Shown piece after piece: positions 1 to 64,000 of a stretch of DNA of 64,000 nt. The stretch is from Asaia sp. W19 (GTDB taxonomy: Bacteria; Pseudomonadota; Alphaproteobacteria; Acetobacterales; Acetobacteraceae): positions 186,001 to 250,000 of the forward strand of contig NZ_PNQZ01000061.1 in NCBI RefSeq assembly GCF_003994335.1. The letters run 5' to 3'. The notes beneath the pieces are model-generated. The model was not told where the DNA came from. It saw only the letters and a list, made by a program, of their open reading frames with translations, and ran no database searches. Made by a program: the position numbers and the translations under genes. Position 1 is the first letter of the stretch; the number at the start of each line of letters is the position of its first letter.

Positions 1-148
1 GGGTCAGAGGATGATCCATGGCGCGCATCTGGGCGGCCGGGTCAGCGAAAGCCGGGGCTCCCCAACTGGCAAGGGTGGTGCCAATCAGGGCGAGCACGCC
101 GCGCGAGGGAGGGGATGTAGCGATGGACGTGAAACGGGTCTTGGGCAT
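1..148 (-). CDS. N-terminus of an exported protein, cut by the window edge
   Basis: The reading frame starts at the ATG whose complement ends at 148 and runs off the left edge after 49 codons. The first 36 residues form a Sec-type signal peptide: basic start, a hydrophobic stretch around LALIGTTLASWG, and an AFA|DP cleavage site. An AGGAG box sits 7 nt upstream of this ATG. A second ATG at 154 is only 1 nt from that box, so 148 is preferred. The mature part is too short to assign a family. Confidence 0.6.
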   Translation of the reverse strand, partial: MPKTRFTSIATSPPSRGVLALIGTTLASWGAPAFADPAAQMRAMDHPLT

Positions 149-346
149 GGTCATGCTCCTGCTGCGGTCACCGTCATCCTAACCGGGCTGCGTCTGTTTC
201 GTTCTGTCATGTCGTTGTAGGATGTAAAAAAACCGGTACGGGCACAATATTTGGTGACTGCCGGTGTCGTCAGGCGTTGCGCCAGACAGAACAGACCCTT
301 CCCAGGCCTCGAAGCGAGGCCGAACGTTCAGGGAGAACAGAATATC

Positions 347-1183
347 ATGGCCCCAGCGAATGGCTCGACGATCCCCGGTATGGGCGAGATCGCTCCTCTC
401 GCGCTCGATGGCGAGTCCCTTGCGCAGCTTCAGTCCGCCCTGGCCAAGGTTGAGCATGGGCGTGGCGTTCTTGTGAGGCTGGCCGACCTCATGGGAGGCG
501 CTGTAGGGCAGGCAACACGCCTTGGCATGCAGGGACTCGGGATGGCTCCGACCATCCAGGCCAAATTGCAGGGCCTGGCCGAGGCTTCGATCGCCCGTGC
601 CTTCGATATCGCCATTCTGGGCATGGCACAGGAGAACACGACCAAGGCGCCAAAATGGCGCGACCCTGCTGCTCAGGCTGCTGTCGCCGTTTCGGGCGCG
701 CTCGGCGGATTCGGCGGGGTTGTCGGACTCATGCCCGATATCGGTTTCACCACGCTCACGATCATGCGCGAGATCGCGCGCATAGCCCGCGAGGAGGGAG
801 AAGATCTCTCCAGCGATGATACGCGGCGCGCTTGCCTGGAAGTCTTCGCCCTGAAAGGGTTCATGGCGGGGGGCAATGCGGAAGAGAGCGAGCTTGGCTT
901 CTTCTCGGCGCGTGCGCTCATGCGTGGCAAGCCGATCGTGCTGCTGATCGCCGAGGTGGCCTCGCATTACGGAATCGGGCTCTCCCGCAAATTCGCGCTT
1001 CAGATGGTACCGGTCGCGGGGGCCCTGTGCGGGGCCTCGCTCAACGCTGCGTTCCTCTCGCATTATCGGGCTCTGGCGCGCGCGCAGTTCACCATACGGC
1101 GTCTGGAGCGCCAGCACGGGCCTATTGTGCGCGATACCGCCGCCCATATGCGCCAGACCGGCACGGCCGACGCTCAGGCCTGA
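347..1183 (+). CDS. EcsC-family protein
   Basis: A 278-residue protein resembling the EcsC family, conserved proteins named after a gene next to a Bacillus ABC transporter and without an established biochemical role. The middle (about residues 95-170) alternates glycine-rich hydrophobic segments (VSGALGGFGGVVGLMPD) with a helical region, as is typical of the family. A second hydrophobic stretch lies near residues 215-250. The ATG at 347 has GGGAG about 11 nt upstream; the frame stays open to 251, but nothing upstream looks conserved. The gene stands alone between a minus-strand exported protein and a small minus-strand gene. Assignment is by sequence character, and no catalytic motif is evident. 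Confidence 0.7.
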   Translation: MAPANGSTIPGMGEIAPLALDGESLAQLQSALAKVEHGRGVLVRLADLMGGAVGQATRLGMQGLGMAPTIQAKLQGLAEASIARAFDIAILGMAQENTTKAPKWRDPAAQAAVAVSGALGGFGGVVGLMPDIGFTTLTIMREIARIAREEGEDLSSDDTRRACLEVFALKGFMAGGNAEESELGFFSARALMRGKPIVLLIAEVASHYGIGLSRKFALQMVPVAGALCGASLNAAFLSHYRALARAQFTIRRLERQHGPIVRDTAAHMRQTGTADAQA

Positions 1184-1391
1184 TACCCTGGCCTGAGACA
1201 CCCTGGCCTGAGACCTTGGCCTCAATCTCCTCCGGCGCGGGAAGAGACCGAGGCGCAGTCACATTGGGCGGAGGGTTGTAAAGTCGCAAATCGTCGGCCA
1301 TCCAGCTCGGGTCAGTCAGGATTTGAGCCCACGTCTCGCGATCCGTGTGGCATGACCGGGGTTCAACGCTGCCTTGTCAGGGCGAGCCCTG

Positions 1392-1556
1392 TTATTCGCT
1401 TTTCGGGCTGCGCAAAGCTTCCAGCAGCCCGACGGGAATGATCTGGATCGAGAAAATGGCTGTCATGACGAAGGCGAGAACCTGATAATGCGGCGCCACG
1501 ATGCTCAGCAAAGCGCATAGCGCGATACCGATGACATAGACGAAGGTGAGGGGCAT
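1392..1556 (-). CDS. small two-helix membrane protein
   Basis: A 54-residue hydrophobic protein starting MPLTFVYVIGIALCALL. It has two predicted membrane helices (about residues 4-22 and 26-45) and a short basic/polar tail. AAGGA lies 8 nt before the ATG at 1556, which decides this start over the longer open frame to 1637. It is divergent from aat, with about 120 bp between the starts. I do not recognise a family. The good ribosome binding site and membrane-protein composition make it likely real. Confidence 0.5.
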   Translation of the reverse strand: MPLTFVYVIGIALCALLSIVAPHYQVLAFVMTAIFSIQIIPVGLLEALRSPKSE

Positions 1557-1678
1557 GATGACGGTCCTTGTCCGAGAGGGGCTTCCTGCCCCCAATGCGG
1601 TCTGGTCGCGTAACATGACCGGGGGCGCTGCGACCACTCAAAAGCTGTGCGCGGGCCGTGGTTCCAGAGGGGTATGGG

Positions 1679-2341
1679 ATGCGTGATCCTCTGACGTCCG
1701 ATTTGCTTCTCGAGGCTTATCGTCAGGGTGTCTTTCCGATGGCGGAAGACCGCCATGCGACCGAGATCACGTGGCATCGCCCTCTCGAACGGGGTGTCCT
1801 GCCTCTGGACTCTCGTTTCCACCTGTCGCGTCGTCTTGCCCGCACCCTCCTGCAGGGGCGCCAGGAGGTGACGAGCGATCGTTGTTTCGACGAGGTGGTG
1901 CAGCTTTGTGCCGAGGTTCCGGGGCGCATTGAAACCTGGATCAGCGGGCGCATTCAGGCGCGTTATGTCCTGCTCCACGAGCAGGGACACGCGCATTCCG
2001 TGGAAGTCTGGCAGGACGGGGCGCTTGTAGGCGGCCTCTACGGGGTCAGGATTGGCGGGGCGTTCTTCGGGGAGAGCATGTTTTCCCGGCAACGTGATGC
2101 CTCGAAAATTGCCTTGGTCCATCTGGTTGCCGCGCTGCGACTGGCAGGAATCACCCTGCTGGACACGCAGTTTCCAACCGCGCATCTGGAAACATTCGGC
2201 TGTCTTACCGTTGCACATGACGCCTATAGAGGGATGCTGGACCAGGCTATCCGGATTGAGGCATCGTGGGAAAAAGATGTCTCGCTGGACAGGCTGCGAC
2301 CGGAGATCATCCGTCTTCGCGACGGTCTGAACGTCCGCTGA
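1679..2341 (+). CDS. aat: leucyl/phenylalanyl-tRNA-protein transferase
   Basis: Transfers Leu or Phe (or Met) from aminoacyl-tRNA to proteins with N-terminal Arg or Lys, marking them for ClpS/ClpAP degradation in the bacterial N-end rule pathway. The family signatures are in order: AYRQGVFPMA near the N-terminus, WHRPLERGVLPLD, the GGLYGVRIGGAFFGESMFS core, and LLDTQFPTAHLETFG near the C-terminus. At 220 residues it has normal length. The ATG at 1679 has AGAGG 8 nt upstream and replaces the GTG at 1658 as the likely start. A pair of exported-protein genes follows after 20 bp, possibly on the same transcript. Confidence 0.93.
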   Translation: MRDPLTSDLLLEAYRQGVFPMAEDRHATEITWHRPLERGVLPLDSRFHLSRRLARTLLQGRQEVTSDRCFDEVVQLCAEVPGRIETWISGRIQARYVLLHEQGHAHSVEVWQDGALVGGLYGVRIGGAFFGESMFSRQRDASKIALVHLVAALRLAGITLLDTQFPTAHLETFGCLTVAHDAYRGMLDQAIRIEASWEKDVSLDRLRPEIIRLRDGLNVR

Positions 2342-2361
2342 GGCGTATTGGAGGGGATATT

Positions 2362-2994
2362 ATGACGATGGTTCAAGTAAAGGGCGTTGCAGCGCTGTCG
2401 CTGGTCGCTGGTATGGTTCTTGGAGCCGGCGCGGCCTCTGCCCAGCAGCACCCGAGATTGTCGCCCGCGCGCGACGTAACGGTCGTTTATTCCGTACAGC
2501 CCGAAAAGATGCCCAAGCCCGTACAGGCGATCGTGCAATTCAAGGCAGAGGGCGACAAGCTGCGTATCGACGCACCCGACCATGCCGGATCGACCATCCT
2601 TGACCGTCCTGCCCAGCGCGTGACGCTCATCATGAACAAGCAGCGTGTCTATACGAGCTTCTCCCCCAAGCACGGATTGCGGAACCCGTTCATGCTGGAC
2701 ATGACCATGCAATATGCGCCTGACGGCACGGGCTCTGTTGCGGGTATGGCCTGCGATAAATGGACCATCACATCACCCCACGGCAAGGCAACGGCCTGCG
2801 TCACCCAGGATGGCGTCATCCTGAGCGAGGAGGGCGTCGATGCGGACGGGCTGCATGGCAAGCTCGAGGCGCAAAGCGTCACCTACGGCCCGCTGGCCGA
2901 TACGCTGTTCCAGCCTCCTGCCGATTACCAGCAGATCACGGCCCAGATGCCTATCCCGCATGGCGCCGGCCCGCAGAGCTCCGCCAAGCCGTGA
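2362..2994 (+). CDS. exported protein, paralogue of the next gene
   Basis: A 210-residue protein with a clear signal peptide (hydrophobic core about residues 9-24, cleavage at ASA|QQ), so probably periplasmic. The mature part is soluble and beta-rich. It carries a Cys pair in the MACDKW...ATACVTQDGV region, matched by QACTHW...GDFCYTDNGV in the next protein. The two proteins therefore look like tandem paralogues with a conserved disulfide-sized Cys pair. The overall layout (outer surface reporter-like strands, then a Cys-containing hairpin) recalls DUF4412-type periplasmic proteins, but I cannot confirm this. A GGAGGGG box precedes the ATG. The stop overlaps the GTG start of the next gene. 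Confidence 0.7.
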   Translation: MTMVQVKGVAALSLVAGMVLGAGAASAQQHPRLSPARDVTVVYSVQPEKMPKPVQAIVQFKAEGDKLRIDAPDHAGSTILDRPAQRVTLIMNKQRVYTSFSPKHGLRNPFMLDMTMQYAPDGTGSVAGMACDKWTITSPHGKATACVTQDGVILSEEGVDADGLHGKLEAQSVTYGPLADTLFQPPADYQQITAQMPIPHGAGPQSSAKP

Positions 2995-3578
2995 GACCCT
3001 CTGTCATCGCCCTTATGGGGGCCTCCCTGCTGGCCGTTCTTCCTTTCGCCACCGCCTCTGCGGATGAAGGGGGCAATACGCCCTACGTCACGCCGCGCGT
3101 GGATGTCGATGTTACCTATCAGGCGGTCGGACCTGACGGCCAGTCCTACAGCCAGCGCATGCGCTGGAACGCCGCCCATTGGCAGCAGCGTCTGGACATG
3201 GAAACGACCGGACTGATCATGCTGACCGATTACCGGGCCCATCGCCTGTCGGTGGTAGATGTCCGAACGAAGAGCTTCACCGTTTCCGGTGCTCCCGATG
3301 CGCAATTCTCGCCGCCCGGTACACGGGCAACAGGCCATTGGGCGAAAGGGGCGGGCGACCAGGTGGCGGGCCAGGCCTGTACCCATTGGGTTTCGATCGA
3401 TACGGACGGGCAGAACGGGGATTTCTGCTACACCGATAACGGCGTGATGATGTCCGCCAGCCATGAGGGCAAACCCGTGATCAGAGCGATCTCCTATGTC
3501 GAGACGCCCCAGGGGCCGGAAATCTTCAAAGAGCCCGAAGGCTTCCATGAAATCGAGGCGCTGAAACTCTCCCAGTGA
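2991..3578 (+). CDS. exported protein, paralogue of the previous gene
   Basis: A 195-residue protein starting at a GTG that overlaps the upstream stop codon (GTGA), so translation is probably coupled. The first 25 residues are a signal peptide (IALMGASLLAVLPFATASA|DEGG). The mature protein shares a pattern with its neighbour: an N-terminal DVTY-type strand, a region binding a reporter-like LDMETTGLIMLTD segment, the paired Cys block QACTHW...FCYTDNGVM, and a C-terminal strand ending in a phrase like the neighbour's QPPADYQQI. I infer a duplicated periplasmic protein of unknown role; no enzyme motif is visible. Confidence 0.68.
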   Translation: MRPSVIALMGASLLAVLPFATASADEGGNTPYVTPRVDVDVTYQAVGPDGQSYSQRMRWNAAHWQQRLDMETTGLIMLTDYRAHRLSVVDVRTKSFTVSGAPDAQFSPPGTRATGHWAKGAGDQVAGQACTHWVSIDTDGQNGDFCYTDNGVMMSASHEGKPVIRAISYVETPQGPEIFKEPEGFHEIEALKLSQ

Positions 3579-3735
3579 TCGACCGTATGGGCAGGGAGGG
3601 CCGGATTGAACATTTATGTTACAATCCGGCCTGTTTTCTGTCCTGTTCCGTCCCAAATTCGACACCATATCGAGGTTATAAGAGGTGTATCGGGGGCGGT
3701 ATCACATTTTCCGCTCCTGATTTGGAGGTTCCATC

Positions 3736-4101
3736 ATGCGTCGTATTCTGAAACTTGCCCTTGCGGCCCTGCCTCTGGCGGGCCTTCTGGGAAATGCTCC
3801 GCTGGCGCAGGCACATCCTTACGGTCACGGATGGGGTGGCCCTGGCTGGCATGGTGGTGGTGGCTGGCGTGGTGATCGCGGCTGGCACCGTGGTGGTGGA
3901 GGCGCCTTCGTGGGCGGTCTTGTCGGTGGTCTGGTCGGCGGTGCCGTGATTGGTGCTATGGCCCGACCCTATGTCGCACCGCCCCCGCCGCCCGTTGTCT
4001 ATGCACCGCCCCCGCCGGTAGTGTACCAGCCGCCGCCGCGCGTGGTTTACCCGCCGCCGGTTGCTGTTTATCCGTCCTATCCCGCATATCCTGCTTACTG
4101 A
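3736..4101 (+). CDS. small exported Gly/His- and Pro-rich protein
   Basis: A 121-residue protein with a signal peptide ending LAQA|HPYG. A Gly/Trp/His-rich segment follows (about residues 27-55), then a glycine-zipper-like hydrophobic stretch (FVGGLVGGLVGGAVIGAMA, about 58-76), and a Pro/Tyr/Val-rich tail of PPPPVVY-type repeats. GGAGG lies 8 nt before the ATG. Such proteins are common in alphaproteobacterial envelopes. The glycine zipper suggests membrane insertion or outer-membrane association, which is inference. It sits just upstream of bcp. Confidence 0.65.
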   Translation: MRRILKLALAALPLAGLLGNAPLAQAHPYGHGWGGPGWHGGGGWRGDRGWHRGGGGAFVGGLVGGLVGGAVIGAMARPYVAPPPPPVVYAPPPPVVYQPPPRVVYPPPVAVYPSYPAYPAY

Positions 4102-4122
4102 TCACGAGGCTCGGTTTTCATC

Positions 4123-4584
4123 ATGGTAGCTATTGGCGATAGGGCGCCCGCGTTCTCCCTCCCCATTGCGGGGGGGCAGATCATCGAGAGCGAGGCCCTC
4201 AAGGGGCAGCCTTATCTCGTTTATTTCTATCCCAAGGCCGATACTCCGGGCTGCACGACCCAGGCCTGCGATCTGCGTGATCAGAAGCAGACCCTCGGCG
4301 GGCTGGGTCTCAAGGTGATCGGAATCAGCCCCGATCCGGTAGAGAAGCTTGAGCGCTTCGCCAAGAAATACGGTCTGGATTTCGTTCTGGCGAGTGATGA
4401 GAATCACGAACTGGCGGATCTCTACGGGACCTGGGTCGAAAAGACGAATTACGGCAAGACCTATTTCGGGATGGAGCGCAGTTCGTTCCTCGTCGACGCG
4501 GATGGCGTGATCCGGGCCTTGTGGCGCAAGGTCAAGCCCGCAGAACACGTGGCGCTGGTGACTGAAGCCGCTTCAGAACTCTAG
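4123..4584 (+). CDS. bcp: peroxiredoxin of the Bcp/PrxQ type
   Basis: Thiol peroxidase reducing hydrogen and organic peroxides with thioredoxin as donor. The 153-residue length fits the family. The peroxidatic Cys44 lies in TPGCTTQACD, and the resolving Cys49 sits five residues on, as in atypical 2-Cys Bcp enzymes. The flanking signatures YFYPKADTPGC, ISPDPVEKLERFAKKYGL and the late FLVDADGVIRALWRKVKP segment match. There is no signal peptide, so it is cytoplasmic. It lies 21 bp after the Pro-rich exported protein and 14 bp before the large AsmA-like gene. Confidence 0.92.
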   Translation: MVAIGDRAPAFSLPIAGGQIIESEALKGQPYLVYFYPKADTPGCTTQACDLRDQKQTLGGLGLKVIGISPDPVEKLERFAKKYGLDFVLASDENHELADLYGTWVEKTNYGKTYFGMERSSFLVDADGVIRALWRKVKPAEHVALVTEAASEL

Positions 4585-4598
4585 CCCGTAGAGTTCTG

Positions 4599-7500
4599 GT
4601 GACGCACGACCTCTTTCATCGTGCGCCCTGGCGGACGCTCCGTCTTGGGGCGCTCATTGCCGGTGTTCCGGTTGCCGTGGCCCTTTTGGGTGGGGCAGGC
4701 CTCCTCTGGCGCCTTGCCTCCGGTCCGATGGAGGTGACGGCGCTCGCCGTGCGTTTTTCCCCCATCACCATTCAACCCGGTCCCGATCCGCAGCATCCCG
4801 CAGGTCGGCTGGCTTGGTCCCGTCTTTTTCTGAGTTGGCATCCAGGTCTGCGTCACGCATCGCCGGAACTCGTTATCGAGGCGCGTGATCTGAAGGTGCT
4901 GAGGCAGGACGGAAGCGCCACGCTCGCCTTGGGGCGGGCACATCTTGTGGTGCGTCTTGCGCCTCTCCTTCATGGTGTGATCGAGCCTCTGCGCGCCGAT
5001 ATCCGCCATGGTCAGGTGGTTCTGCGGCGACAAGATGATGGAAGCGTGGATCTGGACTGGCCCGGTGCGCGTCACACCCACCGCCAGTCGGGTGTCTTTT
5101 CCCTAGGCGCCCTGAGCCATGTTCACATCCAGAATGTCACGACCAGCCTGCGGGATTCGCGACGCTTGCGGCAGAGCGAAGAGGCGCACAGTCTCCCAGC
5201 CGAACCCTCAGGTGCGGAGGGCGCCTCCTTATTCCTCGCCCAGGCCGTTCTGACCCGCGCGCCGGGTGCAGCGATGCTGGGGTGGGTGGGCGCGGTAAAC
5301 GGCAGAATTGGGCCTGGCGACTCGCCTACAATCGATTTTCACGCGGCCGGACGGCAGCCTGGTCCCGGCCTTGTGGCCTGGGATCTGGGGATCAGCCCCT
5401 TCACCCCCGCAGGCCTTGCCGGATACGTTCCCCATGCCGGCGCGTGGCACCTTCCTGTCCAGATCGAAACCCATGCTGTTCTCGCGGAAGACGGCATCGG
5501 AATCAGCGCGCTGGGACCTTTGCGCCAGGCCACTCTCTCCCTCACATTCGGACGCGGCAGCATCGAACAGAAACTCGATGCGCCGCTTCAAATCTCGAGC
5601 GGCTCATTGACCGCCCATGTGATTTCTCAGGGCGAGGCGGTTTCCGTCGATCAGGCTTCGGCGTCCGTATCGCTGATCGATGATGTGGGTGGGCTGACGC
5701 GCTTCATCGCAGGGGGCAATTTTTCTGTCGATTCCTTCAAGCGCGCCGGTCATATCGACGCACATGTGACTGCCTCTTCCACACCGCTGGATACTGCGCA
5801 TCTGGCGTCCATCTGGCCCGAGATTCTGATGAAGGGCGCGCGGCGCTGGGTCACACGCAATCTGACGAGCGGAAGGGGAACGGGGCTGCACCTGGATGCC
5901 GATCTCCAGAGCAGGACAGGCTGGGGCGGGATAAGGCCCACCAGAACCGAGGCTGCACTGGATGTCACCGGTGCAACCGTGCATTGGCTGCGTCCGATTC
6001 CTCCTGCGCAGGACGTTTCCGCCCGTTTCAGCTTTGCTGCTCCGGATGTGCTCAGGATCGATTTTCTGGGAGGGGTTCAACCCAGTGCTGACAGGCGCGG
6101 TGCCCCCCGGGTCAAGCTCGATGGCGGGTCCATGCTGATCAGCGATCTGTTCGCCAAGGATCAGTTCGGCACGATCGATCTGGCCTTGTCGGGCGATCTC
6201 GCTGCGCATCTGGGCTTGCTGGCCCATCCCCGGTTGCATCTGCTGTCGCGTCATCCCCTGCCTTTCACCCATCCCGCCGGGGCGGTACTCGTGACGGGGC
6301 GGCTGACCTTGCCCCTGACCTCGCATGTGGAAAACGACCAGATGCATGTCACTGCCGAGGCGCGCTTTCGTGACGTGTCCCTCGATAATGTCGTGCTCGG
6401 CCGCGCCCTGACGGGTGCGCGTGGACGCCTTGAGGCGACGGAACACGGCATGAGCCTGAACGGTCAGGGTGAGCTCGATGGTGTGCCCACCACCGCGACC
6501 CTCTCAGAGCGGTTCCAGAGCCGTGAAGGCGGTCTGCGGGAGAAGATTCGCGCCGTTTCGATCTTTGACGAAGCGGCTTTGAAGCGCTCGCATATCGGCA
6601 ATGAATCGCTGTTTCGCGGGACCGCGGAAATGGTGACCGAATACAGTGCGGGTTTTGATGGGCGTGCAGATGTCGTCCTGTCGCTCGATCTGGAGAAAGC
6701 GGGGCTCGATATCCCCGTATGGCGCAAGAGCGCCGGCGTCGCTGCGACGGCCTCGGCCCATATCGGCCTGCGCAATGGGGCCATCGTCTCCCTTGATCGC
6801 ATCGCCGCCGAGGGGCCGGATCTGCACGTGGAAGGCCGTGGCCTCATCGCCTCGGGCAAGGTGGAAAGCCTCGTCCTCGATCATTTCTCTGTCGGTCGGT
6901 CGAATGGGGATGCGGTGATCGCGCTACCGTTGACCGACGGCGCCCCCGTCAATGTTCATATTCGTGCGCAGGATCTGGATGTGGCTCCCCTGATTCACGG
7001 GGACGAGGCAAAGGCCGGCATCACAACACCCGTCACCGCCGTTGCGGGCAAGTCATCCTTGCCCGGGAATGGCGATGACAGTCTGACAGCAAGCGCGAAG
7101 CCTGGGCGTCCCCCCGACCGTCCTGAAATGCGCTGGAACGTCGATATCGCGACCGAACGCCTCTTTTATGGCCCCAAAGGGTTCTTTGGTGACGTCATTG
7201 CGCATCTGGAGCACCGGAATGATCGCCTCGACAAGGCGCTGTTCGAGGCGAAACGCCCCGCGGCCGTGTCGCTTGCGCTGACCCCCAGCCCGGATGGGCG
7301 TCAATTGCGCCTCAAGGTCGATGATCTTGGGACGCTTCTGAGGGAGACGGGCATGACGTCCCGCCTCGAGGGCGGGACGGCACGGATCGTCGGGCACGTA
7401 CCCGATGGCGGAACAGGGCATGTGCCGCCCTTTGACGGGGTCATATCCGTAACACCATTCAGCTTTCGGCAGCCCCCCGCCGCCCTGACGGCTGCAACGC

Positions 7501-7880
7501 ATCTTTCGGTGTTCAACTGGTCACAGGCGAGCAGTGAACGTTTTGAGGTGCAGCACCTCCACCTGCCCGTGCGTGTCGCGCATGACGTGATGACAATTCA
7601 TGAGGGGCATCTCGGCAATCCGGCACTCGGGGCAACGCTGGAGGGCAAGATCGGGCTTGATCAGGGGGCGCTCGATCTGCGTGGCACGGTCGTTCCCGTG
7701 TTCGGCATCAACGCCGCACCCGGGCGTCTGCCCAATGTGGGCAAGCTGTTCTCCCCCGAGAAAGGGGGAGGTCTACTGGCCGCCACTTTTACCGTGACAG
7801 GAACTGCAAGCGATCCTGATCTGTCAGTGAACCCCTTTGCCATGCTATTGCCCGGGGTGATGCGCCAGCTCGCAAAGTAG
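4599..7880 (+). CDS. YhdP-like giant AsmA-family protein (DUF3971 type)
   Basis: A 1093-residue protein starting at GTG. One N-terminal membrane anchor (about residues 20-42) is followed by a very long periplasmic beta-strand-rich region, as in YhdP/TamB/AsmA-family bridge proteins that move phospholipid between inner and outer membranes. The C-terminal FSVTGTASDPDLSVNPFAMLLPG-type ending is characteristic of AsmA/YhdP C-terminal domains. The middle shows the alternating LDLxGxL-type strands of the family. A second AsmA protein lies 2.5 kb downstream in the same direction, supporting an envelope-lipid function. The exact subfamily is inferred from length, anchor and tail; DUF3971-type proteins are a close alternative name. 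Confidence 0.75.
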   Translation: MTHDLFHRAPWRTLRLGALIAGVPVAVALLGGAGLLWRLASGPMEVTALAVRFSPITIQPGPDPQHPAGRLAWSRLFLSWHPGLRHASPELVIEARDLKVLRQDGSATLALGRAHLVVRLAPLLHGVIEPLRADIRHGQVVLRRQDDGSVDLDWPGARHTHRQSGVFSLGALSHVHIQNVTTSLRDSRRLRQSEEAHSLPAEPSGAEGASLFLAQAVLTRAPGAAMLGWVGAVNGRIGPGDSPTIDFHAAGRQPGPGLVAWDLGISPFTPAGLAGYVPHAGAWHLPVQIETHAVLAEDGIGISALGPLRQATLSLTFGRGSIEQKLDAPLQISSGSLTAHVISQGEAVSVDQASASVSLIDDVGGLTRFIAGGNFSVDSFKRAGHIDAHVTASSTPLDTAHLASIWPEILMKGARRWVTRNLTSGRGTGLHLDADLQSRTGWGGIRPTRTEAALDVTGATVHWLRPIPPAQDVSARFSFAAPDVLRIDFLGGVQPSADRRGAPRVKLDGGSMLISDLFAKDQFGTIDLALSGDLAAHLGLLAHPRLHLLSRHPLPFTHPAGAVLVTGRLTLPLTSHVENDQMHVTAEARFRDVSLDNVVLGRALTGARGRLEATEHGMSLNGQGELDGVPTTATLSERFQSREGGLREKIRAVSIFDEAALKRSHIGNESLFRGTAEMVTEYSAGFDGRADVVLSLDLEKAGLDIPVWRKSAGVAATASAHIGLRNGAIVSLDRIAAEGPDLHVEGRGLIASGKVESLVLDHFSVGRSNGDAVIALPLTDGAPVNVHIRAQDLDVAPLIHGDEAKAGITTPVTAVAGKSSLPGNGDDSLTASAKPGRPPDRPEMRWNVDIATERLFYGPKGFFGDVIAHLEHRNDRLDKALFEAKRPAAVSLALTPSPDGRQLRLKVDDLGTLLRETGMTSRLEGGTARIVGHVPDGGTGHVPPFDGVISVTPFSFRQPPAALTAATHLSVFNWSQASSERFEVQHLHLPVRVAHDVMTIHEGHLGNPALGATLEGKIGLDQGALDLRGTVVPVFGINAAPGRLPNVGKLFSPEKGGGLLAATFTVTGTASDPDLSVNPFAMLLPGVMRQLAK

Positions 7881-7952
7881 GTGCGCCGCCTGCACTTGCC
7901 GGTGTAACGGCCCTGCAAGGGTCATGGCGAAAGGCCCCGTCTTCGACGTGGC

Positions 7953-9362
7953 GTGAAACAGCGGAGAGATGCCTTGCGCGAAGACGGAAATGCAGATCTG
8001 TTCGGTGCCTTTCCTGGACCGAAGCCTTCGCCCGCCTCCGTCTCGCCGCGTAGCTCGGCGCATTCCGCGCCGGCTTCGAGTGAGTCGCTCAGACAAACCC
8101 AGCCCCTGGCAGACAGGCTTCGCCCCAGATCCCTGTCCGAGGTGGTGGGACAGGATCATCTGCTCGGGACGGGCGGGATGTTGAGCCAGATGTTGCAACG
8201 CAACACGCTGCCAAGCCTCATCCTCTGGGGCGGGCCGGGGTGCGGCAAGACCACGATCGCTCGCCTGCTTGCGCGCGAGGCGAAGCTGCGTTTCGAGCAG
8301 ATCTCTGCCGTGTTTTCCGGCGTTGCGGATCTGAAGAAAGCCTTCGAGAGCGCGACGCGGTTCCAGCAGGAGACCGGGCGCGGCACGCTGCTCTTCGTCG
8401 ATGAGATCCATCGCTTCAATCGCGCACAACAGGATGGGTTCCTGCCCTATGTCGAGCGCGGAACCGTCATTCTGATCGGGGCCACGACGGAAAATCCTTC
8501 CTTCGCGCTGAACGGCGCTCTGTTGTCACGCTGCCAGGTTCTGGTGCTCAACCGTCTTGATGATGAGGGGCTCGACAGGCTTTTGCAGAGGGCCGAAGCA
8601 GATTCCGGTCATCCCCTTCCCCTTACGATCGAGGCGCGGGCCGCGCTCCGGGCCATGGCCGATGGAGACGGGCGCTATCTGCTCAATCTGGTGGAGCAGA
8701 TCCAGGCTCTTCCTCAGGAGACGCAGCTCGACACGGCTGGGTTGGCCTCGGTCGTCGCACGCCGGGCGGCGCTTTACGACAAGGACCGCGAAGAGCATTA
8801 CAATCTGATCTCGGCTCTGCACAAATCCTTGCGTGGATCCGATCCCGATGCCGGGCTTTACTGGTTTGCCCGTATGCTCGAAGGGGGCGAGGACCCGCGT
8901 TACATCGCGCGTCGTCTGACCCGTTTCGCGGCTGAGGATGTGGGCATGGCCGATCCCTCTGCCCTTCCACTCGCGATCGCCGCCTGGGAAACCTATGAGC
9001 GACTTGGGAGCCCCGAGGGTGAACTGGCTTTGGCGCAGCTTGTCGTTCATCTGGCGACGGCGCCGAAATCGAACGCTGTTTATCGGGCCTATAACCAGGC
9101 GCGTAAACTTGCTCGGGAAACAGGTAGCCTCGGACCGCCCCATCACATACGCAATGCGCCCACCCGCCTCATGAAGGATATCGGCTACGGCAAGGGCTAC
9201 GAATACGACCACGACACGGCAGACGGGTTCTCGGGTCAGAATTACTTCCCGGATGAAATGGACCGCGTCGCCCTTTATCAGCCCACAGACCGGGGCAGGG
9301 AAAGCGAGATCAGAAAAAATCTGGACAGGCAGGCCGCAATACGGGCAAGCCGTCGCCCATGA
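7953..9362 (+). CDS. rarA: replication-associated recombination protein A (RarA/MgsA)
   Basis: AAA+ ATPase of the clamp-loader group that acts at stalled replication forks. The motifs are complete: the RLRPRSLSEVVGQ lead-in, Walker A GPGCGKTT, Walker B FVDEIH, sensor 1 ATTENPSF, the arginine-finger region LLSRCQ, and the family-specific tail HPLPLTIEARAAL...DVGMADPSALPLA...NYFPDEM. The start is uncertain between GTG 7953 and TTG 7974. The latter has a better-spaced GGAG box and gives LREDGNADLFG, close to the usual DLF N-terminus. The stop overlaps the next start by 4 bp (ATGA). Confidence 0.93.
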   Translation: MKQRRDALREDGNADLFGAFPGPKPSPASVSPRSSAHSAPASSESLRQTQPLADRLRPRSLSEVVGQDHLLGTGGMLSQMLQRNTLPSLILWGGPGCGKTTIARLLAREAKLRFEQISAVFSGVADLKKAFESATRFQQETGRGTLLFVDEIHRFNRAQQDGFLPYVERGTVILIGATTENPSFALNGALLSRCQVLVLNRLDDEGLDRLLQRAEADSGHPLPLTIEARAALRAMADGDGRYLLNLVEQIQALPQETQLDTAGLASVVARRAALYDKDREEHYNLISALHKSLRGSDPDAGLYWFARMLEGGEDPRYIARRLTRFAAEDVGMADPSALPLAIAAWETYERLGSPEGELALAQLVVHLATAPKSNAVYRAYNQARKLARETGSLGPPHHIRNAPTRLMKDIGYGKGYEYDHDTADGFSGQNYFPDEMDRVALYQPTDRGRESEIRKNLDRQAAIRASRRP

Positions 9363-10354
9363 GTGTAACGACCCGTATTGTCAGTGAAGATGAGGCCGAT
9401 ATGCGCCTCGACCGCTGGTTTCGCCGCCATTATCCCGACCTCACCCAAGGGGCGCTGCAAAAGCTGTGCCGTACGGGGCAGGTGCGCCTTGATGGCAAGC
9501 GCGTGACCGGGGCGAGCCGTCTGGCTCCCGGGCAGAGCCTGCGTATTCCGCCTCTGCCCGCGCCCATGGCCGCCCAACCCGATCGCCCTGCGCCGCTGGA
9601 CCCGCAGCTGGCCCGCGAGATCGAGCGCATGGTGGTCTATCGCGACGATCATGTGATCGTACTCGACAAGCCCTCGGGCCTGCCCACGCAGGGTGGCCCG
9701 GGCATTACCAAGCATATCGACATGATGCTGGACGGTTTGCGTGGCGATTTATCCGACCGGCCGCGCCTCGTGCACCGTATCGACCGCGATACGTCCGGGC
9801 TTCTGCTTCTGGCGCGTACCCCCGGCGTTGCGGCCAAGCTGGCGGCCGCGTTCCGCGGGCGCGATGTCGAAAAGACCTATTGGGCCATTGTTGTCGGGCG
9901 TCCCATGCCGGGAACCGGCGTCATCGATCAGCCTCTGGCCAAACTCGGTGCCGGTAATGGCGCGCTCATGATCGCCGCCACACGTGACGATGAGGACGCC
10001 GTGGTGGCAAAGACCGATTATGAAGTGGTCGATGCTGCGGGCAAGCGCCTGTCCTGGCTGGCGCTGAAGCCGCTGACCGGGCGCACGCATCAGCTGCGCG
10101 TTCATTGCGAGACGCTTGGCACACCAATTCTGGGCGACCCTAAATATGGCGGCAAGGCCGCGCATATGGAGGGGTTCACCGATCGTCTGCATCTTCATGC
10201 GCGTGCGCTCGACTTCCCTCATCCCGCGGGTGGCCGGCTGCGCGTGGCGGCGCCCCTGCCGCCTCATATGCGCGACACGTTCAAGGATCTCGGTTTCACG
10301 GCGGGTGATACGCCCAAACCTGAGCGTATCGGGGGCAAGGGAGGCAGGAAATGA
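9359..10354 (+). CDS. ribosomal large-subunit pseudouridine synthase, RluC/RluD family
   Basis: Converts specific uridines of 23S rRNA to pseudouridine. An N-terminal S4 RNA-binding domain (about residues 12-60, RLDRWFRRHYP...QVRLDGKRV) is followed by the RluA-type catalytic domain. The signature VHRIDRDTSG contains the catalytic Asp142, and the late LTGRTHQLRVHCETLGTPILGDPKYGG block is intact. At 331 residues it is typical. Whether it is RluC or RluD cannot be decided here; RluC-type is somewhat likelier. It overlaps rarA and asmA by 4 bp at each end, indicating one transcript with coupled translation. Confidence 0.9.
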   Translation: MSVTTRIVSEDEADMRLDRWFRRHYPDLTQGALQKLCRTGQVRLDGKRVTGASRLAPGQSLRIPPLPAPMAAQPDRPAPLDPQLAREIERMVVYRDDHVIVLDKPSGLPTQGGPGITKHIDMMLDGLRGDLSDRPRLVHRIDRDTSGLLLLARTPGVAAKLAAAFRGRDVEKTYWAIVVGRPMPGTGVIDQPLAKLGAGNGALMIAATRDDEDAVVAKTDYEVVDAAGKRLSWLALKPLTGRTHQLRVHCETLGTPILGDPKYGGKAAHMEGFTDRLHLHARALDFPHPAGGRLRVAAPLPPHMRDTFKDLGFTAGDTPKPERIGGKGGRK

Positions 10355-12924
10355 AGCGACTGACTGCGGCGCTGATCGTCATTCTGGTGCTGGCGACAGT
10401 TCTGGCTGTTTCGGCCCATATCCTAGTCGACCGCTCCAACCTGAAGCAGGACGTCATCACCGCGGTCAAACGTCAGACTGGCCGTGATCTGACGATGGCG
10501 CGCTTTTCGGTCGGGATTCTTCCCTGGCCGAGCATCAGCGCGCATCAGGTCACACTTTCCGATCTGCCTACAGCACAGGGTGGAGGAACGTCGCAGCCTA
10601 TGATCGAGGCCCGCGATATTCGGGCTTCTGTCGCGCTCATGCCGCTTCTGTGGCGGGAGATCCGTCTCGAGAACCTTACCATGCTCCGTGGTGCGGTCAG
10701 GCTTCATCGGAACGAGGCCGGGCTGGCCAATTGGGATTTCAAGCCTGAGCCTGCTCCCGCCTCTGCCGGTTCCGCCGGGACGTCTCATCCGTCCGCCCAT
10801 TGGGGGGTAAAGCTTGGTTCGGCGCGCCTCGATCAGATGGCGTTTTCTCTGGATGACCGATATGCCCATCATGGCGGGGCGATTGTGGTCGATCATGCCG
10901 AGTTCGATGGTCTGGCGTCATCAGCGCCGTATCTCGATCTCCATGGGCGTCGTGGTGATACGCCTTTCCGGATCAATGGCCATGTCGGGCCGCTTACCCT
11001 TCTTCAGGGTGCCAACCCGCCTTGGGCGCTGAGCCTTGGGGCGACGCTGGGCAAGGACGGCAAGCAGCAGGATTGGCTCAATTTCGACGGACAGATCACT
11101 GATACGCGCCATTTGCGGGGTTTTTCCGGTGTTTTGCGCGGCGAGATGGCGTCTCTCAAGGATGCTGAATCCCTGTTTCCGAACGCGAATCTGCCCGATT
11201 TGCAGGGAATAGGCGGCGAGATCGGCCTCTATGACGCTGATCCGCAAAAGCCGGACGCCGGGAAAGCGGATTCCGGACCCGCATTTTCCCTGTCCCGTCT
11301 GGGGGTCAACCATCTTCATATCCATCTCGGCGCTGCGCCCCCGTGGCAGGGTGTTTCAGTGTCCGCACTCCACGCTGACGCCGATACCTTGTCTTCGGCT
11401 CTGACTGTCAGCGCGACCTTGCAGGGCGCGGCCTCGGGGCTGGCCCTTCAAGGAAGTTTCGGAACGCTGGCCCAGGCAGGTACTGCGTGGCAGACGGGAC
11501 TACAGACCCCGCTCACGGTCTCTGCAGATCTGCGAGACTCGACGGCGCTCGCCGCTTCGAGCGGTTTGAAGGCCCATGTGACTGGGCAAGTTGGCGCGCC
11601 GGAGACCCAGCTTGCACTTCAGGGAGAGGCACGCAGTCTGACGATTCATCAGGCCACGCTACACGACCTGTCCCTAAAGGGTGGGCTGACCCGCGACCGG
11701 GAGGGAACGCTCAAGATCGACGCTCTCGCTTTCCAGAGCCACGAAATGACTGGTGAGCTCACCCTGGCCGCTTCCGCACCGCTGTTGACGGCCCTTCAGG
11801 GATCGCTGCATTTTGCGCATCTGGATCTCGACTCGCTGGGCGCACTCTGGAAGCCAGCAGAAGTCACGTCGAACAAGACCGCGACCGGTGCTGGAACTGA
11901 CAGTGCATCCCCCGGCCGACCCTCGGCTACACAATCCTCTACTGCCGCACCTGCACAATCGACGGTCCTGCCCCTGCCGATACTGGGCGCGGGGCAGGGG
12001 ACCTCTGGTGCTGCGGCACAGGTTTCGGGGCCTTCAGGGAGTGGCAAGCTTCCAGGACTGTCTGGATTCGATTGGCGCGCTTTCCTTCACGGCGGCAGCG
12101 GCAATCTGGCGATCAGCGCGGAGACACTGCGTTTCAATCAGGCCGATTATACCGGGATTTCTGCAACCCTCCTGCTCGGGGAGGGGCATCTTACGATTCA
12201 GTCAATCCACGGGAGCGGGAATGGCATGACCCTCTCCGGTGAGGCGCGCTACGATATGGCTGTTACGCCCGCGCGGCTCAGCCTGACGCTCTCTCCGCTG
12301 CTTTTCCCGGCGACGCTGGCGCAGAACCTGCTCGGCCTGCCCGATCTGTTTCGCGGACCGCTGATGCTCGTCGGTCAGTTGCAGGCCGAGGGGGAAACAA
12401 AGGCGGCACTCATGACCAGCCTGGACGGGCATCTCGGGCTCTCCATGGTCGGAGGTTCCATTGCGGCCAGTCATCTCGGGCCATATCTCGGCGATGCGGC
12501 GCGCTCCCTCATGACGCATGGAGATCTTGGTGTGCGCTGCCTCGGTCTTCACGCCGCTTTTGCCTCTGGTCGGGCGCAGCTCGACACGATCGGGATGGAG
12601 GCAGGCGCGTTGAGCCTCTCTGGTCAGGGGAGCTATGGCCTCGCTGACGGCACGCTCGATCTTCATCTCCTGCCACGCATCGGGTTCGGTGGAACCGGAG
12701 CCTCGACGCCAGTGGTCGTGACGGGCACGCTCGATTCCCCCAAGGCCCATCAGGAGGCCAGTGCAGGTGGGCGCTTTGAGATCACCATAGGGGGCAGCCA
12801 GCCTGATCACTGCCCGGATCTGCTCACCAAGGCGCGTGAGAATGTCGCAGGAGAACCCGCAGCCGAGCCCAAGAAGCACTCCCAGGCTTCCGAATTGCTG
12901 CATGGATTGGGGATCCTCCATTGA
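10351..12924 (+). CDS. AsmA family protein
   Basis: An 857-residue inner-membrane-anchored periplasmic protein. One N-terminal helix (about residues 5-25) is followed by the AsmA lead segment: DRSNLKQDVITAVKRQTGR, an ILPWPSISAHQV-type strand, and a VALMPLLWREIRLENL block. A low-complexity Ser/Thr/Pro linker lies near residues 510-560. The C-terminal AsmA domain with FRGPLMLVGQLQAEG and LSMVGGSIAASHLG follows. AsmA-family members act in envelope lipid transport and outer-membrane homeostasis. It overlaps rluC/D (ATGA) and the ATP12 gene (TTGA), so it belongs to the same operon. Confidence 0.85.
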   Translation: MKRLTAALIVILVLATVLAVSAHILVDRSNLKQDVITAVKRQTGRDLTMARFSVGILPWPSISAHQVTLSDLPTAQGGGTSQPMIEARDIRASVALMPLLWREIRLENLTMLRGAVRLHRNEAGLANWDFKPEPAPASAGSAGTSHPSAHWGVKLGSARLDQMAFSLDDRYAHHGGAIVVDHAEFDGLASSAPYLDLHGRRGDTPFRINGHVGPLTLLQGANPPWALSLGATLGKDGKQQDWLNFDGQITDTRHLRGFSGVLRGEMASLKDAESLFPNANLPDLQGIGGEIGLYDADPQKPDAGKADSGPAFSLSRLGVNHLHIHLGAAPPWQGVSVSALHADADTLSSALTVSATLQGAASGLALQGSFGTLAQAGTAWQTGLQTPLTVSADLRDSTALAASSGLKAHVTGQVGAPETQLALQGEARSLTIHQATLHDLSLKGGLTRDREGTLKIDALAFQSHEMTGELTLAASAPLLTALQGSLHFAHLDLDSLGALWKPAEVTSNKTATGAGTDSASPGRPSATQSSTAAPAQSTVLPLPILGAGQGTSGAAAQVSGPSGSGKLPGLSGFDWRAFLHGGSGNLAISAETLRFNQADYTGISATLLLGEGHLTIQSIHGSGNGMTLSGEARYDMAVTPARLSLTLSPLLFPATLAQNLLGLPDLFRGPLMLVGQLQAEGETKAALMTSLDGHLGLSMVGGSIAASHLGPYLGDAARSLMTHGDLGVRCLGLHAAFASGRAQLDTIGMEAGALSLSGQGSYGLADGTLDLHLLPRIGFGGTGASTPVVVTGTLDSPKAHQEASAGGRFEITIGGSQPDHCPDLLTKARENVAGEPAAEPKKHSQASELLHGLGILH

Positions 12925-13652
12925 GCCAGTCCATCAGACGTTTTTGGAAAGAGGTCAGCGTCGTGCCCGTCGATGTTCCTCAGGGGTATGAGGTCTGCCT
13001 CGATGGGCGCAGTTTTCGCCTTCCAGGCGGGAACAGGTTGATTCTCGGGACGCTGGCGCTCGCCGAGGCTGTTGCCGAGGAGTGGCGCAGCATCCCCCCC
13101 GGATCGGCCTTCCAGACAACCTCCTTGCCATTGACGCAGATGGCGGGCACCCAGATCGAGCGCGTAGCACCTGACCGCGCGCAGATCATCGGACAGCTCA
13201 TGGCGTATGGAGAGAGCGATCTGCTCTGTTACAGAGCTACCGGCAGTCTGGGACGTGAGCAGGATGCGCTGTTTGATCCGGTGCTGCAGCGTTTCGCCGC
13301 ACGTCACGGGATCATGCCTGAGGTCACCCGTAGTCTGCTACCGCTCACAGTGGCGCCGGAATTGCAGGAAGTCTGCCGCAGGGCTCTCGAGCGTTTTGAC
13401 GACTCAGCTCTTACCTGCGCGGCCATAGGAGCACCCGCCACCGGGAGCCTGATTATGGCGATTGGCTTGGCAGAAGGATGGATGCAAGCCAAGGAGGCCA
13501 ACGATATGGCGAGCGTGGAAGAGCGCCACCAGATGGCTCAATGGGGTGAGGATGATGCGCTTTTGCAGGAGATCGAGCGTACGGGTATCGACATCGACCA
13601 TGCCTTACATTTTCTTGCGCTATCGCAAGAAAAGGCGCCAAATGGGGCATGA
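12921..13652 (+). CDS. ATP12-family F1-ATP synthase assembly chaperone
   Basis: A 243-residue protein of the ATP12 family, which in mitochondria binds the F1 alpha subunit during ATP synthase assembly and has alphaproteobacterial members. The N-terminal FWKEVSV...GYEVCLDGRSFRLPGG, the central EWRSIPP and PLTQMAGTQIERV, and the YGESDLLCYRATG signature are all present. The start is a TTG overlapping the AsmA stop (TTGA). The C-terminal acidic helix region (EERHQMAQWGEDDALLQE) is typical. It is the last gene of the operon. Confidence 0.88.
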   Translation: MSQSIRRFWKEVSVVPVDVPQGYEVCLDGRSFRLPGGNRLILGTLALAEAVAEEWRSIPPGSAFQTTSLPLTQMAGTQIERVAPDRAQIIGQLMAYGESDLLCYRATGSLGREQDALFDPVLQRFAARHGIMPEVTRSLLPLTVAPELQEVCRRALERFDDSALTCAAIGAPATGSLIMAIGLAEGWMQAKEANDMASVEERHQMAQWGEDDALLQEIERTGIDIDHALHFLALSQEKAPNGA

Positions 13653-13784
13653 TTTCGCCATGATTGCTGCCTAGATCCAGTCTGGCAAGGTCATCACATT
13701 CGGTGACCATTGGTTACTGGAAAATGGATCGAATTCGATCTAGTACTGATTCGGTAATCAGATCAACTGGCGTAAGGATCAGGC

Positions 13785-13958
13785 ATGTCCTCTCGTATTC
13801 AGAAGGTTCTGGATGAGAATATCGTTGCTGAAATTCTCACTCGTCGCACTCCCTTCAAGGTCCGTTCTGCGCATTTCGTTGCGAAATGTGTACAGAATGT
13901 CTGGCTGGTCCTCGCAGCCACGCCGGTGATTGTCGTGATCTGCGCGATTAAAGGCTGA
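13785..13958 (+). CDS. 57-residue protein with a C-terminal membrane helix
   Basis: A small reading frame with AAGGA 7 nt before its ATG. The first 35 residues are polar and basic (MSSRIQKVLDENIVAEILT...). A hydrophobic segment at about residues 39-56 (VWLVLAATPVIVVICAI) ends at KG. This looks like a tail-anchored small protein. A 14-bp perfect palindrome (13727-13740, GATCGAATTCGATC) lies 45 bp upstream and could be an operator. A terminator follows about 110 bp downstream. The family is not recognised. Confidence 0.55.
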   Translation: MSSRIQKVLDENIVAEILTRRTPFKVRSAHFVAKCVQNVWLVLAATPVIVVICAIKG

Positions 13959-14066
13959 ACAAGCCAGTCATTGCCTTCGAACGTGTGAGCGTATCGCTCC
14001 AAGTGCGAGGGGGGGGCAAACTACTTTTCTGGAAACACGCGCTATAACCCGCGTTGCCCAATAAAA

Positions 14067-14097
14067 AACCCGGCTTTTGGCCGGGCTTTTTTTAGTG
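14067..14097. terminator. bidirectional intrinsic terminator
   Basis: The hairpin pairs CCCGGC (14069-14074) with GCCGGG (14080-14085) around a TTTTG loop. A run of A lies on the left and a run of T on the right. It sits between the plus-strand small gene and the 3' end of minus-strand ispDF, so it can serve both strands. Confidence 0.8.
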
Positions 14098-14112
14098 GGT
14101 CGTGAGCCGGGC

Positions 14113-15276
14113 TCAGGGCACCAGAACGGTTGCCACGGCTGTTGCCGCGATGCCTTCCTCGCGCCCCGTAAAGCCAAGGCGCTCAGAGGTGGTTGCCTTG
14201 ACCGAAATACGGTCCACGTCGACCTGGAGCAGCGAGGCAAGGCGTTCACGCATGGCCTGCGCGTGTGGTCCGATCTTGGGGCGCTCACAGATGAGGGTCA
14301 CGTCGGCGTTGATCAGCATGCCTCCGCGCTGACGGATGCGCTCACCCGCATGGATGAGGAAGCGTGCCGAATCCATGTCCTTCCACTCATTGTCTGTCGG
14401 GGGGAAGTGGCGACCGATATCCCCCTCGGCCAAAGCGCCATAGATCGCATCGCAAAGCGTGTGAATGCCTACATCCGCATCGGAGTGACCTGCGAGGCCA
14501 CGGTCATGGGGAATGGTGATGCCGCACAGGATTAGCGGACGTCCGGTTTCGAAAGCATGCACATCATAGCCCAGGCCGGTGCGCGGGAGTGGGGTCGAGC
14601 CGAGCAGACGTTCCAGGCGCACGAGATCCTCCGGTAGGGTGAGTTTGATGTTGTCTTCTGCGCCCTGGACGAGTGCCACGGGGTGGCCAGCGGCTTCCAG
14701 CAGCGCCGCATCGTCCGTAACCGGGCCCTTATGGGTGCGATGCAGATCGAGAAGGAGCGGGAAATGGAACCCTTGCGGCGTTTGCGCGCGCCACAGGGAG
14801 TCCCGACAGACTGTGGTATCGACCAGACCGTCGCGTCCACGCTTGAGTGTGTCCGCTACCGCCACAGCCGGGATGGCGCCTGGCGTGGTATCAAGAGCCT
14901 TGAGTACATTGCGTATGACGTCAGCAGGCACGTAGGGGCGTGCACCATCATGGACCAGCACGAGATCAGGCGGCTCGGGCAGAGCAGCCAGAGCTTCGAG
15001 CCCGGCACGCACGCTGTCCTGACGCTCACGGCCGCCCGCTACGGGAGGAAGTGTCTCTATGCCGTCTAGCGCCTGCAACAGCAGAGGGTCGTGACCGACA
15101 GGTTGAATGAGGGTGACATGGTCACGCAGGGCTTCGGCCGCATGACGAATGACAGTTTTGCCACCGAGAAGCATGTACTGCTTCGGCAGGGCAGCGAGAC
15201 CAGAGGCGGGCGCAGCGCTGGCATCAGCGAAGCGGCGACCGGAACCGGCGGCGAGGAGGATGGCAGCAATACGCAT
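14113..15276 (-). CDS. ispDF: bifunctional IspD/IspF enzyme of the MEP isoprenoid pathway
   Basis: A 387-residue fusion. The N-terminal half is 2-C-methyl-D-erythritol 4-phosphate cytidylyltransferase, with the nucleotide-binding [11 protein letters not shown] at residues 6-16 and [15 protein letters not shown]. The C-terminal half is 2-C-methyl-D-erythritol 2,4-cyclodiphosphate synthase, with [20 protein letters not shown], the metal-ligand [30 protein letters not shown], and the [23 protein letters not shown] tail. It therefore performs two steps of the non-mevalonate route. The fusion is a known alphaproteobacterial arrangement. A terminator that ends the upstream transporter transcript precedes the gene. 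Confidence 0.95.
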
Positions 15277-15320
15277 GATGCTCAGGGAATGCGGATTTGT
15301 CGGATGAACGTCAAGACAAG

Positions 15321-15352
15321 AAAAAAGGCCCTGCAGTTTCCCGCAGGGCCTT
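15321..15352 (-). terminator. intrinsic terminator of the sugar transporter
   Basis: A 10-bp stem pairs AAGGCCCTGC (15325-15334) with GCAGGGCCTT (15343-15352). On the minus strand it is followed by a T run (complement of 15321-15326). It lies 31 bp behind the transporter stop. Confidence 0.8.
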
Positions 15353-15382
15353 GTCTCCGTTTCCCGTCAGGGAAGGGGCGCC

Positions 15383-16786
15383 TCAGCGACCGATATCGCG
15401 AAGTCGCGTTCCGAGATTGAGCTTGCGCTCGAGGGATTCGAGCGTGACCCCGCGCGTCTCGGGTACGAAAGCCAGGGTCACCAGGATGAAGACCGCATTC
15501 AGCGCAGCGTAGAGCCAGAAGGTGTGTGACGCACCGAGGGTGCCAAGAAGCGTCAGGAAGGTCGCGCCCACCGCCATATTGGCAATCCAGTTGGTGAAGG
15601 TCGAGCAGGCAATGCCGAAATCACGTCCCTGGAGCGGCTGAACTTCGGCGCACAGGACCCAGATGAGCGGACCTGCCGAGAAGGCGAAGCCGGTTATGAA
15701 GAGCAGTAGCACCGCCACGGCAAGGTAATGCATCATGGTGCTGGAATCCTGCCCGAAGGACAGAAGAACCGCCAAAGCGCCCATGCCAACCGCCATAATG
15801 GCAAAGCCCGCGACAAGCATTGGGCGACGGCCCCAGCGATCGACAAAACCAATGGCGATGAATGTGGCCAGCATGTTGACGAGACCCACGATTGCGGTGC
15901 CCCACATCTGACCGTCCTGGCCAAACCCGGCGACTTCGAAAATACGCGGCGCGTAATACATCACGATATTGATGCCGGTGAGCTGCTGAACGATCTGCAG
16001 GCCGATACCCAGCATCACCGAGCGGCGGAAATTCGGATTCTCGAGGAATAGCGAAAAGCCGCGCTGCTTCTCTCTTAAGCTCGCCTGAATGTCACGAATC
16101 TCGCTCTCTGCTTCCTCGCGCGTGGCGCGCAGTGTCGACAGGGTTTCAAGGGCGTCATCATGACGTCCGCGCAGCATGAGCCAGCGCGGGCTGTCAGGAA
16201 GGAAGAGCGAACCGACAAGGAAGATTGCGCCTGGAACAGCGACGATCCCGAGCATCCAGCGCCAGGCCCCTGCATAAGCAAACAGGGCATCGGAAATGAA
16301 GGCCAGCAAGATCCCGATCGTGATCATCAGCTGATACACTGAGATGAGGCTGCCACGATGCTGTTCGTCAGCGACTTCCGAAATATAGAGCGGTGCAACA
16401 AAGCTCGCGATGCCGATGGCGAGGCCGAGGATGGCGCGCGCCACGATCAGAAGGCTGACCGAATGGGCGAGAACGCAGCAAATGGCGCCGAGCATGAACA
16501 GGGCGGCGCTGAGCACCAGGGCTTTCTTGCGGCCGAGTCCGTAGGAAAGACGGCCAGCAACGAGCGCGCCGAGAGCGGCTCCGAACATCATGGAGGAGAC
16601 GATCCATTCCTGGGCCGTATCGCTCGCCTGGAATTCCTTGGCAATGAATCCGAGCGCACCGGAGATCACGCCGATATCAAGGCCGAACATCAGGCCGGCA
16701 ACGGCAGCGAGGATGGCTGCCAACATCATTTTTCCTACCAGCGGAAGCTTTGTCTGCGCTGGCGCGGAAGTGGAAACGTTACTCAT
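15383..16786 (-). CDS. MFS sugar porter (GalP/XylE type)
   Basis: A 467-residue inner-membrane proton-coupled sugar transporter with about twelve helices. Sugar porter family signatures are present: GRLSYGLGRKKAL after helix 2, a LPDSPRWLML motif (PESPRWL type) before the central loop, QQLTGINIVMYYAP in helix 7, GFVDRWGRRPML after helix 8, and PETRGVTLESLE at the C-terminus. The substrate (hexose or pentose) cannot be read from the sequence. It is a single gene with its own terminator. About 500 bp of AT-rich DNA lies upstream. Confidence 0.9.
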   Translation of the reverse strand: MSNVSTSAPAQTKLPLVGKMMLAAILAAVAGLMFGLDIGVISGALGFIAKEFQASDTAQEWIVSSMMFGAALGALVAGRLSYGLGRKKALVLSAALFMLGAICCVLAHSVSLLIVARAILGLAIGIASFVAPLYISEVADEQHRGSLISVYQLMITIGILLAFISDALFAYAGAWRWMLGIVAVPGAIFLVGSLFLPDSPRWLMLRGRHDDALETLSTLRATREEAESEIRDIQASLREKQRGFSLFLENPNFRRSVMLGIGLQIVQQLTGINIVMYYAPRIFEVAGFGQDGQMWGTAIVGLVNMLATFIAIGFVDRWGRRPMLVAGFAIMAVGMGALAVLLSFGQDSSTMMHYLAVAVLLLFITGFAFSAGPLIWVLCAEVQPLQGRDFGIACSTFTNWIANMAVGATFLTLLGTLGASHTFWLYAALNAVFILVTLAFVPETRGVTLESLERKLNLGTRLRDIGR

Positions 16787-17280
16787 AATGAGAAGACCCT
16801 AGTCGAGAATGTCCGGGCGAGGTTGCTTGTGAAGAACCGTCTGCGTCACACAAGAAATCCCAGAACGCGTGTTATCTTCGCGCATCTATCACGTTATTTC
16901 AAACCAAATTCGCGTTAGCTCATTATGTGGGTCATGCTGCGTCCGTCTTTCTGTTAGATCGGTCTGATTCGCTCAGGGAGGCTGGCGAAACCGGGGTCGA
17001 TTTGCCTCAGTAAACAGTTAATTTATCATAAAAAAACAACCTTTTGAATCAATATTGATCAGATGATGGGAGAACCGATACGGTCGTGGCTGTATGATTC
17101 TAAGTTAAATGTTAATTTTACGATAACAGAGAATAGAATATTTATTTATGTACTATAGAACATTTGTATAGATTATGACTCTGCCACAATAACATTCGAT
17201 AACGGCGCAAGACAGCGTCGTTTGATTGTTTCATTCATTGGGCAAGCACTCACGCTCGCAATATTGAATGGAACACCCCA
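16787..17280. other. AT-rich intergenic region
   Basis: About 490 bp between two divergently transcribed genes. It is clearly richer in A/T than its surroundings, especially 17000-17180, which has several TTAAT/TTTAT-type runs. It must hold promoters for the sugar porter and for the small exported protein, but I cannot point to a convincing -35/-10 pair. No reading frame of interest is seen. Confidence 0.4.
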
Positions 17281-17496
17281 ATGACCATTTCCGCTTTTGC
17301 CGCTCGCGCTCTTTCCGCTTTTGTTCTCATCGGCGCGGTGAATGCCGCTGGCACGATCACACAGGCCTCAGCTGGCCCCGCGCATCAGGTTCGCGCCGCT
17401 CAGCCAACGATCTCGCTCACCGGCCCCCGCCCCGACAAGGGTCAGACCGTTGACCCCTGTGGCACTTATGGCAATTGCGTTGCCCACTTTGGCTGA
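17281..17496 (+). CDS. small exported protein
   Basis: A 71-residue protein with a plausible signal peptide (AARALSAFVLIGAVNAAGTITQASA, cleavage near residue 31). The short mature part ends in DPCGTYGNCVAHFG and contains two Cys. The ribosome binding site is weak (GGAAC about 7 nt upstream). It precedes the diguanylate cyclase gene by 90 bp. The family is not recognised; exported character is the main support. Confidence 0.45.
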   Translation: MTISAFAARALSAFVLIGAVNAAGTITQASAGPAHQVRAAQPTISLTGPRPDKGQTVDPCGTYGNCVAHFG

Positions 17497-17586
17497 ACTT
17501 GCGTGTTTTTAACGACCAAACGGGGAAATCATCCTAGGATGTGCAAAGGCGGTTAGCGTCTTTGGCTCGGGGATCGTGCAATTATA

Positions 17587-20571
17587 TTGGTGTTAACAAA
17601 AGTTGAAAAAAAAGGTGCCACCGCGGAGAGGGTAGTGGCCACCTTTTTCGATCTAAGACGCCTGTATGGCGCCGTGTTGGCACTCCCGCTCACGATTGGG
17701 CGTCTTATCGCCGTAATTCTGGGGGTTATAACGACCTCAGGGATTGGGCACGCAGACGATCTGTCTTTACAAATGCGGCGATTTTCGCAGGAAGATGGGA
17801 TCGATAGCTCCTACATATTCCGCATGTCTCAGGATCGGCTCGGGTATCTTTACGTATCGACTCGTAGATCAACGTATTTTTATTCTGGCAAACGATTTTA
17901 TCCAATAAGAGCACTCAATTTTGCCGGTGCCGCGAGTTTAGTCGCGATCGTGCGGCCTATGCCGGACGGGCGAGTGCTGGTGATACAGGGGCAGAATATC
18001 TACCTTTCGATCTCTGCCACAAGCGCCCGTATCTCGCCCAATGTGTTGGTATTTCAGCATTTGTTCGTAAAGGGGCTGCAACAGATCAGGAATATATTTG
18101 TCGATAATGAGGATATATTTGTTCTGGATAGTTCGGGGTTACATTCATGTGTTTTGAATCCGCGATACAATCTCGGCTGTAATCCCACGCCGCTTTTCGC
18201 CCACAGAAGAGAGAATGTCTATCAAAACGGTTACCGGACCTATGTCGCTTTGCACGGCGAGGCGAGTCTTAGGGATCTCTCGGGTCGGATTATCTTTCGC
18301 GCACCATTTGGAATGCAGCATCCTCAGCCGTCCCCCGGTCCATCCGATCAAGTGCCGTACTTCACTGATGGGAAGACGCTCATTTCACTTAATGATGTCG
18401 GACGGTTCAGCGCGACTCCTTTGAATTGGCCGATTGAGTTTCCCCTGGGTGGGGCCCGTGCCACCTTCGCAGAGGGCTGGGGTGATACAAAGATCTTTTT
18501 CGACGGCGACAGTCTACGTTCGTTCAATGGGGCTTTTTGGAGCTATCTCAACCACGACTTGAGCCGAGAGCAGGATATCCTATTCGCCTTTATCGACCGG
18601 AACCGGCAGGTTTGGACCGCGCAGGATCTTGTAGAACTCGACAAGCTTGTCGGCTGGGGGGATCTAGAAAATCTTGAGCCTCAGCACATACGCTATGTCT
18701 GGTCGGTCTTACCGTTCAGCGGATATCAATTGCTGTTCTCCGGCCAAGGCATGTATCCAGTCGATAAGCACGTTATCGGAAGCGCTCTGAGAGACGGTAA
18801 CTACTATTTCGCCTTAAAAGACTCAGGACATTCTTTCTGGGCCCCTGTCGATGATCAATTCTTGCTGCATTGCGAGGTGGAGCGGACGTCCTCACACTGC
18901 GATCGGCAGATCGCGCTGGACCGTGTTGTTGCGTTGGCTCTCTCCCGTCGCTCTCATCTCTTATGGATTGCGTCCGATGCCGGGATCTACTCGCTGGGAG
19001 AGGCTGTGCAGGCCCAGCCAAAGCCCATTCACGGACGTGACGGAAAGACTGTCTCGCAAATGGCGCGCACGCTTGCCTTGCGTGCTGACGATACGCCATG
19101 GGCCGTGATCGGTACCTCTCTCTATCGGCGTGACGCCGACGGGGCGTGGGTGTCGGTGCTGACCGAGTGGCCGAATGCAAAAGACTTCATTCCGATGGCC
19201 ATGACCTTCAGCTCCAGGGATGATCTCTGGATTGGCGGCATTCGGGCCAAGAACGGGCTGATGCATCTGGTACTGGACGGAAACCGGATCAGCCGAATTG
19301 AGCAGATCGGGGCAGATCGCGTTGGTTCCGAGCTCATTTTCAGCCTGCTCTGGGATAAGCGGCACCGCCTGTGGGTCGGGACTGAAAACGGGCTCGCGGT
19401 TTATAACGGGCTCGAATGGATCAGGATGACCCGTGATGACGGGCTGCTCTCTTCCAATATCAATCAGCAGGGCCTCTCCGAGGATGAGGACGGCTCAATC
19501 TGGGTCGCAACGAGCCGAGGCGTTTCGCATCTATTGCATCCTGAACGCCTGTTCGAGCGACAGACGCTCGATCCTGTCTTCATACGCGTGGCGCTTGGCG
19601 ACCATCTTCTGCCAGAGAAGGCGGTTCCGTTTAGCCGCGATCCGCTCGTGGTCACTCTGGGTACGCTCAATACTGCCCTCGCGAATACAACCTATTTTCG
19701 TTACAGGCTGGAAGGTGTCGATCAGAACTGGATCACGACCACTACGGGCGAGATTCGCTATAATTTCGTGCCTCCGGGACATTCGCGCCTCGTTGTCCAG
19801 GCATTGAACGATAACCGTAATCTGATCTCCCCCCCGATCACACTCGAAATCCGTATGCAGCGGCCCTGGTGGACCACGTGGCCGCTGATCATGCTCTACA
19901 CCTTGAGTGTGGTAGCGCTGCCTTATGCTTTTACCCATCTGCGTTTTCGTTATCTCCTCAAGCGTCAGCATCGGCTTGAGGCTCTGGTCGATGAACGTAC
20001 GATCGAGATGCGTGCGGCCCAGCACGCGCTCGAGCAGCAGGCGCGTCAGGATGGCCTCACGCGCCTCATGAATCGTCGTACCGCTGAGGCGAGCGTGTCG
20101 CGTCTTCTAGAGCGACTGTCTCGTCTCGATGTCAGGTCGAGCACACGTTTTGCGACCCTGGCACTGTTGGACGTTGATCATTTCAAATCGATCAACGACA
20201 CTTTCGGTCACGTGATTGGTGACGAGATTCTCGCGGGTATCGGGGCGCGCCTACTGCGCGCGAAGCATCAGGAGGAGATCATCGGCCGTTATGGCGGAGA
20301 GGAGTTCCTGATTGTCATACAGGGAGACTTCGCGGCCGCCAGAGCGCGTATCGCCACCTTGCTGGGCACTCTGAGTGACGTCCCATTCGAAACCAAGATA
20401 GGCACCTTGAGCGTCGGGTGCAGCGCTGGCATCGCCAGAATGAGCCCTGAGGAAGCTTGGTCCGATGCACTCGAGCGCGCGGATCAGGCCCTTTACAAAG
20501 CCAAGATTGCAGGGCGCGGACGTATCGTCGTCAGTGAACGAGACCTAGACGATGAGGGCTATCCAGACTGA
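17587..20571 (+). CDS. membrane sensor diguanylate cyclase (propeller, Y_Y_Y, GGEEF)
   Basis: A 994-residue protein in the layout of hybrid-type periplasmic sensors. A signal/anchor segment lies near residues 35-56. A long beta-propeller follows (two-component regulator propeller repeats, e.g. SLLWDKRHRLWVGTENGLAVYNG and GLSEDEDGSIWVATSRGVSHL). Then come a Y_Y_Y-like domain (YRLEGVDQNWITTT...IRYNFVPPGHSRLVVQALN), one membrane helix (about 765-785), a coiled coil and a GGDEF domain. The active-site motif is G903-G-E-E-F907, so c-di-GMP synthesis is expected. The usual RxxD inhibitory site before it is absent (RAKH). The TTG start at 17587 has no clear ribosome binding site and is uncertain. 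The 3' end overlaps apaG by 41 bp. Confidence 0.82.
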   Translation: MVLTKVEKKGATAERVVATFFDLRRLYGAVLALPLTIGRLIAVILGVITTSGIGHADDLSLQMRRFSQEDGIDSSYIFRMSQDRLGYLYVSTRRSTYFYSGKRFYPIRALNFAGAASLVAIVRPMPDGRVLVIQGQNIYLSISATSARISPNVLVFQHLFVKGLQQIRNIFVDNEDIFVLDSSGLHSCVLNPRYNLGCNPTPLFAHRRENVYQNGYRTYVALHGEASLRDLSGRIIFRAPFGMQHPQPSPGPSDQVPYFTDGKTLISLNDVGRFSATPLNWPIEFPLGGARATFAEGWGDTKIFFDGDSLRSFNGAFWSYLNHDLSREQDILFAFIDRNRQVWTAQDLVELDKLVGWGDLENLEPQHIRYVWSVLPFSGYQLLFSGQGMYPVDKHVIGSALRDGNYYFALKDSGHSFWAPVDDQFLLHCEVERTSSHCDRQIALDRVVALALSRRSHLLWIASDAGIYSLGEAVQAQPKPIHGRDGKTVSQMARTLALRADDTPWAVIGTSLYRRDADGAWVSVLTEWPNAKDFIPMAMTFSSRDDLWIGGIRAKNGLMHLVLDGNRISRIEQIGADRVGSELIFSLLWDKRHRLWVGTENGLAVYNGLEWIRMTRDDGLLSSNINQQGLSEDEDGSIWVATSRGVSHLLHPERLFERQTLDPVFIRVALGDHLLPEKAVPFSRDPLVVTLGTLNTALANTTYFRYRLEGVDQNWITTTTGEIRYNFVPPGHSRLVVQALNDNRNLISPPITLEIRMQRPWWTTWPLIMLYTLSVVALPYAFTHLRFRYLLKRQHRLEALVDERTIEMRAAQHALEQQARQDGLTRLMNRRTAEASVSRLLERLSRLDVRSSTRFATLALLDVDHFKSINDTFGHVIGDEILAGIGARLLRAKHQEEIIGRYGGEEFLIVIQGDFAAARARIATLLGTLSDVPFETKIGTLSVGCSAGIARMSPEEAWSDALERADQALYKAKIAGRGRIVVSERDLDDEGYPD

Positions 20572-21007
20572 ACGGTGGAATGACGACCTCGAAGCGCTCC
20601 GATGTCGCGGGTACGATCATGTGGTAAACACCGCGCATGAAGCCGCATGGTGTGGGAAGTGCCGCCCCTGAGGTGTATTCGAAGATCTCGCTGGCAACGA
20701 GAATGGGCTGCTCGCCGACCACGCCATCACCATGGATATGATCCGTCTTGCCGCGCCCATCCGTGATTTCCCACGACCGGCTCAGGAGCTGGACCGTCTC
20801 GTCTCCGCCATTCTCGATCCGGACATGATAAGCCCAGGCATAGCTGTGTTCTTCTGGCTGGGACTGGTCCTCCAGCCAGAAGCTGCGCACGGAAACGGTG
20901 ATATCGCGTGTCGTGGCCTCGTAGCGCGGCGCGGTTTCGATGGCCTCGGCGAAGCTTGCATCCGGGTCAGCAACAAGGCGGGGTGGGGCGGGTTTCTGGG
21001 ACGACAT
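20531..21007 (-). CDS. apaG: ApaG family protein
   Basis: A 158-residue protein of the ApaG (DUF525) family: a fibronectin-like domain of uncertain biochemical role, often annotated with cobalt/magnesium efflux. The core signatures are present: ITVSVRSFWLEDQSQPEEHSYAWAYHVRIEN, LLSRSWEITDGRGK, VVGEQPILVASEIFEYTSGAALPTPCGFMRGVYHM. An extra 30-residue N-terminal extension precedes the domain. The gene converges on the diguanylate cyclase with a 41-bp overlap and lies 36 bp upstream of the metZ stop on the same strand. Confidence 0.9.
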   Translation of the reverse strand: MSSQKPAPPRLVADPDASFAEAIETAPRYEATTRDITVSVRSFWLEDQSQPEEHSYAWAYHVRIENGGDETVQLLSRSWEITDGRGKTDHIHGDGVVGEQPILVASEIFEYTSGAALPTPCGFMRGVYHMIVPATSERFEVVIPPFSLDSPHRLGLVH

Positions 21008-21043
21008 GCCCGCCTTGTAGGCTCAGGGTCGCGCTAAAGGCAA

Positions 21044-22231
21044 TCAGCCATTCAGCGCAGCAAGGCTTCGTTTAAGGTCAGCAATCAGATCTGCACTATC
21101 TTCAAGCCCGACCGAAAGGCGGATAGCGCCATCGGTGATCCCGAGGCGCGCGCGTTCCTCTGCGGCGACCTTGGAATGGGTGGTCGTTGCAGGATGGGTC
21201 GCCAGTGAGCGGGCATCGCCAAGATTGTTCGAAATGGCGATGAGCCTGAACGCATTCATGAAGCGGAAGGCCGCCTCTTTCCCGCCCTCGACCTCGAACG
21301 CCACCAGCGAACCCCCATTACTCATCTGCTTTTCAACAAGTGCGCGTTGCGGGTGCGAGGCGAGCCCTGGATAGGACACGCGCTTGATCCCCGGCTGATT
21401 TTCCAGGAAATGCGCGACGGCGCTTGCATTGGACGCCATGGCATTGACGCGGAGCGGCAAGGTCTCGAGCCCTTTGAGAAGTACCCAGGCATTGAACGGG
21501 GAAAGTGCATTGCCGGTATTGCGCGTGAAAGGTTGGAGTACCTCTTCGATCCACTGCTTGCGGCCGAGAACCGCCCCGCCCAGCACGCGTCCCTGGCCGT
21601 CAATATGCTTGGTGCAGGAGTAGAGCACGACGTCTGCGCCGAGTTCGAGCGGCTTCTGCCCCACTGGGGATGCGAAGACGTTATCGACCATCAAAAGCGC
21701 GCCGGCCTTGTGTGCCAGAGTGGCGATGCGCTCGACATCGAGCACGTCCAACATGGGGTTCGAGGGGCTCTCGATCAGGACCGCGCCGGCGGGAGTGGCG
21801 AGTGCCTCTTCCCAGCCTGCCCAGTCATCGCCATCGACCAGAACGGTTTCGATGCCATATCGCGGCAGGAGCGTCGTCACGATCCAGTAGCAGGAACCGA
21901 AAAGCGCCCGCGAGGCAACGACGCGATCGCCCTGCTTCAGATGTGACAGCAGCGCAGAGGAAACGGCGCCCATCCCGCTTGCAGTGACGATGCAGGCTTC
22001 TGCCCCTTCGAGCAGGGCGAGGCGCGCCTGCAAGGCGTCGGTGGTCGGGTTGCCGAAGCGCGAATATTGATAATGGGTTACTTCACCGGTGAAGGTGGCA
22101 GCGGCCTGTTCGGCGCTTTCATAGACGAAGCCGGAAGTAAGAAAGATGGACTCGCTGGTTTCACCATGTTCCGTTCGGCTGACATCCTGATGGAGCAGGC
22201 GGGTCGAGGGGCCGTAGCTGTGGTCTGTCAT
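21044..22231 (-). CDS. metZ: O-succinylhomoserine sulfhydrylase
   Basis: PLP enzyme making homocysteine from O-succinylhomoserine and sulfide in methionine synthesis. The 395-residue protein has the Cys/Met-metabolism fold. YSRFGNPTTDALQARLALLEGAEA is near the N-terminus, SPSNPMLDVLDV and MVDNVFASPVGQKPLELGADVVLYSCTKHIDGQGRVLGG carry the PLP lysine (in SCTKHIDG), and the late SNNLGDARSLATHPATTTHSKVA block binds substrate. The ATG at 22231 (MTDHSYGPST) is chosen over the long frame to 22444, because the latter would translate the riboswitch. GGAG lies 10 nt upstream. Expression is expected to fall when SAM is plentiful. Confidence 0.92.
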   Translation of the reverse strand: MTDHSYGPSTRLLHQDVSRTEHGETSESIFLTSGFVYESAEQAAATFTGEVTHYQYSRFGNPTTDALQARLALLEGAEACIVTASGMGAVSSALLSHLKQGDRVVASRALFGSCYWIVTTLLPRYGIETVLVDGDDWAGWEEALATPAGAVLIESPSNPMLDVLDVERIATLAHKAGALLMVDNVFASPVGQKPLELGADVVLYSCTKHIDGQGRVLGGAVLGRKQWIEEVLQPFTRNTGNALSPFNAWVLLKGLETLPLRVNAMASNASAVAHFLENQPGIKRVSYPGLASHPQRALVEKQMSNGGSLVAFEVEGGKEAAFRFMNAFRLIAISNNLGDARSLATHPATTTHSKVAAEERARLGITDGAIRLSVGLEDSADLIADLKRSLAALNG

Positions 22232-22304
22232 GGGGAAGACACTCCAAAATGCACCGGGAGATGAAGGTGCGATTCTGGCCGTGGAAAACCTGGGATGTGA
22301 TGGA

Positions 22305-22366
22305 TCCCGGGCCTCTTTAGCGCTGTTGTTTAGCCTCGCCGCAATCCGGCCTTTCAAATCGCGAGG
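22305..22366 (-). ncRNA. SAM-II riboswitch in the metZ leader
   Basis: Read on the minus strand, the leader shows the SAM-II (metA-type) layout. P1 pairs CCTCGC with GCGAGG. The conserved loop start GATTTGAA, an ATTGCGG block, CTAAAC after P1, and the hallmark GCGCTAAAGAGG at the 3' side follow. A GGCC in the first loop can pair with the 3' GGCC to close the pseudoknot. The element is about 60 nt, as usual, and ends about 75 nt before the metZ ATG. A GCACC/GGTGC hairpin (22251-22270) between them could be the expression platform. SAM-II elements typically sit upstream of metA, metX, metZ or metC in alphaproteobacteria. Confidence 0.8.
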
Positions 22367-22400
22367 GTCAATCGCTCGTCGGAGCGCTTGACGGCTGCGA

Positions 22401-22429
22401 CTATGCGCAAAGCGATGATGCTTCGTCAA
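22401..22429 (-). promoter_or_regulatory. sigma70-like promoter of metZ
   Basis: On the minus strand, TTGACG (complement of 22424-22429) is followed after 17 nt by GCATAG (complement of 22401-22406). This places the start of transcription about 30 nt before the SAM-II aptamer, as expected. Confidence 0.5.
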
Positions 22430-22481
22430 CAGGGGGAGAGACATTGCAACGCGTACGCGGCTGCGCTAGAAGGGGCGCCGT

Positions 22482-22555
22482 GCGGGTGTAGTTCAATGGT
22501 AGAACGGCAGCTTCCCAAGCTGCATACGAGGGTTCGATTCCCTTCACCCGCTCCA
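22482..22555 (+). tRNA. tRNA-Gly (anticodon CCC)
   Basis: A complete 74-nt cloverleaf including encoded CCA. The acceptor GCGGGTG pairs with CACCCGC. The D arm is GTTC...GAAC, the anticodon stem GCAGC/GCTGC holds the loop TTCCCAA (anticodon CCC), and the T arm is GAGGG/CCCTT around TTCGATT. It reads GGG codons. The prophage begins directly behind it, so its 3' end is the likely attachment core. Confidence 0.95.
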
Positions 22556-22612
22556 GAAAACCCCTGAAAATTTGTTAGAAAACCCTTGCAGCGCCTTACT
22601 TTCTCCAATACG

Positions 22613-22632
22613 ATAAACCAGTAACGTAACTA
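22613..22632 (+). promoter_or_regulatory. candidate phage RNA polymerase promoter, copy 0
   Basis: ATAAACCAGTAACGTAACTA matches the dispersed consensus ATAAACCTCTAACGTKACHR except at the two bases AG. It lies 38 bp before the first RNA polymerase gene, so the polymerase would stimulate its own gene. Confidence 0.5.
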
Positions 22633-22670
22633 ACATATTGATTTCACACGAAACCTTCGAGGTGTCCTAA

Positions 22671-23498
22671 ATGGGTCCTAACAGCGTCCTACAAGATGAT
22701 CCTACTGCCCATTCCGAAGTGCCCGCCGGAATGTCGGAAATATTTCGTCAGGCTCAGTGGGAGATGGTCGGAGTCCGCCGCGCTCAGAAGATTTTCATGG
22801 AAGATATGGAGCGCGCTACCGCCAGTGGTCGGCTGCACGAGACGGGGCCGGGGAGGAGGTTATTACGAAAGATTGTGACGCCTCTAGCCGAAGAGATCCG
22901 GAATGAAACTGACAAGGCTATAGCTGCGGCTGGTGAACGAGGGAGGAAGAGCGTAGTTGGAGATTGCTTCATGGCTTTCACGGACAAGCACCTAGAGGTA
23001 GCTATCGTCGCTACAGCCACGGTCCTCGGTAACGTTGGAATGTCCTTCGCACCGCCTGTGACGCGCTTATCAAAGTCTGTGGCGGCCGCCTTACGAAGCC
23101 AGCTTTCATACAACCAGATGCAAGAGCAAGCGAAGGCGGAGAAGTCAGAAGGAGATGACACGCTCTCCGTACTCCTCACACGCTTTAAGGAACGCTACAA
23201 GAATCCAAATGTGCGCCAATGGAAGGAATGGACACGACGCGCCGGAGTTTTGGTTAAAGCGGAATGGTCTGAAATTCACAGTATAACGGTTGGGGCGTGG
23301 CTCATTGAGCGCATATGCGTAGCGTCCGAGGGTGCGATTGTCACGGCTGAGGTTGCGGCGGACCCCACAAAGCCCTGCGCTCGCTGCGTCGTTGCGTCAT
23401 CTCAGACCGTACAGGATTTACTGGATGATGCCGAGAAAATGAGCCTTTCGGCCCCCCGTCTGATGGCTATGGTCACACCGCCGCTGACTTGGAAATAA
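22671..23498 (+). CDS. phage single-subunit RNA polymerase, N-terminal part
   Basis: A 275-residue protein matching the region of T7-type RNA polymerase before the catalytic palm. Late segments align with T7: SEIHSITVGAWLIERICVAS corresponds to the T7 EDSIHVGVRCIEMLIES stretch. LSAPRLMAMVTPPLTWK corresponds to the T7 region ending VVPPKPW, where T7 continues TGITGGGYW. Here a TAA follows immediately. The next frame resumes in phase with FSGGFY. It is shorter than the equivalent 400-odd residues of T7. GAGG lies 7-8 nt before the ATG. Together with the next gene it probably forms a two-chain polymerase; a recent nonsense insertion is the alternative. Confidence 0.78.
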   Translation: MGPNSVLQDDPTAHSEVPAGMSEIFRQAQWEMVGVRRAQKIFMEDMERATASGRLHETGPGRRLLRKIVTPLAEEIRNETDKAIAAAGERGRKSVVGDCFMAFTDKHLEVAIVATATVLGNVGMSFAPPVTRLSKSVAAALRSQLSYNQMQEQAKAEKSEGDDTLSVLLTRFKERYKNPNVRQWKEWTRRAGVLVKAEWSEIHSITVGAWLIERICVASEGAIVTAEVAADPTKPCARCVVASSQTVQDLLDDAEKMSLSAPRLMAMVTPPLTWK

Positions 23499-23514
23499 AC
23501 CTCTAACGTGTTGA
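23495..23514 (+). promoter_or_regulatory. candidate phage promoter at the RNA polymerase seam, copy 1
   Basis: ATAAACCTCTAACGTGTTGA matches 15 of 15 core positions of the consensus. The TAA that ends the N-terminal polymerase part is formed by its first bases (23496-23498). The motif lies inside the extra DNA that separates the two polymerase parts. Confidence 0.55.
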
Positions 23515-25274
23515 GATATCTTATGTCGGAATTGTTCTCAGGCGGGTTTTACGTTCACAAGATTCCTCTGGTACGCACAAATCGCCGCAGCTTTAATGAT
23601 AAAGGGCGCGCCTCGGTAAGTGCGGCTGACCTGGACTCAGTTAACCGGGTCCAAGCCACACCTTGGAGGGTGAATCAGTTCATCCTTGACCTTCAGACCA
23701 AAGCCTTTGCGGACCGGACTAGTCTGCCGGGGGTGCCTCTCGAACTCCCCATCACGCCCTTAGGCTCTCCCTCATACGAGGCATGGCGCGACAGTCTCCG
23801 AACCGGGCGGCGCCACAGAGCAATGTCAGATACAACGTGGGAAGCGCTGACGGATGAACAGCGCAAAGAGCACAAATCCACTATGGCAGGAATCTACGAT
23901 CACAACGCAAAGGTTGTCGGGAGGAAGTTCGCTTTCATGGACCTCATTTCTGTGGCTCAAGAGCTGCGCAACGAGAGGGCCGTATATTTCCCGCATAATA
24001 GGTGTTTTAGAGGGCGGATTTACCCAGCCATAAATTCGGGTCCGCATCCACAGGCCTCGGATGTAGGTAAGGGAGGAATCCATTTTGCCGAGGGGAAGAA
24101 GCTCGGAAGCCTGGGATATTTTTGGCTCCTGGTCCGCCTCGCCAACTGCGCTGGTAAGGACAAGATGACGCTCAACGAGCGTGTGTCCTGGGCGCTGGAC
24201 CATAAAGATCAGGTAAGAGATTCGGCAGCGCACCCAGAGGAGTGTCTATGGTGGGCGGAAGTTAACGGCGGAGACGAAGCCTGGAGCCTTCTCGCCACCT
24301 GCCACGAACTGAACCTGGCTTGGTCCTCAGGTAATCCGGAGGACTTCATAAGTCATCTGCCGGTTCCGATGGACGGTACCTGTAATGGCTTGCAGCATCT
24401 GAGCGCCCTGGCGCTTGATCCTATCGGGGCGGCAGCTACCAATCTCTCCGCCCGCAATACCAGACAAGACATATATATAGATGTGGGGCAGAGCGTTCGT
24501 GAGCGGGTTCTCAGCGATGCCTCTCAAGGTATTTCCGAGGCCTTGGAATGGGAGCCTCGTATGGGTGACACAGGCTTCTTGCGTAGCCTCGTAAAACGCG
24601 CAGTGATGACAACTCCCTACGGAGTTACCGCGCGCGGCATCAGAACCCAGATCCTTAACGACGATGCGATTATGGGAGGGATCAGCGAAGGGAAGGGGAA
24701 GGCCGCCGAGTATATTCGGGGACACATTATGGGGGCCTTGGAGGGCACCGCAGGGGCCGCTCAAGGGGTGATGGGTTATCTACGCGAGTGCGCCTCAGAA
24801 CTGGCGAAAGCCGGGGTGCCCTTCTCGTGGCAAACCCCCTCCGGGTCAGTGATCGAGCAGGCATATAGGGAGCCCGTTCAGCACAGAGTGCCTACGCTGT
24901 GTGGGCATCTTGTGGTCTACGATGAATCAGATGCCCAGCCGCTGTCCGTCCGTAAGCAAGCGGCGGGAGCGCCCCCAAACTATGTGCACAGCTTTGACGG
25001 CGCGCACCTCTCAATGACGGTTAATAAAGCATTTAACCAAGGCATTAGGTCGTTCGCGATGATACATGACAGCTACGGCACCCATGCCGCAGACACTCAG
25101 ACGCTTGCGAGGTCACTGCGGGAGAGCTTTGTAGAGATTTACCAGCAGGATCGATTAGCACAGACGGCATCTGAGATAGCTGATTATGCCCCGCATGTTT
25201 ACCTGCCAGAGCCTCCTAAGAGAGGGGCATTTGATATCAATGAAGTGCTGCGGTCTGAGTTCTTCTTTTCATGA
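23508..25274 (+). CDS. phage single-subunit RNA polymerase, catalytic C-terminal part
   Basis: A 588-residue T7-family RNA polymerase palm and fingers. It opens at SGGFYVHKIPLVRTNRR, equivalent to T7 TGGGYW...PLALVRTHSKK. Catalytic motifs are intact (numbered from GTG 23508). MDGTCNGLQH has metal-binding Asp289, KRAVMTTPYG has Lys363 and Tyr371, and HDSYGT has Asp521. These match T7 Asp537, Lys631, Tyr639 and Asp812. FRGRIYP matches the T7 WRGRVY segment. The C-terminus SEFFFS resembles T7's SDFAFA. The start may be GTG 23508 or ATG 23523; neither has a strong ribosome binding site, and homology begins near 23535. It is in the same phase as the N-terminal part, separated by one stop and about 12 extra codons. 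Confidence 0.85.
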   Translation: MLRYLMSELFSGGFYVHKIPLVRTNRRSFNDKGRASVSAADLDSVNRVQATPWRVNQFILDLQTKAFADRTSLPGVPLELPITPLGSPSYEAWRDSLRTGRRHRAMSDTTWEALTDEQRKEHKSTMAGIYDHNAKVVGRKFAFMDLISVAQELRNERAVYFPHNRCFRGRIYPAINSGPHPQASDVGKGGIHFAEGKKLGSLGYFWLLVRLANCAGKDKMTLNERVSWALDHKDQVRDSAAHPEECLWWAEVNGGDEAWSLLATCHELNLAWSSGNPEDFISHLPVPMDGTCNGLQHLSALALDPIGAAATNLSARNTRQDIYIDVGQSVRERVLSDASQGISEALEWEPRMGDTGFLRSLVKRAVMTTPYGVTARGIRTQILNDDAIMGGISEGKGKAAEYIRGHIMGALEGTAGAAQGVMGYLRECASELAKAGVPFSWQTPSGSVIEQAYREPVQHRVPTLCGHLVVYDESDAQPLSVRKQAAGAPPNYVHSFDGAHLSMTVNKAFNQGIRSFAMIHDSYGTHAADTQTLARSLRESFVEIYQQDRLAQTASEIADYAPHVYLPEPPKRGAFDINEVLRSEFFFS

Positions 25275-25293
25275 TACACCTCTAACGTGACAA
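25274..25293 (+). promoter_or_regulatory. candidate phage promoter, copy 2
   Basis: ATACACCTCTAACGTGACAA starts at the last base of the RNA polymerase stop codon. From 25279 on it is part of a 46-bp repeat shared with copy 3. Confidence 0.6.
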
Positions 25294-25324
25294 TTTAACT
25301 TACGTAATAGAACAGTAGCCGCTG
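25279..25324 (+). repeat. 46-bp direct repeat, copy A
   Basis: Identical to 26757-26802. It joins the promoter-like core CCTCTAACGTGACAA to the second dispersed element TTACGTAATAGAACAGTA (25300-25317) and ends GCCGCTG. Confidence 0.9.
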
Positions 25325-25343
25325 CCCTTCGGGTGGCGGTTTT
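25319..25343 (+). terminator. intrinsic terminator behind the RNA polymerase gene
   Basis: CCGCTGCCC (25319-25327) pairs with GGGTGGCGG (25331-25339) with two G-T pairs, followed by TTTT. It would stop host RNA polymerase after the polymerase genes, like the early terminator of T7. It lies about 30 nt inside the transcript from the copy-2 promoter. Confidence 0.55.
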
Positions 25344-25362
25344 GCATATCTGGAGGTTCCCT

Positions 25363-26070
25363 ATGAACTGTGACGACAAAGTTCTCGCCTGGCATTTCGT
25401 AGGGGACACCCTTCGGGACGGCCGCAAAGTCCCCGCTGATGGAGAGATTCTGACCCATGTAGGCCCGGTCATCCCGTGCCAGCAGGGCCTACACGCCAGC
25501 GAACGCCTGATTGACGCCCTACAGTACGCACCCGGCCACATGCTATGTCGTGTCGAGTGCTGGGGCGACGTTGAGCATGATGCTGACGACAAGCTGGCAG
25601 CACGTCATCGACGTATCATTTGGCGACTTGATGCAGAGCAGATCCTGAGAGCGTTTTCGCGCCGGTGTGCGCTCGACGTTATTCATCTTTGGGATGCTCC
25701 ATTTGTCGTGCGGGAATACCTTGAAACTGGGAATGAGGCGCTAAGGGCCGCCGCAGGGGCCGCCGCAAGGGACGCCGCATGGGACGCCGCAGGGGCCGCC
25801 GCAGGGGCCGCCGCAAGGGACGCCGCATGGGCCGCCGCAGGGGCCGCCTCAAGGGACGCCGCATGGGCCGCCGCAGGGGCCGCCGCATGGGCCGCCGCAG
25901 GGGCCGCCGCAAGGGACGCCGCATGGGCCGCCGCAGGGGCCGCCGCAAGGGCCGCCGCAAGGGCCGCCGCAAGGGACGCCGCATGGGCCGCCGCAAGGGA
26001 CGCCCAGAACAATATCCTGATCGAAATGTCTGAGGCTGAGCACAAGCGGGCTATTGGAGAAGGCGCATGA
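25363..26070 (+). CDS. phage protein with an Ala-rich tetrapeptide-repeat tail
   Basis: A 235-residue protein starting MNCDDKVLAWHFVGDTLRDG, with GGAGG 7 nt before the ATG. The first 125 residues form a compact domain (GLHASERLIDALQYAPGHMLCRVE...DDKLAARHRRIIWRLDAEQIL) of a type seen next to replication genes in phages, without known function. Residues 130-213 are 21 copies of an AA[GRW][AD] unit encoded by a 12-bp tandem repeat, probably a long helix. The stop overlaps the next gene (ATGA). It is the first gene behind promoter copy 2. Confidence 0.7.
   Translation: MNCDDKVLAWHFVGDTLRDGRKVPADGEILTHVGPVIPCQQGLHASERLIDALQYAPGHMLCRVECWGDVEHDADDKLAARHRRIIWRLDAEQILRAFSRRCALDVIHLWDAPFVVREYLETGNEALRAAAGAAARDAAWDAAGAAAGAAARDAAWAAAGAASRDAAWAAAGAAAWAAAGAAARDAAWAAAGAAARAAARAAARDAAWAAARDAQNNILIEMSEAEHKRAIGEGA
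25750..26001 (+). repeat. 12-bp tandem repeat, 21 units
   Basis: Twenty-one consecutive units of GCCGCANGGGMC, with the third codon GGG, AGG or TGG and the fourth GCC or GAC. One unit has TCA instead of GCA. The repeat stays in frame and encodes the Ala-rich tail. Copy-number change would alter the protein length by four residues per unit. Confidence 0.95.
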
Positions 26071-26603
26071 CCAACGAACAGAAGCCGGAGAGCGCGGAGT
26101 TTCGGACGCGGGAGGCGCAGACCGATGCTTTGGCAAGGGCGATCGGCCCGGAAAAGATTTTCCACCTACTCAACCAATCCTACCGAGAAGAAATAATGGC
26201 GAGGGCTTCCTCTCACGTTCTCGAAGCCGAGGCCAGAGGCGCGGCAGAGCAGCGCCGGAAGGATGCGGAGGATGCGGAGGGGGCGGAGCCTGTTGGATGG
26301 CAATATCAAAACGCATATGGCGATTGGCATCCCATACTAAAAGGGTCGCCTGAATGGTACATTAGAAACGGTTCTATAGTTCGGCCTATCTACACCCGCC
26401 CCGCCAACGTCGCCGCGCTTGAGGTTCGGGTGAAGGAGTTGGAGGGGGAGGTCGATCGCCGGATATCCGAGGCCGTAGCAGCGGAGCGGGAGCGGTGCGC
26501 GAAAATGCTTGATGCAAGCGCAATCCGAGCTGATGAACATGGCGCTCATTGGGGTGAACGCTACGCCAAATGTTGGGCCGCAGCCATCCGCGAGGGAGTC
26601 TAA
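26067..26603 (+). CDS. phage protein with coiled-coil segments, function unknown
   Basis: A 178-residue, charged, helix-rich protein. Heptad-like Glu/Arg/Ala patterns occur around residues 45-75 (EAEARGAAEQRRKDAEDAE) and 115-150 (LEVRVKELEGEVDRRISEAVAAERERCAKML). A short WQYQNAYGDWHPI segment between them is reminiscent of small phage accessory proteins. It overlaps the preceding gene by 4 bp. No enzymatic motif. Confidence 0.6.
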   Translation: MTNEQKPESAEFRTREAQTDALARAIGPEKIFHLLNQSYREEIMARASSHVLEAEARGAAEQRRKDAEDAEGAEPVGWQYQNAYGDWHPILKGSPEWYIRNGSIVRPIYTRPANVAALEVRVKELEGEVDRRISEAVAAERERCAKMLDASAIRADEHGAHWGERYAKCWAAAIREGV

Positions 26604-26751
26604 TACCCGCTCGTCGTGCAGGGGGCAAAGCTAGGCCCTAAAGCACTGCAATTCGTCACGCTGCTGTAGGGCCTGCCCGCAGCGACCGCTGCGGCGCCTA
26701 AGCGCATCATATCGGTCCCCATGGCTTGTCTCCTTTGCGCACCTGCAACCA

Positions 26752-26771
26752 ATAAACCTCTAACGTGACAA
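26752..26771 (+). promoter_or_regulatory. candidate phage promoter, copy 3
   Basis: ATAAACCTCTAACGTGACAA is the copy closest to the consensus. It precedes the operon that begins with the 51-residue protein and the single-stranded DNA-binding protein. Confidence 0.6.
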
Positions 26772-26802
26772 TTTAACTTACGTAATAGAACAGTAGCCGC
26801 TG
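26757..26802 (+). repeat. 46-bp direct repeat, copy B
   Basis: Identical to 25279-25324, 1478 bp away, and includes the element TTACGTAATAGAACAGTA at 26778-26795. Unlike copy A it is not followed by a terminator hairpin. Confidence 0.9.
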
Positions 26803-26825
26803 GATCAACATTCAAGGACTGCCCA

Positions 26826-26981
26826 ATGAACTTCCAAGCACCTTCACGTCGCCAGAAGCACATGTCCCCGCTGTGGACCTCACTTCCCCAGCAGATCCTC
26901 AAGCGGGAATTTATCAAGACCCACGGCAAGGACGCTGACGGCGCCTTTCGTATCCGTAATCGCCTCGACCGCGCCGCATGA
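26826..26981 (+). CDS. 51-residue phage protein
   Basis: A small basic protein (MNFQAPSRRQKHMSPLW...RIRNRLDRAA) with AAGGA 8 nt upstream. Its stop overlaps the next start (ATGA), and it lies directly behind promoter copy 3, which supports translation. Function unknown. Confidence 0.5.
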   Translation: MNFQAPSRRQKHMSPLWTSLPQQILKREFIKTHGKDADGAFRIRNRLDRAA

Positions 26982-27178
26982 AGAACACCCCAAGGGAGAA
27001 GGCAAAGGTCCTCTCAGCGGGCATGAGGGCCGTTTGGCCGGACTTTCAGGGAGACCCTGATCGCTTGGAGGACGTGTTCCTCCGCTTGGTCGAAGCCGTG
27101 CAGACGCAGGGCCACCACATCATCCTCGTAACCACGACACCGGCAGCGCCTTGTCATCTGAGTAAGCGTTTGAGCTAG
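26978..27178 (+). CDS. 66-residue phage protein
   Basis: A small, mostly helical protein (MKNTPREKAKVLSAGMRAVWPDF...) overlapping the previous gene by 4 bp. It sits between the small basic protein and the SSB gene. Not recognised; the overlap and the phage context are the support. Confidence 0.45.
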   Translation: MKNTPREKAKVLSAGMRAVWPDFQGDPDRLEDVFLRLVEAVQTQGHHIILVTTTPAAPCHLSKRLS

Positions 27179-27253
27179 GCGCGCACAATCATCAAACCCC
27201 GTTCGGACGGATCGGGACTGAACTCTCAATTCTTATTTCGGACAGATACAGAC

Positions 27254-27955
27254 ATGGCGAAAGCCCCTAAGAAAATTCTCACGTCCCCTAAGGGCACCCT
27301 GCAATTCCCCTCACTCCGCGTCCCGAACACCAAGTTCAAACCTGAGGGCGCTTTCGAGGCTCCGCTGATCCTGCGGATAGACGATGCAGACACGCAGGCG
27401 TTCCTGGCCAAGCTGGAGCCATTCTACAAGCAGGCTGAAGCCTTTGCTCAGGAGCAGTTTGACGCACTTCCCAAGGGAAGCCAGAAGCGTCTAGGCGAGG
27501 TCAATATGAACCCGCTCTATTCCGAGGTGTATGACAAGGACACTGAGGAGCCGACCGGCGAGATCAAGTTCAACTTCAAGATGAAGGCCTCGGGCGAACG
27601 CAAGGATGGCACGAAGTGGACTTCCAAGCTCCCTGTGTTCGACGCCAAGGGCAAGAAGCTCGACCCGGTTCCTGACGCCTGGGGCGGAACGGTCGCGAAG
27701 GTGTCCTTCGAGGTCAAGAAGGACTTCAAGACGGGCCAGTTCGGCTACTTCCTTCCCGGCACGGGTGCAGGCGGTCTGACACTGGCTCTGGAAGCTGTTC
27801 AGATCATCGAACTGTCCTCGGGCGGCGCTCGTGATGCCGGTGGATACGGCTTCGGCAAGGAAGAAGGCTACGAGGGCTCAGACGAGGCCGAGGATACGGG
27901 CTGGAGCGGCTCTGACGACACAGGCGCTTCGGCGGGGGACAACGACGATTTCTGA
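27254..27955 (+). CDS. phage single-stranded DNA-binding protein (T7 gp2.5 type)
   Basis: A 233-residue DUF2815/gp2.5-like SSB that coats single-stranded DNA and recruits the replication proteins. The N-terminal KKILTSPKGTLQFPSLRVPNTKF and central KFNFKMKASGERKDGTKW match the family OB-fold region. The C-terminus is an acidic tail (GSDEAEDTGWSGSDDTG...DNDDF) ending in Phe, as in gp2.5, where the tail contacts polymerase and helicase. It lies in the same relative place as in T7, before the resolvase and primase-helicase. Confidence 0.85.
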   Translation: MAKAPKKILTSPKGTLQFPSLRVPNTKFKPEGAFEAPLILRIDDADTQAFLAKLEPFYKQAEAFAQEQFDALPKGSQKRLGEVNMNPLYSEVYDKDTEEPTGEIKFNFKMKASGERKDGTKWTSKLPVFDAKGKKLDPVPDAWGGTVAKVSFEVKKDFKTGQFGYFLPGTGAGGLTLALEAVQIIELSSGGARDAGGYGFGKEEGYEGSDEAEDTGWSGSDDTGASAGDNDDF

Positions 27956-28403
27956 GACCCGTCAGGCTGGCATCATCCAGCAGGCCTTTGACTGGATCGC
28001 AGAGAACACCTCGCAGACCCACACAGTCACCATTGAAGCTGAACCTCGACCGGAGAGCCTTCGGGCTGCCGTTCGGGGCGGTCGAGCCTATGTCTACAAG
28101 GGAAAACTTTACGGGGAATTTCTTCAGGCCTGCATTGAGCAGGTCTCGAAACAGCGCCCTGAAACGCCCCTTAAAGGCGACCTATACGGCCTCATGGAGG
28201 TCATCGTCACCAAGCCAAAGGCAACCAAGCGCCGCCGTCCTGGGGGCGACGTGGATAACCTCGTGAAGGGCGTTCAGGATGCCCTCACACAGGCGAAGGT
28301 CTACGAAGATGACGACAATCTGGTGAGCATTTCCGCGCACAAACGCTGGGCTCGTTCAGGGGAACCTGCGGGGGTCCGCGTGATCCTCGGCGTTCTGAAC
28401 TAA
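27948..28403 (+). CDS. RusA-family Holliday junction resolvase
   Basis: Resolves four-way junctions in phage DNA, taking the place of T7 endonuclease I. The diagnostic segment is RPGGDVDNLVKGVQDALTQAKVYEDDDNLV, with the conserved Asp residues of RusA. Nothing conserved precedes FDWIAENT. No ATG, GTG or TTG occurs in frame between 27834 and the conserved part. The likeliest start is ATT 27948 behind GGGGG, overlapping the SSB stop. A start at ATG 27834 would overlap SSB by 122 bp and add a basic segment of unlikely composition. The function is secure and the start is not. Confidence 0.75.
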   Translation: MSETRQAGIIQQAFDWIAENTSQTHTVTIEAEPRPESLRAAVRGGRAYVYKGKLYGEFLQACIEQVSKQRPETPLKGDLYGLMEVIVTKPKATKRRRPGGDVDNLVKGVQDALTQAKVYEDDDNLVSISAHKRWARSGEPAGVRVILGVLN

Positions 28404-28470
28404 CCCAACCCCAATCCTAAATTTCATTCAATCAACTGTGCCAGCGGATCGCTGAGCGGAGGCTATAAGT

Positions 28471-28920
28471 ATGCGTATAGAAGATGTGAAAGAGGGTATG
28501 AAGGTGCTCGTGAAAGCAAGCACTTACAGCCCCGTAGGACCTACCCGCGCCATGGTAGGTCATGTTGTGGAGGTTCGCGGCATTCCTTCCGATGGTGATA
28601 GGGTGATTCTGTGGAACATAGACAAGACGGATTGGTGGAACTTCAATGCCTCCGATATTGAGAGCGCAGAGGCCCCTCAGGTCCCCGCAGTGACCATCAA
28701 CGGCACTGTCTACGTCCCTGAGGACACCATCAAAACCCCCGAACCGGTCTCTGCGCCGAAGTTCTTCTGGGGCCAGTGGGTGAAGGTTGAGGATGACGAC
28801 CTTCCGGCGATTGTCATTCGCCCCGAGGTAGACTCAGAGGGGGACATCAGACTCAACTTTATGGGGAAGGACGATTGGACGTACCGCCAAGCGAGCTGGT
28901 GCACCCCTATCGGCACCTGA
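28471..28920 (+). CDS. phage hypothetical protein
   Basis: A 149-residue soluble protein with GGAGG 9 nt before the ATG. It begins MRIEDVKEGMKVLVKAS, like small beta-barrel (KOW/SH3-like) domains. A second related part follows at about residues 98-149 (FFWGQWVKVEDDDLPAIVIR...), so it may be a two-domain SH3-like protein. Function unknown. Confidence 0.6.
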   Translation: MRIEDVKEGMKVLVKASTYSPVGPTRAMVGHVVEVRGIPSDGDRVILWNIDKTDWWNFNASDIESAEAPQVPAVTINGTVYVPEDTIKTPEPVSAPKFFWGQWVKVEDDDLPAIVIRPEVDSEGDIRLNFMGKDDWTYRQASWCTPIGT

Positions 28921-28922
28921 AA

Positions 28923-29114
28923 ATGCCCTTTCTCCTCGCTCTCACACTCCTTTTCATCGGCCTCAAACTGTCCGGCATCGTCGCCTGGGGATGGGCACTT
29001 GTCCTGTTCCCCATGCTGGTCATTCCAGGTGCTTGGCTGCTGTTCTTTCTGCTGGTCCTTTTGGGCTGCGCGGGCGGCAGCCGCAGGGCGCGCTTTGAGC
29101 CGATGATGAAATGA
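28923..29114 (+). CDS. small phage membrane protein
   Basis: A 63-residue protein with two membrane helices (MPFLLALTLLFIGLKLSG and WGWALVLFPMLVIPGAWLLFFLLVLLGCAGG) and a basic tail. It starts 3 bp behind the previous stop. It looks like a typical early phage membrane protein; role unknown. Confidence 0.6.
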   Translation: MPFLLALTLLFIGLKLSGIVAWGWALVLFPMLVIPGAWLLFFLLVLLGCAGGSRRARFEPMMK

Positions 29115-29531
29115 GTGAATTCCTGTCAGGGCAGCTTCGGCTGCCTTGGCGGGATACTTTCAAGTTTGTTTAGGGTGCCCTTAGAGGGCAGATGTGTGCT
29201 GGCCCAGCAGTATCTGGGAATTGGGCTCCGCCGAAGGTCGGTCCACGTCAGGCAGAGCCGCCGAAATTGAAGGTGAGAACAGCTCCCTCACGCACCAAGA
29301 TGCGTCTCACGCATAGGGGTAACTAAGCAACCGGGCCAGCTATGGCGCGCCTGAATGCCCAAGAGATCGTGCCTTGCGACACGGCAATTTCAAATCAAAC
29401 ACCGATGGATAGGTGAGCGAGACGCTGCCCCCTGCTGGCTACCATACCGGCAGACTGCGCTACATACGTCTCTCATTACGATGCGTCAGTCTCGTCCGCA
29501 TCTGTCCCCTAGGGGCACCTTCAAGGAGCCC
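29115..29531. other. gene-poor gap in the early region
   Basis: About 415 bp without a convincing gene. It begins with a GGCAGC-TTCG-GCTGCC hairpin (29130-29145). No tRNA cloverleaf or promoter consensus is seen. The open frame from 29355 that leads into the next gene has biased, non-conserved content before its ATG at 29532. Confidence 0.4.
29129..29147 (+). terminator. UUCG hairpin, possible terminator
   Basis: Perfect 6-bp stem GGCAGC/GCTGCC with a TTCG tetraloop, followed only by TT. It is stable but lacks a long T run, so it could be a processing or weak termination site. Confidence 0.35.
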
Positions 29532-29753
29532 ATGACACCTCAAGCAAAACTCGTGCTGGACCACCTTCAGCACCACGGCTCGATCTCTGCCGTCGAGGCC
29601 GCAGCGGTCTACCGCATCCGCCATCTTCCGCGCCGTATCCTGGACCTCAAAGAGGCTGGGCATGGCATTCGCAAGGAACCCCGCAAGGACCCTACGGGCC
29701 AGCGGTACGTCCGGTATTATCTGGAGAAGCCAAGTGACAGCGATCGAGCGTAA
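29532..29753 (+). CDS. small winged-helix (HTH) protein
   Basis: A 73-residue protein (MTPQAKLVLDHLQHHGSISAVEAAAVYRIRHLPRRILDLKEAGHGI...) with the layout of the helix-turn-helix domain common in phages: helix, LxxHGSIS turn, second helix, recognition helix with RILDLK, then a wing with RYVRYYL. Probably DNA-binding. AAGGAG lies just before the ATG. Confidence 0.7.
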   Translation: MTPQAKLVLDHLQHHGSISAVEAAAVYRIRHLPRRILDLKEAGHGIRKEPRKDPTGQRYVRYYLEKPSDSDRA

Positions 29754-29961
29754 CTCAATACCGGGCCAGCCCTCAGACTCTACCATCGTTGATGATAACG
29801 AACAGGACAATATCCGAGTGTCCGTCGCCCCTGAGGAGGACGGAATGCCAGCCTGCATCATTGTCGAGCAGGACGACGACTTCCTGAATCTCTCTTACGA
29901 ACAGGCGAACATTCTTGCCGCCACCCTCACAGCCTTTGCACAGGAGCTTCCGCGTGTCTGA
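29734..29961 (+). CDS. 75-residue acidic phage protein
   Basis: Starts at GTG 29734 behind GGAGA (7 nt), overlapping the HTH gene by 20 bp. The protein is acidic and compact (NIRVSVAPEEDGMPACIIVEQDDDFLNLSYEQANILAATLTAFA). Function unknown. Confidence 0.5.
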   Translation: MTAIERNSIPGQPSDSTIVDDNEQDNIRVSVAPEEDGMPACIIVEQDDDFLNLSYEQANILAATLTAFAQELPRV

Positions 29962-30067
29962 CAAGAAACCCGTTGTCTACGTCCCCTCGACGCTCCGCCG
30001 TGGGGGTTCGAGCCATTCCGTTCCGAGTACCGCTCAGCGGCCTGCGCCACGATTTGTGGTGTGGTGA
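29954..30067 (+). CDS. 37-residue phage protein
   Basis: A GTG start behind AGGAG (8 nt), overlapping the upstream stop by 8 bp. The sequence begins MSDKKPVVYVPSTLRRGG and ends PAPRFVVW. The good ribosome binding site and overlap are its only support. Confidence 0.35.
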   Translation: MSDKKPVVYVPSTLRRGGSSHSVPSTAQRPAPRFVVW

Positions 30068-30071
30068 GCCT

Positions 30072-30290
30072 ATGAAAACTCAGCGCGACATTCACATGAC
30101 TGCCGATGTGACCCTTCAGGAGCTTGTCACGGCCCTCAAGCTGCGCTTTCCGGGGAACATTCACATTGAGACCCTACCGGCCAGCGGAAAGGGCGTGACA
30201 GTGGCCTCTCAGCGGGGCTTGGGAATCAAGGTCTCATACACTAAGACCGGCGACGTTGTCGGATCGGAGGCACATGACCTCCAAAGCTGA
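30072..30290 (+). CDS. 72-residue phage protein
   Basis: Starts at ATG 30072 with a GGTGAG box close upstream. The content is alpha/beta (MKTQRDIHMTADVTLQELVTALKLRFPGNIHIETLPASGKGVTV...). It overlaps the next gene by 17 bp. Not recognised. Confidence 0.45.
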   Translation: MKTQRDIHMTADVTLQELVTALKLRFPGNIHIETLPASGKGVTVASQRGLGIKVSYTKTGDVVGSEAHDLQS

Positions 30291-30492
30291 GAGCCATGAA
30301 GATATGGCTGAGGCTGAGCGGCGCAAGTCTGATCTTGCTAAGTGGGCTGAGGGCCTAATCCCTGTCCCGGCTGCAATGGTCGGACGGGGGAGCCTCTATG
30401 AGACCGCGTGGCTGACGCACCCCGAAGCCGCTTTGATTTCAGCCTGTATTCGCAGGCTTTTATGCCTTCCTGCGGTGCATGGAAGCATCTGA
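30274..30492 (+). CDS. 72-residue phage protein
   Basis: ATG 30274 with GGAGG directly upstream. A helical N-terminus (ESHEDMAEAERRKSDLAKWAEG) is followed by a hydrophobic helix (AALISACIRRLLCL). It overlaps the primase-helicase start by 14 bp. Not recognised. Confidence 0.4.
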   Translation: MTSKAESHEDMAEAERRKSDLAKWAEGLIPVPAAMVGRGSLYETAWLTHPEAALISACIRRLLCLPAVHGSI

Positions 30493-32107
30493 CTACCTGA
30501 GCAAAGGTCCCTGCTCAGCCTGCGGTTCCCGCGATGCAGCCGCTCTCTACACAGACGGGCACATTCACTGCTTCAGTTGCGGGCACCACACGGGGCCATC
30601 AGACCAGACACCAACAAAAAAGCAGGAGGCGCGCACGTCATCGACCGCAGCCTTCATTGAAGGCGATTACCAACCGCTCACAAAGCGCGGCATCACCGCT
30701 GAGACCTGCCGCAAGATGGGCTATAGGGTCGGCACAGACAAGCACGGAAGCACCGTGCAGATCGCAGACTACCGAGACGCTGATGGCCATCTGGTCGGGC
30801 AGAAGATACGCGGCAAGGATAAAGCGTTCTCAGCTATCGGGATGAAGGATGCTCCCCTGTTTGCCCAGCACGTCTGGCCGAGTAAGGGAAAGCGGGTGGT
30901 GGTCACTGAGGGCGAGATTGATGCCCTTTCAGTGGCCCAGGTAACGGGCCTTTCATGGCCTGTAGTGTCCCTTCCAAACGGCGCTCAGGGTGCCTCAAAG
31001 GCCCTTTCAGCGCAGATAGCGTGGCTTGAAGGGTACGAAGAAGTCGTCCTCATGTTCGACATGGACGAGCCGGGGCGGAAGGCGGCTGCGGAGTGTGCTC
31101 AGTTGTTCACTCCTGGGCGATGCAAGATTGCTGAGCTGCCCCGCAAAGACGCCAATGAGATGCTCACCCACGGCGACGTGAAGGCGCTTACCACGGCAAT
31201 CTACAATGCCCGGACCTACCGACCAGACGGTATTGTAACGCTTGCGGATGTGAGGGACAAAATCCTTGCTCCAGTGGAGGTGGGTATCCCCTACCTATTC
31301 CCAAGTGTCACAGCAGCCACCTATGGGCGGCGGAAGGGCCAGCTTATTGGTATCGGAGCTGGATCAGGCGTTGGTAAGACCGACTTAATAACGCAGATGG
31401 TCGAGACTGACATAACGCAGCTTGGTCTGAAGGTCGGTATCCTATTCCTTGAGCAGCCTATCGAGCAGACTGGAAAGCGGCTGGCGGGTAAGTTTGCGGG
31501 GAAGCGGTTTCATATTCCAGACGGAAGCTGGACGCAGGATGAGCTTGCAGCTTCTCTTGATGAGGTTGCTCAGGAAGACCGCCTCTATCTCTATGACAGC
31601 TTCGGCGCGACTACGTGGGACGTTATCCGGGGCCGTATCAAGTATATGGTGCAGCACCTTGGCTGTGAGAGCATCTACCTTGATCACCTCACGGCCCTCA
31701 CGGCCCATATGGATGACGAGCGCCGGGAACTTGAGGCGGTGCTTGAGGAAATGGCCACAATGGCCAAGACCCTCAATTTCGTTTTCCACTTTATCTCCCA
31801 TCTCGCTACGCCAAAGGACGGCCCGCCGCATGAGGAAGGCGGGCGCGTTAAAGGTCAGCACTTCAAGGGCGCGCGCGCCATTATGTTCTGGGCGCACATG
31901 CTCTGGGGCCTTGAGCGAAACACGCAGGCGGATGATCCAGAGGAGCGCCGCCAGAGCACCCTAAGGTGCCTTAAGGACCGTGAAACCGGGCGCGCCAACG
32001 GAATGACATTCCCTCTCACGTTCGATGATGCAACAGGCAGGCTGATCGAAGGGGAGCGCACAGAGCCCGTGCAGGCGTTCCAAGAGGACGATGACGCGCC
32101 GTTCTAA
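30479..32107 (+). CDS. phage primase-helicase (T7 gp4 type)
   Basis: A 542-residue bifunctional replication protein. An N-terminal zinc-binding primase domain (CSAC near residue 12 and CFSC near 31) is followed by a TOPRIM domain (VVVTEGEIDALSVAQ and MFDMDEPGRKAA). A RecA-like hexameric helicase domain follows, with Walker A GAGSGVGKTD (Lys300) and a YLDHLTAL Walker B region. The C-terminus EDDDAPF is acidic and ends in Phe, as in gp4, where it contacts the polymerase. Unwinds DNA and makes primers for lagging-strand synthesis. It overlaps endonuclease VII by 17 bp. Confidence 0.93.
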   Translation: MEASDYLSKGPCSACGSRDAAALYTDGHIHCFSCGHHTGPSDQTPTKKQEARTSSTAAFIEGDYQPLTKRGITAETCRKMGYRVGTDKHGSTVQIADYRDADGHLVGQKIRGKDKAFSAIGMKDAPLFAQHVWPSKGKRVVVTEGEIDALSVAQVTGLSWPVVSLPNGAQGASKALSAQIAWLEGYEEVVLMFDMDEPGRKAAAECAQLFTPGRCKIAELPRKDANEMLTHGDVKALTTAIYNARTYRPDGIVTLADVRDKILAPVEVGIPYLFPSVTAATYGRRKGQLIGIGAGSGVGKTDLITQMVETDITQLGLKVGILFLEQPIEQTGKRLAGKFAGKRFHIPDGSWTQDELAASLDEVAQEDRLYLYDSFGATTWDVIRGRIKYMVQHLGCESIYLDHLTALTAHMDDERRELEAVLEEMATMAKTLNFVFHFISHLATPKDGPPHEEGGRVKGQHFKGARAIMFWAHMLWGLERNTQADDPEERRQSTLRCLKDRETGRANGMTFPLTFDDATGRLIEGERTEPVQAFQEDDDAPF

Positions 32108-32381
32108 GAGGGACCCCCTAAAGTCCCTTAAAGACACCCTTCGCCGCTACGGCCTGACCATCCCCGACTATCACCAGAAGCTCAAAGCCCAACACTATGG
32201 CTGCGCCATTTGCGGCCAGTCTGACTTTGGAGGGCTGCGGCTCAGTATAGATCATGACCACCAAACAGGGGCCGTAAGAGGGCTCCTCTGCTCCCGGTGC
32301 AACGTTGGTCTTGGGCACTTCTCGGACAATCCCGAGGTGCTGATCAAGGCCGCCGACTATCTCATTCAACACGAAATTTAG
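32091..32381 (+). CDS. recombination endonuclease VII
   Basis: A 96-residue HNH/beta-beta-alpha-metal nuclease of the T4 endonuclease VII family, which cuts branched DNA and mismatches. It has a zinc Cys pair CAIC, the catalytic IDHDHQTGAVRGLLC segment, and CNVGLGHFSDNPEVL. It overlaps the primase-helicase stop. Finding both RusA and endonuclease VII in one phage is noteworthy but not unprecedented. Confidence 0.9.
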   Translation: MTRRSKRDPLKSLKDTLRRYGLTIPDYHQKLKAQHYGCAICGQSDFGGLRLSIDHDHQTGAVRGLLCSRCNVGLGHFSDNPEVLIKAADYLIQHEI

Positions 32382-32390
32382 GAGACTCCT

Positions 32391-32930
32391 TTGGAGCCCC
32401 ATCATCATGTCCACATCAGCACGGGCTTTCTGTTCGTCCTGATGCTGGCGCTTGTCGCGCTGATCGTGGCAGTCGGCTTTGCTATCTACTTGGCTCGCAA
32501 GCCCAAGGTTATCGAACGTGTCGAGCGCGTTTCGCAGACGCGGTTCATCGAGCCCGAGGCAGATGACCGTCCCTATGTCCGCTCAGTGTCGAGCGTGGGA
32601 GCGTATCGTGCGCCGCCCCGACAGGTTGACTCGACTGTGGCCCCTCCGGTGCGCGCCTATAGCCGAACTGCGGTTCCTGAGCCTCGGCAGCACTACACGG
32701 CGCCTTACACGCCTCCCTACACCCCGCCAGTCCAGAGTGACCGCCTTTTCGAGGGTATCCTGCTGGGGGAACTCATGGGCAGCTCTCATGGGTCAACCAC
32801 GGTGATCGAAAGCGCGCCCTCCTATCCATTATCTTCAGACAGCTTCTCCTCAGGCTCAGACAGCAGCGGCTTCAGCTACGACAGCGGATCTTCGTCGTCT
32901 GATAGCGGCGGGTTTAGCTGCGACTGGTGA
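32391..32930 (+). CDS. phage membrane protein with a Ser-rich tail
   Basis: A 179-residue protein starting at TTG behind AGGAG (7 nt). One membrane helix (about residues 12-35) is followed by a basic stretch, a Pro/Tyr-rich linker and a C-terminal Ser/Asp/Gly-rich segment (SDSFSSGSDSSGFSYDSG...). Probably a membrane-anchored protein with a disordered tail. Function unknown. Confidence 0.5.
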   Translation: MEPHHHVHISTGFLFVLMLALVALIVAVGFAIYLARKPKVIERVERVSQTRFIEPEADDRPYVRSVSSVGAYRAPPRQVDSTVAPPVRAYSRTAVPEPRQHYTAPYTPPYTPPVQSDRLFEGILLGELMGSSHGSTTVIESAPSYPLSSDSFSSGSDSSGFSYDSGSSSSDSGGFSCDW

Positions 32931-32986
32931 GGTGATTTTCAACGACAGATGAACGGGACGCTAAGGGCGTCCTTAGGAGACGCTCT

Positions 32987-33277
32987 TTGACAATTGAATA
33001 CGAGTTCAGCATCTCCACCTCTTCCGAGGGGCTGGACACAGCTTCCTATTTAGCGTCGTCCACCACAAGCCGCGCCGGTGCGAGCTGTCGGCTTGCCCGT
33101 CAACTGGTTTCAGAGGGTGCGGCAGACGGGACGCTACACCTGCTTCGGGACGGTAAGCGGGTGTTGAGCTACAAGTCCCTTCACTCACACGCTCAGAGAA
33201 CTTTCAGGGAGAACGACAAGGGCATTCGCTTCATCAAGTGGCGCCCGTCCCCCTTCGCGGGAGACGCTAATGCCTGA
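32987..33277 (+). CDS. 96-residue phage protein
   Basis: TTG start behind AGGAG (7 nt). Soluble, Ser/Ala-rich N-terminus, then a basic region (KRVLSYKSLHSHAQRTFRENDKGIRFIKW). It overlaps the DNA polymerase start by 8 bp. Not recognised. Confidence 0.45.
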   Translation: MTIEYEFSISTSSEGLDTASYLASSTTSRAGASCRLARQLVSEGAADGTLHLLRDGKRVLSYKSLHSHAQRTFRENDKGIRFIKWRPSPFAGDANA

Positions 33278-35144
33278 AGAGGTTCTCATATGGGACTGCG
33301 AGGCTAACGGCCTCCTCGACACCGCCACCAAACTTCACTCACTCCAGATCGGCACAGTCAAAGGCGCCGATAGCACCATCTACTGCGATGCCTTGCCGGG
33401 ATATCCTTCAATCGCTGAAGGCCTTCAACGACTTTCAGAAGCCCCTAAACTTATCGGGCACAACGTCCTGAAATACGACTTTCCGCTGATCGAGAAGCTC
33501 TACCCCGGAACGCTCCGACTGGAGCAGATGGTGGACACGCTTGTTATGGCGCGGCTTTTCGCGCCGGAAGAAAGGGCACACAGCCTGGACGAATGGGGTC
33601 AGCGTTTAGGGGTTTTGAAGGGGATCTTCAACGGCCCTTGGGACACCTGCACTCCGGCCATGATGGAGTATGCGGCGCAGGACGTTGTCGTGACCCGCGC
33701 TCTCTACAATCACGTCAAGGAAGTCGAGGATTGGGGATGTCTCGACACTGAGCTGAAGTTCGCCTGGATCATGTTCCTACAGGAGCAGAATGGCTTCACG
33801 CTGGATATCAAGGCGGCTCAGGAACTCGAGGCAGAACTTCGCGGCGAGCTGGCAGACCTCCTTACCGAGGCGCAGTCAGCATTTCCCCCGCGATGGGTCC
33901 CTAACGGGAAGAATGCACAGGCCGCGATGTTCACCCCTAAGGGGGACAACAAGCGCCACGGCTATACTGCTGGGTGCCCCATGACCAAGGTGATCCTTCA
34001 GGACTTCAACCCCGGCTCCCGTAAGCAGGTTGGGGAGCGGCTTATCCAACTTGGCTGGAAGCCCAAGGCCTACGGCAATGATGGAAACCCGACCATTGAC
34101 GATGAAATCCTGTCCCGCCTGCCGTTCCCGCAGGCAAAGAAGCTAGTCCGATACTTCGCTGTCTCCAAGCAGCTTGGGCAGTTGTCCGATGGAAAATACG
34201 GATGGCTCCAGGTGGTCGGAAGCGACGGACGTATTCATGGCCGAGTCAACTCGGTCGGGTGTGCTCCAGGTCGATGCAGCCACAGCGGTCCTAATCTAGC
34301 GCAAGTCTCAAAAAAGGACTTGCGTATGCGCTCCGTGTGGACCGCTAGACGAGATTGGAAACTTATCGGCTGTGATGGCGCGTCGATACAGGCCCGCGCC
34401 CTGGCTCACTACCTTGCTCACTATGACGACGGACTTGCGATCAATCGCGAAATCAACGGGGACAAGGCGCTGGGTACTGATACGCACAGCGCCAACCGCA
34501 AGGCTCTTGAGCTATGCGGAATGCGTGTCCCTCCTGGGTACAGCGGCGATCCTGGTAAGCTACTCGGGAGGCTCCGTGAAGGTGCAAAGCGTGCCCTATA
34601 CTGCGTTTTATTCGGCGGGGGAGACCCCAAGCTGGGGAAAACGATCAAGGAAGAGTGCCGCGAAGCTGGTGTTCCCGTCCCGCGAGTTCCCGATAGCGAA
34701 CTAGGCAAGTTGGCTCGCAGGCAGTTGTTCAAGTCCATTGTTGGCTTTGATCGGTTGCAGGCTGCTATTCAGGCCGCTGCACGCAGCCCCAAAAAGGGCG
34801 GTAGAGGGTATTTGAAGGCCCTCGGCGGGATGCACGTCAAGTGCCGCTCAGAGCATAGCGCGCTGGTGTTTCTTATGCAGTCCTTCGAGGCATCTGTAAT
34901 GAAGCTCGCAGCAGTGATCTTCTATTTCGAGAAGTGCGCTGAGAACGGTTGGGAACACGGCAAGGACTTCGCTTTCTGCGCTAACGTCCATGACGAGGCC
35001 CAGATGGAGGCCCGCCCGGAGATTGCTAAGGCAGTCGGGCAGGCGTTTGCAGATTCAATCAAAGAGGCCGGTGAGCGGCTTGGTTCAAGGTGCCCAATGG
35101 CTGGTGAGTATTCCATTGGGGTGAATTGGCGCGAAACGCATTAG
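33270..35144 (+). CDS. phage DNA polymerase, family A (T7 gp5 type)
   Basis: A 624-residue replicative polymerase. An N-terminal 3'-5' exonuclease has WDCEANGLLD (DxE) and an HNVLKYDFPLIEKL segment. The polymerase motif A is LIGCDGASIQARAL (Asp369), and motif B is KRALYCVLFGGGDPKLG. Motif B keeps Tyr at the T7 Tyr526 position (the residue governing dideoxy discrimination) but has Phe where T7 has Tyr530. Motif C is VHDEAQM (Asp575). Somewhat shorter than T7 gp5 (704). Works with the primase-helicase and SSB; thioredoxin dependence cannot be judged. Confidence 0.93.
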   Translation: MPEEVLIWDCEANGLLDTATKLHSLQIGTVKGADSTIYCDALPGYPSIAEGLQRLSEAPKLIGHNVLKYDFPLIEKLYPGTLRLEQMVDTLVMARLFAPEERAHSLDEWGQRLGVLKGIFNGPWDTCTPAMMEYAAQDVVVTRALYNHVKEVEDWGCLDTELKFAWIMFLQEQNGFTLDIKAAQELEAELRGELADLLTEAQSAFPPRWVPNGKNAQAAMFTPKGDNKRHGYTAGCPMTKVILQDFNPGSRKQVGERLIQLGWKPKAYGNDGNPTIDDEILSRLPFPQAKKLVRYFAVSKQLGQLSDGKYGWLQVVGSDGRIHGRVNSVGCAPGRCSHSGPNLAQVSKKDLRMRSVWTARRDWKLIGCDGASIQARALAHYLAHYDDGLAINREINGDKALGTDTHSANRKALELCGMRVPPGYSGDPGKLLGRLREGAKRALYCVLFGGGDPKLGKTIKEECREAGVPVPRVPDSELGKLARRQLFKSIVGFDRLQAAIQAAARSPKKGGRGYLKALGGMHVKCRSEHSALVFLMQSFEASVMKLAAVIFYFEKCAENGWEHGKDFAFCANVHDEAQMEARPEIAKAVGQAFADSIKEAGERLGSRCPMAGEYSIGVNWRETH

Positions 35145-35170
35145 TGCAATCGAGAGAAGGAATGAAAGAA

Positions 35171-35575
35171 ATGGATCAAATCAAAGCGGGAACAGTAGTG
35201 GCGTTCGCGCGCCGCAGCTGGGATATATCGGCTGATAAACCCTACACAGTCCAGGAAGACCCCGCCTGCGGGCTATTCATCGAAGATGATGGAGGAGACG
35301 CCCGCTACGCCTGCGTTCAGGATCCCGACAATTATCAGTCCAAGGGGGGATACATTGTGCAGCACCCGGCTGATCCTGCCTCCGACACCCGCACGGCCCT
35401 TATAGAGGCCCTGAAGGCGCGGTTGGAGGCCGTCAAGGACGCCCCGCTGCACACACTTGAAAACAGCGAGCAGTTCTGGATCGGCCAGGCGCTGGATAAG
35501 GCTTATGGCATTCGGGCTACGTTTAGCCCCGGCCCTTCAACAGTCACCTTCACGGAGCTTGCCAATAACCCCTGA
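35171..35575 (+). CDS. phage hypothetical protein
   Basis: 134 residues from ATG 35171, with AAGGA 9 nt upstream. ATG 35162 is too close to that box. A compact beta-rich N-terminus (IKAGTVVAFARRSWDISADKPYTV) and a helical C-terminal half (TRTALIEALKARLEAVKDA...) are seen. Function unknown. Confidence 0.55.
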   Translation: MDQIKAGTVVAFARRSWDISADKPYTVQEDPACGLFIEDDGGDARYACVQDPDNYQSKGGYIVQHPADPASDTRTALIEALKARLEAVKDAPLHTLENSEQFWIGQALDKAYGIRATFSPGPSTVTFTELANNP

Positions 35576-36152
35576 AACGGCCTTTAAGGTCCCGTTCCTG
35601 CCGGAACACTACAAGGCTGCCCTCAAGGTAGTCCGCACCGTTTACCCCACAGCGGTCCTTGCAGGGGGCGCTTTGCGTGACCTTTGCTGGGACTTTCAGG
35701 TCAAGGACCTGGATATCTTCGTAGACGCCGCTGATGGTCCTCTGGAAGCGCGCCTGCCGGACCTTCACAAAGTCCTCGGCCACCACTTCTCAATCTGCGG
35801 TCTCGACTACATTCCCGGCACAGCCTCTGAAGCAGGCGCTTCTGCCGTGTTCGTAGACCACGCGCTTGGCGCGCTTCCGATCAACGTCATCGAAATCCAG
35901 CGCCCTCATGGGGTGAACGACTTCGAGGCATTCGTTCGCCGCCGCATGGACTTCGCCGCCTGCCAGATCAGCTTTGATGATAACCTCGTCAGGATGACTG
36001 GAGAGGCTCACGCCGACCTGAGAGACGGGGTTATGCGGCTGATGCGAAAGGAGACTCCAGAGGGCGTTGAGAGGTCCCTGCGGAGGGCTGAGAGGTTCAA
36101 GCAGCGGATGCCAGGTATCAGGTTTGATCTGGGTGCGGAGGCGTCCCTCTGA
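35559..36152 (+). CDS. phage nucleotidyltransferase-like protein
   Basis: About 197 residues of a poly(A)-polymerase/CCA-enzyme-like nucleotidyltransferase head. The signature VLAGGALRDLCWDFQVKDLDIFVD holds the GG...RD and paired Asp (DLD) of the superfamily. Its role in the phage is unknown; tRNA or DNA-end modification are possibilities. The start is unclear. TTG 35559 is the only canonical codon but lies 1 nt from GGAG, while ATA 35565 is 7 nt from it and gives [M]TPETAFKVPF. It overlaps the previous and next genes. Confidence 0.7.
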   Translation: MPITPETAFKVPFLPEHYKAALKVVRTVYPTAVLAGGALRDLCWDFQVKDLDIFVDAADGPLEARLPDLHKVLGHHFSICGLDYIPGTASEAGASAVFVDHALGALPINVIEIQRPHGVNDFEAFVRRRMDFAACQISFDDNLVRMTGEAHADLRDGVMRLMRKETPEGVERSLRRAERFKQRMPGIRFDLGAEASL

Positions 36153-37072
36153 TGCGTACACTCTGCAATGAATGGGATAAGAATGCCGCCGCATGGCTTC
36201 GCGAACTCAGTGCTCAAGGGCACATACAAAATACGGAGGTAGATGAACGCTCAATTACCGGGCTCACAGCCCACGATCTGCGAGACTTCGACCAGTGCCA
36301 TTTCTTCGCCGGCATCGGCGGCTGGCCGCTCGCCCTGCGCTGGGCAGGACTTGAAGGAACGCCCGGTGTCTGGACCGGATCACCGCCCTGCCAGCCATTC
36401 TCCGTCGCTGGAAAAGGGCTTGGACAAGCTGATGAGCGGCACCTTGCCCCAGTCTGGCTGGACCTCATCCGCGAGTGCAAGCCTGGCCTCATTTTTGGGG
36501 AGCAGGTTGAAGCGGCAATTCGGGTCGGATGGATCGATGATCTATTCGATGCGCTGGAAGAATGCGGCTACACCTGCGGGGCGGCAGTATTGCCAGCTTG
36601 TAGCGTCGGCGCGCCGCACATCCGCAAGCGACTGTTCTTCGGAGCGGTCAGGGTGGCCGACGCCAACGCAAACCTATTCAGCGCGCGGCGAGAAATACGA
36701 TCCGCTCGCCCCGAACATGACGTTGAACATGGCGGCGCAACGTGCTGGGTGGCCAACACCGACAACGCGCGATCACAAGGACGGACAGGAATGTCTGAAC
36801 GTTCCGACGAACAGCCTACTGGGCCGGGAAGTGTGGAAGGCAGACCAGCCGATCCGCATCACGCCTTCTGGTCAGGTGCTGACTGGCTCGGATGCAGGGA
36901 CGGCAAGTTCCGGTCAGTTGAACCCGGCTCACAGCCGTTGGCTGCAAGGCTACCCGCCCGTGTGGTGCGACTGCGCGGTTACGGCAATGCAATCGTGCCC
37001 CAAGTCGCGGCGCAATTCATCACGGAATTTCTCGGCGCAATCGGAGACCTGAATAAGCCTAGCCTTAATTGA
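36152..37072 (+). CDS. DNA (cytosine-5-)-methyltransferase
   Basis: A 306-residue C5-type methyltransferase that could protect phage DNA from host restriction. Motif I is FFAGIGGW, motif IV is GSPPCQPFS with catalytic Cys80, motif VI is FGEQV, motif VIII is IRKRLFF, and motif X is GYGNAIVPQVA. The short target-recognition region has low similarity to well-known enzymes, so the target site is unknown. The start overlaps the previous stop (TGATG). Another frame (36243-37052) across the same DNA also resembles database proteins; see findings. Confidence 0.88.
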   Translation: MRTLCNEWDKNAAAWLRELSAQGHIQNTEVDERSITGLTAHDLRDFDQCHFFAGIGGWPLALRWAGLEGTPGVWTGSPPCQPFSVAGKGLGQADERHLAPVWLDLIRECKPGLIFGEQVEAAIRVGWIDDLFDALEECGYTCGAAVLPACSVGAPHIRKRLFFGAVRVADANANLFSARREIRSARPEHDVEHGGATCWVANTDNARSQGRTGMSERSDEQPTGPGSVEGRPADPHHAFWSGADWLGCRDGKFRSVEPGSQPLAARLPARVVRLRGYGNAIVPQVAAQFITEFLGAIGDLNKPSLN

Positions 37073-37835
37073 CGGCGACATTTGCGCCTTCAGGGCCGCA
37101 GCAGCGGTTCAAAAGACTTTCGACTTCGGCGCTCCTGAGCCGACCATTCACGCAGACGAAGAAGAAGCCCAAAGGGCCTGTATCGAGACCATTGAAGCAT
37201 GGGCCAGCCTAGCCCGTTGCAGGGACGTTAGGGTGCTGTTCACAGGCCCGCACAACTTCCGCAAGAAGATCCTTCCGACCTACAAAGGGAACCGCAAAGG
37301 CGGCAAGCCTCTGGCCTATTGGGCCACTGTGCGGGCCGTGAAAGAGCGGTTCCGTTGTGACGAGGTAGACGGCCTTGAGGCTGACGACCTCATGGGCATT
37401 CTAGCGACCTCTAAGGGCCATGAAGAAAGCATTGTCGTGACCCTCGATAAGGACCTGAGAACGGTCCCAGGACGGCACTTCAATCCCGTCAAGGACTCCA
37501 AGCCCTGCATCGTCACTCCTGCTCAGGCGAACCTGAAATGGTTCACGCAGACTCTGACCGGCGACACCACAGACAATTACGCAGGCTGCCCAGGCATCGG
37601 GCCAAAGCGCGCTGAGACGATCCTGAGCGGGTGGGACGGGTGCTCTCTGACTGCGGGCTGGAAGCTGGTGGTCGAGGCTTACAAGGGCAAGAAGCTGACC
37701 GAGGCGGATGCTTTGGTGCAGGCAAGAGTGGCTAAGATCCTGACACGGGATGATTATGACCGGGACAGTAAAGAGGTGATTTTATGGGACCTTAAGGGTC
37801 CTCAGCGGCTGAAACTCGAAGATGTTGTGAAATAG
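37053..37835 (+). CDS. 5'-3' exonuclease (T7 gp6 / FEN-like), probable ATA start
   Basis: A flap-type nuclease that removes primers and degrades DNA 5' to 3'. Signature segments: LIDGDICAFRAA at the N-terminus, PHNFRKKILPTYKGNRKGGKP, VDGLEADDLMGILA, TLDKDLRTVPG, and the helix-hairpin-helix GDTTDNYAGCPGIGPKRAE. Canonical start codons occur only from GTG 37233, which would delete the catalytic LIDGD. The frame opens at ATA 37053, 6 nt behind GGAG. This gives [M]SLALIDGDI, exactly the usual family N-terminus, for about 260 residues. It overlaps the methyltransferase by 20 bp. Confidence 0.82.
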   Translation: MSLALIDGDICAFRAAAAVQKTFDFGAPEPTIHADEEEAQRACIETIEAWASLARCRDVRVLFTGPHNFRKKILPTYKGNRKGGKPLAYWATVRAVKERFRCDEVDGLEADDLMGILATSKGHEESIVVTLDKDLRTVPGRHFNPVKDSKPCIVTPAQANLKWFTQTLTGDTTDNYAGCPGIGPKRAETILSGWDGCSLTAGWKLVVEAYKGKKLTEADALVQARVAKILTRDDYDRDSKEVILWDLKGPQRLKLEDVVK

Positions 37836-37847
37836 GAAGGAAAGAGA

Positions 37848-38201
37848 ATGAGCAAATTTAAGGTAGGGGACCGCGTAAAGGCAGTGAAAAGTGACCTTCT
37901 ATACGAGATCCACGTTGGGAAAGAGGGCGTCGTCTATCAGATAGACGCTGACGGAGACACGCATGTCAGGTTCTCCTGCGGGGATTCCGACTCCGGATAT
38001 GCGTCTGACTTTGAGCTTCTCCATCCGGCTGAGAACGCAGGGGCACTCAAGGAATCCCTTCAGAACCTCCACAAGCAATTCCTGACAGCCGGAGATAGCA
38101 TCCCTGCGTTTGCTCTAAAGGAGGTCATCTCAGAGCACTTCGGCGTGGCCTGGCAGGAGCCCCAAGAGGGCCGCTGGGTGGAGAAGGAGAACGCGGCTTG
38201 A
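37848..38201 (+). CDS. phage protein with an SH3-like N-terminus
   Basis: 117 residues, AGGAAA before the ATG. It begins MSKFKVGDRVKAVKSD with a beta-barrel-like first half (KEGVVYQIDADGDTHVRF) and a helical second half. The stop overlaps the next TTG start. Function unknown. Confidence 0.6.
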   Translation: MSKFKVGDRVKAVKSDLLYEIHVGKEGVVYQIDADGDTHVRFSCGDSDSGYASDFELLHPAENAGALKESLQNLHKQFLTAGDSIPAFALKEVISEHFGVAWQEPQEGRWVEKENAA

Positions 38202-38608
38202 GTAAGCTGGCATCAGTGGACGACTGGTGGGATTTGTCAGATGAAGAAAAGGAGGCTTTTGTGAGTGCTCATGAGCGGCGTCCTCAGGTTGTTTCAGGGG
38301 CCACTGTGCGATCTCTTGAAGTGCGCCCAGAGGACCTTCAGGGGGAAACTGTGTGTGTGCCGGACGAGCCCGCTTCAGACGCCGTGTTCCGACCCTCGCA
38401 CTACGCCCGCTGGAACATCGAACCCATCACCTTCATCTCCGCCAATAACCTCGACTTCCTGACCGGCAACGTGATCAAATATGTCATGCGTCACGATGCG
38501 AAGAACGGTCTGGAGGACCTGCGGAAGGCTGCCCGGTATCTTGAGATACTGATCGGGCACGTTGAGCGGGAGAAGGCAGGGGCGCCGATCAAGGTGCAGG
38601 CCGTCTAA
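38198..38608 (+). CDS. DUF3310 protein
   Basis: 136 residues, TTG start overlapping the upstream stop (TTGA). The C-terminal DUF3310 domain is clear: FRPSHYARWNIEPITFISANNLDFLTGNVIKYVMRHDAKNGLEDLRKAARYLEILI. Such proteins are small all-helical phage proteins, often annotated as nucleotide kinase-like without proof. It is the last plus-strand gene of the left arm; its stop meets the convergent minus-strand gene with a 4-bp overlap. Confidence 0.82.
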   Translation: MSKLASVDDWWDLSDEEKEAFVSAHERRPQVVSGATVRSLEVRPEDLQGETVCVPDEPASDAVFRPSHYARWNIEPITFISANNLDFLTGNVIKYVMRHDAKNGLEDLRKAARYLEILIGHVEREKAGAPIKVQAV

Positions 38609-38868
38609 CGTCCAGCTTCCATGCAAACAGCTTCGAAAGAGACGATGGAGCCGAGCGGGATAAACTCGTAAGTGACTAAGGCTGTAATACCCTTGCCTCT
38701 AGGTCTATCATCCCGCGTGATCATCACACCAATATCAGATATCAGTACACGTTCATTTCTCTTCGATGCTGTAATCTTACGCCCATCTGAAAGCTGAAGA
38801 GCAAGTTTGTCGCTGTCATTAGTCGCGAGACTGTTCCAGAAATCCTCAATTCGATCATGTAATGCCAC
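38605..38868 (-). CDS. phage hypothetical protein behind the lysis terminator
   Basis: 87 residues from GTG 38868 with AGGAA about 7 nt upstream; the open frame reaches TTG 38883. Sequence: MALHDRIEDFWNSLA...LALQLSDGRKITASKRNERVLI..., a mixed alpha/beta small protein. It lies beyond the strong terminator that follows the endolysin, so it may need its own promoter or read-through by the phage polymerase. Not recognised. Confidence 0.5.
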   Translation of the reverse strand: MALHDRIEDFWNSLATNDSDKLALQLSDGRKITASKRNERVLISDIGVMITRDDRPRGKGITALVTYEFIPLGSIVSFEAVCMEAGR

Positions 38869-38900
38869 GGCTATTTCCTGCAAAATTAAAAGTTAAAGTA

Positions 38901-38952
38901 AAAACAGTTACCCAAAGGGACCCTTTAAAGGGCCTCTGAGGGTAACTGTTTT
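38901..38952. terminator. strong bidirectional terminator at the convergence of the two modules
   Basis: A 13-bp perfect stem (38901-38913, AAAACAGTTACCC, with 38940-38952) encloses a 26-nt loop that can itself fold (AAAGGGACCCTTT). An A run lies on one side and a T run on the other. It directly follows the endolysin stop on the minus strand and would also stop plus-strand transcripts from the replication genes. Confidence 0.85.
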
Positions 38953-38953
38953 T

Positions 38954-39403
38954 TCAACTTGCGGACAAGAACAGATTTCGCTCCTTGGCGCGCCTCAGGG
39001 ACAAGCCCCGGCTCACCTTGCCCTTGATCAGGTTCCACTTCGGGAACTCGTCAGCGGCCCCGTTAAGGTCCCCTGCATTGAGCTTCTTCAGCATTGTTGA
39101 GCGGCTGAATGCCGTCTCCCCGATGTTGTAGACCAGGCTCAGCACAGCAGCCCCTTGGCGGTCCGTCAGAGGCACTTTCACAAGGCGCTCGGTAGTGTCC
39201 CAAAAGGATACCAGAACGTTCCTCAGCAAGGCTGCTGCCGTAGCCTCTGACATGGTTGGCGTTGAGGCTGTGACGGGCTTGCCGTTGAGCAGGTAGGTAG
39301 ACCCATAGCCGATTGTCCAGACGCCCCCCTGGTCCTGATAGGGGCGCGCTCTGAAGCCCTCGAAAGAGGCCACCAGAGAGACGGCCTCCTCAGGGAAGCC
39401 CAT
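38954..39403 (-). CDS. endolysin, T4-type lysozyme (GH24)
   Basis: 149-residue muramidase. The catalytic triad has T4 lysozyme spacing: Glu15, Asp24, Thr30 in FEGFRARPYQDQGGVWTIGYGS. The later VYNIGETAFSRSTMLKKLNAGDLNGAADEFPKW and GKVSRGLSLRRAKERNLFL match the family. No signal peptide or SAR helix, so a holin is needed. The start overlaps the stop of the candidate holin gene (TAATG). Confidence 0.93.
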   Translation of the reverse strand: MGFPEEAVSLVASFEGFRARPYQDQGGVWTIGYGSTYLLNGKPVTASTPTMSEATAAALLRNVLVSFWDTTERLVKVPLTDRQGAAVLSLVYNIGETAFSRSTMLKKLNAGDLNGAADEFPKWNLIKGKVSRGLSLRRAKERNLFLSAS

Positions 39404-39582
39404 TAAGGGGCCTTAGGGGTCTGGAAGGTACTGGCGGCCTTGAGAACGGCGGTCAGAACGGCCATTGCAAAGGTCGTGATGGTGGCCGTGCTCCAGTCCG
39501 TGGAAAGGGCCGCACCGGCTGCGGTAGCGATGGTTGCAACGGCAGCCGCGAGGGCAGCGCCCTCAGTCTTGGTGATCTTCAT
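39403..39582 (-). CDS. small membrane protein, candidate holin
   Basis: 59 residues (MKITKTEGAALAAAVATIATAAGAALSTDW...ITTFAMAVLTAVLKAAS) with two hydrophobic helices. It sits immediately upstream of the endolysin with a TAATG overlap at both ends. Position and topology suggest a class II-like holin; no family match is claimed. Confidence 0.6.
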   Translation of the reverse strand: MKITKTEGAALAAAVATIATAAGAALSTDWSTATITTFAMAVLTAVLKAASTFQTPKAP

Positions 39583-39827
39583 TATTTCGTCCAGAAGGAT
39601 GTGAGGAGGTGGTCGCCTAGCCAGCCGAGACCGACTGAGACGGCGGCCCAGATGCCGAGGACCTTGGCCCGGTCGTTCTCCAGTGCGGAGATGCGGTCCT
39701 CATGGTCCTCGATCTTCTTGTCCTGCTCCTTGTCACGGGTGAGCAGCATGTCCAGCTTGCCGTCCATGCGCCCGACCAAAAGGATCAGGGTGTCAGTGTT
39801 GTCCGCTGACTTCTCAGCCGGATTCAC
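39582..39827 (-). CDS. membrane-anchored coiled-coil lysis-cassette protein (XhlA-like)
   Basis: 81 residues from GTG 39827, which overlaps the upstream stop (GTGA). A coiled coil (MDGKLDMLLTRDKEQDKKIEDHEDRISALENDRAK) is followed by one C-terminal membrane helix (VLGIWAAVSVGLGWLGDHLL). This resembles XhlA/hemolysin-type phage proteins that assist holins. It is part of a tightly overlapped lysis cassette. Confidence 0.6.
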   Translation of the reverse strand: MNPAEKSADNTDTLILLVGRMDGKLDMLLTRDKEQDKKIEDHEDRISALENDRAKVLGIWAAVSVGLGWLGDHLLTSFWTK

Positions 39828-40021
39828 GTCTTGATCTGAGCCCCCTGAAGGTCCGCATGAGCGCGTTCTGCAAGGGCCACTAGCTGAGCCCATTCATCCT
39901 CAGTCGGCTCCCGCTTAGCCTCGAAGATGCCCTCAAGAAGCTGGATAAGCTCCTGGATAATGGGAATGTCAGAGGCGACCGCAGAGAGGATCGAGGCGAT
40001 AAGGGGAAGTGCCGCCAGCAT
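39824..40021 (-). CDS. small phage protein with a hydrophobic N-terminus
   Basis: 65 residues: MLAALPLIASILSAVASDIPIIQELIQLLEGIFEAKREPTEDEWAQLVALAERAHADLQ. A hydrophobic N-terminal helix precedes an amphipathic region. It overlaps its neighbours (TAATG upstream, GTGA downstream). Probably part of the lysis cassette; function unknown. Confidence 0.6.
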   Translation of the reverse strand: MLAALPLIASILSAVASDIPIIQELIQLLEGIFEAKREPTEDEWAQLVALAERAHADLQGAQIKT

Positions 40022-40380
40022 TACTTGACGCCTCCGATGTTGTGGGTGGCGAGGTAGCTGTAGAAGGCAGACACTGCCGCCTGAGCTTCCGTAGCCTCAA
40101 GAGAGGTCACAGAGGCCCCAGCCTGAGCATCGAGCACAAGCGGATGCAAGGCGTTGTATGCCTTCTGATCGGCCACCTTGATTTCACTGACAGTTGCAGC
40201 ATTGGGAGGGCCGAAGGAGCCCTCAACGTACTGCTTGGCGACCGTTTCAGAGGCCGTGAGGGTGGCCTGAGAGGCGTAAAGGGTCTGGTAGACGGACCCC
40301 TGAAGGGAACCCGCACAGGCTGTTAGAAGGCTTGTGAGGGCAAGTGCAAAGGCCCACTTAGGGCATTTTAGTGTGTATAT
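40021..40380 (-). CDS. phage lipoprotein, probable ATA start
   Basis: The frame contains no ATG, GTG or TTG before its clearly coding part. The only fitting start is ATA 40380, 6 nt behind AGGAA. This yields a signal peptide (KWAFALALTSLLTAC) with lipobox LTAC|AGS, then about 95 residues (GSVYQTLYASQATLTASETVAKQYVEG...) ending THNIGGVK. The stop overlaps the next gene's ATG (TAATG). By place in the lysis cassette it could act in outer-membrane disruption, as spanin-type lipoproteins do, but it is longer than typical o-spanins. The gene is missed by canonical ORF calling. Confidence 0.65.
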   Translation of the reverse strand: MYTLKCPKWAFALALTSLLTACAGSLQGSVYQTLYASQATLTASETVAKQYVEGSFGPPNAATVSEIKVADQKAYNALHPLVLDAQAGASVTSLEATEAQAAVSAFYSYLATHNIGGVK

Positions 40381-40417
40381 TTCTGGTTCCTATCATGAGG
40401 TGATCCTGCTGTGCTGG

Positions 40418-40606
40418 TCAGGCGGACGGCGCAGTGTAGCTGCTACCGATCGGGTGCTGGCCTTCGTGGTCGGGGATAGCTGCCGTCCCGTCTGGGGGGG
40501 ACCAGTCGGATCTGCCGTCCCAGAGCACCCGGTCGATAACGTATCCGATCGGGTGTTCAACCGTAGCTGCGGTAAGATATACCGAGTAGGCGTCAGGCTG
40601 CGTCAT
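40418..40606 (-). CDS. small protein behind the tail fibre gene
   Basis: 62 residues (MTQPDAYSVYLTAATVEHPIGYVIDRVLWDGRSDWSPPDGT...) with GAGGAG 7 nt upstream. It lies 11 bp behind the tail-fibre stop. The size and place suggest a tail-fibre accessory protein, which is inference. Confidence 0.55.
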   Translation of the reverse strand: MTQPDAYSVYLTAATVEHPIGYVIDRVLWDGRSDWSPPDGTAAIPDHEGQHPIGSSYTAPSA

Positions 40607-40617
40607 GTTTGTACTCC

Positions 40618-41922
40618 TCAGGCGCTAAATTCATCGATGATGCCGACGCCGTTGGCTCCTGCGCCTCCCGCATTTTGGGCTGCTTGCTGGTTCGCATGAG
40701 CGCCGCCGCCGCCGCCCCAGCCGCCTGCGTTCCCGCCGGGCTGCGATGTGCCGCCATTATAGACAGTGATACCGGCCCCACCCGCACCCATAGGGCTATT
40801 GCTGCCAGGGGGAGCTGCGGCTGTTCCCAGCACAGCGATACCGGGCAAACCGCCCGCCGCTGCAACCGCGTAAACAATGTTCGGGCCGCTCGGCAGTCCA
40901 TTGCCAGGGCATCCCGGAATTGACGACGCAGCGCTGGAGGATGTTTGTGTTCCGGCATAGCCGCCAAGCCCACCGGGGCATGAGAGCGCAGCAAACGAGC
41001 CAAACGGGCCGAATGTGCTGGCGCCTCCGGTTCCGCCCGCCTTGCCAGTCACGCCAACGCCACCGACGCCGATGCTGATCGGGATCTGCTGACCAGGAGT
41101 GGCGGGGAAGATCGCCTCTACATAGGCACCCGCGCCACCGCTTGAAGCGCAGGACGAGCCGCCCCCACTGGTGTTATCGGCGCTTCCCCCCGCCGCACCG
41201 CCCGCCGCCTGGAGGCGAACACGAATTTTATAGACGCCAGCCGGGACAGTGTAAGTCTGGGACGATGTAATGACGGTCGTATTGAGGTTGCGACCGGAAT
41301 TCAGCCGGGCGGCAAATTCGGTCGTAGCGAAAGACTTGTCGCTCGTTCCGAGAGGCGCGGTCGTTCCAGTCGGATTCTGCATAAAGGAGACCGGCCCTGC
41401 CACGCTCTGCTGGCCCGTGTCGGCAGTTTCAAGGTAGTTACCGGCTGCCTGATAGTTACCGGCTGGCTGATAGTTACCGGCTGCCTGATAGTTCCCGGCT
41501 GGTTGCACTACGTGCCAATTTCCCGTGCCGTCCTGAAAGGCCGGATTGCCAGTCGGGGTGTCTATGCTTGCCTTGACGATACCCCCCAGATCACCGCCAG
41601 CATTAGCCACAAGCCCAGCGAACAGATCGCCCCACGAAGCGCCGGACGCACCGGGGACAGACACATTCCCCGCTACCGTCGAGACCCAGAATTTTCCTGG
41701 GGTGCTGCCATCGGGGACAACTGCATTCAGCCCGTACCCGCCCACCGAGGACGCCAAAGAGCTGTTGAAAGGGAGCAGCGCCCGGAGAGAGAGTGCGTCA
41801 AGAGAAACTCCCCCCACTGTCCCTGCATCAAGGGCACCAGTCAAAGCCCCTAGGACGGTCACATTGTTTAGGGTTGGGGAAGGGAACGCTTCATTACTGG
41901 ACAAGGGCAATTTCCCCACCAT
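40618..41922 (-). CDS. tail fibre protein with a Gly-rich C-terminal domain
   Basis: 434 residues. The N-terminal part is beta-rich and Ser/Thr/Gly-rich. A hexapeptide repeat [AP]AGNYQ (four copies, about residues 139-162) and a PTGTTAPLGTSDKSFATTEFAARL linker follow. The last 200 residues form a glycine-rich domain beginning TYTVPAGVYKIRVRLQAAGGAAGG and ending GVGIIDEFSA, a known phage fibre tip type. Probably receptor-binding. Confidence 0.75.
   Translation of the reverse strand: MVGKLPLSSNEAFPSPTLNNVTVLGALTGALDAGTVGGVSLDALSLRALLPFNSSLASSVGGYGLNAVVPDGSTPGKFWVSTVAGNVSVPGASGASWGDLFAGLVANAGGDLGGIVKASIDTPTGNPAFQDGTGNWHVVQPAGNYQAAGNYQPAGNYQAAGNYLETADTGQQSVAGPVSFMQNPTGTTAPLGTSDKSFATTEFAARLNSGRNLNTTVITSSQTYTVPAGVYKIRVRLQAAGGAAGGSADNTSGGGSSCASSGGAGAYVEAIFPATPGQQIPISIGVGGVGVTGKAGGTGGASTFGPFGSFAALSCPGGLGGYAGTQTSSSAASSIPGCPGNGLPSGPNIVYAVAAAGGLPGIAVLGTAAAPPGSNSPMGAGGAGITVYNGGTSQPGGNAGGWGGGGGAHANQQAAQNAGGAGANGVGIIDEFSA
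41435..41506 (-). repeat. 18-bp tandem repeat in the tail fibre gene, four copies
   Basis: Units TAGTTACCGGCTGCCTGA with small changes at 41435, 41453, 41471 and 41489. They encode the [AP]AGNYQ repeats on the minus strand. Confidence 0.9.
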
Positions 41923-42190
41923 TGTTCCAGAGCGTTCCGACTGAGCCCGGCACGGTCGGAAGTCCCCGCAGGTCCCCCGTCAGGAAGTAGTTCGCGCTTT
42001 GGAGTGCCTCAGCAAGTGTTGGGGCAATTGCCTCCGCCGTTTGGGCGGCTGCTGTAACCTGTGGCACAGCGACCTGGAGGGCGGTCTGCAAATCCAAGGC
42101 CGCTGCAACAGTCGCCGTATTGTCGTAGAAGAAAGAGCCGCAAATCTGCGTCGGCCCGGGTGTGGACAGGGTGCCGCTCATGGGCGCCAT
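41894..42190 (-). CDS. small virion-region protein before the tail fibre
   Basis: 98 residues (MAPMSGTLSTPGPTQICGSFFYDNTATVAAALDLQTALQ...). An Ala/Thr/Gln-rich helical middle is followed by GSVGTLWNNGGEIALVQ. It overlaps the tail fibre start by 29 bp and starts directly behind the connector gene. Role unknown, probably structural. Confidence 0.5.
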   Translation of the reverse strand: MAPMSGTLSTPGPTQICGSFFYDNTATVAAALDLQTALQVAVPQVTAAAQTAEAIAPTLAEALQSANYFLTGDLRGLPTVPGSVGTLWNNGGEIALVQ

Positions 42191-42811
42191 TTACTCCGTG
42201 ATATAGAGGGGCTGTATAGATGCTGGGCCGCCGCTGCTCTCCATCGCAATTGCTTGCCCCTGAACGTCCCCTAAAAGACCTGTGAAGGTGTCCTCCCAGG
42301 TCTGAGTTGACGGGTGATCGCACCATAGCCCCGCATATTTGAGGGCGGCGTAGGTGACGAGATCAGGGCAGGCCAGCGTGAACTCGTTCGTATCCGTGAG
42401 GTTGGATAGACTGCTAACCGCGCCATAATAGTGAAAGAGAACCGACCCACCCTGCGGAATGGCCCCCCGGAAATGGATCGTGCTCCCAATCCGGGCGTAA
42501 GCCTCAGGGTTTATCTGGTTGGGCAGTCCGACAATCTGACGGAAAGCGCGCCGCTCCAGCGCGCGGCTTCGGTCTTGACAAGAGAGGCTGGCGAATACGT
42601 CAATCATCTCAAGAAAATCGTCAGGCATGGTAGCGTACGTCATCTGCCCTTGCGCGAGGATAAGCCTGTGGCGTTCCATCGAAGGGACCCTGAGGGACCG
42701 CTGGATACGCGCCAAGCCTCGATTGACGAAATTGATTGCCTGTACCTGGGAGCAGTCGTCCCGGTTCAGCTCGCCGTTGAAGTCGCTGAGGATATCCTGA
42801 AGGGCGGCCAT
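42191..42811 (-). CDS. head-tail adaptor / tail tubular protein A-like
   Basis: 206 residues. An N-terminal helical part (FVNRGLARIQRSLRVPSMERHRL) and a MPDDFLEMIDVF segment lead to a C-terminal FTLACPDLVTYAALKYAGLWCDHPSTQTWEDTFTGLLGDVQGQA helix region. This layout fits T7 gp11-like adaptor proteins forming the ring below the portal. The overlap with the previous gene is TGATG. Confidence 0.65.
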   Translation of the reverse strand: MAALQDILSDFNGELNRDDCSQVQAINFVNRGLARIQRSLRVPSMERHRLILAQGQMTYATMPDDFLEMIDVFASLSCQDRSRALERRAFRQIVGLPNQINPEAYARIGSTIHFRGAIPQGGSVLFHYYGAVSSLSNLTDTNEFTLACPDLVTYAALKYAGLWCDHPSTQTWEDTFTGLLGDVQGQAIAMESSGGPASIQPLYITE

Positions 42812-43107
42812 CAGACCTCCTTCGAGGTCGCAAGGAACGCCTCAAGATTATCCCTGCGGAGCCGCGCTACGATATCCTTGGCCTCCATGTTCCAAGGGTC
42901 GAGACCTTGGGCACACCAGAGGTCGAATACGGCGGCTGGAATGGAGGCGACTTTCATGTATTCGCGCTCCCTCACATTTTTCGAGGCTAGGCGCTCGTCC
43001 CGCAGGTTTGCGAGGAAGTCATCAGAGAGTTCTTGCTGACGGAGGATCACAAGCGATCCGTCATCCTGCCCGATCAAGTCGGTGTGGACAGTGTTGAAAA
43101 CGTTCAA
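42811..43107 (-). CDS. small neck-region protein
   Basis: 98 residues (MNVFNTVHTDLIGQDDGSLVILRQQELSDDFLANLRDERL...). The compact KVASIPAAVFDLWCAQGLDPWNMEAKDIVARLRRDNLEAFLAT part is of a kind found between capsid and adaptor genes in T7-like phages. It lies behind a hairpin that follows the capsid gene. Function unknown. Confidence 0.6.
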   Translation of the reverse strand: MNVFNTVHTDLIGQDDGSLVILRQQELSDDFLANLRDERLASKNVREREYMKVASIPAAVFDLWCAQGLDPWNMEAKDIVARLRRDNLEAFLATSKEV

Positions 43108-43139
43108 GGGCCTGCTTTGAAGAATGTGAAGGGGAAGTT

Positions 43140-43163
43140 GAGGAGCCCCGTTAGAGGCTCCTC
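43140..43163 (-). terminator. hairpin behind the capsid gene
   Basis: 8-bp perfect stem GAGGAGCC/GGCTCCTC with an 8-nt loop. No T run follows on the minus strand. It occupies the same place as the T7 late terminator behind the capsid gene. Its minus-strand loop and flank read CCTCTAACGG, the core of the candidate phage promoter. Confidence 0.45.
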
Positions 43164-43172
43164 AGAGTGGCT

Positions 43173-44117
43173 TCAGGCCAAGTTCGTGATCAGCGCCGAG
43201 CCCTTGAAGTTCATGTGCTTCAGGGAGAACTCGCCAAGGATCTGAACATTGGTGCTGTCACCAGTGACGGCCAGCGTCTGGCGGAACCAGTCACGGAAGG
43301 TGACGAGCTTCCACATCGCCGGATCGAACAGCAGGGCATCCGCCGTGGTATCAGGGGTGCCCGATGCGCCAGTGCCGCGAATGAAGCGGTTCATCACGAC
43401 CTTAAGGGTCCCGTAAGGGGACTTGTAGATCGAAATGTTGTGGTTCAGCGTCGTGTCCTGGTTCTGGACGAACACAGTGCGGTTAGAGGCCGAGAAGCCA
43501 GCAATCGTGTTGGCATCGCTTGGGCGAACCATGATCGTGTTGGCATCAGCACCGGCATTGTAGCTGGCCTGCTGCGTCGTCAGGAGCATCTGCTCAGTGA
43601 GCGCCGTGGCTGCCGGAGCGGTGCCCGTGGCATTCAGGCCAGATCCTGCCGTGTAGACCATGCTGGGGTCGATCATGGCCTGGTAGCCAGCCATCTCACG
43701 GGCCGTGCCGTCCGCACCTGCGGCCTTGCCCTGGCCGGTGCCGATGAAGGCCCACTCTCGGTCGCGCTTCAGCTCCTTGGAGCGCAGGCCGAGCTGGTAA
43801 GCAAGCTCCTGACCACGGCCATAGGTTTTGGTCGCCTGCATTGAGCCCGTCACGCTGGCAGTCTTGGTGAAAATCTGCGTGGTGTTGGAGCGCATGACAG
43901 TCGGGTTGAACTGTGCAGCCGGGGCGCTGGCGCCTTCGACCTGGGCGTTCTGGCCCACGTTCATCAGCGAATCTTCCTGCCACTCGAACAGCTTCTGAGT
44001 GGACTTATCGCCGCCGATCATCGACTGGAACGGCGTAGCGGTCGGAGCGATATTGGAGATAACGTCCGAGATATCTTCTTTGGTGCCTACAACATCGTAG
44101 GAGGAAACAGTGGTCAA
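43173..44117 (-). CDS. major capsid protein (SU10/DUF5309-like)
   Basis: 314 residues. The start TTVSSYDVVGTKEDISDVISNIAPTATPFQSMIGG matches the DUF5309/SU10-type capsid group, probably HK97-fold, rather than T7 gp10. The later YKSPYGTLKVVMNRFI and LFDPAMWKLVTFRDWFRQTLA blocks fit the same group. The scaffold gene lies directly upstream on the minus strand, the normal order. High expression is expected. Confidence 0.8.
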   Translation of the reverse strand: MTTVSSYDVVGTKEDISDVISNIAPTATPFQSMIGGDKSTQKLFEWQEDSLMNVGQNAQVEGASAPAAQFNPTVMRSNTTQIFTKTASVTGSMQATKTYGRGQELAYQLGLRSKELKRDREWAFIGTGQGKAAGADGTAREMAGYQAMIDPSMVYTAGSGLNATGTAPAATALTEQMLLTTQQASYNAGADANTIMVRPSDANTIAGFSASNRTVFVQNQDTTLNHNISIYKSPYGTLKVVMNRFIRGTGASGTPDTTADALLFDPAMWKLVTFRDWFRQTLAVTGDSTNVQILGEFSLKHMNFKGSALITNLA

Positions 44118-44126
44118 ATATCTACC

Positions 44127-45053
44127 TTAGTGAAGTTTCGCCATGAACGCCGCAGTGATGGCGTCAGGGTCGGTGGGGTTTGCGCGAAGGGATTTCAGAG
44201 CCTTGTTCAGGCCATCCTTCTCGGACGCATCAGCATTTGAACCGGCTGAGCCCGGTTTGATCACCCGGCTGGGCTTATTGACGACCTTCTGGACCTGAGC
44301 ATCCACGGTCTTGCTGCCGGTATCGTAGAGGTATGCCTTGTGGAGGAGGCGGAGCATCGTCGGGTCTGTGACATTCTCGATGCCTTCAACGCCGCTCTTA
44401 CGGGCAAATTCAACGAGCTTGGGGTAAACGGCGGGGAAGTCCTTGATGCCCTTCATAGGGTCGGTAAGTTCCGCAGCGCAGGCCTTTGCGGCCTCCTGAC
44501 GGGCATCCTCAGCGGCCTTGCGGGCTTCCTCCAGACGCCCGTTCACCTCACTGTGGAGGAACGCGAGGTCCTTGTAGGCTGCCTCAGCATCAGCGCGGAC
44601 CTGCTTGAACGTCTCAGGGTCCACATTAGGGTCCCGGCTGATTGCAAGCCAGTCGAGGTCCTTGTAGGGCGCGTAGCGCTCCTCAGCGCGCTTCCACATT
44701 TCAGTGTAGGCGGCTTCGAGGCGATCCTTTTGAGCCGTAGCTGCTTCAGATGCCTTGGCAGCCTCAGCGAAGCGGCCAGAGAACTGCCCGTGCTCCTCAA
44801 TGAGGCTACGCAGTTCCTTCAGCTTGTAGGTCTTGATCTCCTCGCCGAAGGGGAGTTCAACGTCTGGATCGTCATCTTCGGCAGGAGCCTCGGCGCGCTC
44901 AGGCTCCGCTGCGTCCGTCTGCTCTGGTTCAGGGGGCTTCCTGCGAGGCTCCTCAGAGACCTCAGAAGGTGCCTGAGAGGCTTCCAAGTGGGCCGCGAAG
45001 GCATCCGTAGCGTCGAGTTCAACAGGCGCTGTAGCGGCACCCTCAGGGGCCAT
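44127..45053 (-). CDS. capsid scaffolding protein
   Basis: 308 residues from ATG 45053 (AGAGGG 6 nt upstream; a longer frame to 45080 is less likely). An acidic N-terminal third (EVSEEPRRKPPEPEQTDAAEPERAEAPAEDDDPDVELPFG), a coiled-coil middle (EAAKASEAATAQKDRLEAAYTEMWKRAEERY), and a basic C-terminus that would bind capsid subunits. It lies between portal and capsid genes. Confidence 0.78.
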   Translation of the reverse strand: MAPEGAATAPVELDATDAFAAHLEASQAPSEVSEEPRRKPPEPEQTDAAEPERAEAPAEDDDPDVELPFGEEIKTYKLKELRSLIEEHGQFSGRFAEAAKASEAATAQKDRLEAAYTEMWKRAEERYAPYKDLDWLAISRDPNVDPETFKQVRADAEAAYKDLAFLHSEVNGRLEEARKAAEDARQEAAKACAAELTDPMKGIKDFPAVYPKLVEFARKSGVEGIENVTDPTMLRLLHKAYLYDTGSKTVDAQVQKVVNKPSRVIKPGSAGSNADASEKDGLNKALKSLRANPTDPDAITAAFMAKLH

Positions 45054-45076
45054 GAGAGGCCCTCTGTTAAGCAGGA

Positions 45077-45358
45077 TCAATATGTGTCCTCATGGTTGTG
45101 TAGGGCATCGGCCATCTGCTCTCCGGCTGAGTGGCGCATCTGCAATTCTCGGCAGATTTCAGTCAGCGCGTATTGGAGCAGGTGGTGATATTCCCTGGCC
45201 TCCCGGCCTGCCTCCCCCGGCTTTGCGGCGCAGAGGGCGGATAGGTTGTAGTTCGTCAGATCATCGACCACAGCGCAGAAAGTCGTGTCATCGAGCAGGC
45301 GCTTTGCAGCCGCGCCGCGCTCAATCAAGAGCGCAGCCTGGTCCTCGTTAGGGTGCAT
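45077..45358 (-). CDS. small protein between portal and scaffold
   Basis: 93 residues from ATG 45358, overlapping the portal stop (TGATG). Helical (NEDQAALLIERGAAAKRLLDDTTFCAVVDDLTNYNLSAL...). Similar small proteins sit here in many podoviruses; role unknown. Confidence 0.55.
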   Translation of the reverse strand: MHPNEDQAALLIERGAAAKRLLDDTTFCAVVDDLTNYNLSALCAAKPGEAGREAREYHHLLQYALTEICRELQMRHSAGEQMADALHNHEDTY

Positions 45359-47406
45359 CAACCGGGGTCAATCCTTGCTTGTGCATCGCCCATTGCGAGG
45401 GCCTGTTTCGACATGAGCAGCTCAGTCGTATCGACCGCCACCTTGTGATTGAACTGATCCTGCTTGAGACCCTGATCGGCATGAGCCTTCTCAGTCTGAA
45501 GCTGAATCTTCGCCATGCCCTGCTCATACTTCTGCTGGGCTTCCTCACGAGATAGCTGAGCATTGAGCTTAGCGGCCTCGGCATTGGCCAGCTTGACCTG
45601 AGCATCTGCCTGCTTAACAGCGAGGTCAGCCTGCTGCATCGGATCGGGCTGCGGGGGCGGAATCTGGTCAGGAGGCAGCAGAACGCTGGTTGCATCCTTG
45701 ATCCCCATGTTTTCCAGAATTCGGCTAGCGACGTAGAACTTCTTCTCAGGCGCGTAAGCCGGACCATACCCATTGGCTGGGTTGGATAGGTACTGGTCGA
45801 TTGCCTGCCACTTCTGGGCCTCTTTCGCCTGCTCGCCGTACCCAAGAGCCAACGAGATATCCATCTCGGTGTCTTCGGGCCACTGAGTGAAGTCAGTCTG
45901 CGTCCAAACCCCGTTGGACTCCTGAATGAGCTTCTGCGGCTCCTCATTCTCCAGGATCAGCCGGTAGACCATTGAGTAGAGCTTGCGAAGGAATACCTCA
46001 GCAAAGTTCCTGGCGATGATCTTCTGACGGATTTGCGAGACCGCGATCAGGTCCTGCACCATGCCCTGAGAATTCTGGGTAGAGATGGCGTCCTTGTTCA
46101 GCCCCTGTGACAGACTGGATATGCCGCTGATTTCCTCGCCGCCCTGCTGAAGCTGGGACATGGTTTGGAACACGAATGGGTTAAGGGACGCCTGCGGCAG
46201 CGGAGCCACAGAGGAAATTACGTCGCGGACGTTGACGATGCCGCCGAGGCGGTTTTCCATCAGTTCGCGTGGGTTCGTCACGCCCCCCTGAGCGACCATC
46301 ATCCGGGGATTGGTGGTGATCAGCGAGTGGTTGATGATCGAGCGCGTCAGGAACGTCTGCGCGTTCTGCGTCGGAACCAGAAGAAGGCCGTAGTTGGCGC
46401 CGTAGAATGCATGGGACCGAGGCAGAGCGCAGAAGTCGATGAAGGGCTTATGGCTGACAGGTTCTTTGTCCAGAACCTGATTGCAGCACAGATCGACCTT
46501 GTAGAGCTGGCTTGTGCCATCCCCCTCAATGTCGAGGTGCATATAGCACTCATAGACGGTGTAGAGCTTGCGGGCATCCTGCGTGTCCCCGTCAAGGTCT
46601 GACAGGCCGATGATATCGCCCGTCTGCCCGAACCGCTGCACGACCTCAGGATTGAGCCGCTCGTCCATGCCGTCATCATCAGGTAGGTCCTCAATGATGC
46701 TTTTGGGGTACCCGTGCTTGATCAGCTCGGATTTGGTCATGGACTGGCGGTGGAACACCAGGTTTGCCTCCTCAATGGACGTTGCCATTTGGGAGATGCC
46801 GAACTCCTCAGGAGGAATTGGGCGCAGGCGGACTTGGGAGCGGTTGCGCTTGCACTTCACGAGAACGCGCTTCAGAGTACCGTCCTCGTCCCCTTTCTCG
46901 ACCTCCTCAACGGAACTCGTAGGGTCCTTCATAAGGAAGGCCATGAGCTGCTCGTAAGACGGCTCACTCAGGTCATAGAACTGGTCCTCATAGGAGGCCT
47001 CCCAATAGACCTTGCAGACCCCGTTACGGGCCTTCAGCGCGTCCTCGATAACCGTCTGGAACACCTGAAAGCCTGAGTTCTGCGAGAAGATAACGCGGGT
47101 AACGTAATCCGTGCGGAACTTGGCCTGCATATCCGTCTCGCCGGGGGCCGTGTTAAAAACGACCGGACGAGTGTTCCCTGAAAAGACCTCAAGGAGCTGG
47201 GCCTTCATGCTCTCAATACCGACATAGACATTCATCGAGCGGTAGTCAGAGTCTCCCTTGTGGAGCATTCCAGGCTTTTCGGCATCATAGTAGCGGGAGA
47301 CGCGCTCCCGTTCCTTGGACAGCTTCGAGCTGCCGCCGTAGCCGTAAGACTGGCCAATGCCGGTCTGGGCAATAGCGGCAATCGCCGCGTCTGTCAGTTT
47401 TGCCAA
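45358..47406 (-). CDS. portal protein
   Basis: 682 residues, TTG start behind AGGAG. The dodecameric head-tail gate and terminase docking site. Features: N-terminal KERERVSRYYDAEKPGM, MNVYVGIESMKAQLLEVFSGNTRPVVF, the EECKRNRSQVRLRPIPPEEF wing region, the central PLPQASLNPFVFQTM clip/stem part, and a long C-terminal Gln/Ala/Lys-rich coiled coil (about 600-670), which is typical of portal barrels. It lies next to terlarge with a 1-bp gap. Confidence 0.85.
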   Translation of the reverse strand: MAKLTDAAIAAIAQTGIGQSYGYGGSSKLSKERERVSRYYDAEKPGMLHKGDSDYRSMNVYVGIESMKAQLLEVFSGNTRPVVFNTAPGETDMQAKFRTDYVTRVIFSQNSGFQVFQTVIEDALKARNGVCKVYWEASYEDQFYDLSEPSYEQLMAFLMKDPTSSVEEVEKGDEDGTLKRVLVKCKRNRSQVRLRPIPPEEFGISQMATSIEEANLVFHRQSMTKSELIKHGYPKSIIEDLPDDDGMDERLNPEVVQRFGQTGDIIGLSDLDGDTQDARKLYTVYECYMHLDIEGDGTSQLYKVDLCCNQVLDKEPVSHKPFIDFCALPRSHAFYGANYGLLLVPTQNAQTFLTRSIINHSLITTNPRMMVAQGGVTNPRELMENRLGGIVNVRDVISSVAPLPQASLNPFVFQTMSQLQQGGEEISGISSLSQGLNKDAISTQNSQGMVQDLIAVSQIRQKIIARNFAEVFLRKLYSMVYRLILENEEPQKLIQESNGVWTQTDFTQWPEDTEMDISLALGYGEQAKEAQKWQAIDQYLSNPANGYGPAYAPEKKFYVASRILENMGIKDATSVLLPPDQIPPPQPDPMQQADLAVKQADAQVKLANAEAAKLNAQLSREEAQQKYEQGMAKIQLQTEKAHADQGLKQDQFNHKVAVDTTELLMSKQALAMGDAQARIDPG

Positions 47407-47407
47407 A

Positions 47408-49003
47408 TTACTCCTGAGGGGAAAGATACCAATCGTCCAGGACCTCTATGGGAACCCAGCGTTTTTCAGTGATGTGCAGAGCCATTGCGAGGGCCATAAC
47501 GGTGTCGTCGTGCTTGCCCTTATCGGCCTCCATGCGGCCCGATTGGGTGACGATGAAGGTCCGCATCTCGTCCAGCGTAGCCGGGTCGTAGATAGCTACC
47601 TGGTTCTTCCGAACCTCGGCGCGCAGCTTGTCGATGATCAGTGGCTTAGTAGAAACATTCGTCTGGAACCCCAGCCGCCGTGTGACCTGATCGGTCTCCT
47701 GATTGTGCACCTCGTCTGAGTAGACGTTAGGGTACAACAGGTCCTTGTATAGCCGCGTCACGGTGAGGATGCCGTGATTGTTTGCTTCCACAATGACCCG
47801 CGCATCGTTGTAAAGACGGCCCAGTGCCGCAAGGATATGGGCGAAATAGTCAGGGTCTACTTGAGCGCGGAAGATGCCCACCTGGCGCATGTCAGGGTCG
47901 AGGATCTGTGCCACGGACCAGTCACCGTTGACCCCAGCGGCTACGTCTGCCCCGATGAAGTAGTTCTCGCCCGGTGTGATTGGGTAGAACTGCTGAAGTT
48001 CCCCCATAGAGTGATCAACGAACTTCCCGCCTTCATACGCCATGCGAGACCGAGGCGGCTGAATAAGGCGGCGCATATCGTCCAATTTGAGCGGATCGAA
48101 CACGGGACGCCCGGAGGTCAGAAAGGCTTCCTCAGGGGTAGCCGGGTACTCCTGCTTCCACAGGTCCAGACCCTTCTCCGCGATCTTCTGACGGCGGAAC
48201 ATGAGCTGCCAGTCGTCAAGATCGTATTTGGCCGCTTCATCTTCCTCCATAGGGGTCCGTTGAAAGCCCTTTACAGGCTCAACGCGGCAGCTTGGATCAA
48301 TGAACCAAGGGAGGAACACGGGAACGAACTCTGATCGGCCCGCAACGGCCTCTTGCCACTGTTCATAGAACACCCCGGTCATACCGTTGGCGGTGCTCTC
48401 GATGTAAACCTCAGTGTCATCCGTCTTGGGCACCGCGTCCATCAGACCTGAGAAGATCTCTCGGCTGGACGACTTGGGCCAGAAGGCGACCTCAGAGGCG
48501 TGGACGTGTGTGAGCGTCTCGCCGCGCCCTACGGTGTCGCCGCCTGCTGTGGCAACGATATAGCCGCTATCCAGATGGCCGAAGCGCAATTCACGTCTGG
48601 AGGCAGTTTTGGTGGACGGCTTCAGGACTTCGGGGCACAACTCATGAAACCGCTGCGTCATGTCGAACAGGGTTGAGGTAGCTGTGGCATGGTGCGTGAC
48701 CACCATTGCCTTCTTGGCCTTGCGCTGGGAGACCCGGAAGTAGAGCCGCCCTTCAACGTAGGTGGATAGGCCCTGCTGGCGGGACTTCAGAATGATGACG
48801 CGAACGCGCCCTGTGGCTGCCTTCTGCTTCTCTACAATTTCGCTGAGACGCCGCTGAGCCTCGTTGAAGATGAACGGAACAATCTCGGACTTCTTCGTTC
48901 TGATCTTCAGGGCGTGACGGGCGTAGAACTCAAAGTCGTCATAAAGTCGGCGCCTCAGCGCCTGGCGATCCTGAGTGATTACTCGGAAATCCTGTCCAGC
49001 CAC
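47408..49003 (-). CDS. terminase large subunit
   Basis: 531-residue packaging motor and nuclease. ATPase: a deviant Walker A in VIILKSRQQGLST, and VHASEVAFWPKSSSRE, probably Walker B with catalytic Glu. RNase H-like nuclease: YFIGADVAAGVNGDWSVAQILDP, VIVEANNHGILTVTRLYKDL, and late KGKHDDTVMALAMA acidic residues. It overlaps the small-subunit candidate by 25 bp. Confidence 0.9.
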   Translation of the reverse strand: MAGQDFRVITQDRQALRRRLYDDFEFYARHALKIRTKKSEIVPFIFNEAQRRLSEIVEKQKAATGRVRVIILKSRQQGLSTYVEGRLYFRVSQRKAKKAMVVTHHATATSTLFDMTQRFHELCPEVLKPSTKTASRRELRFGHLDSGYIVATAGGDTVGRGETLTHVHASEVAFWPKSSSREIFSGLMDAVPKTDDTEVYIESTANGMTGVFYEQWQEAVAGRSEFVPVFLPWFIDPSCRVEPVKGFQRTPMEEDEAAKYDLDDWQLMFRRQKIAEKGLDLWKQEYPATPEEAFLTSGRPVFDPLKLDDMRRLIQPPRSRMAYEGGKFVDHSMGELQQFYPITPGENYFIGADVAAGVNGDWSVAQILDPDMRQVGIFRAQVDPDYFAHILAALGRLYNDARVIVEANNHGILTVTRLYKDLLYPNVYSDEVHNQETDQVTRRLGFQTNVSTKPLIIDKLRAEVRKNQVAIYDPATLDEMRTFIVTQSGRMEADKGKHDDTVMALAMALHITEKRWVPIEVLDDWYLSPQE

Positions 49004-49569
49004 GCCTCAGCGACTGAGAGCTGTGCCTCGGTCTTCACAACCGGCTTGGTCTTGGTGAACTCAAGGACGGTTTTGATGGCGCTCAGCCGGTCGCGCGGCG
49101 AGTAGAGGTATCTACTTGTTGGACGGGCCTCGTGTTCAGTCGGAGGTGCCGTATCTTTGGTGATGACGATTTCAACGGCAGCGGCCAGCGCAACGTCTGC
49201 CATTGCACCTTCGTCAGTGGTGATGCCTTCTTCGATCATCTTCTTCACAATTCTGTCTGCACGTTCCGCCCCTTCGCGCCTGATCTTGGCGAGGAGCTTC
49301 TTCTTGCCTGCCCAGCCAGGAGGGACGCCTTGGCAGCCCCACTTCTTCAGCTCGACAAGGCGCTTTATACGCTTGGAGCTTGCAACCTGGACTTCCTCAT
49401 ACTCTTCACGAGTTGCGGGGTAATGAGGCACCTTTCCGACGAGGCACGGGTACCAGATCCCCCTTACCTTGTCCTGCAACAGGGGATGCCGGTTGAGCGG
49501 CTTTGCGGTCGGTGGTCGGACGATCCTCGGCAGACCGTCCTCGGCAATATAACGTTCGTAGGCTGCCAA
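48979..49569 (-). CDS. probable terminase small subunit
   Basis: 196 residues from TTG 49569 with GGAG 9 nt upstream. The place before the large subunit, a basic helical middle (SSKRIKRLVELKKWGCQGVPPGWAGKKKLLAKIRREGAERADRIVKKMI) and a C-terminal helix that overlaps the large-subunit start fit a DNA-recognition small terminase. No strong family signature is visible. Confidence 0.6.
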   Translation of the reverse strand: MAAYERYIAEDGLPRIVRPPTAKPLNRHPLLQDKVRGIWYPCLVGKVPHYPATREEYEEVQVASSKRIKRLVELKKWGCQGVPPGWAGKKKLLAKIRREGAERADRIVKKMIEEGITTDEGAMADVALAAAVEIVITKDTAPPTEHEARPTSRYLYSPRDRLSAIKTVLEFTKTKPVVKTEAQLSVAEAWLDRISE

Positions 49570-49735
49570 CTGGCGTATCTCCTATTTTCTGCGCTATCTG
49601 CGCTTCGATTTCGGGGCGATGGGCGGCCAGAAAGCGGCCAGTAAGGTGGGAGACGGCGGCCTGAGCTTCAGCGTCGTCCAGCAGAGGGCATGAGAGGACA
49701 GCTTGGGTGTCCCTTAGAAGGTCCCCTAAGGTCAC
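49406..49735 (-). CDS. phage hypothetical protein overlapping the small terminase
   Basis: 109 residues. The first 70 (MTLGDLLRDTQAVLSCPLLDDAEAQAAVSHLTGRFLAAHRPEIEAQIAQKIGD) look like a genuine helical protein with an ATGA overlap to the upstream gene. The last third runs for 164 bp over the small terminase in another frame and looks random, so the true end could reflect a frameshift. Confidence 0.4.
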   Translation of the reverse strand: MTLGDLLRDTQAVLSCPLLDDAEAQAAVSHLTGRFLAAHRPEIEAQIAQKIGDTPVGSLRTLYCRGRSAEDRPTTDRKAAQPASPVAGQGKGDLVPVPRRKGASLPRNS

Positions 49736-50139
49736 TGTTCGGGCTGCTTCATGAGCTGCTTGGTGAACATGTGGGCGTGTTGCTGAGCCTCCTCAGGAGG
49801 AAGCGTTGCAAGGTAGTTCTGAGCCACCTGCATCTTGTCCTGAGGGTGCGGAGCATGGGCTACGGCAGTGATTGCAGAGGCCAGTGCCGGTTTGCCGTTG
49901 TCATGGGCAGCCTGCGCCAAGGAGGCTGCGTGGGCACCGTAGTGAGTCTTCTTCGCCTTACCCTTGGACTTGCGGACCCGGTTGATGTTGTCGAGTCCTG
50001 CCACCACGCCAGGCTGATTGGCAGAGTTCTGCTGAAGGCTATCCTGAGACTGAGAGGAGCCCGAAGCACCCTTGTTCATGGTTGCCGCGAACGTGCGGCG
50101 TCTGGCCGCTGCTGCGGTCAACGTTGTCTGATCTGTCAA
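49732..50139 (-). CDS. phage hypothetical protein
   Basis: 135 residues, basic and Ala/Gln/His-rich (MTDQTTLTAAAARRRTFAATMNKGASG...KSKGKAKKTHYGAHAASL...). It overlaps both neighbours by 4 bp. It may be a minor virion or internal protein; not recognised. Confidence 0.5.
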   Translation of the reverse strand: MTDQTTLTAAAARRRTFAATMNKGASGSSQSQDSLQQNSANQPGVVAGLDNINRVRKSKGKAKKTHYGAHAASLAQAAHDNGKPALASAITAVAHAPHPQDKMQVAQNYLATLPPEEAQQHAHMFTKQLMKQPEQ

Positions 50140-52082
50140 TCAATCCCTTTGAGGAGTTGAGGGGAGATGAAAGAGGCGGATTCGGGGTGCTTGGCGAGAA
50201 GCTCCTGGTAGAGTCCCTGCTTTGCTTCCGTCTTGGGGAGAACCTTGAGGTCCTGCATACGCGCCGCGACCTCATGGTGTCCGGCTGCGGAGGCCGCCTG
50301 CGCGGCTCCATCGACCGCCGACTGATACGAGCGCGCTGCTCCCGCCCAACGGTGGTAGTTGTCAATGGGGCGTCCCATATTGGAGGGCCCGTTAGGTAGA
50401 TCAGGAACAGAGGCAAATGCTCTGCTGACTGCATCGGCGGCTGCGGCGTCGTAGTCCTCAGGACGCTCTGCGCCAGTCCTCTGGTGATGGACCATGCGGG
50501 CAAGGTAGCGCGCCGTGTAGCCATCCGTGTTCTGCCCAGCAAGGATTGCGTCTGCTGCGCTTTGGGGCAACCCTGAGCCAATACCCTGCTGAACTGCTGC
50601 GGCGATTTCGCTGTGAAGCGCGGGCGGGAGCCGTTGATCAGTCAGTTTATGGTTGATCAGAACCTGCCCACCCCGCAATTCAGGTTGGAACGGGGCCGCC
50701 ACACCTGCTGCGGTTTCTGGCGCTAATGTCGCGCCTGAGGGTGCCTGCGGCTGTGGAGAGGCACGGGGTGGAGGAGTAGCGGGACCCTGCGGAACCCCAA
50801 AGTCTATATTCTCAGGGTTCCTGATCGGACTTCCCATGTCACCTGCGGAGGCCTCGAAAAGCATCTCAGGGTCTGCTTCATTCAGTCCTGCGGATACGGC
50901 TCTGGCTCTGGACAGGGGACTCTCTGGAACCTGCTGTCCTGTGATATCGAGAACCCGCTGTGCGGCGCTGTTGAGCCGCTGTGCGGGAGCCTTTGCTAGC
51001 CCCAGCTTGTTATCCAATCCCCGTCCGATTGCCCCGCCGATAACGACACCGGGCGGCGCATCGAGCATTCCTAGGGCCGTGTGGTGGCCGAAGAACGGAA
51101 TCAGGCCGCCAGCCGTTGCCCCGACTTTCTCAAGGGGACCCTTAGAGTTCCTCAGAAGTTTGTTGCTAGAGGCCGTATCGAGGTGGTCCAGGCCACTCAG
51201 CAAAGTGCCCCTGACACTTGGCGGCAGATTCTGCATCTGCGATATCGTGTCATAGGCCGAACCCGGAGCCGTCGATATTCTATTCTGGTGCGCCGCTGCC
51301 TGCTGGACTGCGTTTTTGATCGTGACGCGCTGCGCGGCTGTGATCAGAGCGTTCTTGTGGAGAGCGTCTGAAAGTCCGTTGAGGGACTCCGCGCCGTCTT
51401 TTACATAGCTGGCTGCTGAATTTGCCCAAGGGCCGCTGTTAAGCGTCGAGCCGTGGTGGGCGTCAATTCCTGAGATTACGGAGGCCGTGACTGGAGCGCG
51501 GTCCGGGGCGACCTTTGACAAGGCTCGTATGTCCGCAGCCTTTGATCCAGCAGCCAGCCCGCCTGGGACAGCAAGACCTGTCAAGAGTTCTGCCGCAGCC
51601 TGTTGCGACGGGGACGCCCCCGCTGCGTGGGCAAGCATACCCGCACCCGTGGACGCTGCACCTGAGGCAGCACCCGTGCCGAGGCGCGCTAAGGCTCCAG
51701 CGGCACCGCCTAACGCGGCTCCCGGAAGCGCACTGACCGCCCCTGAATAGAGCTGCTCACCCGCACCATTCGGCTTCGCTACGCCAGCCCGATCAAGGGC
51801 AGCCTCTGCCTGTTCGCTGACGGGAGTGGGCTTGACCTCAGCAAGTTCAGGACGGATTGCGGACGCCTGAGCCAAGTCCGTGTCCCCAGCATGAGAGAAC
51901 ATGTCTGCCAGTCCCGTCACGCCATTTGTCAGGGCTCGGCCCGTAAGCCCAGCCCAGTGATGGAGGGTGGACTCATGAGGCGCTGCTTGTGCCCCACCTT
52001 TCGGAGCATCGAACTGGTCGAATGGGTTTCCCCCGCTCGACGCAGGCTTTGCATCGAACTGGTCGAACGGGTTCTGTGCCAT
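50136..52082 (-). CDS. internal virion protein
   Basis: 648 residues. The N-terminus carries two copies of NPFDQFDA. A long Ala/Gly-rich helical region (about residues 100-190, ALPGAALGGAAGALARLGTGAASG) resembles membrane-active ejection proteins. The rest is helical and Pro-linked. It sits between the terminase group and the transglycosylase-like virion protein, where T7-like phages keep internal core proteins. The function is inferred from place and composition. Confidence 0.6.
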   Translation of the reverse strand: MAQNPFDQFDAKPASSGGNPFDQFDAPKGGAQAAPHESTLHHWAGLTGRALTNGVTGLADMFSHAGDTDLAQASAIRPELAEVKPTPVSEQAEAALDRAGVAKPNGAGEQLYSGAVSALPGAALGGAAGALARLGTGAASGAASTGAGMLAHAAGASPSQQAAAELLTGLAVPGGLAAGSKAADIRALSKVAPDRAPVTASVISGIDAHHGSTLNSGPWANSAASYVKDGAESLNGLSDALHKNALITAAQRVTIKNAVQQAAAHQNRISTAPGSAYDTISQMQNLPPSVRGTLLSGLDHLDTASSNKLLRNSKGPLEKVGATAGGLIPFFGHHTALGMLDAPPGVVIGGAIGRGLDNKLGLAKAPAQRLNSAAQRVLDITGQQVPESPLSRARAVSAGLNEADPEMLFEASAGDMGSPIRNPENIDFGVPQGPATPPPRASPQPQAPSGATLAPETAAGVAAPFQPELRGGQVLINHKLTDQRLPPALHSEIAAAVQQGIGSGLPQSAADAILAGQNTDGYTARYLARMVHHQRTGAERPEDYDAAAADAVSRAFASVPDLPNGPSNMGRPIDNYHRWAGAARSYQSAVDGAAQAASAAGHHEVAARMQDLKVLPKTEAKQGLYQELLAKHPESASFISPQLLKGID

Positions 52083-53953
52083 TACTTTCCTGGTGTAGCT
52101 GCTGCGGCTCCCTTGCCGTACTTCTGGTCGAAGGCGTCGGAGAACTGCGGGTTATTGCGGAGGTAGTCGATAGCGGCCTGAGGCGCAGTGATTGCCGGAG
52201 CCTTTGGAAAGGCCTTTGAAACCGCCTCAGCGGCCTCAGGATCAGCATGACCACCCGCCTTCCACTGCTCAAAGCTGGGGATATCACGGGGGGTGACTGA
52301 GCCATCAGAGCCCGTGGTGAACGGACTGCCAACGCCCTGAACGTACTCCCCAAGTGCTGATTCAATCTGCGCTGGGGTGGCGTTAGGGTTCCGCTGAAGC
52401 AGCGTGGCCCGTGCCTGATCGACCGCCTGTTGCAGGCGTGTATTGGCCGCCGTGGATTGAAGGATAGCGTTACCTGCCTGGTAAGGTACAGACTGGTCAG
52501 GGAGCGAAGCCCCAGCAATCTTGAGCCCCGCGACCAGAACTCGGCCCTTGGCCCCAGCTAGCTGAGCTGTCAGCGTATTGTGCTGCTTGTTGAGTTCAGC
52601 CGCGTCAGCGTTGCCCAGCCCATTGCCGGATAGAACAGAGGCCAGTGGAATACGCCACGATGCGCCCATACCGGGCTTTGACAGCGCAGTACTCTGAAGC
52701 CGGTCATAGGCCCCTTGGTACTGGTCGAGGTTGTTCAGCAGCGCCTGGTCATCCGTCAGGGCCGAAGCGTGATCTCTGGCGTACCGATCGCGCTCCCCTT
52801 GGTTCTTCTGCGCGAACTGCTGAGCGCCTCTGATGCCACCCTGAGTGGGCAGCGGAGGGAGCGCCCAAGGGTCCGTGGTAGGCGCGGGAGGGAGCGTCGG
52901 GGGCGCCAGAGGGGCGGGCTGAGGGGGCGTTGCAGGGGGTGTTGACGGGACGCCCGGGGGAGGTGGGGCTGGGGGAGACTGCGGAACACCTGCGGGAGCC
53001 TGCCCAATATTTTGAGGGATCGTTACAGGCGTATAAGGCGCCCCGGTCAGGGCCGCCGCCTGTGCCCCTCGGGAGTTGGCAATCTGCCCCCGAAGCGCCA
53101 GGGCCGCATTCTGATAGTTCTGCCGAGAATTGATGGCGTCCTGTCGATCGCCGTGCCCTATGTCTTGTCCGCGCTCCGCTACCCCTGCGCGCACATCTGT
53201 ATTCCGCGCACTCGTTGCGTTACGCGCACCTGCAACGCCTACCTTGGTCTCGTTGTTCGCGTTCGTCGTGTCAGCTTTAAGCCCGTAAAGACTTTGAAGC
53301 TGCTGTTGCCTGTATAGTTCATAGGCGGCCTGCTGCTGCTGATCGAGGGTGTCGGCGGCACCAGCAAGGGCACCAGAAAGCCCCTCACCAAACGTGCGGC
53401 CCCCCGCGAATCCGGCGCCAGCGCGGAGCAGCATCTGAGACAGAGTGCGTGAGCTGTGGGGATCGGCAGCATCCAACATATCCTGGGTCGGCTGAGGACC
53501 TTGGAAAGCCACTTGGCCAGGCGGAGGCTGCGTCATTGAGCCGGACATTTGCGTTCCTTCTGCGGGACCGCTCAGGGCCGTTTCAGGGGGTGTTGAAGGG
53601 ATTCGTGCGGCGACGTGCTGAACGTAGTTCGGGTCTCCCCCGCCGTTATGCAGGCGCAGGATCGAAGCATAGTCGTCGGGATTGTCGAAGCTTAAACCTG
53701 CATGGTCCGCCTTGGCCTTGAGCAGGTTGAGGGCGAAGGCGGAGGATTTCTGAGGATCGTTCCGGTCCTCATCGGAGAGCGGCGCTAGGCCATAGCCGGG
53801 GTTCGCAGCGGTGCTAGAAGTGACCTGGAGAAGGTTGGGCGAAGCGGCTCCGTTGGAGGATTCTTGACCGAGCATTCCATACGCTGCGGGGAGGAACTTC
53901 GGGCTGATCCCCGAGGAATCAAACGCAGCGAGGAACTGTCTTCCGTAGCTCAT
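52082..53953 (-). CDS. internal virion protein with a lysozyme-like N-terminal domain
   Basis: 623 residues. The first 110 resemble lytic transglycosylase-type domains: MLGQESSNGAASPNLLQVT with a candidate catalytic Glu, then DYASILRLHNGGGDPNYVQHV. A low-complexity Gln/Pro-rich middle (DQQQQAAYELYRQQQLQ; PPAPPPPGVPSTPPATPPQPA) and a helical C-terminal half follow. It may open the cell wall during DNA ejection, like T7 gp16. The neighbouring starts and stops overlap. Confidence 0.62.
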   Translation of the reverse strand: MSYGRQFLAAFDSSGISPKFLPAAYGMLGQESSNGAASPNLLQVTSSTAANPGYGLAPLSDEDRNDPQKSSAFALNLLKAKADHAGLSFDNPDDYASILRLHNGGGDPNYVQHVAARIPSTPPETALSGPAEGTQMSGSMTQPPPGQVAFQGPQPTQDMLDAADPHSSRTLSQMLLRAGAGFAGGRTFGEGLSGALAGAADTLDQQQQAAYELYRQQQLQSLYGLKADTTNANNETKVGVAGARNATSARNTDVRAGVAERGQDIGHGDRQDAINSRQNYQNAALALRGQIANSRGAQAAALTGAPYTPVTIPQNIGQAPAGVPQSPPAPPPPGVPSTPPATPPQPAPLAPPTLPPAPTTDPWALPPLPTQGGIRGAQQFAQKNQGERDRYARDHASALTDDQALLNNLDQYQGAYDRLQSTALSKPGMGASWRIPLASVLSGNGLGNADAAELNKQHNTLTAQLAGAKGRVLVAGLKIAGASLPDQSVPYQAGNAILQSTAANTRLQQAVDQARATLLQRNPNATPAQIESALGEYVQGVGSPFTTGSDGSVTPRDIPSFEQWKAGGHADPEAAEAVSKAFPKAPAITAPQAAIDYLRNNPQFSDAFDQKYGKGAAAATPGK

Positions 53954-53958
53954 CCCGT

Positions 53959-55332
53959 TTAGTAAATCCCGCCTTGAGAAATTCCCGTGCCCAGCTCACC
54001 GGCTGACTGATAGGGGGCCTGACTGCTCGGGGACAGCCATCTGGACAGCAGGCCTCCATTCCCTCCACCCGTGAGAATCCCCCCTAATCCGAGCGCGCTC
54101 CCTACAATCGCATTTCCGAGGCTGCCGCTTTGCGTAGAGGTGCTGGTGCCACTTTGCTGGCTGCCGTAATTCCCGCTGACCAATCCCAGATAATCATTCA
54201 AGATTCCTGTCTGATATCCGTTCTGGTTCTGCCACTGCTGGTAAGCATTGGTCAGGGCGTTCTGGTCATTGCTCTGCTGCTGCTGACCGGCCCCAGCCTG
54301 GAGCTGGTAATTGTTCAGGGCATTTTGGACGGCGCTGTTCGTAGCAGAGTTACCCAACGAAGCGGCGTTCCCAAGCTGGCTGTTGGCCGCAAGCTGGGAG
54401 TTTGTGTTCTGCTGCTGAAGCCCAAGGAGTCCTGACGCGGCGCTAAGCTGGTTCGAGGTGTTGTACTGCGAGTTGTTCTGCTGGAGACCCGCAGTGCCAA
54501 GCGCAGAGGCATTGCCGAGGCTACCCTGAGTCCCCGCTGCACTGGCTGCTGTGCTGAGCCCGTTATTGTACGCGCTCAGAGCCGTTGAGAGGCCCTGATT
54601 GTAGGCGTTGTTCTGGAGCGCGGCGGCCTGTGTGGCTTTGGCCGTTGCAGCCTGACCCTGAGCCATAGCCGCCGCAGCACCTGCGCGGGACGAGTTCAGA
54701 GACCCGCCCTGAGCCGCCTGACGGTTGATGCCGGGGAGCGTCGTCTGGTTCAGCGTCTGGTCGATGGTCGCATCATTGGCTGCGATAGCCTGATTGACCG
54801 CCGACGAGTTCATGTAGGTGCCAGCGTTGGCCGCAAGCTGTGCCGTGGGGTCCGAGAGCGCCTGACTGGAGACGTTTGAAAGGGTGTTCTGGGCGTTGGT
54901 CAGGCCGTTCGTGCCGCTGATTGCGGCATTGTTCAGCGCGGACGATAGCGCACTCGTGGGACCGCTGGACGATGTGGTGCCGTTGGCAATGCCGCTGAGA
55001 ATGCCTGAAAGGCCACTATCAAGCCCCTGCGAGGCCAGCGAGGAGGCATTGTTGATGTACGGCGTCAGTGCTCCAAGGCCCGTTGATCCGGCAGAGGCCT
55101 GACCGCTGGAAAGGCTTGCGCCCGTCCCGTTGGCCCAATTATTGGCTCCTGCAATGGCACTATCGAGAGTGCCATTTGTGCCAGCCGTCATCTGGCCCGT
55201 GTAGGGTCCGTTTGCAGACTGCTGATTGTAGTTCTGCTGGGCCTGGCCGAAGATGTTCTGAACCTGGGACGCCTGGGGTGCCCAGGGTGACGTGGTAGAA
55301 GACGATTGCGTCTTGGTCTTGCTGCTTCCCAA
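53959..55332 (-). CDS. Gln/Asn/Ser-rich virion protein
   Basis: 457 residues of strongly biased content (Gln, Asn, Ser, Ala, Gly), starting MGSSKTKTQSSSTTSPWAPQASQVQNIFGQAQQNYN. The long repetitive LSTALSAYNNGLSTAASAAG and QNALNNYQLQAGAGQQQQSNDQ parts suggest extended helices. Such proteins occur among podovirus tail/ejection proteins; no precise role can be given. Confidence 0.55.
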   Translation of the reverse strand: MGSSKTKTQSSSTTSPWAPQASQVQNIFGQAQQNYNQQSANGPYTGQMTAGTNGTLDSAIAGANNWANGTGASLSSGQASAGSTGLGALTPYINNASSLASQGLDSGLSGILSGIANGTTSSSGPTSALSSALNNAAISGTNGLTNAQNTLSNVSSQALSDPTAQLAANAGTYMNSSAVNQAIAANDATIDQTLNQTTLPGINRQAAQGGSLNSSRAGAAAAMAQGQAATAKATQAAALQNNAYNQGLSTALSAYNNGLSTAASAAGTQGSLGNASALGTAGLQQNNSQYNTSNQLSAASGLLGLQQQNTNSQLAANSQLGNAASLGNSATNSAVQNALNNYQLQAGAGQQQQSNDQNALTNAYQQWQNQNGYQTGILNDYLGLVSGNYGSQQSGTSTSTQSGSLGNAIVGSALGLGGILTGGGNGGLLSRWLSPSSQAPYQSAGELGTGISQGGIY

Positions 55333-55357
55333 AGGGACTCCAAAGAGCCCCGCAGGG

Positions 55358-55714
55358 CTACGGGTTGAAAAGTAGAACGCGCTTTCCGGGGAACGGGCGA
55401 CAGTGAATGGTCAGAGGCTCACCGCTTGACGACTCGATTACGGTTCCGCACGGAATGAACCCGGCAAGCGCCAAAAATTTCGGCTGAAGAGGGGCTGAGG
55501 GCTCTCTGAGGGCATATACAGGTTCCCCTAAGAGTCCCTGCGCGGCCTCTGTGTCGGCCCTGAACTGGCGCGCAGTCCCCGTGGTCCAGCGCCTTACATC
55601 AACATGGACGAAGATACATTCTGGACCGCGCTCGTAGCTGATCGTGTAGTCAGGGCGGACGACCACCGGCACCTTATCCAGGGAAAGGCTTCCAAGAACT
55701 GCTGGCTGCGTCAT
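55358..55714 (-). CDS. phage hypothetical protein
   Basis: 118 residues from ATG 55714 (MTQPAVLGSLSLDKVPVVVRPDYTISYERGPECIFVHVDVRRW...), alpha/beta, overlapping the preceding gene by 41 bp. The C-terminus FIPCGTVIESSSGEPLTIHCRPFPGKRVLLF is beta-rich. Not recognised; probably virion-associated by place. Confidence 0.5.
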   Translation of the reverse strand: MTQPAVLGSLSLDKVPVVVRPDYTISYERGPECIFVHVDVRRWTTGTARQFRADTEAAQGLLGEPVYALREPSAPLQPKFLALAGFIPCGTVIESSSGEPLTIHCRPFPGKRVLLFNP

Positions 55715-55955
55715 AGTAGACCCATTGGTCCTCTGTTTGCCCTTCAAGGGGCCTCCAAGGCGCCCTGGAGAGTCGTGGGGTCCCGTCTAGGGGTGCGACG
55801 GGGGCCTTAGACGCGGCTTGCGGGCAAAGCATGTTGAGCGCTCGAATTGATGCCGCGATGTTCCCCAGTTCCCGGTTCATGTAGTCCCGGTCGCTGCTCG
55901 CAAGGCTGGGTAAGGGGGAGACCGTGTACGCCTTAACGCCTGCTGACTGTGCCAT
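55674..55955 (-). CDS. small tail-region protein
   Basis: 93 residues (MAQSAGVKAYTVSPLPSLASSDRDYMNRELGNIAASIRALNML...WVYYDAASSSWKPFPG). Small proteins of this build (helix of the YMNRELGNIAASIRAL kind, then a beta-rich tail) are common next to tail genes. The start overlaps the upstream stop (TAATG). Confidence 0.55.
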   Translation of the reverse strand: MAQSAGVKAYTVSPLPSLASSDRDYMNRELGNIAASIRALNMLCPQAASKAPVAPLDGTPRLSRAPWRPLEGQTEDQWVYYDAASSSWKPFPG

Positions 55956-57562
55956 TAGCGCCTCCCCGCTGAAACAACGTCAGCATCGAACCCGACAACC
56001 TCGAAGTCTACCGGAGCATCGACCTCGAACCTGTAGCTCAGGTAGCGCCCACCAATGAGGGTATCTACCTTGTACTGCGTAGTCGGGTCGAAGGTTACAG
56101 GCGCAGCCCATTTGAGGGGGCCTGCGGGCGTGTTGGAGCCTCCCAGCGTGATCGTGACGGGGGTTTCGGCATACATCACAGATTGAGGGTAGACGCGCCT
56201 TACATTCTTGTAGGTCGCCAGGTCTGATCCTTGAGTGTCGAGGTCTAGGCCGATACGCTGTAGGTAAGCGGAGGAATTGCAGTCAGCCTCAATCGCTAGA
56301 TTGGGCAGACTACCCTTGTTCGCGAAGTCGTAGGCAAGCACACGGCTCTCTGAGATTGTCCCGGTAGATGCTGAGCCGAAGATCACGTTATCACTATGCG
56401 AGCCGTCGAGGCCCAAATAGGTATCCGAGGTAGTCGCGTAGGTCGGCCCATCGGAGTCATACCGCGCATATGTCGGAGACTGATCTACGGACACCAACGA
56501 TCCAGAGCACACGTTTGGTAGGTCTAGATACGACCAGGTTTGGCTGGTCAGGCTGTAGACCGCCGCGCGGTTACATCCCAGGCCGCTCCAGGGGGCGGCG
56601 GGGTCAGTCGTCGCGTAGCAGAACAGTATCTCTTTGTGGACCGGAGAGTAGATCGTGAAACAGGCCTCGGCGAGCTTCCGGTTCAGTGTCCCAAAGATGA
56701 AGTCTCTGGAAACGCCATCACAAATGGATCGCTGCGTTGTTCCATCATGGAAGTAGATGTCAGACGTTCCGAAACAGTAGTGCCCCCCTGCCACCTCGAC
56801 CACACAGTTCGGTGCGATCAGCCCTCCGTCAATGCCGAGGCGGGTGAATGCGAATACAAGTTGGTCGCCTGTTTGTGTAACCAGGATAGCCTGATCCGAG
56901 GCATAGACGACAAACGCATCTTTCAGGGCGCACCCATCAACGATAGGCGAGGTTAGATCCTCAATGACGTTTTCGCCTGCATTGGTGGTTGCATCGTTCG
57001 CGTCCCAGGAGCCGGGGGGCTGCCCCGCAAGCGTCAGGTCTGACCACTTGAACATCTGAGGTACGCTCTGCGCGCCTTTAGTGACCCCAAGGGCAATCAT
57101 GTAGTCCCCGTAGTTTCTCAGGGAGCGGCAGGACCAGCTTGGGTCCCAACCTGGCAGCGTCTCGAACCTTCCGGATTGCGGCCCGAAGTATAAGGGGACA
57201 GCGCTGGGCTGGTTGAGGTACGTGACATCGCCTAAGGCCGTGGACGTAAAAGCCGCCCCCGGCGAATAGCTGGCCCCCGCCTCGGGGGTAAGATCAACGG
57301 CATCACCCGATGAAACATGCGTGATCGCAGAGGTGGACACGCTGATGATCATGTCATTGAGCGATGCAGGGCGGTATGAAAAGACGTAAGAGGGCGCGGC
57401 GGTTAGCGGCACGGCGGTCTTCAGTACCGGAGCGCGCTCCGCCTTATTGGCGTGAAACCGGACGTTCGCCCCGCTCGACCAGGCATTCAGGCCCAGCTCA
57501 GCGGGGTTTGGGTCCGAGACGATTCCAGCGCCGGATAGCCCCCGGAATTGAACGAGAGCCAT
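55955..57562 (-). CDS. phage tail protein, probable tail nozzle/tubular component
   Basis: 535 residues, beta-rich with propeller-like repeats (FETLPGWDPSWSCRSLRNYGDYMIALGVTKG; YSLTSQTWSYLDLPN). An N-terminal FRGLSGAGIVSDPNPAELGLNAWSSGANVRFHANKAERAP start is typical of podovirus tail proteins that replace T7 gp12. Assignment is from content and place between tail collar and ejection genes. Confidence 0.65.
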   Translation of the reverse strand: MALVQFRGLSGAGIVSDPNPAELGLNAWSSGANVRFHANKAERAPVLKTAVPLTAAPSYVFSYRPASLNDMIISVSTSAITHVSSGDAVDLTPEAGASYSPGAAFTSTALGDVTYLNQPSAVPLYFGPQSGRFETLPGWDPSWSCRSLRNYGDYMIALGVTKGAQSVPQMFKWSDLTLAGQPPGSWDANDATTNAGENVIEDLTSPIVDGCALKDAFVVYASDQAILVTQTGDQLVFAFTRLGIDGGLIAPNCVVEVAGGHYCFGTSDIYFHDGTTQRSICDGVSRDFIFGTLNRKLAEACFTIYSPVHKEILFCYATTDPAAPWSGLGCNRAAVYSLTSQTWSYLDLPNVCSGSLVSVDQSPTYARYDSDGPTYATTSDTYLGLDGSHSDNVIFGSASTGTISESRVLAYDFANKGSLPNLAIEADCNSSAYLQRIGLDLDTQGSDLATYKNVRRVYPQSVMYAETPVTITLGGSNTPAGPLKWAAPVTFDPTTQYKVDTLIGGRYLSYRFEVDAPVDFEVVGFDADVVSAGRR

Positions 57563-57571
57563 CAGGTGTCC

Positions 57572-58519
57572 TTAAGTTTTCATGATGAAGCAGAGGGCGA
57601 AGTATGGCGGCATCGTGGGGACTGTGTGCTGATGTGCGCCGTCTTGAGCGATAGAGTGGCTGTGCGCTGCCTGTGAGATCGCCACGTTGTGGGTGTGCTG
57701 GCCGTCTGTGCTGATGCCGTGCGTATGAGCAGCTCCAGCCCCAGCGCCGCCCGTGTACGGCCCCTGTATCGCAGAGTTGCCGTTGATCGAGGTAAGAAGC
57801 GAGGTCGTGCCGCTCGTAGACGTTACGATCTGGGCGGATGCAGAACCCGCTTGTTGGTGGGAGTGGGAAGGTATTTCGTCGTTGGTCAGGGCGTGTTGAA
57901 GGGTGTTGCCTCCATGGCCATGACCACCCTGAGCGTCGGTCGAGACGCTCGCTGAGAACGCCCCCGCCGCGCCCGTGTAGCCCCCATGGGTGTGCGCGCC
58001 CTGGACATCCGATAGAGATGCCGCCGCGCCGCCAGTGTTGTAGGGGGCGTAGCTGCCACCCGCGCCGATGATGAATCGGCCCCGGAGGTCAGGTGTGCCG
58101 TTGTTACCATCGCAGATTACCCATCCTGCGGGGATCGCAGCGATAGCTCCTGACCACGCAATGATACCCCCTGAGGGAACGAGAAAGGCCCCGACGCTGA
58201 CCCCCGCGAGTGTGATCGACCCGGTGGTATCGAGACCGGTTGCGGCCACTCTACCGGAGACTCCCAGGTTGCCTGAAGAGTTGCTGAGGGTGAGCGCAGT
58301 CGTTCCTGAAAGCACCAAGCTTCCGGCGGTCGCAAAGGCATCTGCAACGGTGTTCAGCACCGTGTGGCTGGCCGTCACGGCTCCGGCGATGTTCGGGAAA
58401 GTGGCTTTCAGCGTAGCCTTAATCAGCCGCATATGGCTGTCGGCCTGATTGACCCCATCAGTGTGCGCCGGATTTGAGGGCACGAGGTCGGAGATATAGG
58501 TGCCACTTTCGAGCGCCAT
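57572..58519 (-). CDS. tail collar / short tail fibre protein
   Basis: 315 residues. A phage tail collar domain is clear at about residues 110-160 (SGGIIAWSGAIAAIPAGWVICDGNNGTPDLRGRFIIGAGGSY). It is followed by a His/Gly-rich fibre (GAHTHGGYTGAAGAFSASVSTDAQGGHGHGG; HSHSIAQDGAHQHTVPTMPPYFALCFIMKT). The repeated HxH pairs may bind metal as in other short tail fibres. It is the first gene of the minus-strand late operon. Confidence 0.82.
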   Translation of the reverse strand: MALESGTYISDLVPSNPAHTDGVNQADSHMRLIKATLKATFPNIAGAVTASHTVLNTVADAFATAGSLVLSGTTALTLSNSSGNLGVSGRVAATGLDTTGSITLAGVSVGAFLVPSGGIIAWSGAIAAIPAGWVICDGNNGTPDLRGRFIIGAGGSYAPYNTGGAAASLSDVQGAHTHGGYTGAAGAFSASVSTDAQGGHGHGGNTLQHALTNDEIPSHSHQQAGSASAQIVTSTSGTTSLLTSINGNSAIQGPYTGGAGAGAAHTHGISTDGQHTHNVAISQAAHSHSIAQDGAHQHTVPTMPPYFALCFIMKT

Positions 58520-58706
58520 ACGGGGATTCCTTATGAGGCCTTGAGAGGCACGGGTTGTTTCTGGATTGTTTCTGAGGGACCCCTATGGGGGTCTGAAAAG
58601 GATGTTAGAGGGTCCCGAAGCGCGTAGGCCTCCGACCATCTTCTATTGCCTACATAGCTTGGTCGCCTGTCCTGAGAGGGCGCTTGAGGGGCGTTTAAGG
58701 GGAGCC

Positions 58707-58808
58707 TTAGGGTGGTTTAGGGTGGATTCCAACGCGCCAGCCCCACAGGAAAAGCCCGACTATGACTACAACTAACAACAGCTTTAGCGGGATTTTTGAA
58801 AAGGGAAT
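58707..58808 (-). CDS. possible 33-residue membrane protein
   Basis: The frame encodes a single membrane helix (FSKIPLKLLLVVVIVGLFLWGWRVGIHPKPP). The only start close to the hydrophobic part is ATT 58808, about 7 nt behind GGGGG. A much longer frame from 58919 adds an Arg-rich, less protein-like part. The case rests on the helix and on similar non-canonical starts elsewhere in this phage. Confidence 0.3.
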   Translation of the reverse strand: MPFSKIPLKLLLVVVIVGLFLWGWRVGIHPKPP

Positions 58809-59131
58809 GTTTTGACCCCCACGGGGCCTGGAAAACGCCCAAGCACGCCACTGCGCGGCGCGTTGCGTCCTAAATTCTGTCCTAAACTTACGAGCACACT
58901 GATTAAGTGTAGCGTTCACAGTGTGTTGGTAAGGTTAGACGACAGCTTAAGTAGCTGTTGTGGTGCGGTTATCGGTGCTGATGGCCGCTGTGCCTACGCC
59001 TGGAACACCTGAAGTGCGCCGCGGTCTAACCGTCTGGTAGCGCCACGATATCGCCCGCCCGGTTATATCGTGGGGGCGATGCGCGCAGGCGTTGAAGAAA
59101 AAAAAATCCGGTTAACCTGCAACGTTATCGA

Positions 59132-59160
59132 TTGACAGGCGTGTTTGGTGGTCATAGGGT
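59132..59160 (+). promoter_or_regulatory. host sigma70-type promoter of the right arm
   Basis: TTGACA (59132-59137), 17-nt spacer, TAGGGT (59155-59160). The perfect -35 and ideal spacing make it the best host promoter in the prophage. It would start transcription about 25 nt before the candidate phage promoter copy 4 and 55 nt before the first right-arm gene. Confidence 0.6.
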
Positions 59161-59189
59161 AGCCACATCGCAAACCTGGCGGCTTCATA

Positions 59190-59209
59190 ATAAACCGCTA
59201 ACGTTACTG
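59190..59209 (+). promoter_or_regulatory. candidate phage promoter, copy 4
   Basis: ATAAACCGCTAACGTTACTG differs from the core consensus only at one base (G for T). It lies 10 bp before the ATG of the first right-arm gene. Confidence 0.55.
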
Positions 59210-59219
59210 GATACTGATC

Positions 59220-59498
59220 ATGGCAATCGTAATCACCACAAAATACATCGGACCAACAAACTCTCGCGGAAGCCGAGTTAAGGCAGTAACGGGTGACAAC
59301 AACCCTTCAACGGGCAAACCAGCCACCCTGACAATTTCATGGGACTGCTCATTAAATTCGGCTGACAACCACAAAGCCGCTGCGAAGGCTCTTGCAGAGC
59401 GCCTGACATGGGATGGGGAGTGGCACAGCGGAGAGACCGACACGGGCTATGTGTTCGTCCGATTTGGTGCGGCTAACTCTTTCAGCGTGGAGGGCTGA
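59220..59498 (+). CDS. small right-arm phage protein
   Basis: 92 residues, beta-rich (MAIVITTKYIGPTNSRGSRVKAVTGDNN...LTISWDCSLNSADNHKAAAKALAERLTWDG...YVFVRFG). It lies 10 bp behind the phage promoter copy and 60 bp behind a host promoter, with no clear ribosome binding site. Similar small proteins occur in phage accessory arms; function unknown. Confidence 0.55.
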   Translation: MAIVITTKYIGPTNSRGSRVKAVTGDNNPSTGKPATLTISWDCSLNSADNHKAAAKALAERLTWDGEWHSGETDTGYVFVRFGAANSFSVEG

Positions 59499-59501
59499 GC
59501 C

Positions 59502-59666
59502 ATGCTCTGCAATAGCTGGATCATATCCGACCGCGCCACAGGCAGGGCCGTCTTTGAGACCTTCTCAGAGGTCACGGCCTCACAGGTCAACCTAGCGCGC
59601 TACGCCGTCCACACAGCGCATGAGTGGCTTGCAGCCTTGAACAAGCGTACCAAAGCGGAGGGCTGA
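59502..59666 (+). CDS. 54-residue phage protein
   Basis: MLCNSWIISDRATGRAVFETFSEVTASQVNLARYAVHTAHEWLAALNKRTKAEG. It is preceded by GTGGAGGGCTGAGCC, almost the same leader (GCGGAGGGCTGAGCC) as the following gene, which supports active translation. Built like small phage proteins with one helix and a short hairpin. Function unknown. Confidence 0.55.
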   Translation: MLCNSWIISDRATGRAVFETFSEVTASQVNLARYAVHTAHEWLAALNKRTKAEG

Positions 59667-59669
59667 GCC

Positions 59670-60038
59670 ATGAGCAAGAGACCCGCGCTTGCCTCTCTAG
59701 ACGCCGCTACACGGGCTTATTTCAAAGGTACTCAACACGAACGGGAATGGGCGCGCAAAGCCACCTGCACAAAAGACACGCGAGAGGACCTTCAGCGCGC
59801 CTATTCATCCCCTCAGGTCCGCTGCATACGCCTCTACATGGACGATCTGGCAGGCCGTGCGCGGTACTCCAAGCCGACTGAAGCCGCCATGCGCGCAATC
59901 GCCGTAGCGGCGCTCTGGATGGCTTGGAAGGAATCCCAGATCGGCCGCCCTCTAGCGCCCTCTGAGGTCCCTCTATGGGCTCTCCCCTGCAAGTCTCCTT
60001 CAGACGCCCTTCAAAACCTCTCAGGAGTCCCTTCATGA
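59670..60038 (+). CDS. phage hypothetical protein
   Basis: 122 residues (MSKRPALASLDAATRAYFKGTQHEREWARKATCTKDTREDLQRAYSSPQ...). Helical, positively charged. GGAGGG lies about 10 nt upstream, and the stop overlaps the next start (ATGA). Not recognised. Confidence 0.55.
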   Translation: MSKRPALASLDAATRAYFKGTQHEREWARKATCTKDTREDLQRAYSSPQVRCIRLYMDDLAGRARYSKPTEAAMRAIAVAALWMAWKESQIGRPLAPSEVPLWALPCKSPSDALQNLSGVPS

Positions 60039-60292
60039 CCATCAAAAGCCTAACTGAAGCTGCCCTGAGAGGGCAGGCCGGAGCGCCCACGTTATTAGGC
60101 CCTGAAGATCGAGAACACATAGGCGCGTTTCAGGTGGGAGCTGCGATATCTGACACCTGCAAGATATCCACACCAATCGAAAGCGTCGTGTTTGGTCGGG
60201 GTCAGTACGGTGTCACGCTATCTGACGGGCGCATGATAGCCGCCGAGTTCAGGCAGGGAGGGTCAGCTTTGGACCTGTACCTGCTGAAGTGA
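60035..60292 (+). CDS. phage hypothetical protein
   Basis: 85 residues from ATG 60035 with AGGAG 8 nt upstream; the longer frame to 59975 is the neighbour's shadow. Beta-rich C-terminus with a VTLSDGRMIAAEF strand that recalls the LQLSDGRKITA strand of the orphan minus-strand gene at 38.6 kb. Function unknown. Confidence 0.55.
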   Translation: MTIKSLTEAALRGQAGAPTLLGPEDREHIGAFQVGAAISDTCKISTPIESVVFGRGQYGVTLSDGRMIAAEFRQGGSALDLYLLK

Positions 60293-60313
60293 TCGCACTC
60301 CGCGCAGTTCCAA

Positions 60314-60333
60314 GATAACCTCTAACATCATCG
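60314..60333 (+). promoter_or_regulatory. candidate phage promoter, copy 5
   Basis: GATAACCTCTAACATCATCG keeps ACCTCTAACAT but departs from the consensus in the 3' part. It lies 10 bp before the start of the next small gene. Confidence 0.4.
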
Positions 60334-60343
60334 GATAACTCTC

Positions 60344-60532
60344 ATGCTTACACGGTGCAACGGGTTCGCTATCATCAAACGCCGCAGCGGTGTGTTCTTA
60401 TTAATCGAGCCTCACGCTGACGGCTCGCATACAGCCCATTGTGAGGCCACCCTAACAGCCGTTGTCGCCAGGGCGCTGATGATGGAGCCGGGGGAAAGTC
60501 GTGTGTGGGCTCCCCAGCCTTCTATTGCGTAA
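60344..60532 (+). CDS. 62-residue phage protein
   Basis: MLTRCNGFAIIKRRSGVFLLIEPHADGSHTAHCEATLTAVVARALMMEPGESRVW... A small beta/alpha protein directly behind promoter copy 5. Its stop codon lies inside the inverted repeat at 60520. Not recognised. Confidence 0.4.
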   Translation: MLTRCNGFAIIKRRSGVFLLIEPHADGSHTAHCEATLTAVVARALMMEPGESRVWAPQPSIA

Positions 60533-60673
60533 TTCAAATCGTCAATGCCCTGAGGTCTCTCTAACGGACCTCTGCCGCTTCCTCTGACAGCTCCCTGATG
60601 GTCACTTTCAGGGAGCTTTTGCGCGTCTGGGGCAGCGGGCGGCGGAAGCGACGATTTGAATTACGCAATAGAA
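60520..60673. repeat. 24-bp perfect inverted repeat flanking 106 bp
   Basis: 60520-60543 and 60650-60673 are exact reverse complements (TTCTATTGCGTAATTCAAAT..., 24 of 24). The right arm contains TTACGCAATAGAACA, the same element as at 25300, 26778 and 62753. The interior holds a terminator and a hairpin loop with CTCTAACGG. No flanking target-site duplication is seen. Confidence 0.9.
60589..60620 (+). terminator. intrinsic terminator inside the inverted repeat
   Basis: Perfect 10-bp stem AGCTCCCTGA (60589-60598) / TCAGGGAGCT (60608-60617), 9-nt loop, then TTTT. It would end the right-arm plus-strand transcript from 59.2 kb. Confidence 0.75.
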
Positions 60674-60960
60674 CAAGGGCGAGGAAAAAAGTTATCTATA
60701 AAGGATACATATAGAGTTCTCTAAAAGTCCTTTAAGGTGCCTCTAAAGGTGCGTTGAGGGTTGCCTCAGGTTTCTTTGGGTGTCCCGTAGGTATCAGCCC
60801 CCACAATCCCCCTCTGATCAGAGTGCCTTGTAAAGGTGCTTCAGGACTCTGATAGGGTGTTTCAATAAACTGATAACTCAGCTAGTGAACTCTTGACGCC
60901 TCCCGGTGTTAGGGTGGCGACAGTTGATAATCTGACTGGGCCTGGCCTGGTGCACCGTAC
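60674..60960. other. non-coding stretch before the XRE gene
   Basis: About 290 bp without a gene. It is rich in short recurring words (AAGGTGC three times, CCTNNAAGG and GCCTCAGG). A GATAAT is present at 60926, but no matching -35 at good distance. The leader of the XRE gene lies at its right end. Confidence 0.4.
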
Positions 60961-60975
60961 AGGAGGATAGATGTT

Positions 60976-61329
60976 GTGGCTGACTACAGCATAAACGTCT
61001 CGTTTGAAGATCGTAGGCGAGGGGGTGAGTATCTTATACAGGCCCGTGAAGCTGCTGGCCTGATGGCCAAGGATGTCGCAAAGCATCTTGGAGTTACAGC
61101 CGCGTTCATGTCGAACTTGGAGCGGGGCAAGACCCCCGTTAAGCCAGCCTACGTTCTTAAACTGGCTGATCTGTACGGGGTACCTCAGGCTGAGTTTGCC
61201 AAGCGGATGCTGCGGTATAGAGACCCGGTGATGTACGCCATGCTGTTTGGTGTTGAGGGTGACAGGGAACTTGAGGTGACGGTCAAGGCGCTGCTGGAGG
61301 CAGCAGAGATGAAGCCGGAGGGCAAGTGA
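60976..61329 (+). CDS. XRE-family helix-turn-helix regulator
   Basis: 117 residues from GTG 60976 with a perfect AGGAGG 9 nt upstream. The HTH domain spans about residues 18-70 (YLIQAREAAGLMAKDVAKHLGVTAAFMSNLERGKTPVKPAYVLKLADLYGV). The rest is a short helical tail, too small for a CI-type cleavable domain. A candidate lysogeny repressor or Cro-like protein; the dispersed TTACGYAATAGAACA elements could be its operators, which is a guess. Confidence 0.82.
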   Translation: MADYSINVSFEDRRRGGEYLIQAREAAGLMAKDVAKHLGVTAAFMSNLERGKTPVKPAYVLKLADLYGVPQAEFAKRMLRYRDPVMYAMLFGVEGDRELEVTVKALLEAAEMKPEGK

Positions 61330-61395
61330 TGACCTCCGGAAGTGGTTATGTGGGGCTGCTGTGGGTGTCGCTGTCTGAGGGCGCTGTAAGTGATC

Positions 61396-61818
61396 TCACG
61401 GAGGACTTATAGCTGGGTGCTGGGCAGCTACCACCGCTGAGCGCCTACGGTTCTCTTGCCGGGTCTGAAGGGCGGTGCCGAACGCCTGCTTCTGGCTGTC
61501 CCAGGCAGCCATCCCCTGCGCTGGTGAAATCTGCCCGTGATCCACCTGCGCCCCGGTGACTGCGTGTTCTGCGTCCATTTTCGAGAGTAGGTCGGTGTCT
61601 GGTCCGACAAGGGCAGTGCCGTACTCAATGTCGTTGGTTCCCAGGCATGTCGCCAGGTTTGCCACGTAGCCCGGTCTGAACGGGTACATTTTCGTGCAGG
61701 CGTCATTTGCCGCATTGTACGCACTGTTGGTCTTTTTGAGTTGTTCAGCAGGAGAGGATGCACAGGCGCTGAGAGCGCAGGCGGTCACGATGGTGGTGAT
61801 GGTGTGTCTTAGGTGCAT
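61396..61818 (-). CDS. phage-encoded lipoprotein
   Basis: 140 residues with a lipoprotein signal (HTITTIVTACALSAC|ASS, Cys at the +1 position). The mature part is helical with two more Cys pairs (NDACTKMYPFRPGYVANLATCLG). It is convergent with the XRE gene. On the opposite strand to the lytic genes, it may be made during lysogeny (possible lysogenic conversion or exclusion). The ribosome binding site is weak. Confidence 0.65.
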   Translation of the reverse strand: MHLRHTITTIVTACALSACASSPAEQLKKTNSAYNAANDACTKMYPFRPGYVANLATCLGTNDIEYGTALVGPDTDLLSKMDAEHAVTGAQVDHGQISPAQGMAAWDSQKQAFGTALQTRQENRRRSAVVAAQHPAISPP

Positions 61819-62010
61819 TTCTAATCTTCTGTTTGTGGTGGCGCAGTCACGCTGGCCGAAAACCCCTTAATATCCAGTTAAAACCCGCCACGCATTTCGT
61901 GGAGAAGTTCGACAAGTTCAAAGGCAGCAGGAAGATTTTCGCGCTCGATGAAGGGTGGAAGGTGTTGCCGGAGCTTTATCGGTCTGGGGAGTTGACCATG
62001 AGGGGGAGTT

Positions 62011-62397
62011 TTAAAGGGGACTTGAGGGTTCACTGACAGAGGACGGTGTATACCCGTTGTAGCTTGGATCAATTTCCCAAGGGAAGCTGCGTGACTCAGT
62101 GTCCCCGAGCCTGAACCTACGCAGCTCCTCAATCATGATGATCATTGTTTCGGTATTGATCTTTGTTAGCTCTGCACTCTGCATGAGCCAGCCAACGGTC
62201 ATCCTTAACTCACGAAGCATCTCATCTTCGCGGGAGCCCTGCTTAGTGCCTTCGATGGCACCCCGGATTTCATCAAGAAACACGAAGTGCTCTTCTTTCC
62301 ACGCCTTGAAAAAGTCAGCGGCACCCATAGCGGCGCCGATAAGCATGAACGCCACGAAGTAGTACGACCAGCCTAGACTCCACAAAGACGCTGGCAC
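62011..62397 (-). CDS. membrane protein coupled to a ribbon-helix-helix gene
   Basis: 128 residues, GTG start directly behind the RHH stop (TGAGTG). One N-terminal membrane helix (WSYYFVAFMLIGAAMGAADFF) is followed by a long charged helix (KEEHFVFLDEIRGAIEGTKQGSREDEMLRELRMTVGWLMQSAELTKINTETMIIMIEEL). Could be an exclusion or toxin-like protein paired with the RHH regulator; unproven. Confidence 0.6.
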   Translation of the reverse strand: MPASLWSLGWSYYFVAFMLIGAAMGAADFFKAWKEEHFVFLDEIRGAIEGTKQGSREDEMLRELRMTVGWLMQSAELTKINTETMIIMIEELRRFRLGDTESRSFPWEIDPSYNGYTPSSVSEPSSPL

Positions 62398-62559
62398 TCA
62401 AGTATTCCCCTCTGGCTTAGCGTCTATACGGCGCAGCTCACGGTTGATCAGAGATCGTACCCATTGGGCCACAGTACGCTCCTCCTTTTCGGCGGCGCGA
62501 TCAAGCGACTCTTTGAGATCTTCATCCACGCGGACAGAAATTTGGATAGTTTTCGCCAT
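62398..62559 (-). CDS. ribbon-helix-helix (Arc/CopG-type) regulator
   Basis: 53 residues from ATG 62559 (MAKTIQISVRVDEDLKESLDRAAEKEERTVAQWVRSLINRELRRIDAKPEGN). A beta strand then two helices, as in Arc/MetJ DNA-binding proteins. GGGG lies just before the ATG, which decides against the upstream ATG 62592. First gene of a two-gene operon with the membrane protein. Confidence 0.8.
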   Translation of the reverse strand: MAKTIQISVRVDEDLKESLDRAAEKEERTVAQWVRSLINRELRRIDAKPEGNT

Positions 62560-62740
62560 TTTCCCCAAAAACCACTTGTAAGCGACACTCATTGGAGTTA
62601 TTGAATGTCAATGACACTCAACGAGGGTCATTTGCTTACTTCTTCTAACACTTTCACACCCTGAAAGTCACTCTAATGTCCCCTATCAAACACCGAAAAT
62701 CCTTCTACATGCGCTTATAAAGCCGCACGCAAAGGGCCGC

Positions 62741-62767
62741 CGACGATTAGACTTACGCAATAGAACA
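62741..62767 (+). repeat. dispersed element TTACGCAATAGAACA with conserved flank
   Basis: 27 bp matching 60648-60674 with two mismatches; both begin CGACGATT. It continues as TTACGCAATAGAACAGTA (62753-62770), the form seen at 25300 and 26778. It lies between the divergent RHH operon and the membrane protein gene at 62847. Confidence 0.75.
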
Positions 62768-62790
62768 GTACGCGCCGAGCGTCTGCCTGA

Positions 62791-62810
62791 AAAAATCTCT
62801 AACGTTACCG
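62791..62810 (+). promoter_or_regulatory. candidate phage promoter, copy 6
   Basis: AAAAATCTCTAACGTTACCG keeps the CTCTAACGTTAC core. It lies 36 bp before the next gene. Confidence 0.45.
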
Positions 62811-62846
62811 ACTTCCCTGCTTAGCATAGTTCGAGGTGCAGCATCT

Positions 62847-63086
62847 ATGAATAAAGTGATCCCGCCAAGCTGGCCACAGATCATCGCCTTATCGTTTCCT
62901 GCGGCGATATTCATCACCCTGGGCGTTCTCCGCCTCGTCTACGATCCACTCACTCGCATTCAAATTGTAGGCGAGTGCATCAGTATTGCCTTCACAGCGG
63001 TCATACCTGTCCTTCTATGGTTCGTATGTTTCGCAGTTCGCACTGGCAACGCGGTTGATCAGGAAGTCCCCGGCGAGAACTCGTAA
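62847..63086 (+). CDS. small phage membrane protein
   Basis: 79 residues with two membrane helices (about residues 10-29, IIALSFPAAIFITLGVLRLV, and 43-65, ECISIAFTAVIPVLLWFVCFAV) and an acidic C-terminus. It follows promoter copy 6. Function unknown. The 285 bp up to the antirepressor gene hold no clear gene; a 40-codon minus-strand frame (63107-63229, GTG start) is the only candidate there. Confidence 0.55.
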   Translation: MNKVIPPSWPQIIALSFPAAIFITLGVLRLVYDPLTRIQIVGECISIAFTAVIPVLLWFVCFAVRTGNAVDQEVPGENS

Positions 63087-63371
63087 GCCCTGCCGGGGTC
63101 CCTCTGTTAGACGAGCAATGTACCCGAAAGAAGTTGTAGGAATTCAGTGAGGTGTTTGCACATGCTCACCAAGTTATCCGCAACTTCAATTAGACGCACT
63201 ACACCATCGAGGTTCTCACAGAACCACACCAGTATCTTCAGAAAATAGCTCCGCTTCTTATCACCTGAAAATCCAGGCCGCGCCCACAGAGTCAGCTTCG
63301 CTCAGATTCGTCTGAACCGTGAGGCTGACACTGGCCCCTCATGTCCACAAGATGAACACAGGAAGAACCAG

Positions 63372-64000
63372 ATGATTAATTTACAGGCATATGAAGGCCA
63401 CGAAGATGGCGGCAGCCGCGCCATGACGTTTCCATTTGAGGGTCATTCGGTTCGCGTCATGGACCGCGACGGGGAACCTTGGTGGTTTCTCGCGGATGTT
63501 TGCGCGGCACTCGACATAGCTAAGCCGGAGAATGTCGCCGCGAGGCTAGATGATGATGAGAAGGCCACCACCCGTATTGAGGGTGGTGGGAATCTCAACC
63601 CCAATCGCACCATCATCAACCAGTCTGGCCTGTTCTCTCTGGTGCTCACCAGCCGCAAACCTGATGCCAAGCGGTTCAAGAAATGGGTAACTGCTGAGGT
63701 CCTACCAGCCATCCGCAAAACCGGCGGCTACATGGTTGCCGCTCCCGATGAAACCCCTGAAGCCCTTGCACTGCGCGCTCTGACCGTTCTTCAGGATACC
63801 GTCGAGCGGCAGAAGGCCCAGCTCGCCATCTCCGAACCCAAGGCTGCCGGGTTTGATCAGATCACAGCCGGGAACTACCTGCCGAGCATCCGCAAGTTCT
63901 TCAGCGTGTTCGACGGTGTGAACCTTATCGCGGTCCCAGCTCGCCTGGTGGAACTTGGGTACCTCTACCGCGACCCTCAGGACAACTATCGGGTCCGTCG
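63372..64000 (+). CDS. BRO/KilAC phage antirepressor, cut by the window edge
   Basis: At least 209 residues, still open at 64,000. The Bro-N domain is clear (about residues 20-125: FEGHSVRVMDRDGEPWWFLADVCAALDIAKPENVAARLDDDEKATT...NQSGLFSLVLTSRKPDAKRFKKWVTAEVLPAIRKTGGY). The start of a KilAC-like DNA-binding domain follows (SEPKAAGFDQITAGNYLPSIRKFFSVF...ARLVELGYLYRDPQDNYRVR). AGGAAG lies upstream of the ATG. Such proteins counteract repressors in temperate phages. Confidence 0.88.
   Translation, partial: MINLQAYEGHEDGGSRAMTFPFEGHSVRVMDRDGEPWWFLADVCAALDIAKPENVAARLDDDEKATTRIEGGGNLNPNRTIINQSGLFSLVLTSRKPDAKRFKKWVTAEVLPAIRKTGGYMVAAPDETPEALALRALTVLQDTVERQKAQLAISEPKAAGFDQITAGNYLPSIRKFFSVFDGVNLIAVPARLVELGYLYRDPQDNYRVR

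What the first reader, a model, noticed from the sequence alone, without database searches (positions are those of the whole stretch)
22671..25274. Phage RNA polymerase gene split in two at a copy of its own putative promoter
The two frames are in the same phase. T7-like homology runs up to PPLTW and resumes at SGGFY, where intact relatives have only about four residues between. Here about 12 extra codons contain a TAA, the motif ATAAACCTCTAACGTG and a new start. The catalytic residues of the second part are intact. A split single-subunit polymerase has a known precedent in phage N4 RNAPII (two chains), but a break made by an internal promoter would let the catalytic chain be transcribed separately and autocatalytically.
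Basis: partly seen in the sequence, partly recalled or inferred. Interest (0 to 1): 0.85.

Follow-up and report, generated by a model that had tools for sequence, protein, structure and literature searches.

The report
Prophage RNA polymerase in two chains
A prophage of an acetic acid bacterium carries a T7-type RNA polymerase whose gene is cut in two at the hinge between promoter-binding and catalytic parts, and relatives in other bacteria are cut at the same place, so this looks like a natural two-subunit enzyme rather than a broken gene.

Summary
The split is real and not a peculiarity of this isolate. The N chain (22671-23498) is the promoter-binding domain, the C chain (about 23523-25274) the intact catalytic part; they abut in the family profile. 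Twelve distinct loci (C chains 35-50% identical to the window's) are cut at the same point, each with N-chain sequence separately upstream. Junctions range from a 4-nt ATGA overlap to a 1.35 kb gap holding other genes, and frames differ in 9 of 12, so sequencing error or readthrough does not explain it. The loci form one clade; another group of metagenomic phages and Fussvirus pelagiphages split independently, slightly further on, and N4 RNAPII further still. The cut lies in T7's C-linker, pivot of the initiation-to-elongation rotation. Both chains show purifying selection in the one close pair. A phage-specific repeated element sits at the junction clearly in 3 loci, the window included, and weakly in 1, of 12: an internal promoter is plausible here but did not generally cause the split. 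Splits of this enzyme were known (N4, pelagiphages); this break point and lineage were not found in nine paper searches. New variant of a known kind.

The parts
22482..22555 (+). tRNA-Gly (ccc), integration site; attL 45-bp core 22512-22556 is repeated at 65921-65965 (attR, beyond the window), prophage about 43.4 kb
   Evidence: ARAGORN; direct repeat; integrase near the right end (L315:562-1803, PF00589)
22613..22628 (+). weak copy (3 mismatches) of the repeated element, upstream of the N chain
22671..23498 (+). N chain, 275 aa: promoter-binding N-terminal domain of a T7-type RNA polymerase
   Evidence: phrog_414 positions 3-245, E 8e-17; RPOL_N E 1.3e-6, 28.5 bits, below Pfam cut-off 30.1; model pLDDT 69.9, Foldseek best hits T7 RNAP, E 4.5e-7; no PDB chain by sequence at E up to 10
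23496..23498 (+). TAA that ends the N chain, in frame with the C chain
23495..23510 (+). exact copy of the repeated element ATAAACCTCTAACGTG at the junction, candidate phage promoter
23523..25274 (+). C chain, 583 aa from ATG 23523 (or 588 from GTG 23508): catalytic part with motifs intact
   Evidence: phrog_414 248-816, E 1.6e-158 (from GTG); PF00940 E 3e-103; mitochondrial RNAP E 1.4e-70 and T7 RNAP E 1.4e-64; model pLDDT 85.1, residues 1-29 under 50
25274..25289 (+). copy of the element (1 mismatch) touching the stop codon of the C chain; T7 phi1.1A and LUZ100 phi2 are annotated at about the same place relative to their polymerase genes
25318..25337 (+). terminator-like hairpin followed by a T run, just after that copy (8 such sites found in the region, 5.0 expected)
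26752..26767 (+). second exact copy of the element; the 30 bases shown after it equal those after 25289
27254..27955 (+). T7-type single-stranded DNA-binding protein, next genes downstream
   Evidence: PF21265 E 1.1e-10
59190..59205 (+). further copy (2 mismatches) near the right end of the prophage
62791..62806 (+). further weak copy (3 mismatches)

Best explanation
The locus encodes a natural two-subunit T7-type RNA polymerase. The N chain (promoter-binding domain) and the C chain (catalytic core) are translated separately and assemble without a covalent C-linker, the hinge that in T7 RNAP must rotate between initiation and elongation. In the window the C chain may also have its own phage promoter at the junction, so that once some enzyme exists it raises C-chain and downstream transcription; in other members the chains are translationally coupled or lie further apart on the same strand. 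Shown: two ORFs, same break in 12 loci, purifying selection on both in one pair, domain identity. Inferred: assembly, activity, promoter function, any regulatory benefit.
For: Break falls between positions 245 and 248 of the family profile. Same break with N-chain sequence separately upstream in 12 of 12 distinct loci of the clade: window, G054 (its N chain frameshifted once), IMG/VR 3300002938 (close to G054), G197 = MAG Rhodospirillales RYN_442, IMG/VR L049-L053, Devosia enhydra, L223, L299 (N part cut by the contig end). N stop to C start: 4-nt overlap in 4, 22-50 nt in 4, and 217, 447, 990, 1345 nt; frames differ in 9 of 12; Shine-Dalgarno pairing better than 94% of random ATGs in 7 of 12. 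One clade (12 split rows plus broken L008, SH-aLRT 90, quick tree of 121 rows). dN/dS 0.129 (C, 577 codons) and 0.102 (N, 296 codons) between G054 and 3300002938. N and C distances correlate: Mantel r 0.73, p 0.0006, 8 loci, as co-inheritance alone would also give. C-linker = T7 251-296, with the rotation hinge (PMC3961267, passages); break at T7 278/283.
Against: No biochemistry; no complex modelled. The Asaia prunellae relative (L008/L142) is uninterrupted at the junction and lies inside the clade, though broken by frameshifts elsewhere and on a 3.3 kb contig: re-fusion, a second split, or an assembly fault. In G054 the N chain lacks one base, so it may be decaying or dispensable there. The N chain is poorly conserved (mean 26% identity against 45% for C, 8 loci). 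Shine-Dalgarno pairing is unremarkable in 5 of 12, the window among them. A prophage gene may be a relic.
Confidence: 0.78

Rival explanations
1. Decayed prophage gene: the TAA is a recent nonsense change and the polymerase is dead.
For: It is a prophage; one stop in frame; G054 N chain has a frameshift; the A. prunellae copy is broken.
Against: Same break in 12 loci from several genera with different junctions; frames differ in 9 of 12; low dN/dS in both halves of the one close pair; C-chain motifs intact.
Confidence: 0.08
2. One fused protein is still made by stop-codon readthrough (window) or frameshifting (overlapping relatives).
For: Window halves are in one frame with a single TAA; overlaps of 4 nt exist in 4 loci.
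Against: Frames differ in 9 of 12 loci; 217-1345 nt lie between in 4, with other ORFs in L049 and G197; all 12 C chains can start with ATG close to the break.
Confidence: 0.05
3. Intron or intein-like splicing rejoins the halves.
For: ORFs lie between the halves in some relatives.
Against: No Rfam family reaches threshold in L018, L049, L050, L052, L053; in the eight loci aligned, N halves end soon after PxPW and C halves begin just before GG, with no extra domain at the ends.
Confidence: 0.03
4. The repeated element is not a phage promoter but an operator or other DNA-binding site of the prophage.
For: A helix-turn-helix gene lies at 60976-61329; at up to 3 mismatches no copy is on the strand of the structural genes, and the five at 4-5 mismatches look like chance; two far copies hold the palindrome TAACGTTA; a terminator-like hairpin follows one copy; the upstream copy is weak.
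Against: Copies lie on the polymerase strand only in WIN 6:0 (up to 3 mismatches), G864 8:0, G862 4:0, G866 5:0, G860 2:0, each with control 0; less clear in G197 3:1, and not above control in G861 (4:2, control 4). Place just after the polymerase gene matches T7 phi1.1A and LUZ100 phi2. The full element is not palindromic.
Confidence: 0.3

Closest known systems
N4 RNAPII (gp15 + gp16, Schitoviridae)
   Same: Natural heterodimeric member of the T7-type RNA polymerase family.
   Different: N4 gp15 carries N-terminus, thumb and DX2GR, gp16 palm and fingers (PMC4496689, passages); its cut maps near T7 453, about 170 residues after the window's; the N4 enzyme has a truncated N-terminal domain and works with gp2.
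Fragmented RNA polymerase genes of HTVC019P group III pelagiphages (Chen et al. 2019, PMC6811365, passages; Fussvirus records MT375523, AP013543)
   Same: T7-type polymerase in two genes, cut in or at the edge of the same linker; the authors argue that the interruption did not occur recently.
   Different: Separate place in the tree; cut after GGYY, roughly 10-20 T7 residues further on; the two genes overlap, with none between, in the two records read. That these two records belong to group III is my inference.
Engineered split T7 RNAP (Segall-Shapiro et al. 2014, PMC4299498, passages)
   Same: Shows that T7 RNAP works from co-expressed fragments.
   Different: Artificial; of five seams the passages read name 67, 179 and 601; I cannot say whether one falls near 280.
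LUZ100, T7-like phage with temperate features (PMC10134795, passages)
   Same: Phage-specific promoters before and just after the polymerase gene, proposed positive feedback.
   Different: Polymerase gene is uninterrupted (841 aa).

Membership tests
T7-type single-subunit RNA polymerase family | Conserved catalytic motifs (DxxGR region, A, B, C) | tested here: met
   All in the C chain; PF00940 E 3e-103, phrog_414 E 1.6e-158; motif names recalled
T7-type single-subunit RNA polymerase family | One polypeptide | tested here: not met
   Two ORFs, also separate in the 11 other loci of the clade that were counted; the broken A. prunellae copy is continuous at the junction
T7-type single-subunit RNA polymerase family | Promoter-specific transcription | not testable with these tools
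   No assay
N4 RNAPII | Cut between DxxGR (in gp15) and motif A (in gp16) | tested here: not met
   Window cut at T7 278/283; the FRGRIYP region is in the C chain
Pelagiphage split polymerase (Fussvirus) | Cut after GG(G)YY, same clade | tested here: not met
   Window cut before GGFY; different clade
   Clear in window, L049, L053, weak in L050, absent in 8 of 12; promoter activity not tested

The most novel reading that the evidence does not exclude
The N chain behaves like a detachable, sigma-like promoter-recognition subunit of a two-part T7-type polymerase: because the hinge is cut, it can be released after initiation, and because the catalytic chain has its own self-recognised promoter, the ratio of the chains changes as the infection proceeds.
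Probability: 0.2. Interest if true: 0.85.

Novelty: new variant of a known kind. Interest (0 to 1): 0.62.

Why it matters
T7 RNAP is the textbook single-chain polymerase, and the rotation of its N-terminal domain about the C-linker bears on abortive synthesis and promoter escape. On the tree made here phages have cut the enzyme in or at the edge of this linker at least three times, and one lineage even has other genes between the halves. These enzymes let one ask directly whether a covalent hinge is needed for promoter escape, and whether a phage polymerase can work like a core plus sigma factor.

Tried and rejected
Isolate-only mutation or assembly error: rejected by 12 loci. L001/L024/L047/L220 come from one IMG/VR record that equals the window over the 8601 bases compared and were not counted as independent; G054 and 3300002938 are close kin, so 12 loci are about 11 lineages. 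Readthrough, frameshift, intron: see rivals. Rows relabelled or left out: L026 and L030 were flagged 'short' by my rule but are single ORFs of 831 and 748 aa and were relabelled intact; L008 and L038 are broken by frameshifts and were put in no group; contigs open at the 5' end (4, 4) were put in no group. Loci overlap, so their counts are not of distinct phages. Of the last scans, L316, L324 and L325 re-find L050, L053 and the Devosia gene, L317 is the contig of L056 (intact), and L318-L323 were not classified. The first genome-contig scan with a 2-row alignment found none. The N chain finds no phage record by tblastn at 1e-5 and no PDB chain by sequence. The element test used two word lengths and 12 phages without correction; window copies upstream of N and at the junction match only at p 0.018 (k=14) and 0.12 (k=18), and the L050 element is not above its control. 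In one search some chain ends were scattered by the aligner; the break was read from the printed block. No paper seen describes this split in Acetobacteraceae or this break point (searches; listings and passages only); most subscription papers are not held.

Full report
WHAT IS THERE. The window lies in G000:C191:186001-250000. A 43.4 kb prophage sits between copies of a 45-bp repeat, the 3' end of a tRNA-Gly gene, at 22512-22556 and 65921-65965, with a tyrosine integrase near the right end. A same-genus genome, G001, carries the 3305-base contig that the named collection lists as Asaia prunellae JCM 25354, so the host is inferred to be an Asaia. Right after the tRNA the prophage begins with two same-phase ORFs, 22671-23498 and 23508-25274, separated by a TAA and the element ATAAACCTCTAACGTG. 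The first matches positions 3-245 and the second 248-816 of phrog_414, RNA polymerase.

IS IT A BROKEN GENE? Relatives were sought in 195 genomes of near kin, 397 of the family, 395 of the order and 385 of the class (overlapping draws), in IMG/VR and in GTDB genomes. Most loci carry an uninterrupted polymerase: 74 of 101 rows (23 flagged short, of which four were relabelled afterwards, 4 open), and 146 of 159 (9 short, 4 open). Twelve distinct loci share the window's cut: the window; G054 (same family, same tRNA-Gly site and same flanking sulfhydrylase gene); IMG/VR 3300002938 (close to G054); G197, whose 26050-base contig the named collection lists as MAG Rhodospirillales RYN_442; IMG/VR L049, L050, L051, L052, L053, L223, L299; and Devosia enhydra ATCC 23634 (L141). 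In all 12 N-domain sequence lies upstream in another ORF: in G054 it is broken once by a frameshift, in L299 it is cut by the contig end, and in L025, L049 and L053 the contig begins at or near its start.

THE JUNCTION. In the eight loci aligned, N chains end within about a dozen residues after the PxPW motif and C chains begin a few residues before GG(F/Y); in Devosia the C chain has about 30 residues before GG, and in L299 the N ORF runs about 33 residues past its last aligned position. Distances from N stop to C start are -4, -4, -4, -4, 22, 24, 28, 50, 217, 447, 990 and 1345 nt; the C frame differs from the N frame in 9 of 12. In L049 a BRO-N/KilAC-type gene and two small ORFs lie between the halves; in G197 several small ORFs, one on the other strand. 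A fused product by simple readthrough is therefore impossible in most members. No Rfam family was found in the five loci searched.

EVOLUTION. In a quick tree of C parts (121 rows) the twelve split rows and the broken A. prunellae copy form one clade (SH-aLRT 90); its nearest kin are four intact rows (L054, L055, L057, L058; 99 for the joint set), the joint set of 18 holds five intact rows. The label needs three changes on the tree, and well-supported branches force three: this clade; a clade of metagenomic phage contigs (L076, L077, L081, L088, L090, L091, L098, L100 at support 100, with L283 by its junction); and Fussvirus pelagiphages (L127, L128), beside the intact HTVC011P. The other two groups are cut after the GG(G)YY motif, around T7 residues 288-300, not before it. 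A. prunellae is uninterrupted at the junction, which means re-fusion, a second split, or an assembly fault; the gene is frameshifted elsewhere. Selection: G054 against 3300002938 gives dN/dS 0.129 over 577 codons (C) and 0.102 over 296 codons (N); G054 lacks one base in N.

STRUCTURE AND MECHANISM. The N chain model (pLDDT 69.9) has helices, a beta hairpin at 223-242 that I equate with T7's intercalating hairpin (recalled), and a last helix before the cut; its best Foldseek matches are T7 RNAP chains (E 4.5e-7), with elongation complexes above the promoter complex 1cez (E 0.06), which I do not interpret at this confidence. The C chain model (pLDDT 85.1) is the polymerase core, with residues 1-29 under pLDDT 50. 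[quoted passage not shown] Cutting here leaves both folded parts whole and removes the tether.

THE ELEMENT. Words of the stretch just after the C stop were compared with the junction, against 277-560 random stretches of the same phage (uncorrected). At k=14/k=18 p was 0.0018/0.011 (window), 0 of 486/0.008 (L049), 0.006/0.009 (L053) and 0.09/0.011 (L050, at the N end, about 450 nt before C). In the other eight (G054, its near-copy 3300002938, L223, L051, L052, L299, G197, Devosia) every p exceeds 0.1. An element is shared between upstream of N and after C, but not with the junction, in L223, L052 and G197. In window, L049 and L053 it begins 24-30 nt before the C start. Copies lie on the polymerase strand only in window (up to 3 mismatches), G864, G862, G866 and G860, controls 0; the L050 element (G861) is not above its control (6 against 4) and G197 has 3:1. 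The place just after the polymerase gene is where T7 phi1.1A and LUZ100 phi2 are annotated, and LUZ100 also has a phage promoter before its polymerase gene with proposed positive feedback. So a self-promoter for the C chain is plausible in the window, but is one of several junction types. Against it: no close copies on the strand of the structural genes, the upstream copy is weak, and two far copies hold a short palindrome.

WHAT IS KNOWN. N4 RNAPII is a heterodimer cut elsewhere. Chen et al. 2019 reported that polymerase genes of all HTVC019P group III genomes except HTVC011P are fragmented into two parts and that this did not occur recently. Engineered T7 RNAP works in fragments. The present lineage adds a further natural cut point, in alphaproteobacterial prophages and metagenomic relatives, with separated genes in some. 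I rate it a new variant of a known kind.

Noticed in passing
L076, L077, L081, L088, L090, L091, L098, L100, L283: A second clade of metagenomic phages with the polymerase cut about 20 residues later; the junctions printed show TAATG- or ATGA-type overlaps or near overlaps.
   Followed up: partly
L049:753-1604: A BRO-N / KilAC antirepressor-like gene sits between the two polymerase halves.
   Followed up: no
L038 (G547) against L016 (G068): Closely related distant polymerases, one uninterrupted (869 aa), one broken into two frames: recent frameshift or error.
   Followed up: no
window 25274-25340 and 26752 onward: The element and the 30 bases shown after it are the same at both places, and a terminator-like hairpin follows the first copy.
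   Followed up: partly
window 38954-58519: Endolysin, tail, head, portal and terminase genes run on the strand opposite to the replication and polymerase genes, unlike T7 (recalled); no close element copies are on that strand.
   Followed up: partly
window 25333-26070: DUF7666 protein with a long Ala/Arg/Trp repeat; a similar gene start follows the polymerase in Asaia prunellae (L008:1-471, minus strand).
   Followed up: no
window 22296-22375 (-): SAM-alpha riboswitch upstream of the sulfhydrylase gene next to the integration site.
   Followed up: no
model of window 22671-23495: The N chain model matches T7 elongation-complex structures better than the promoter complex 1cez; confidence is modest.
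   Followed up: no
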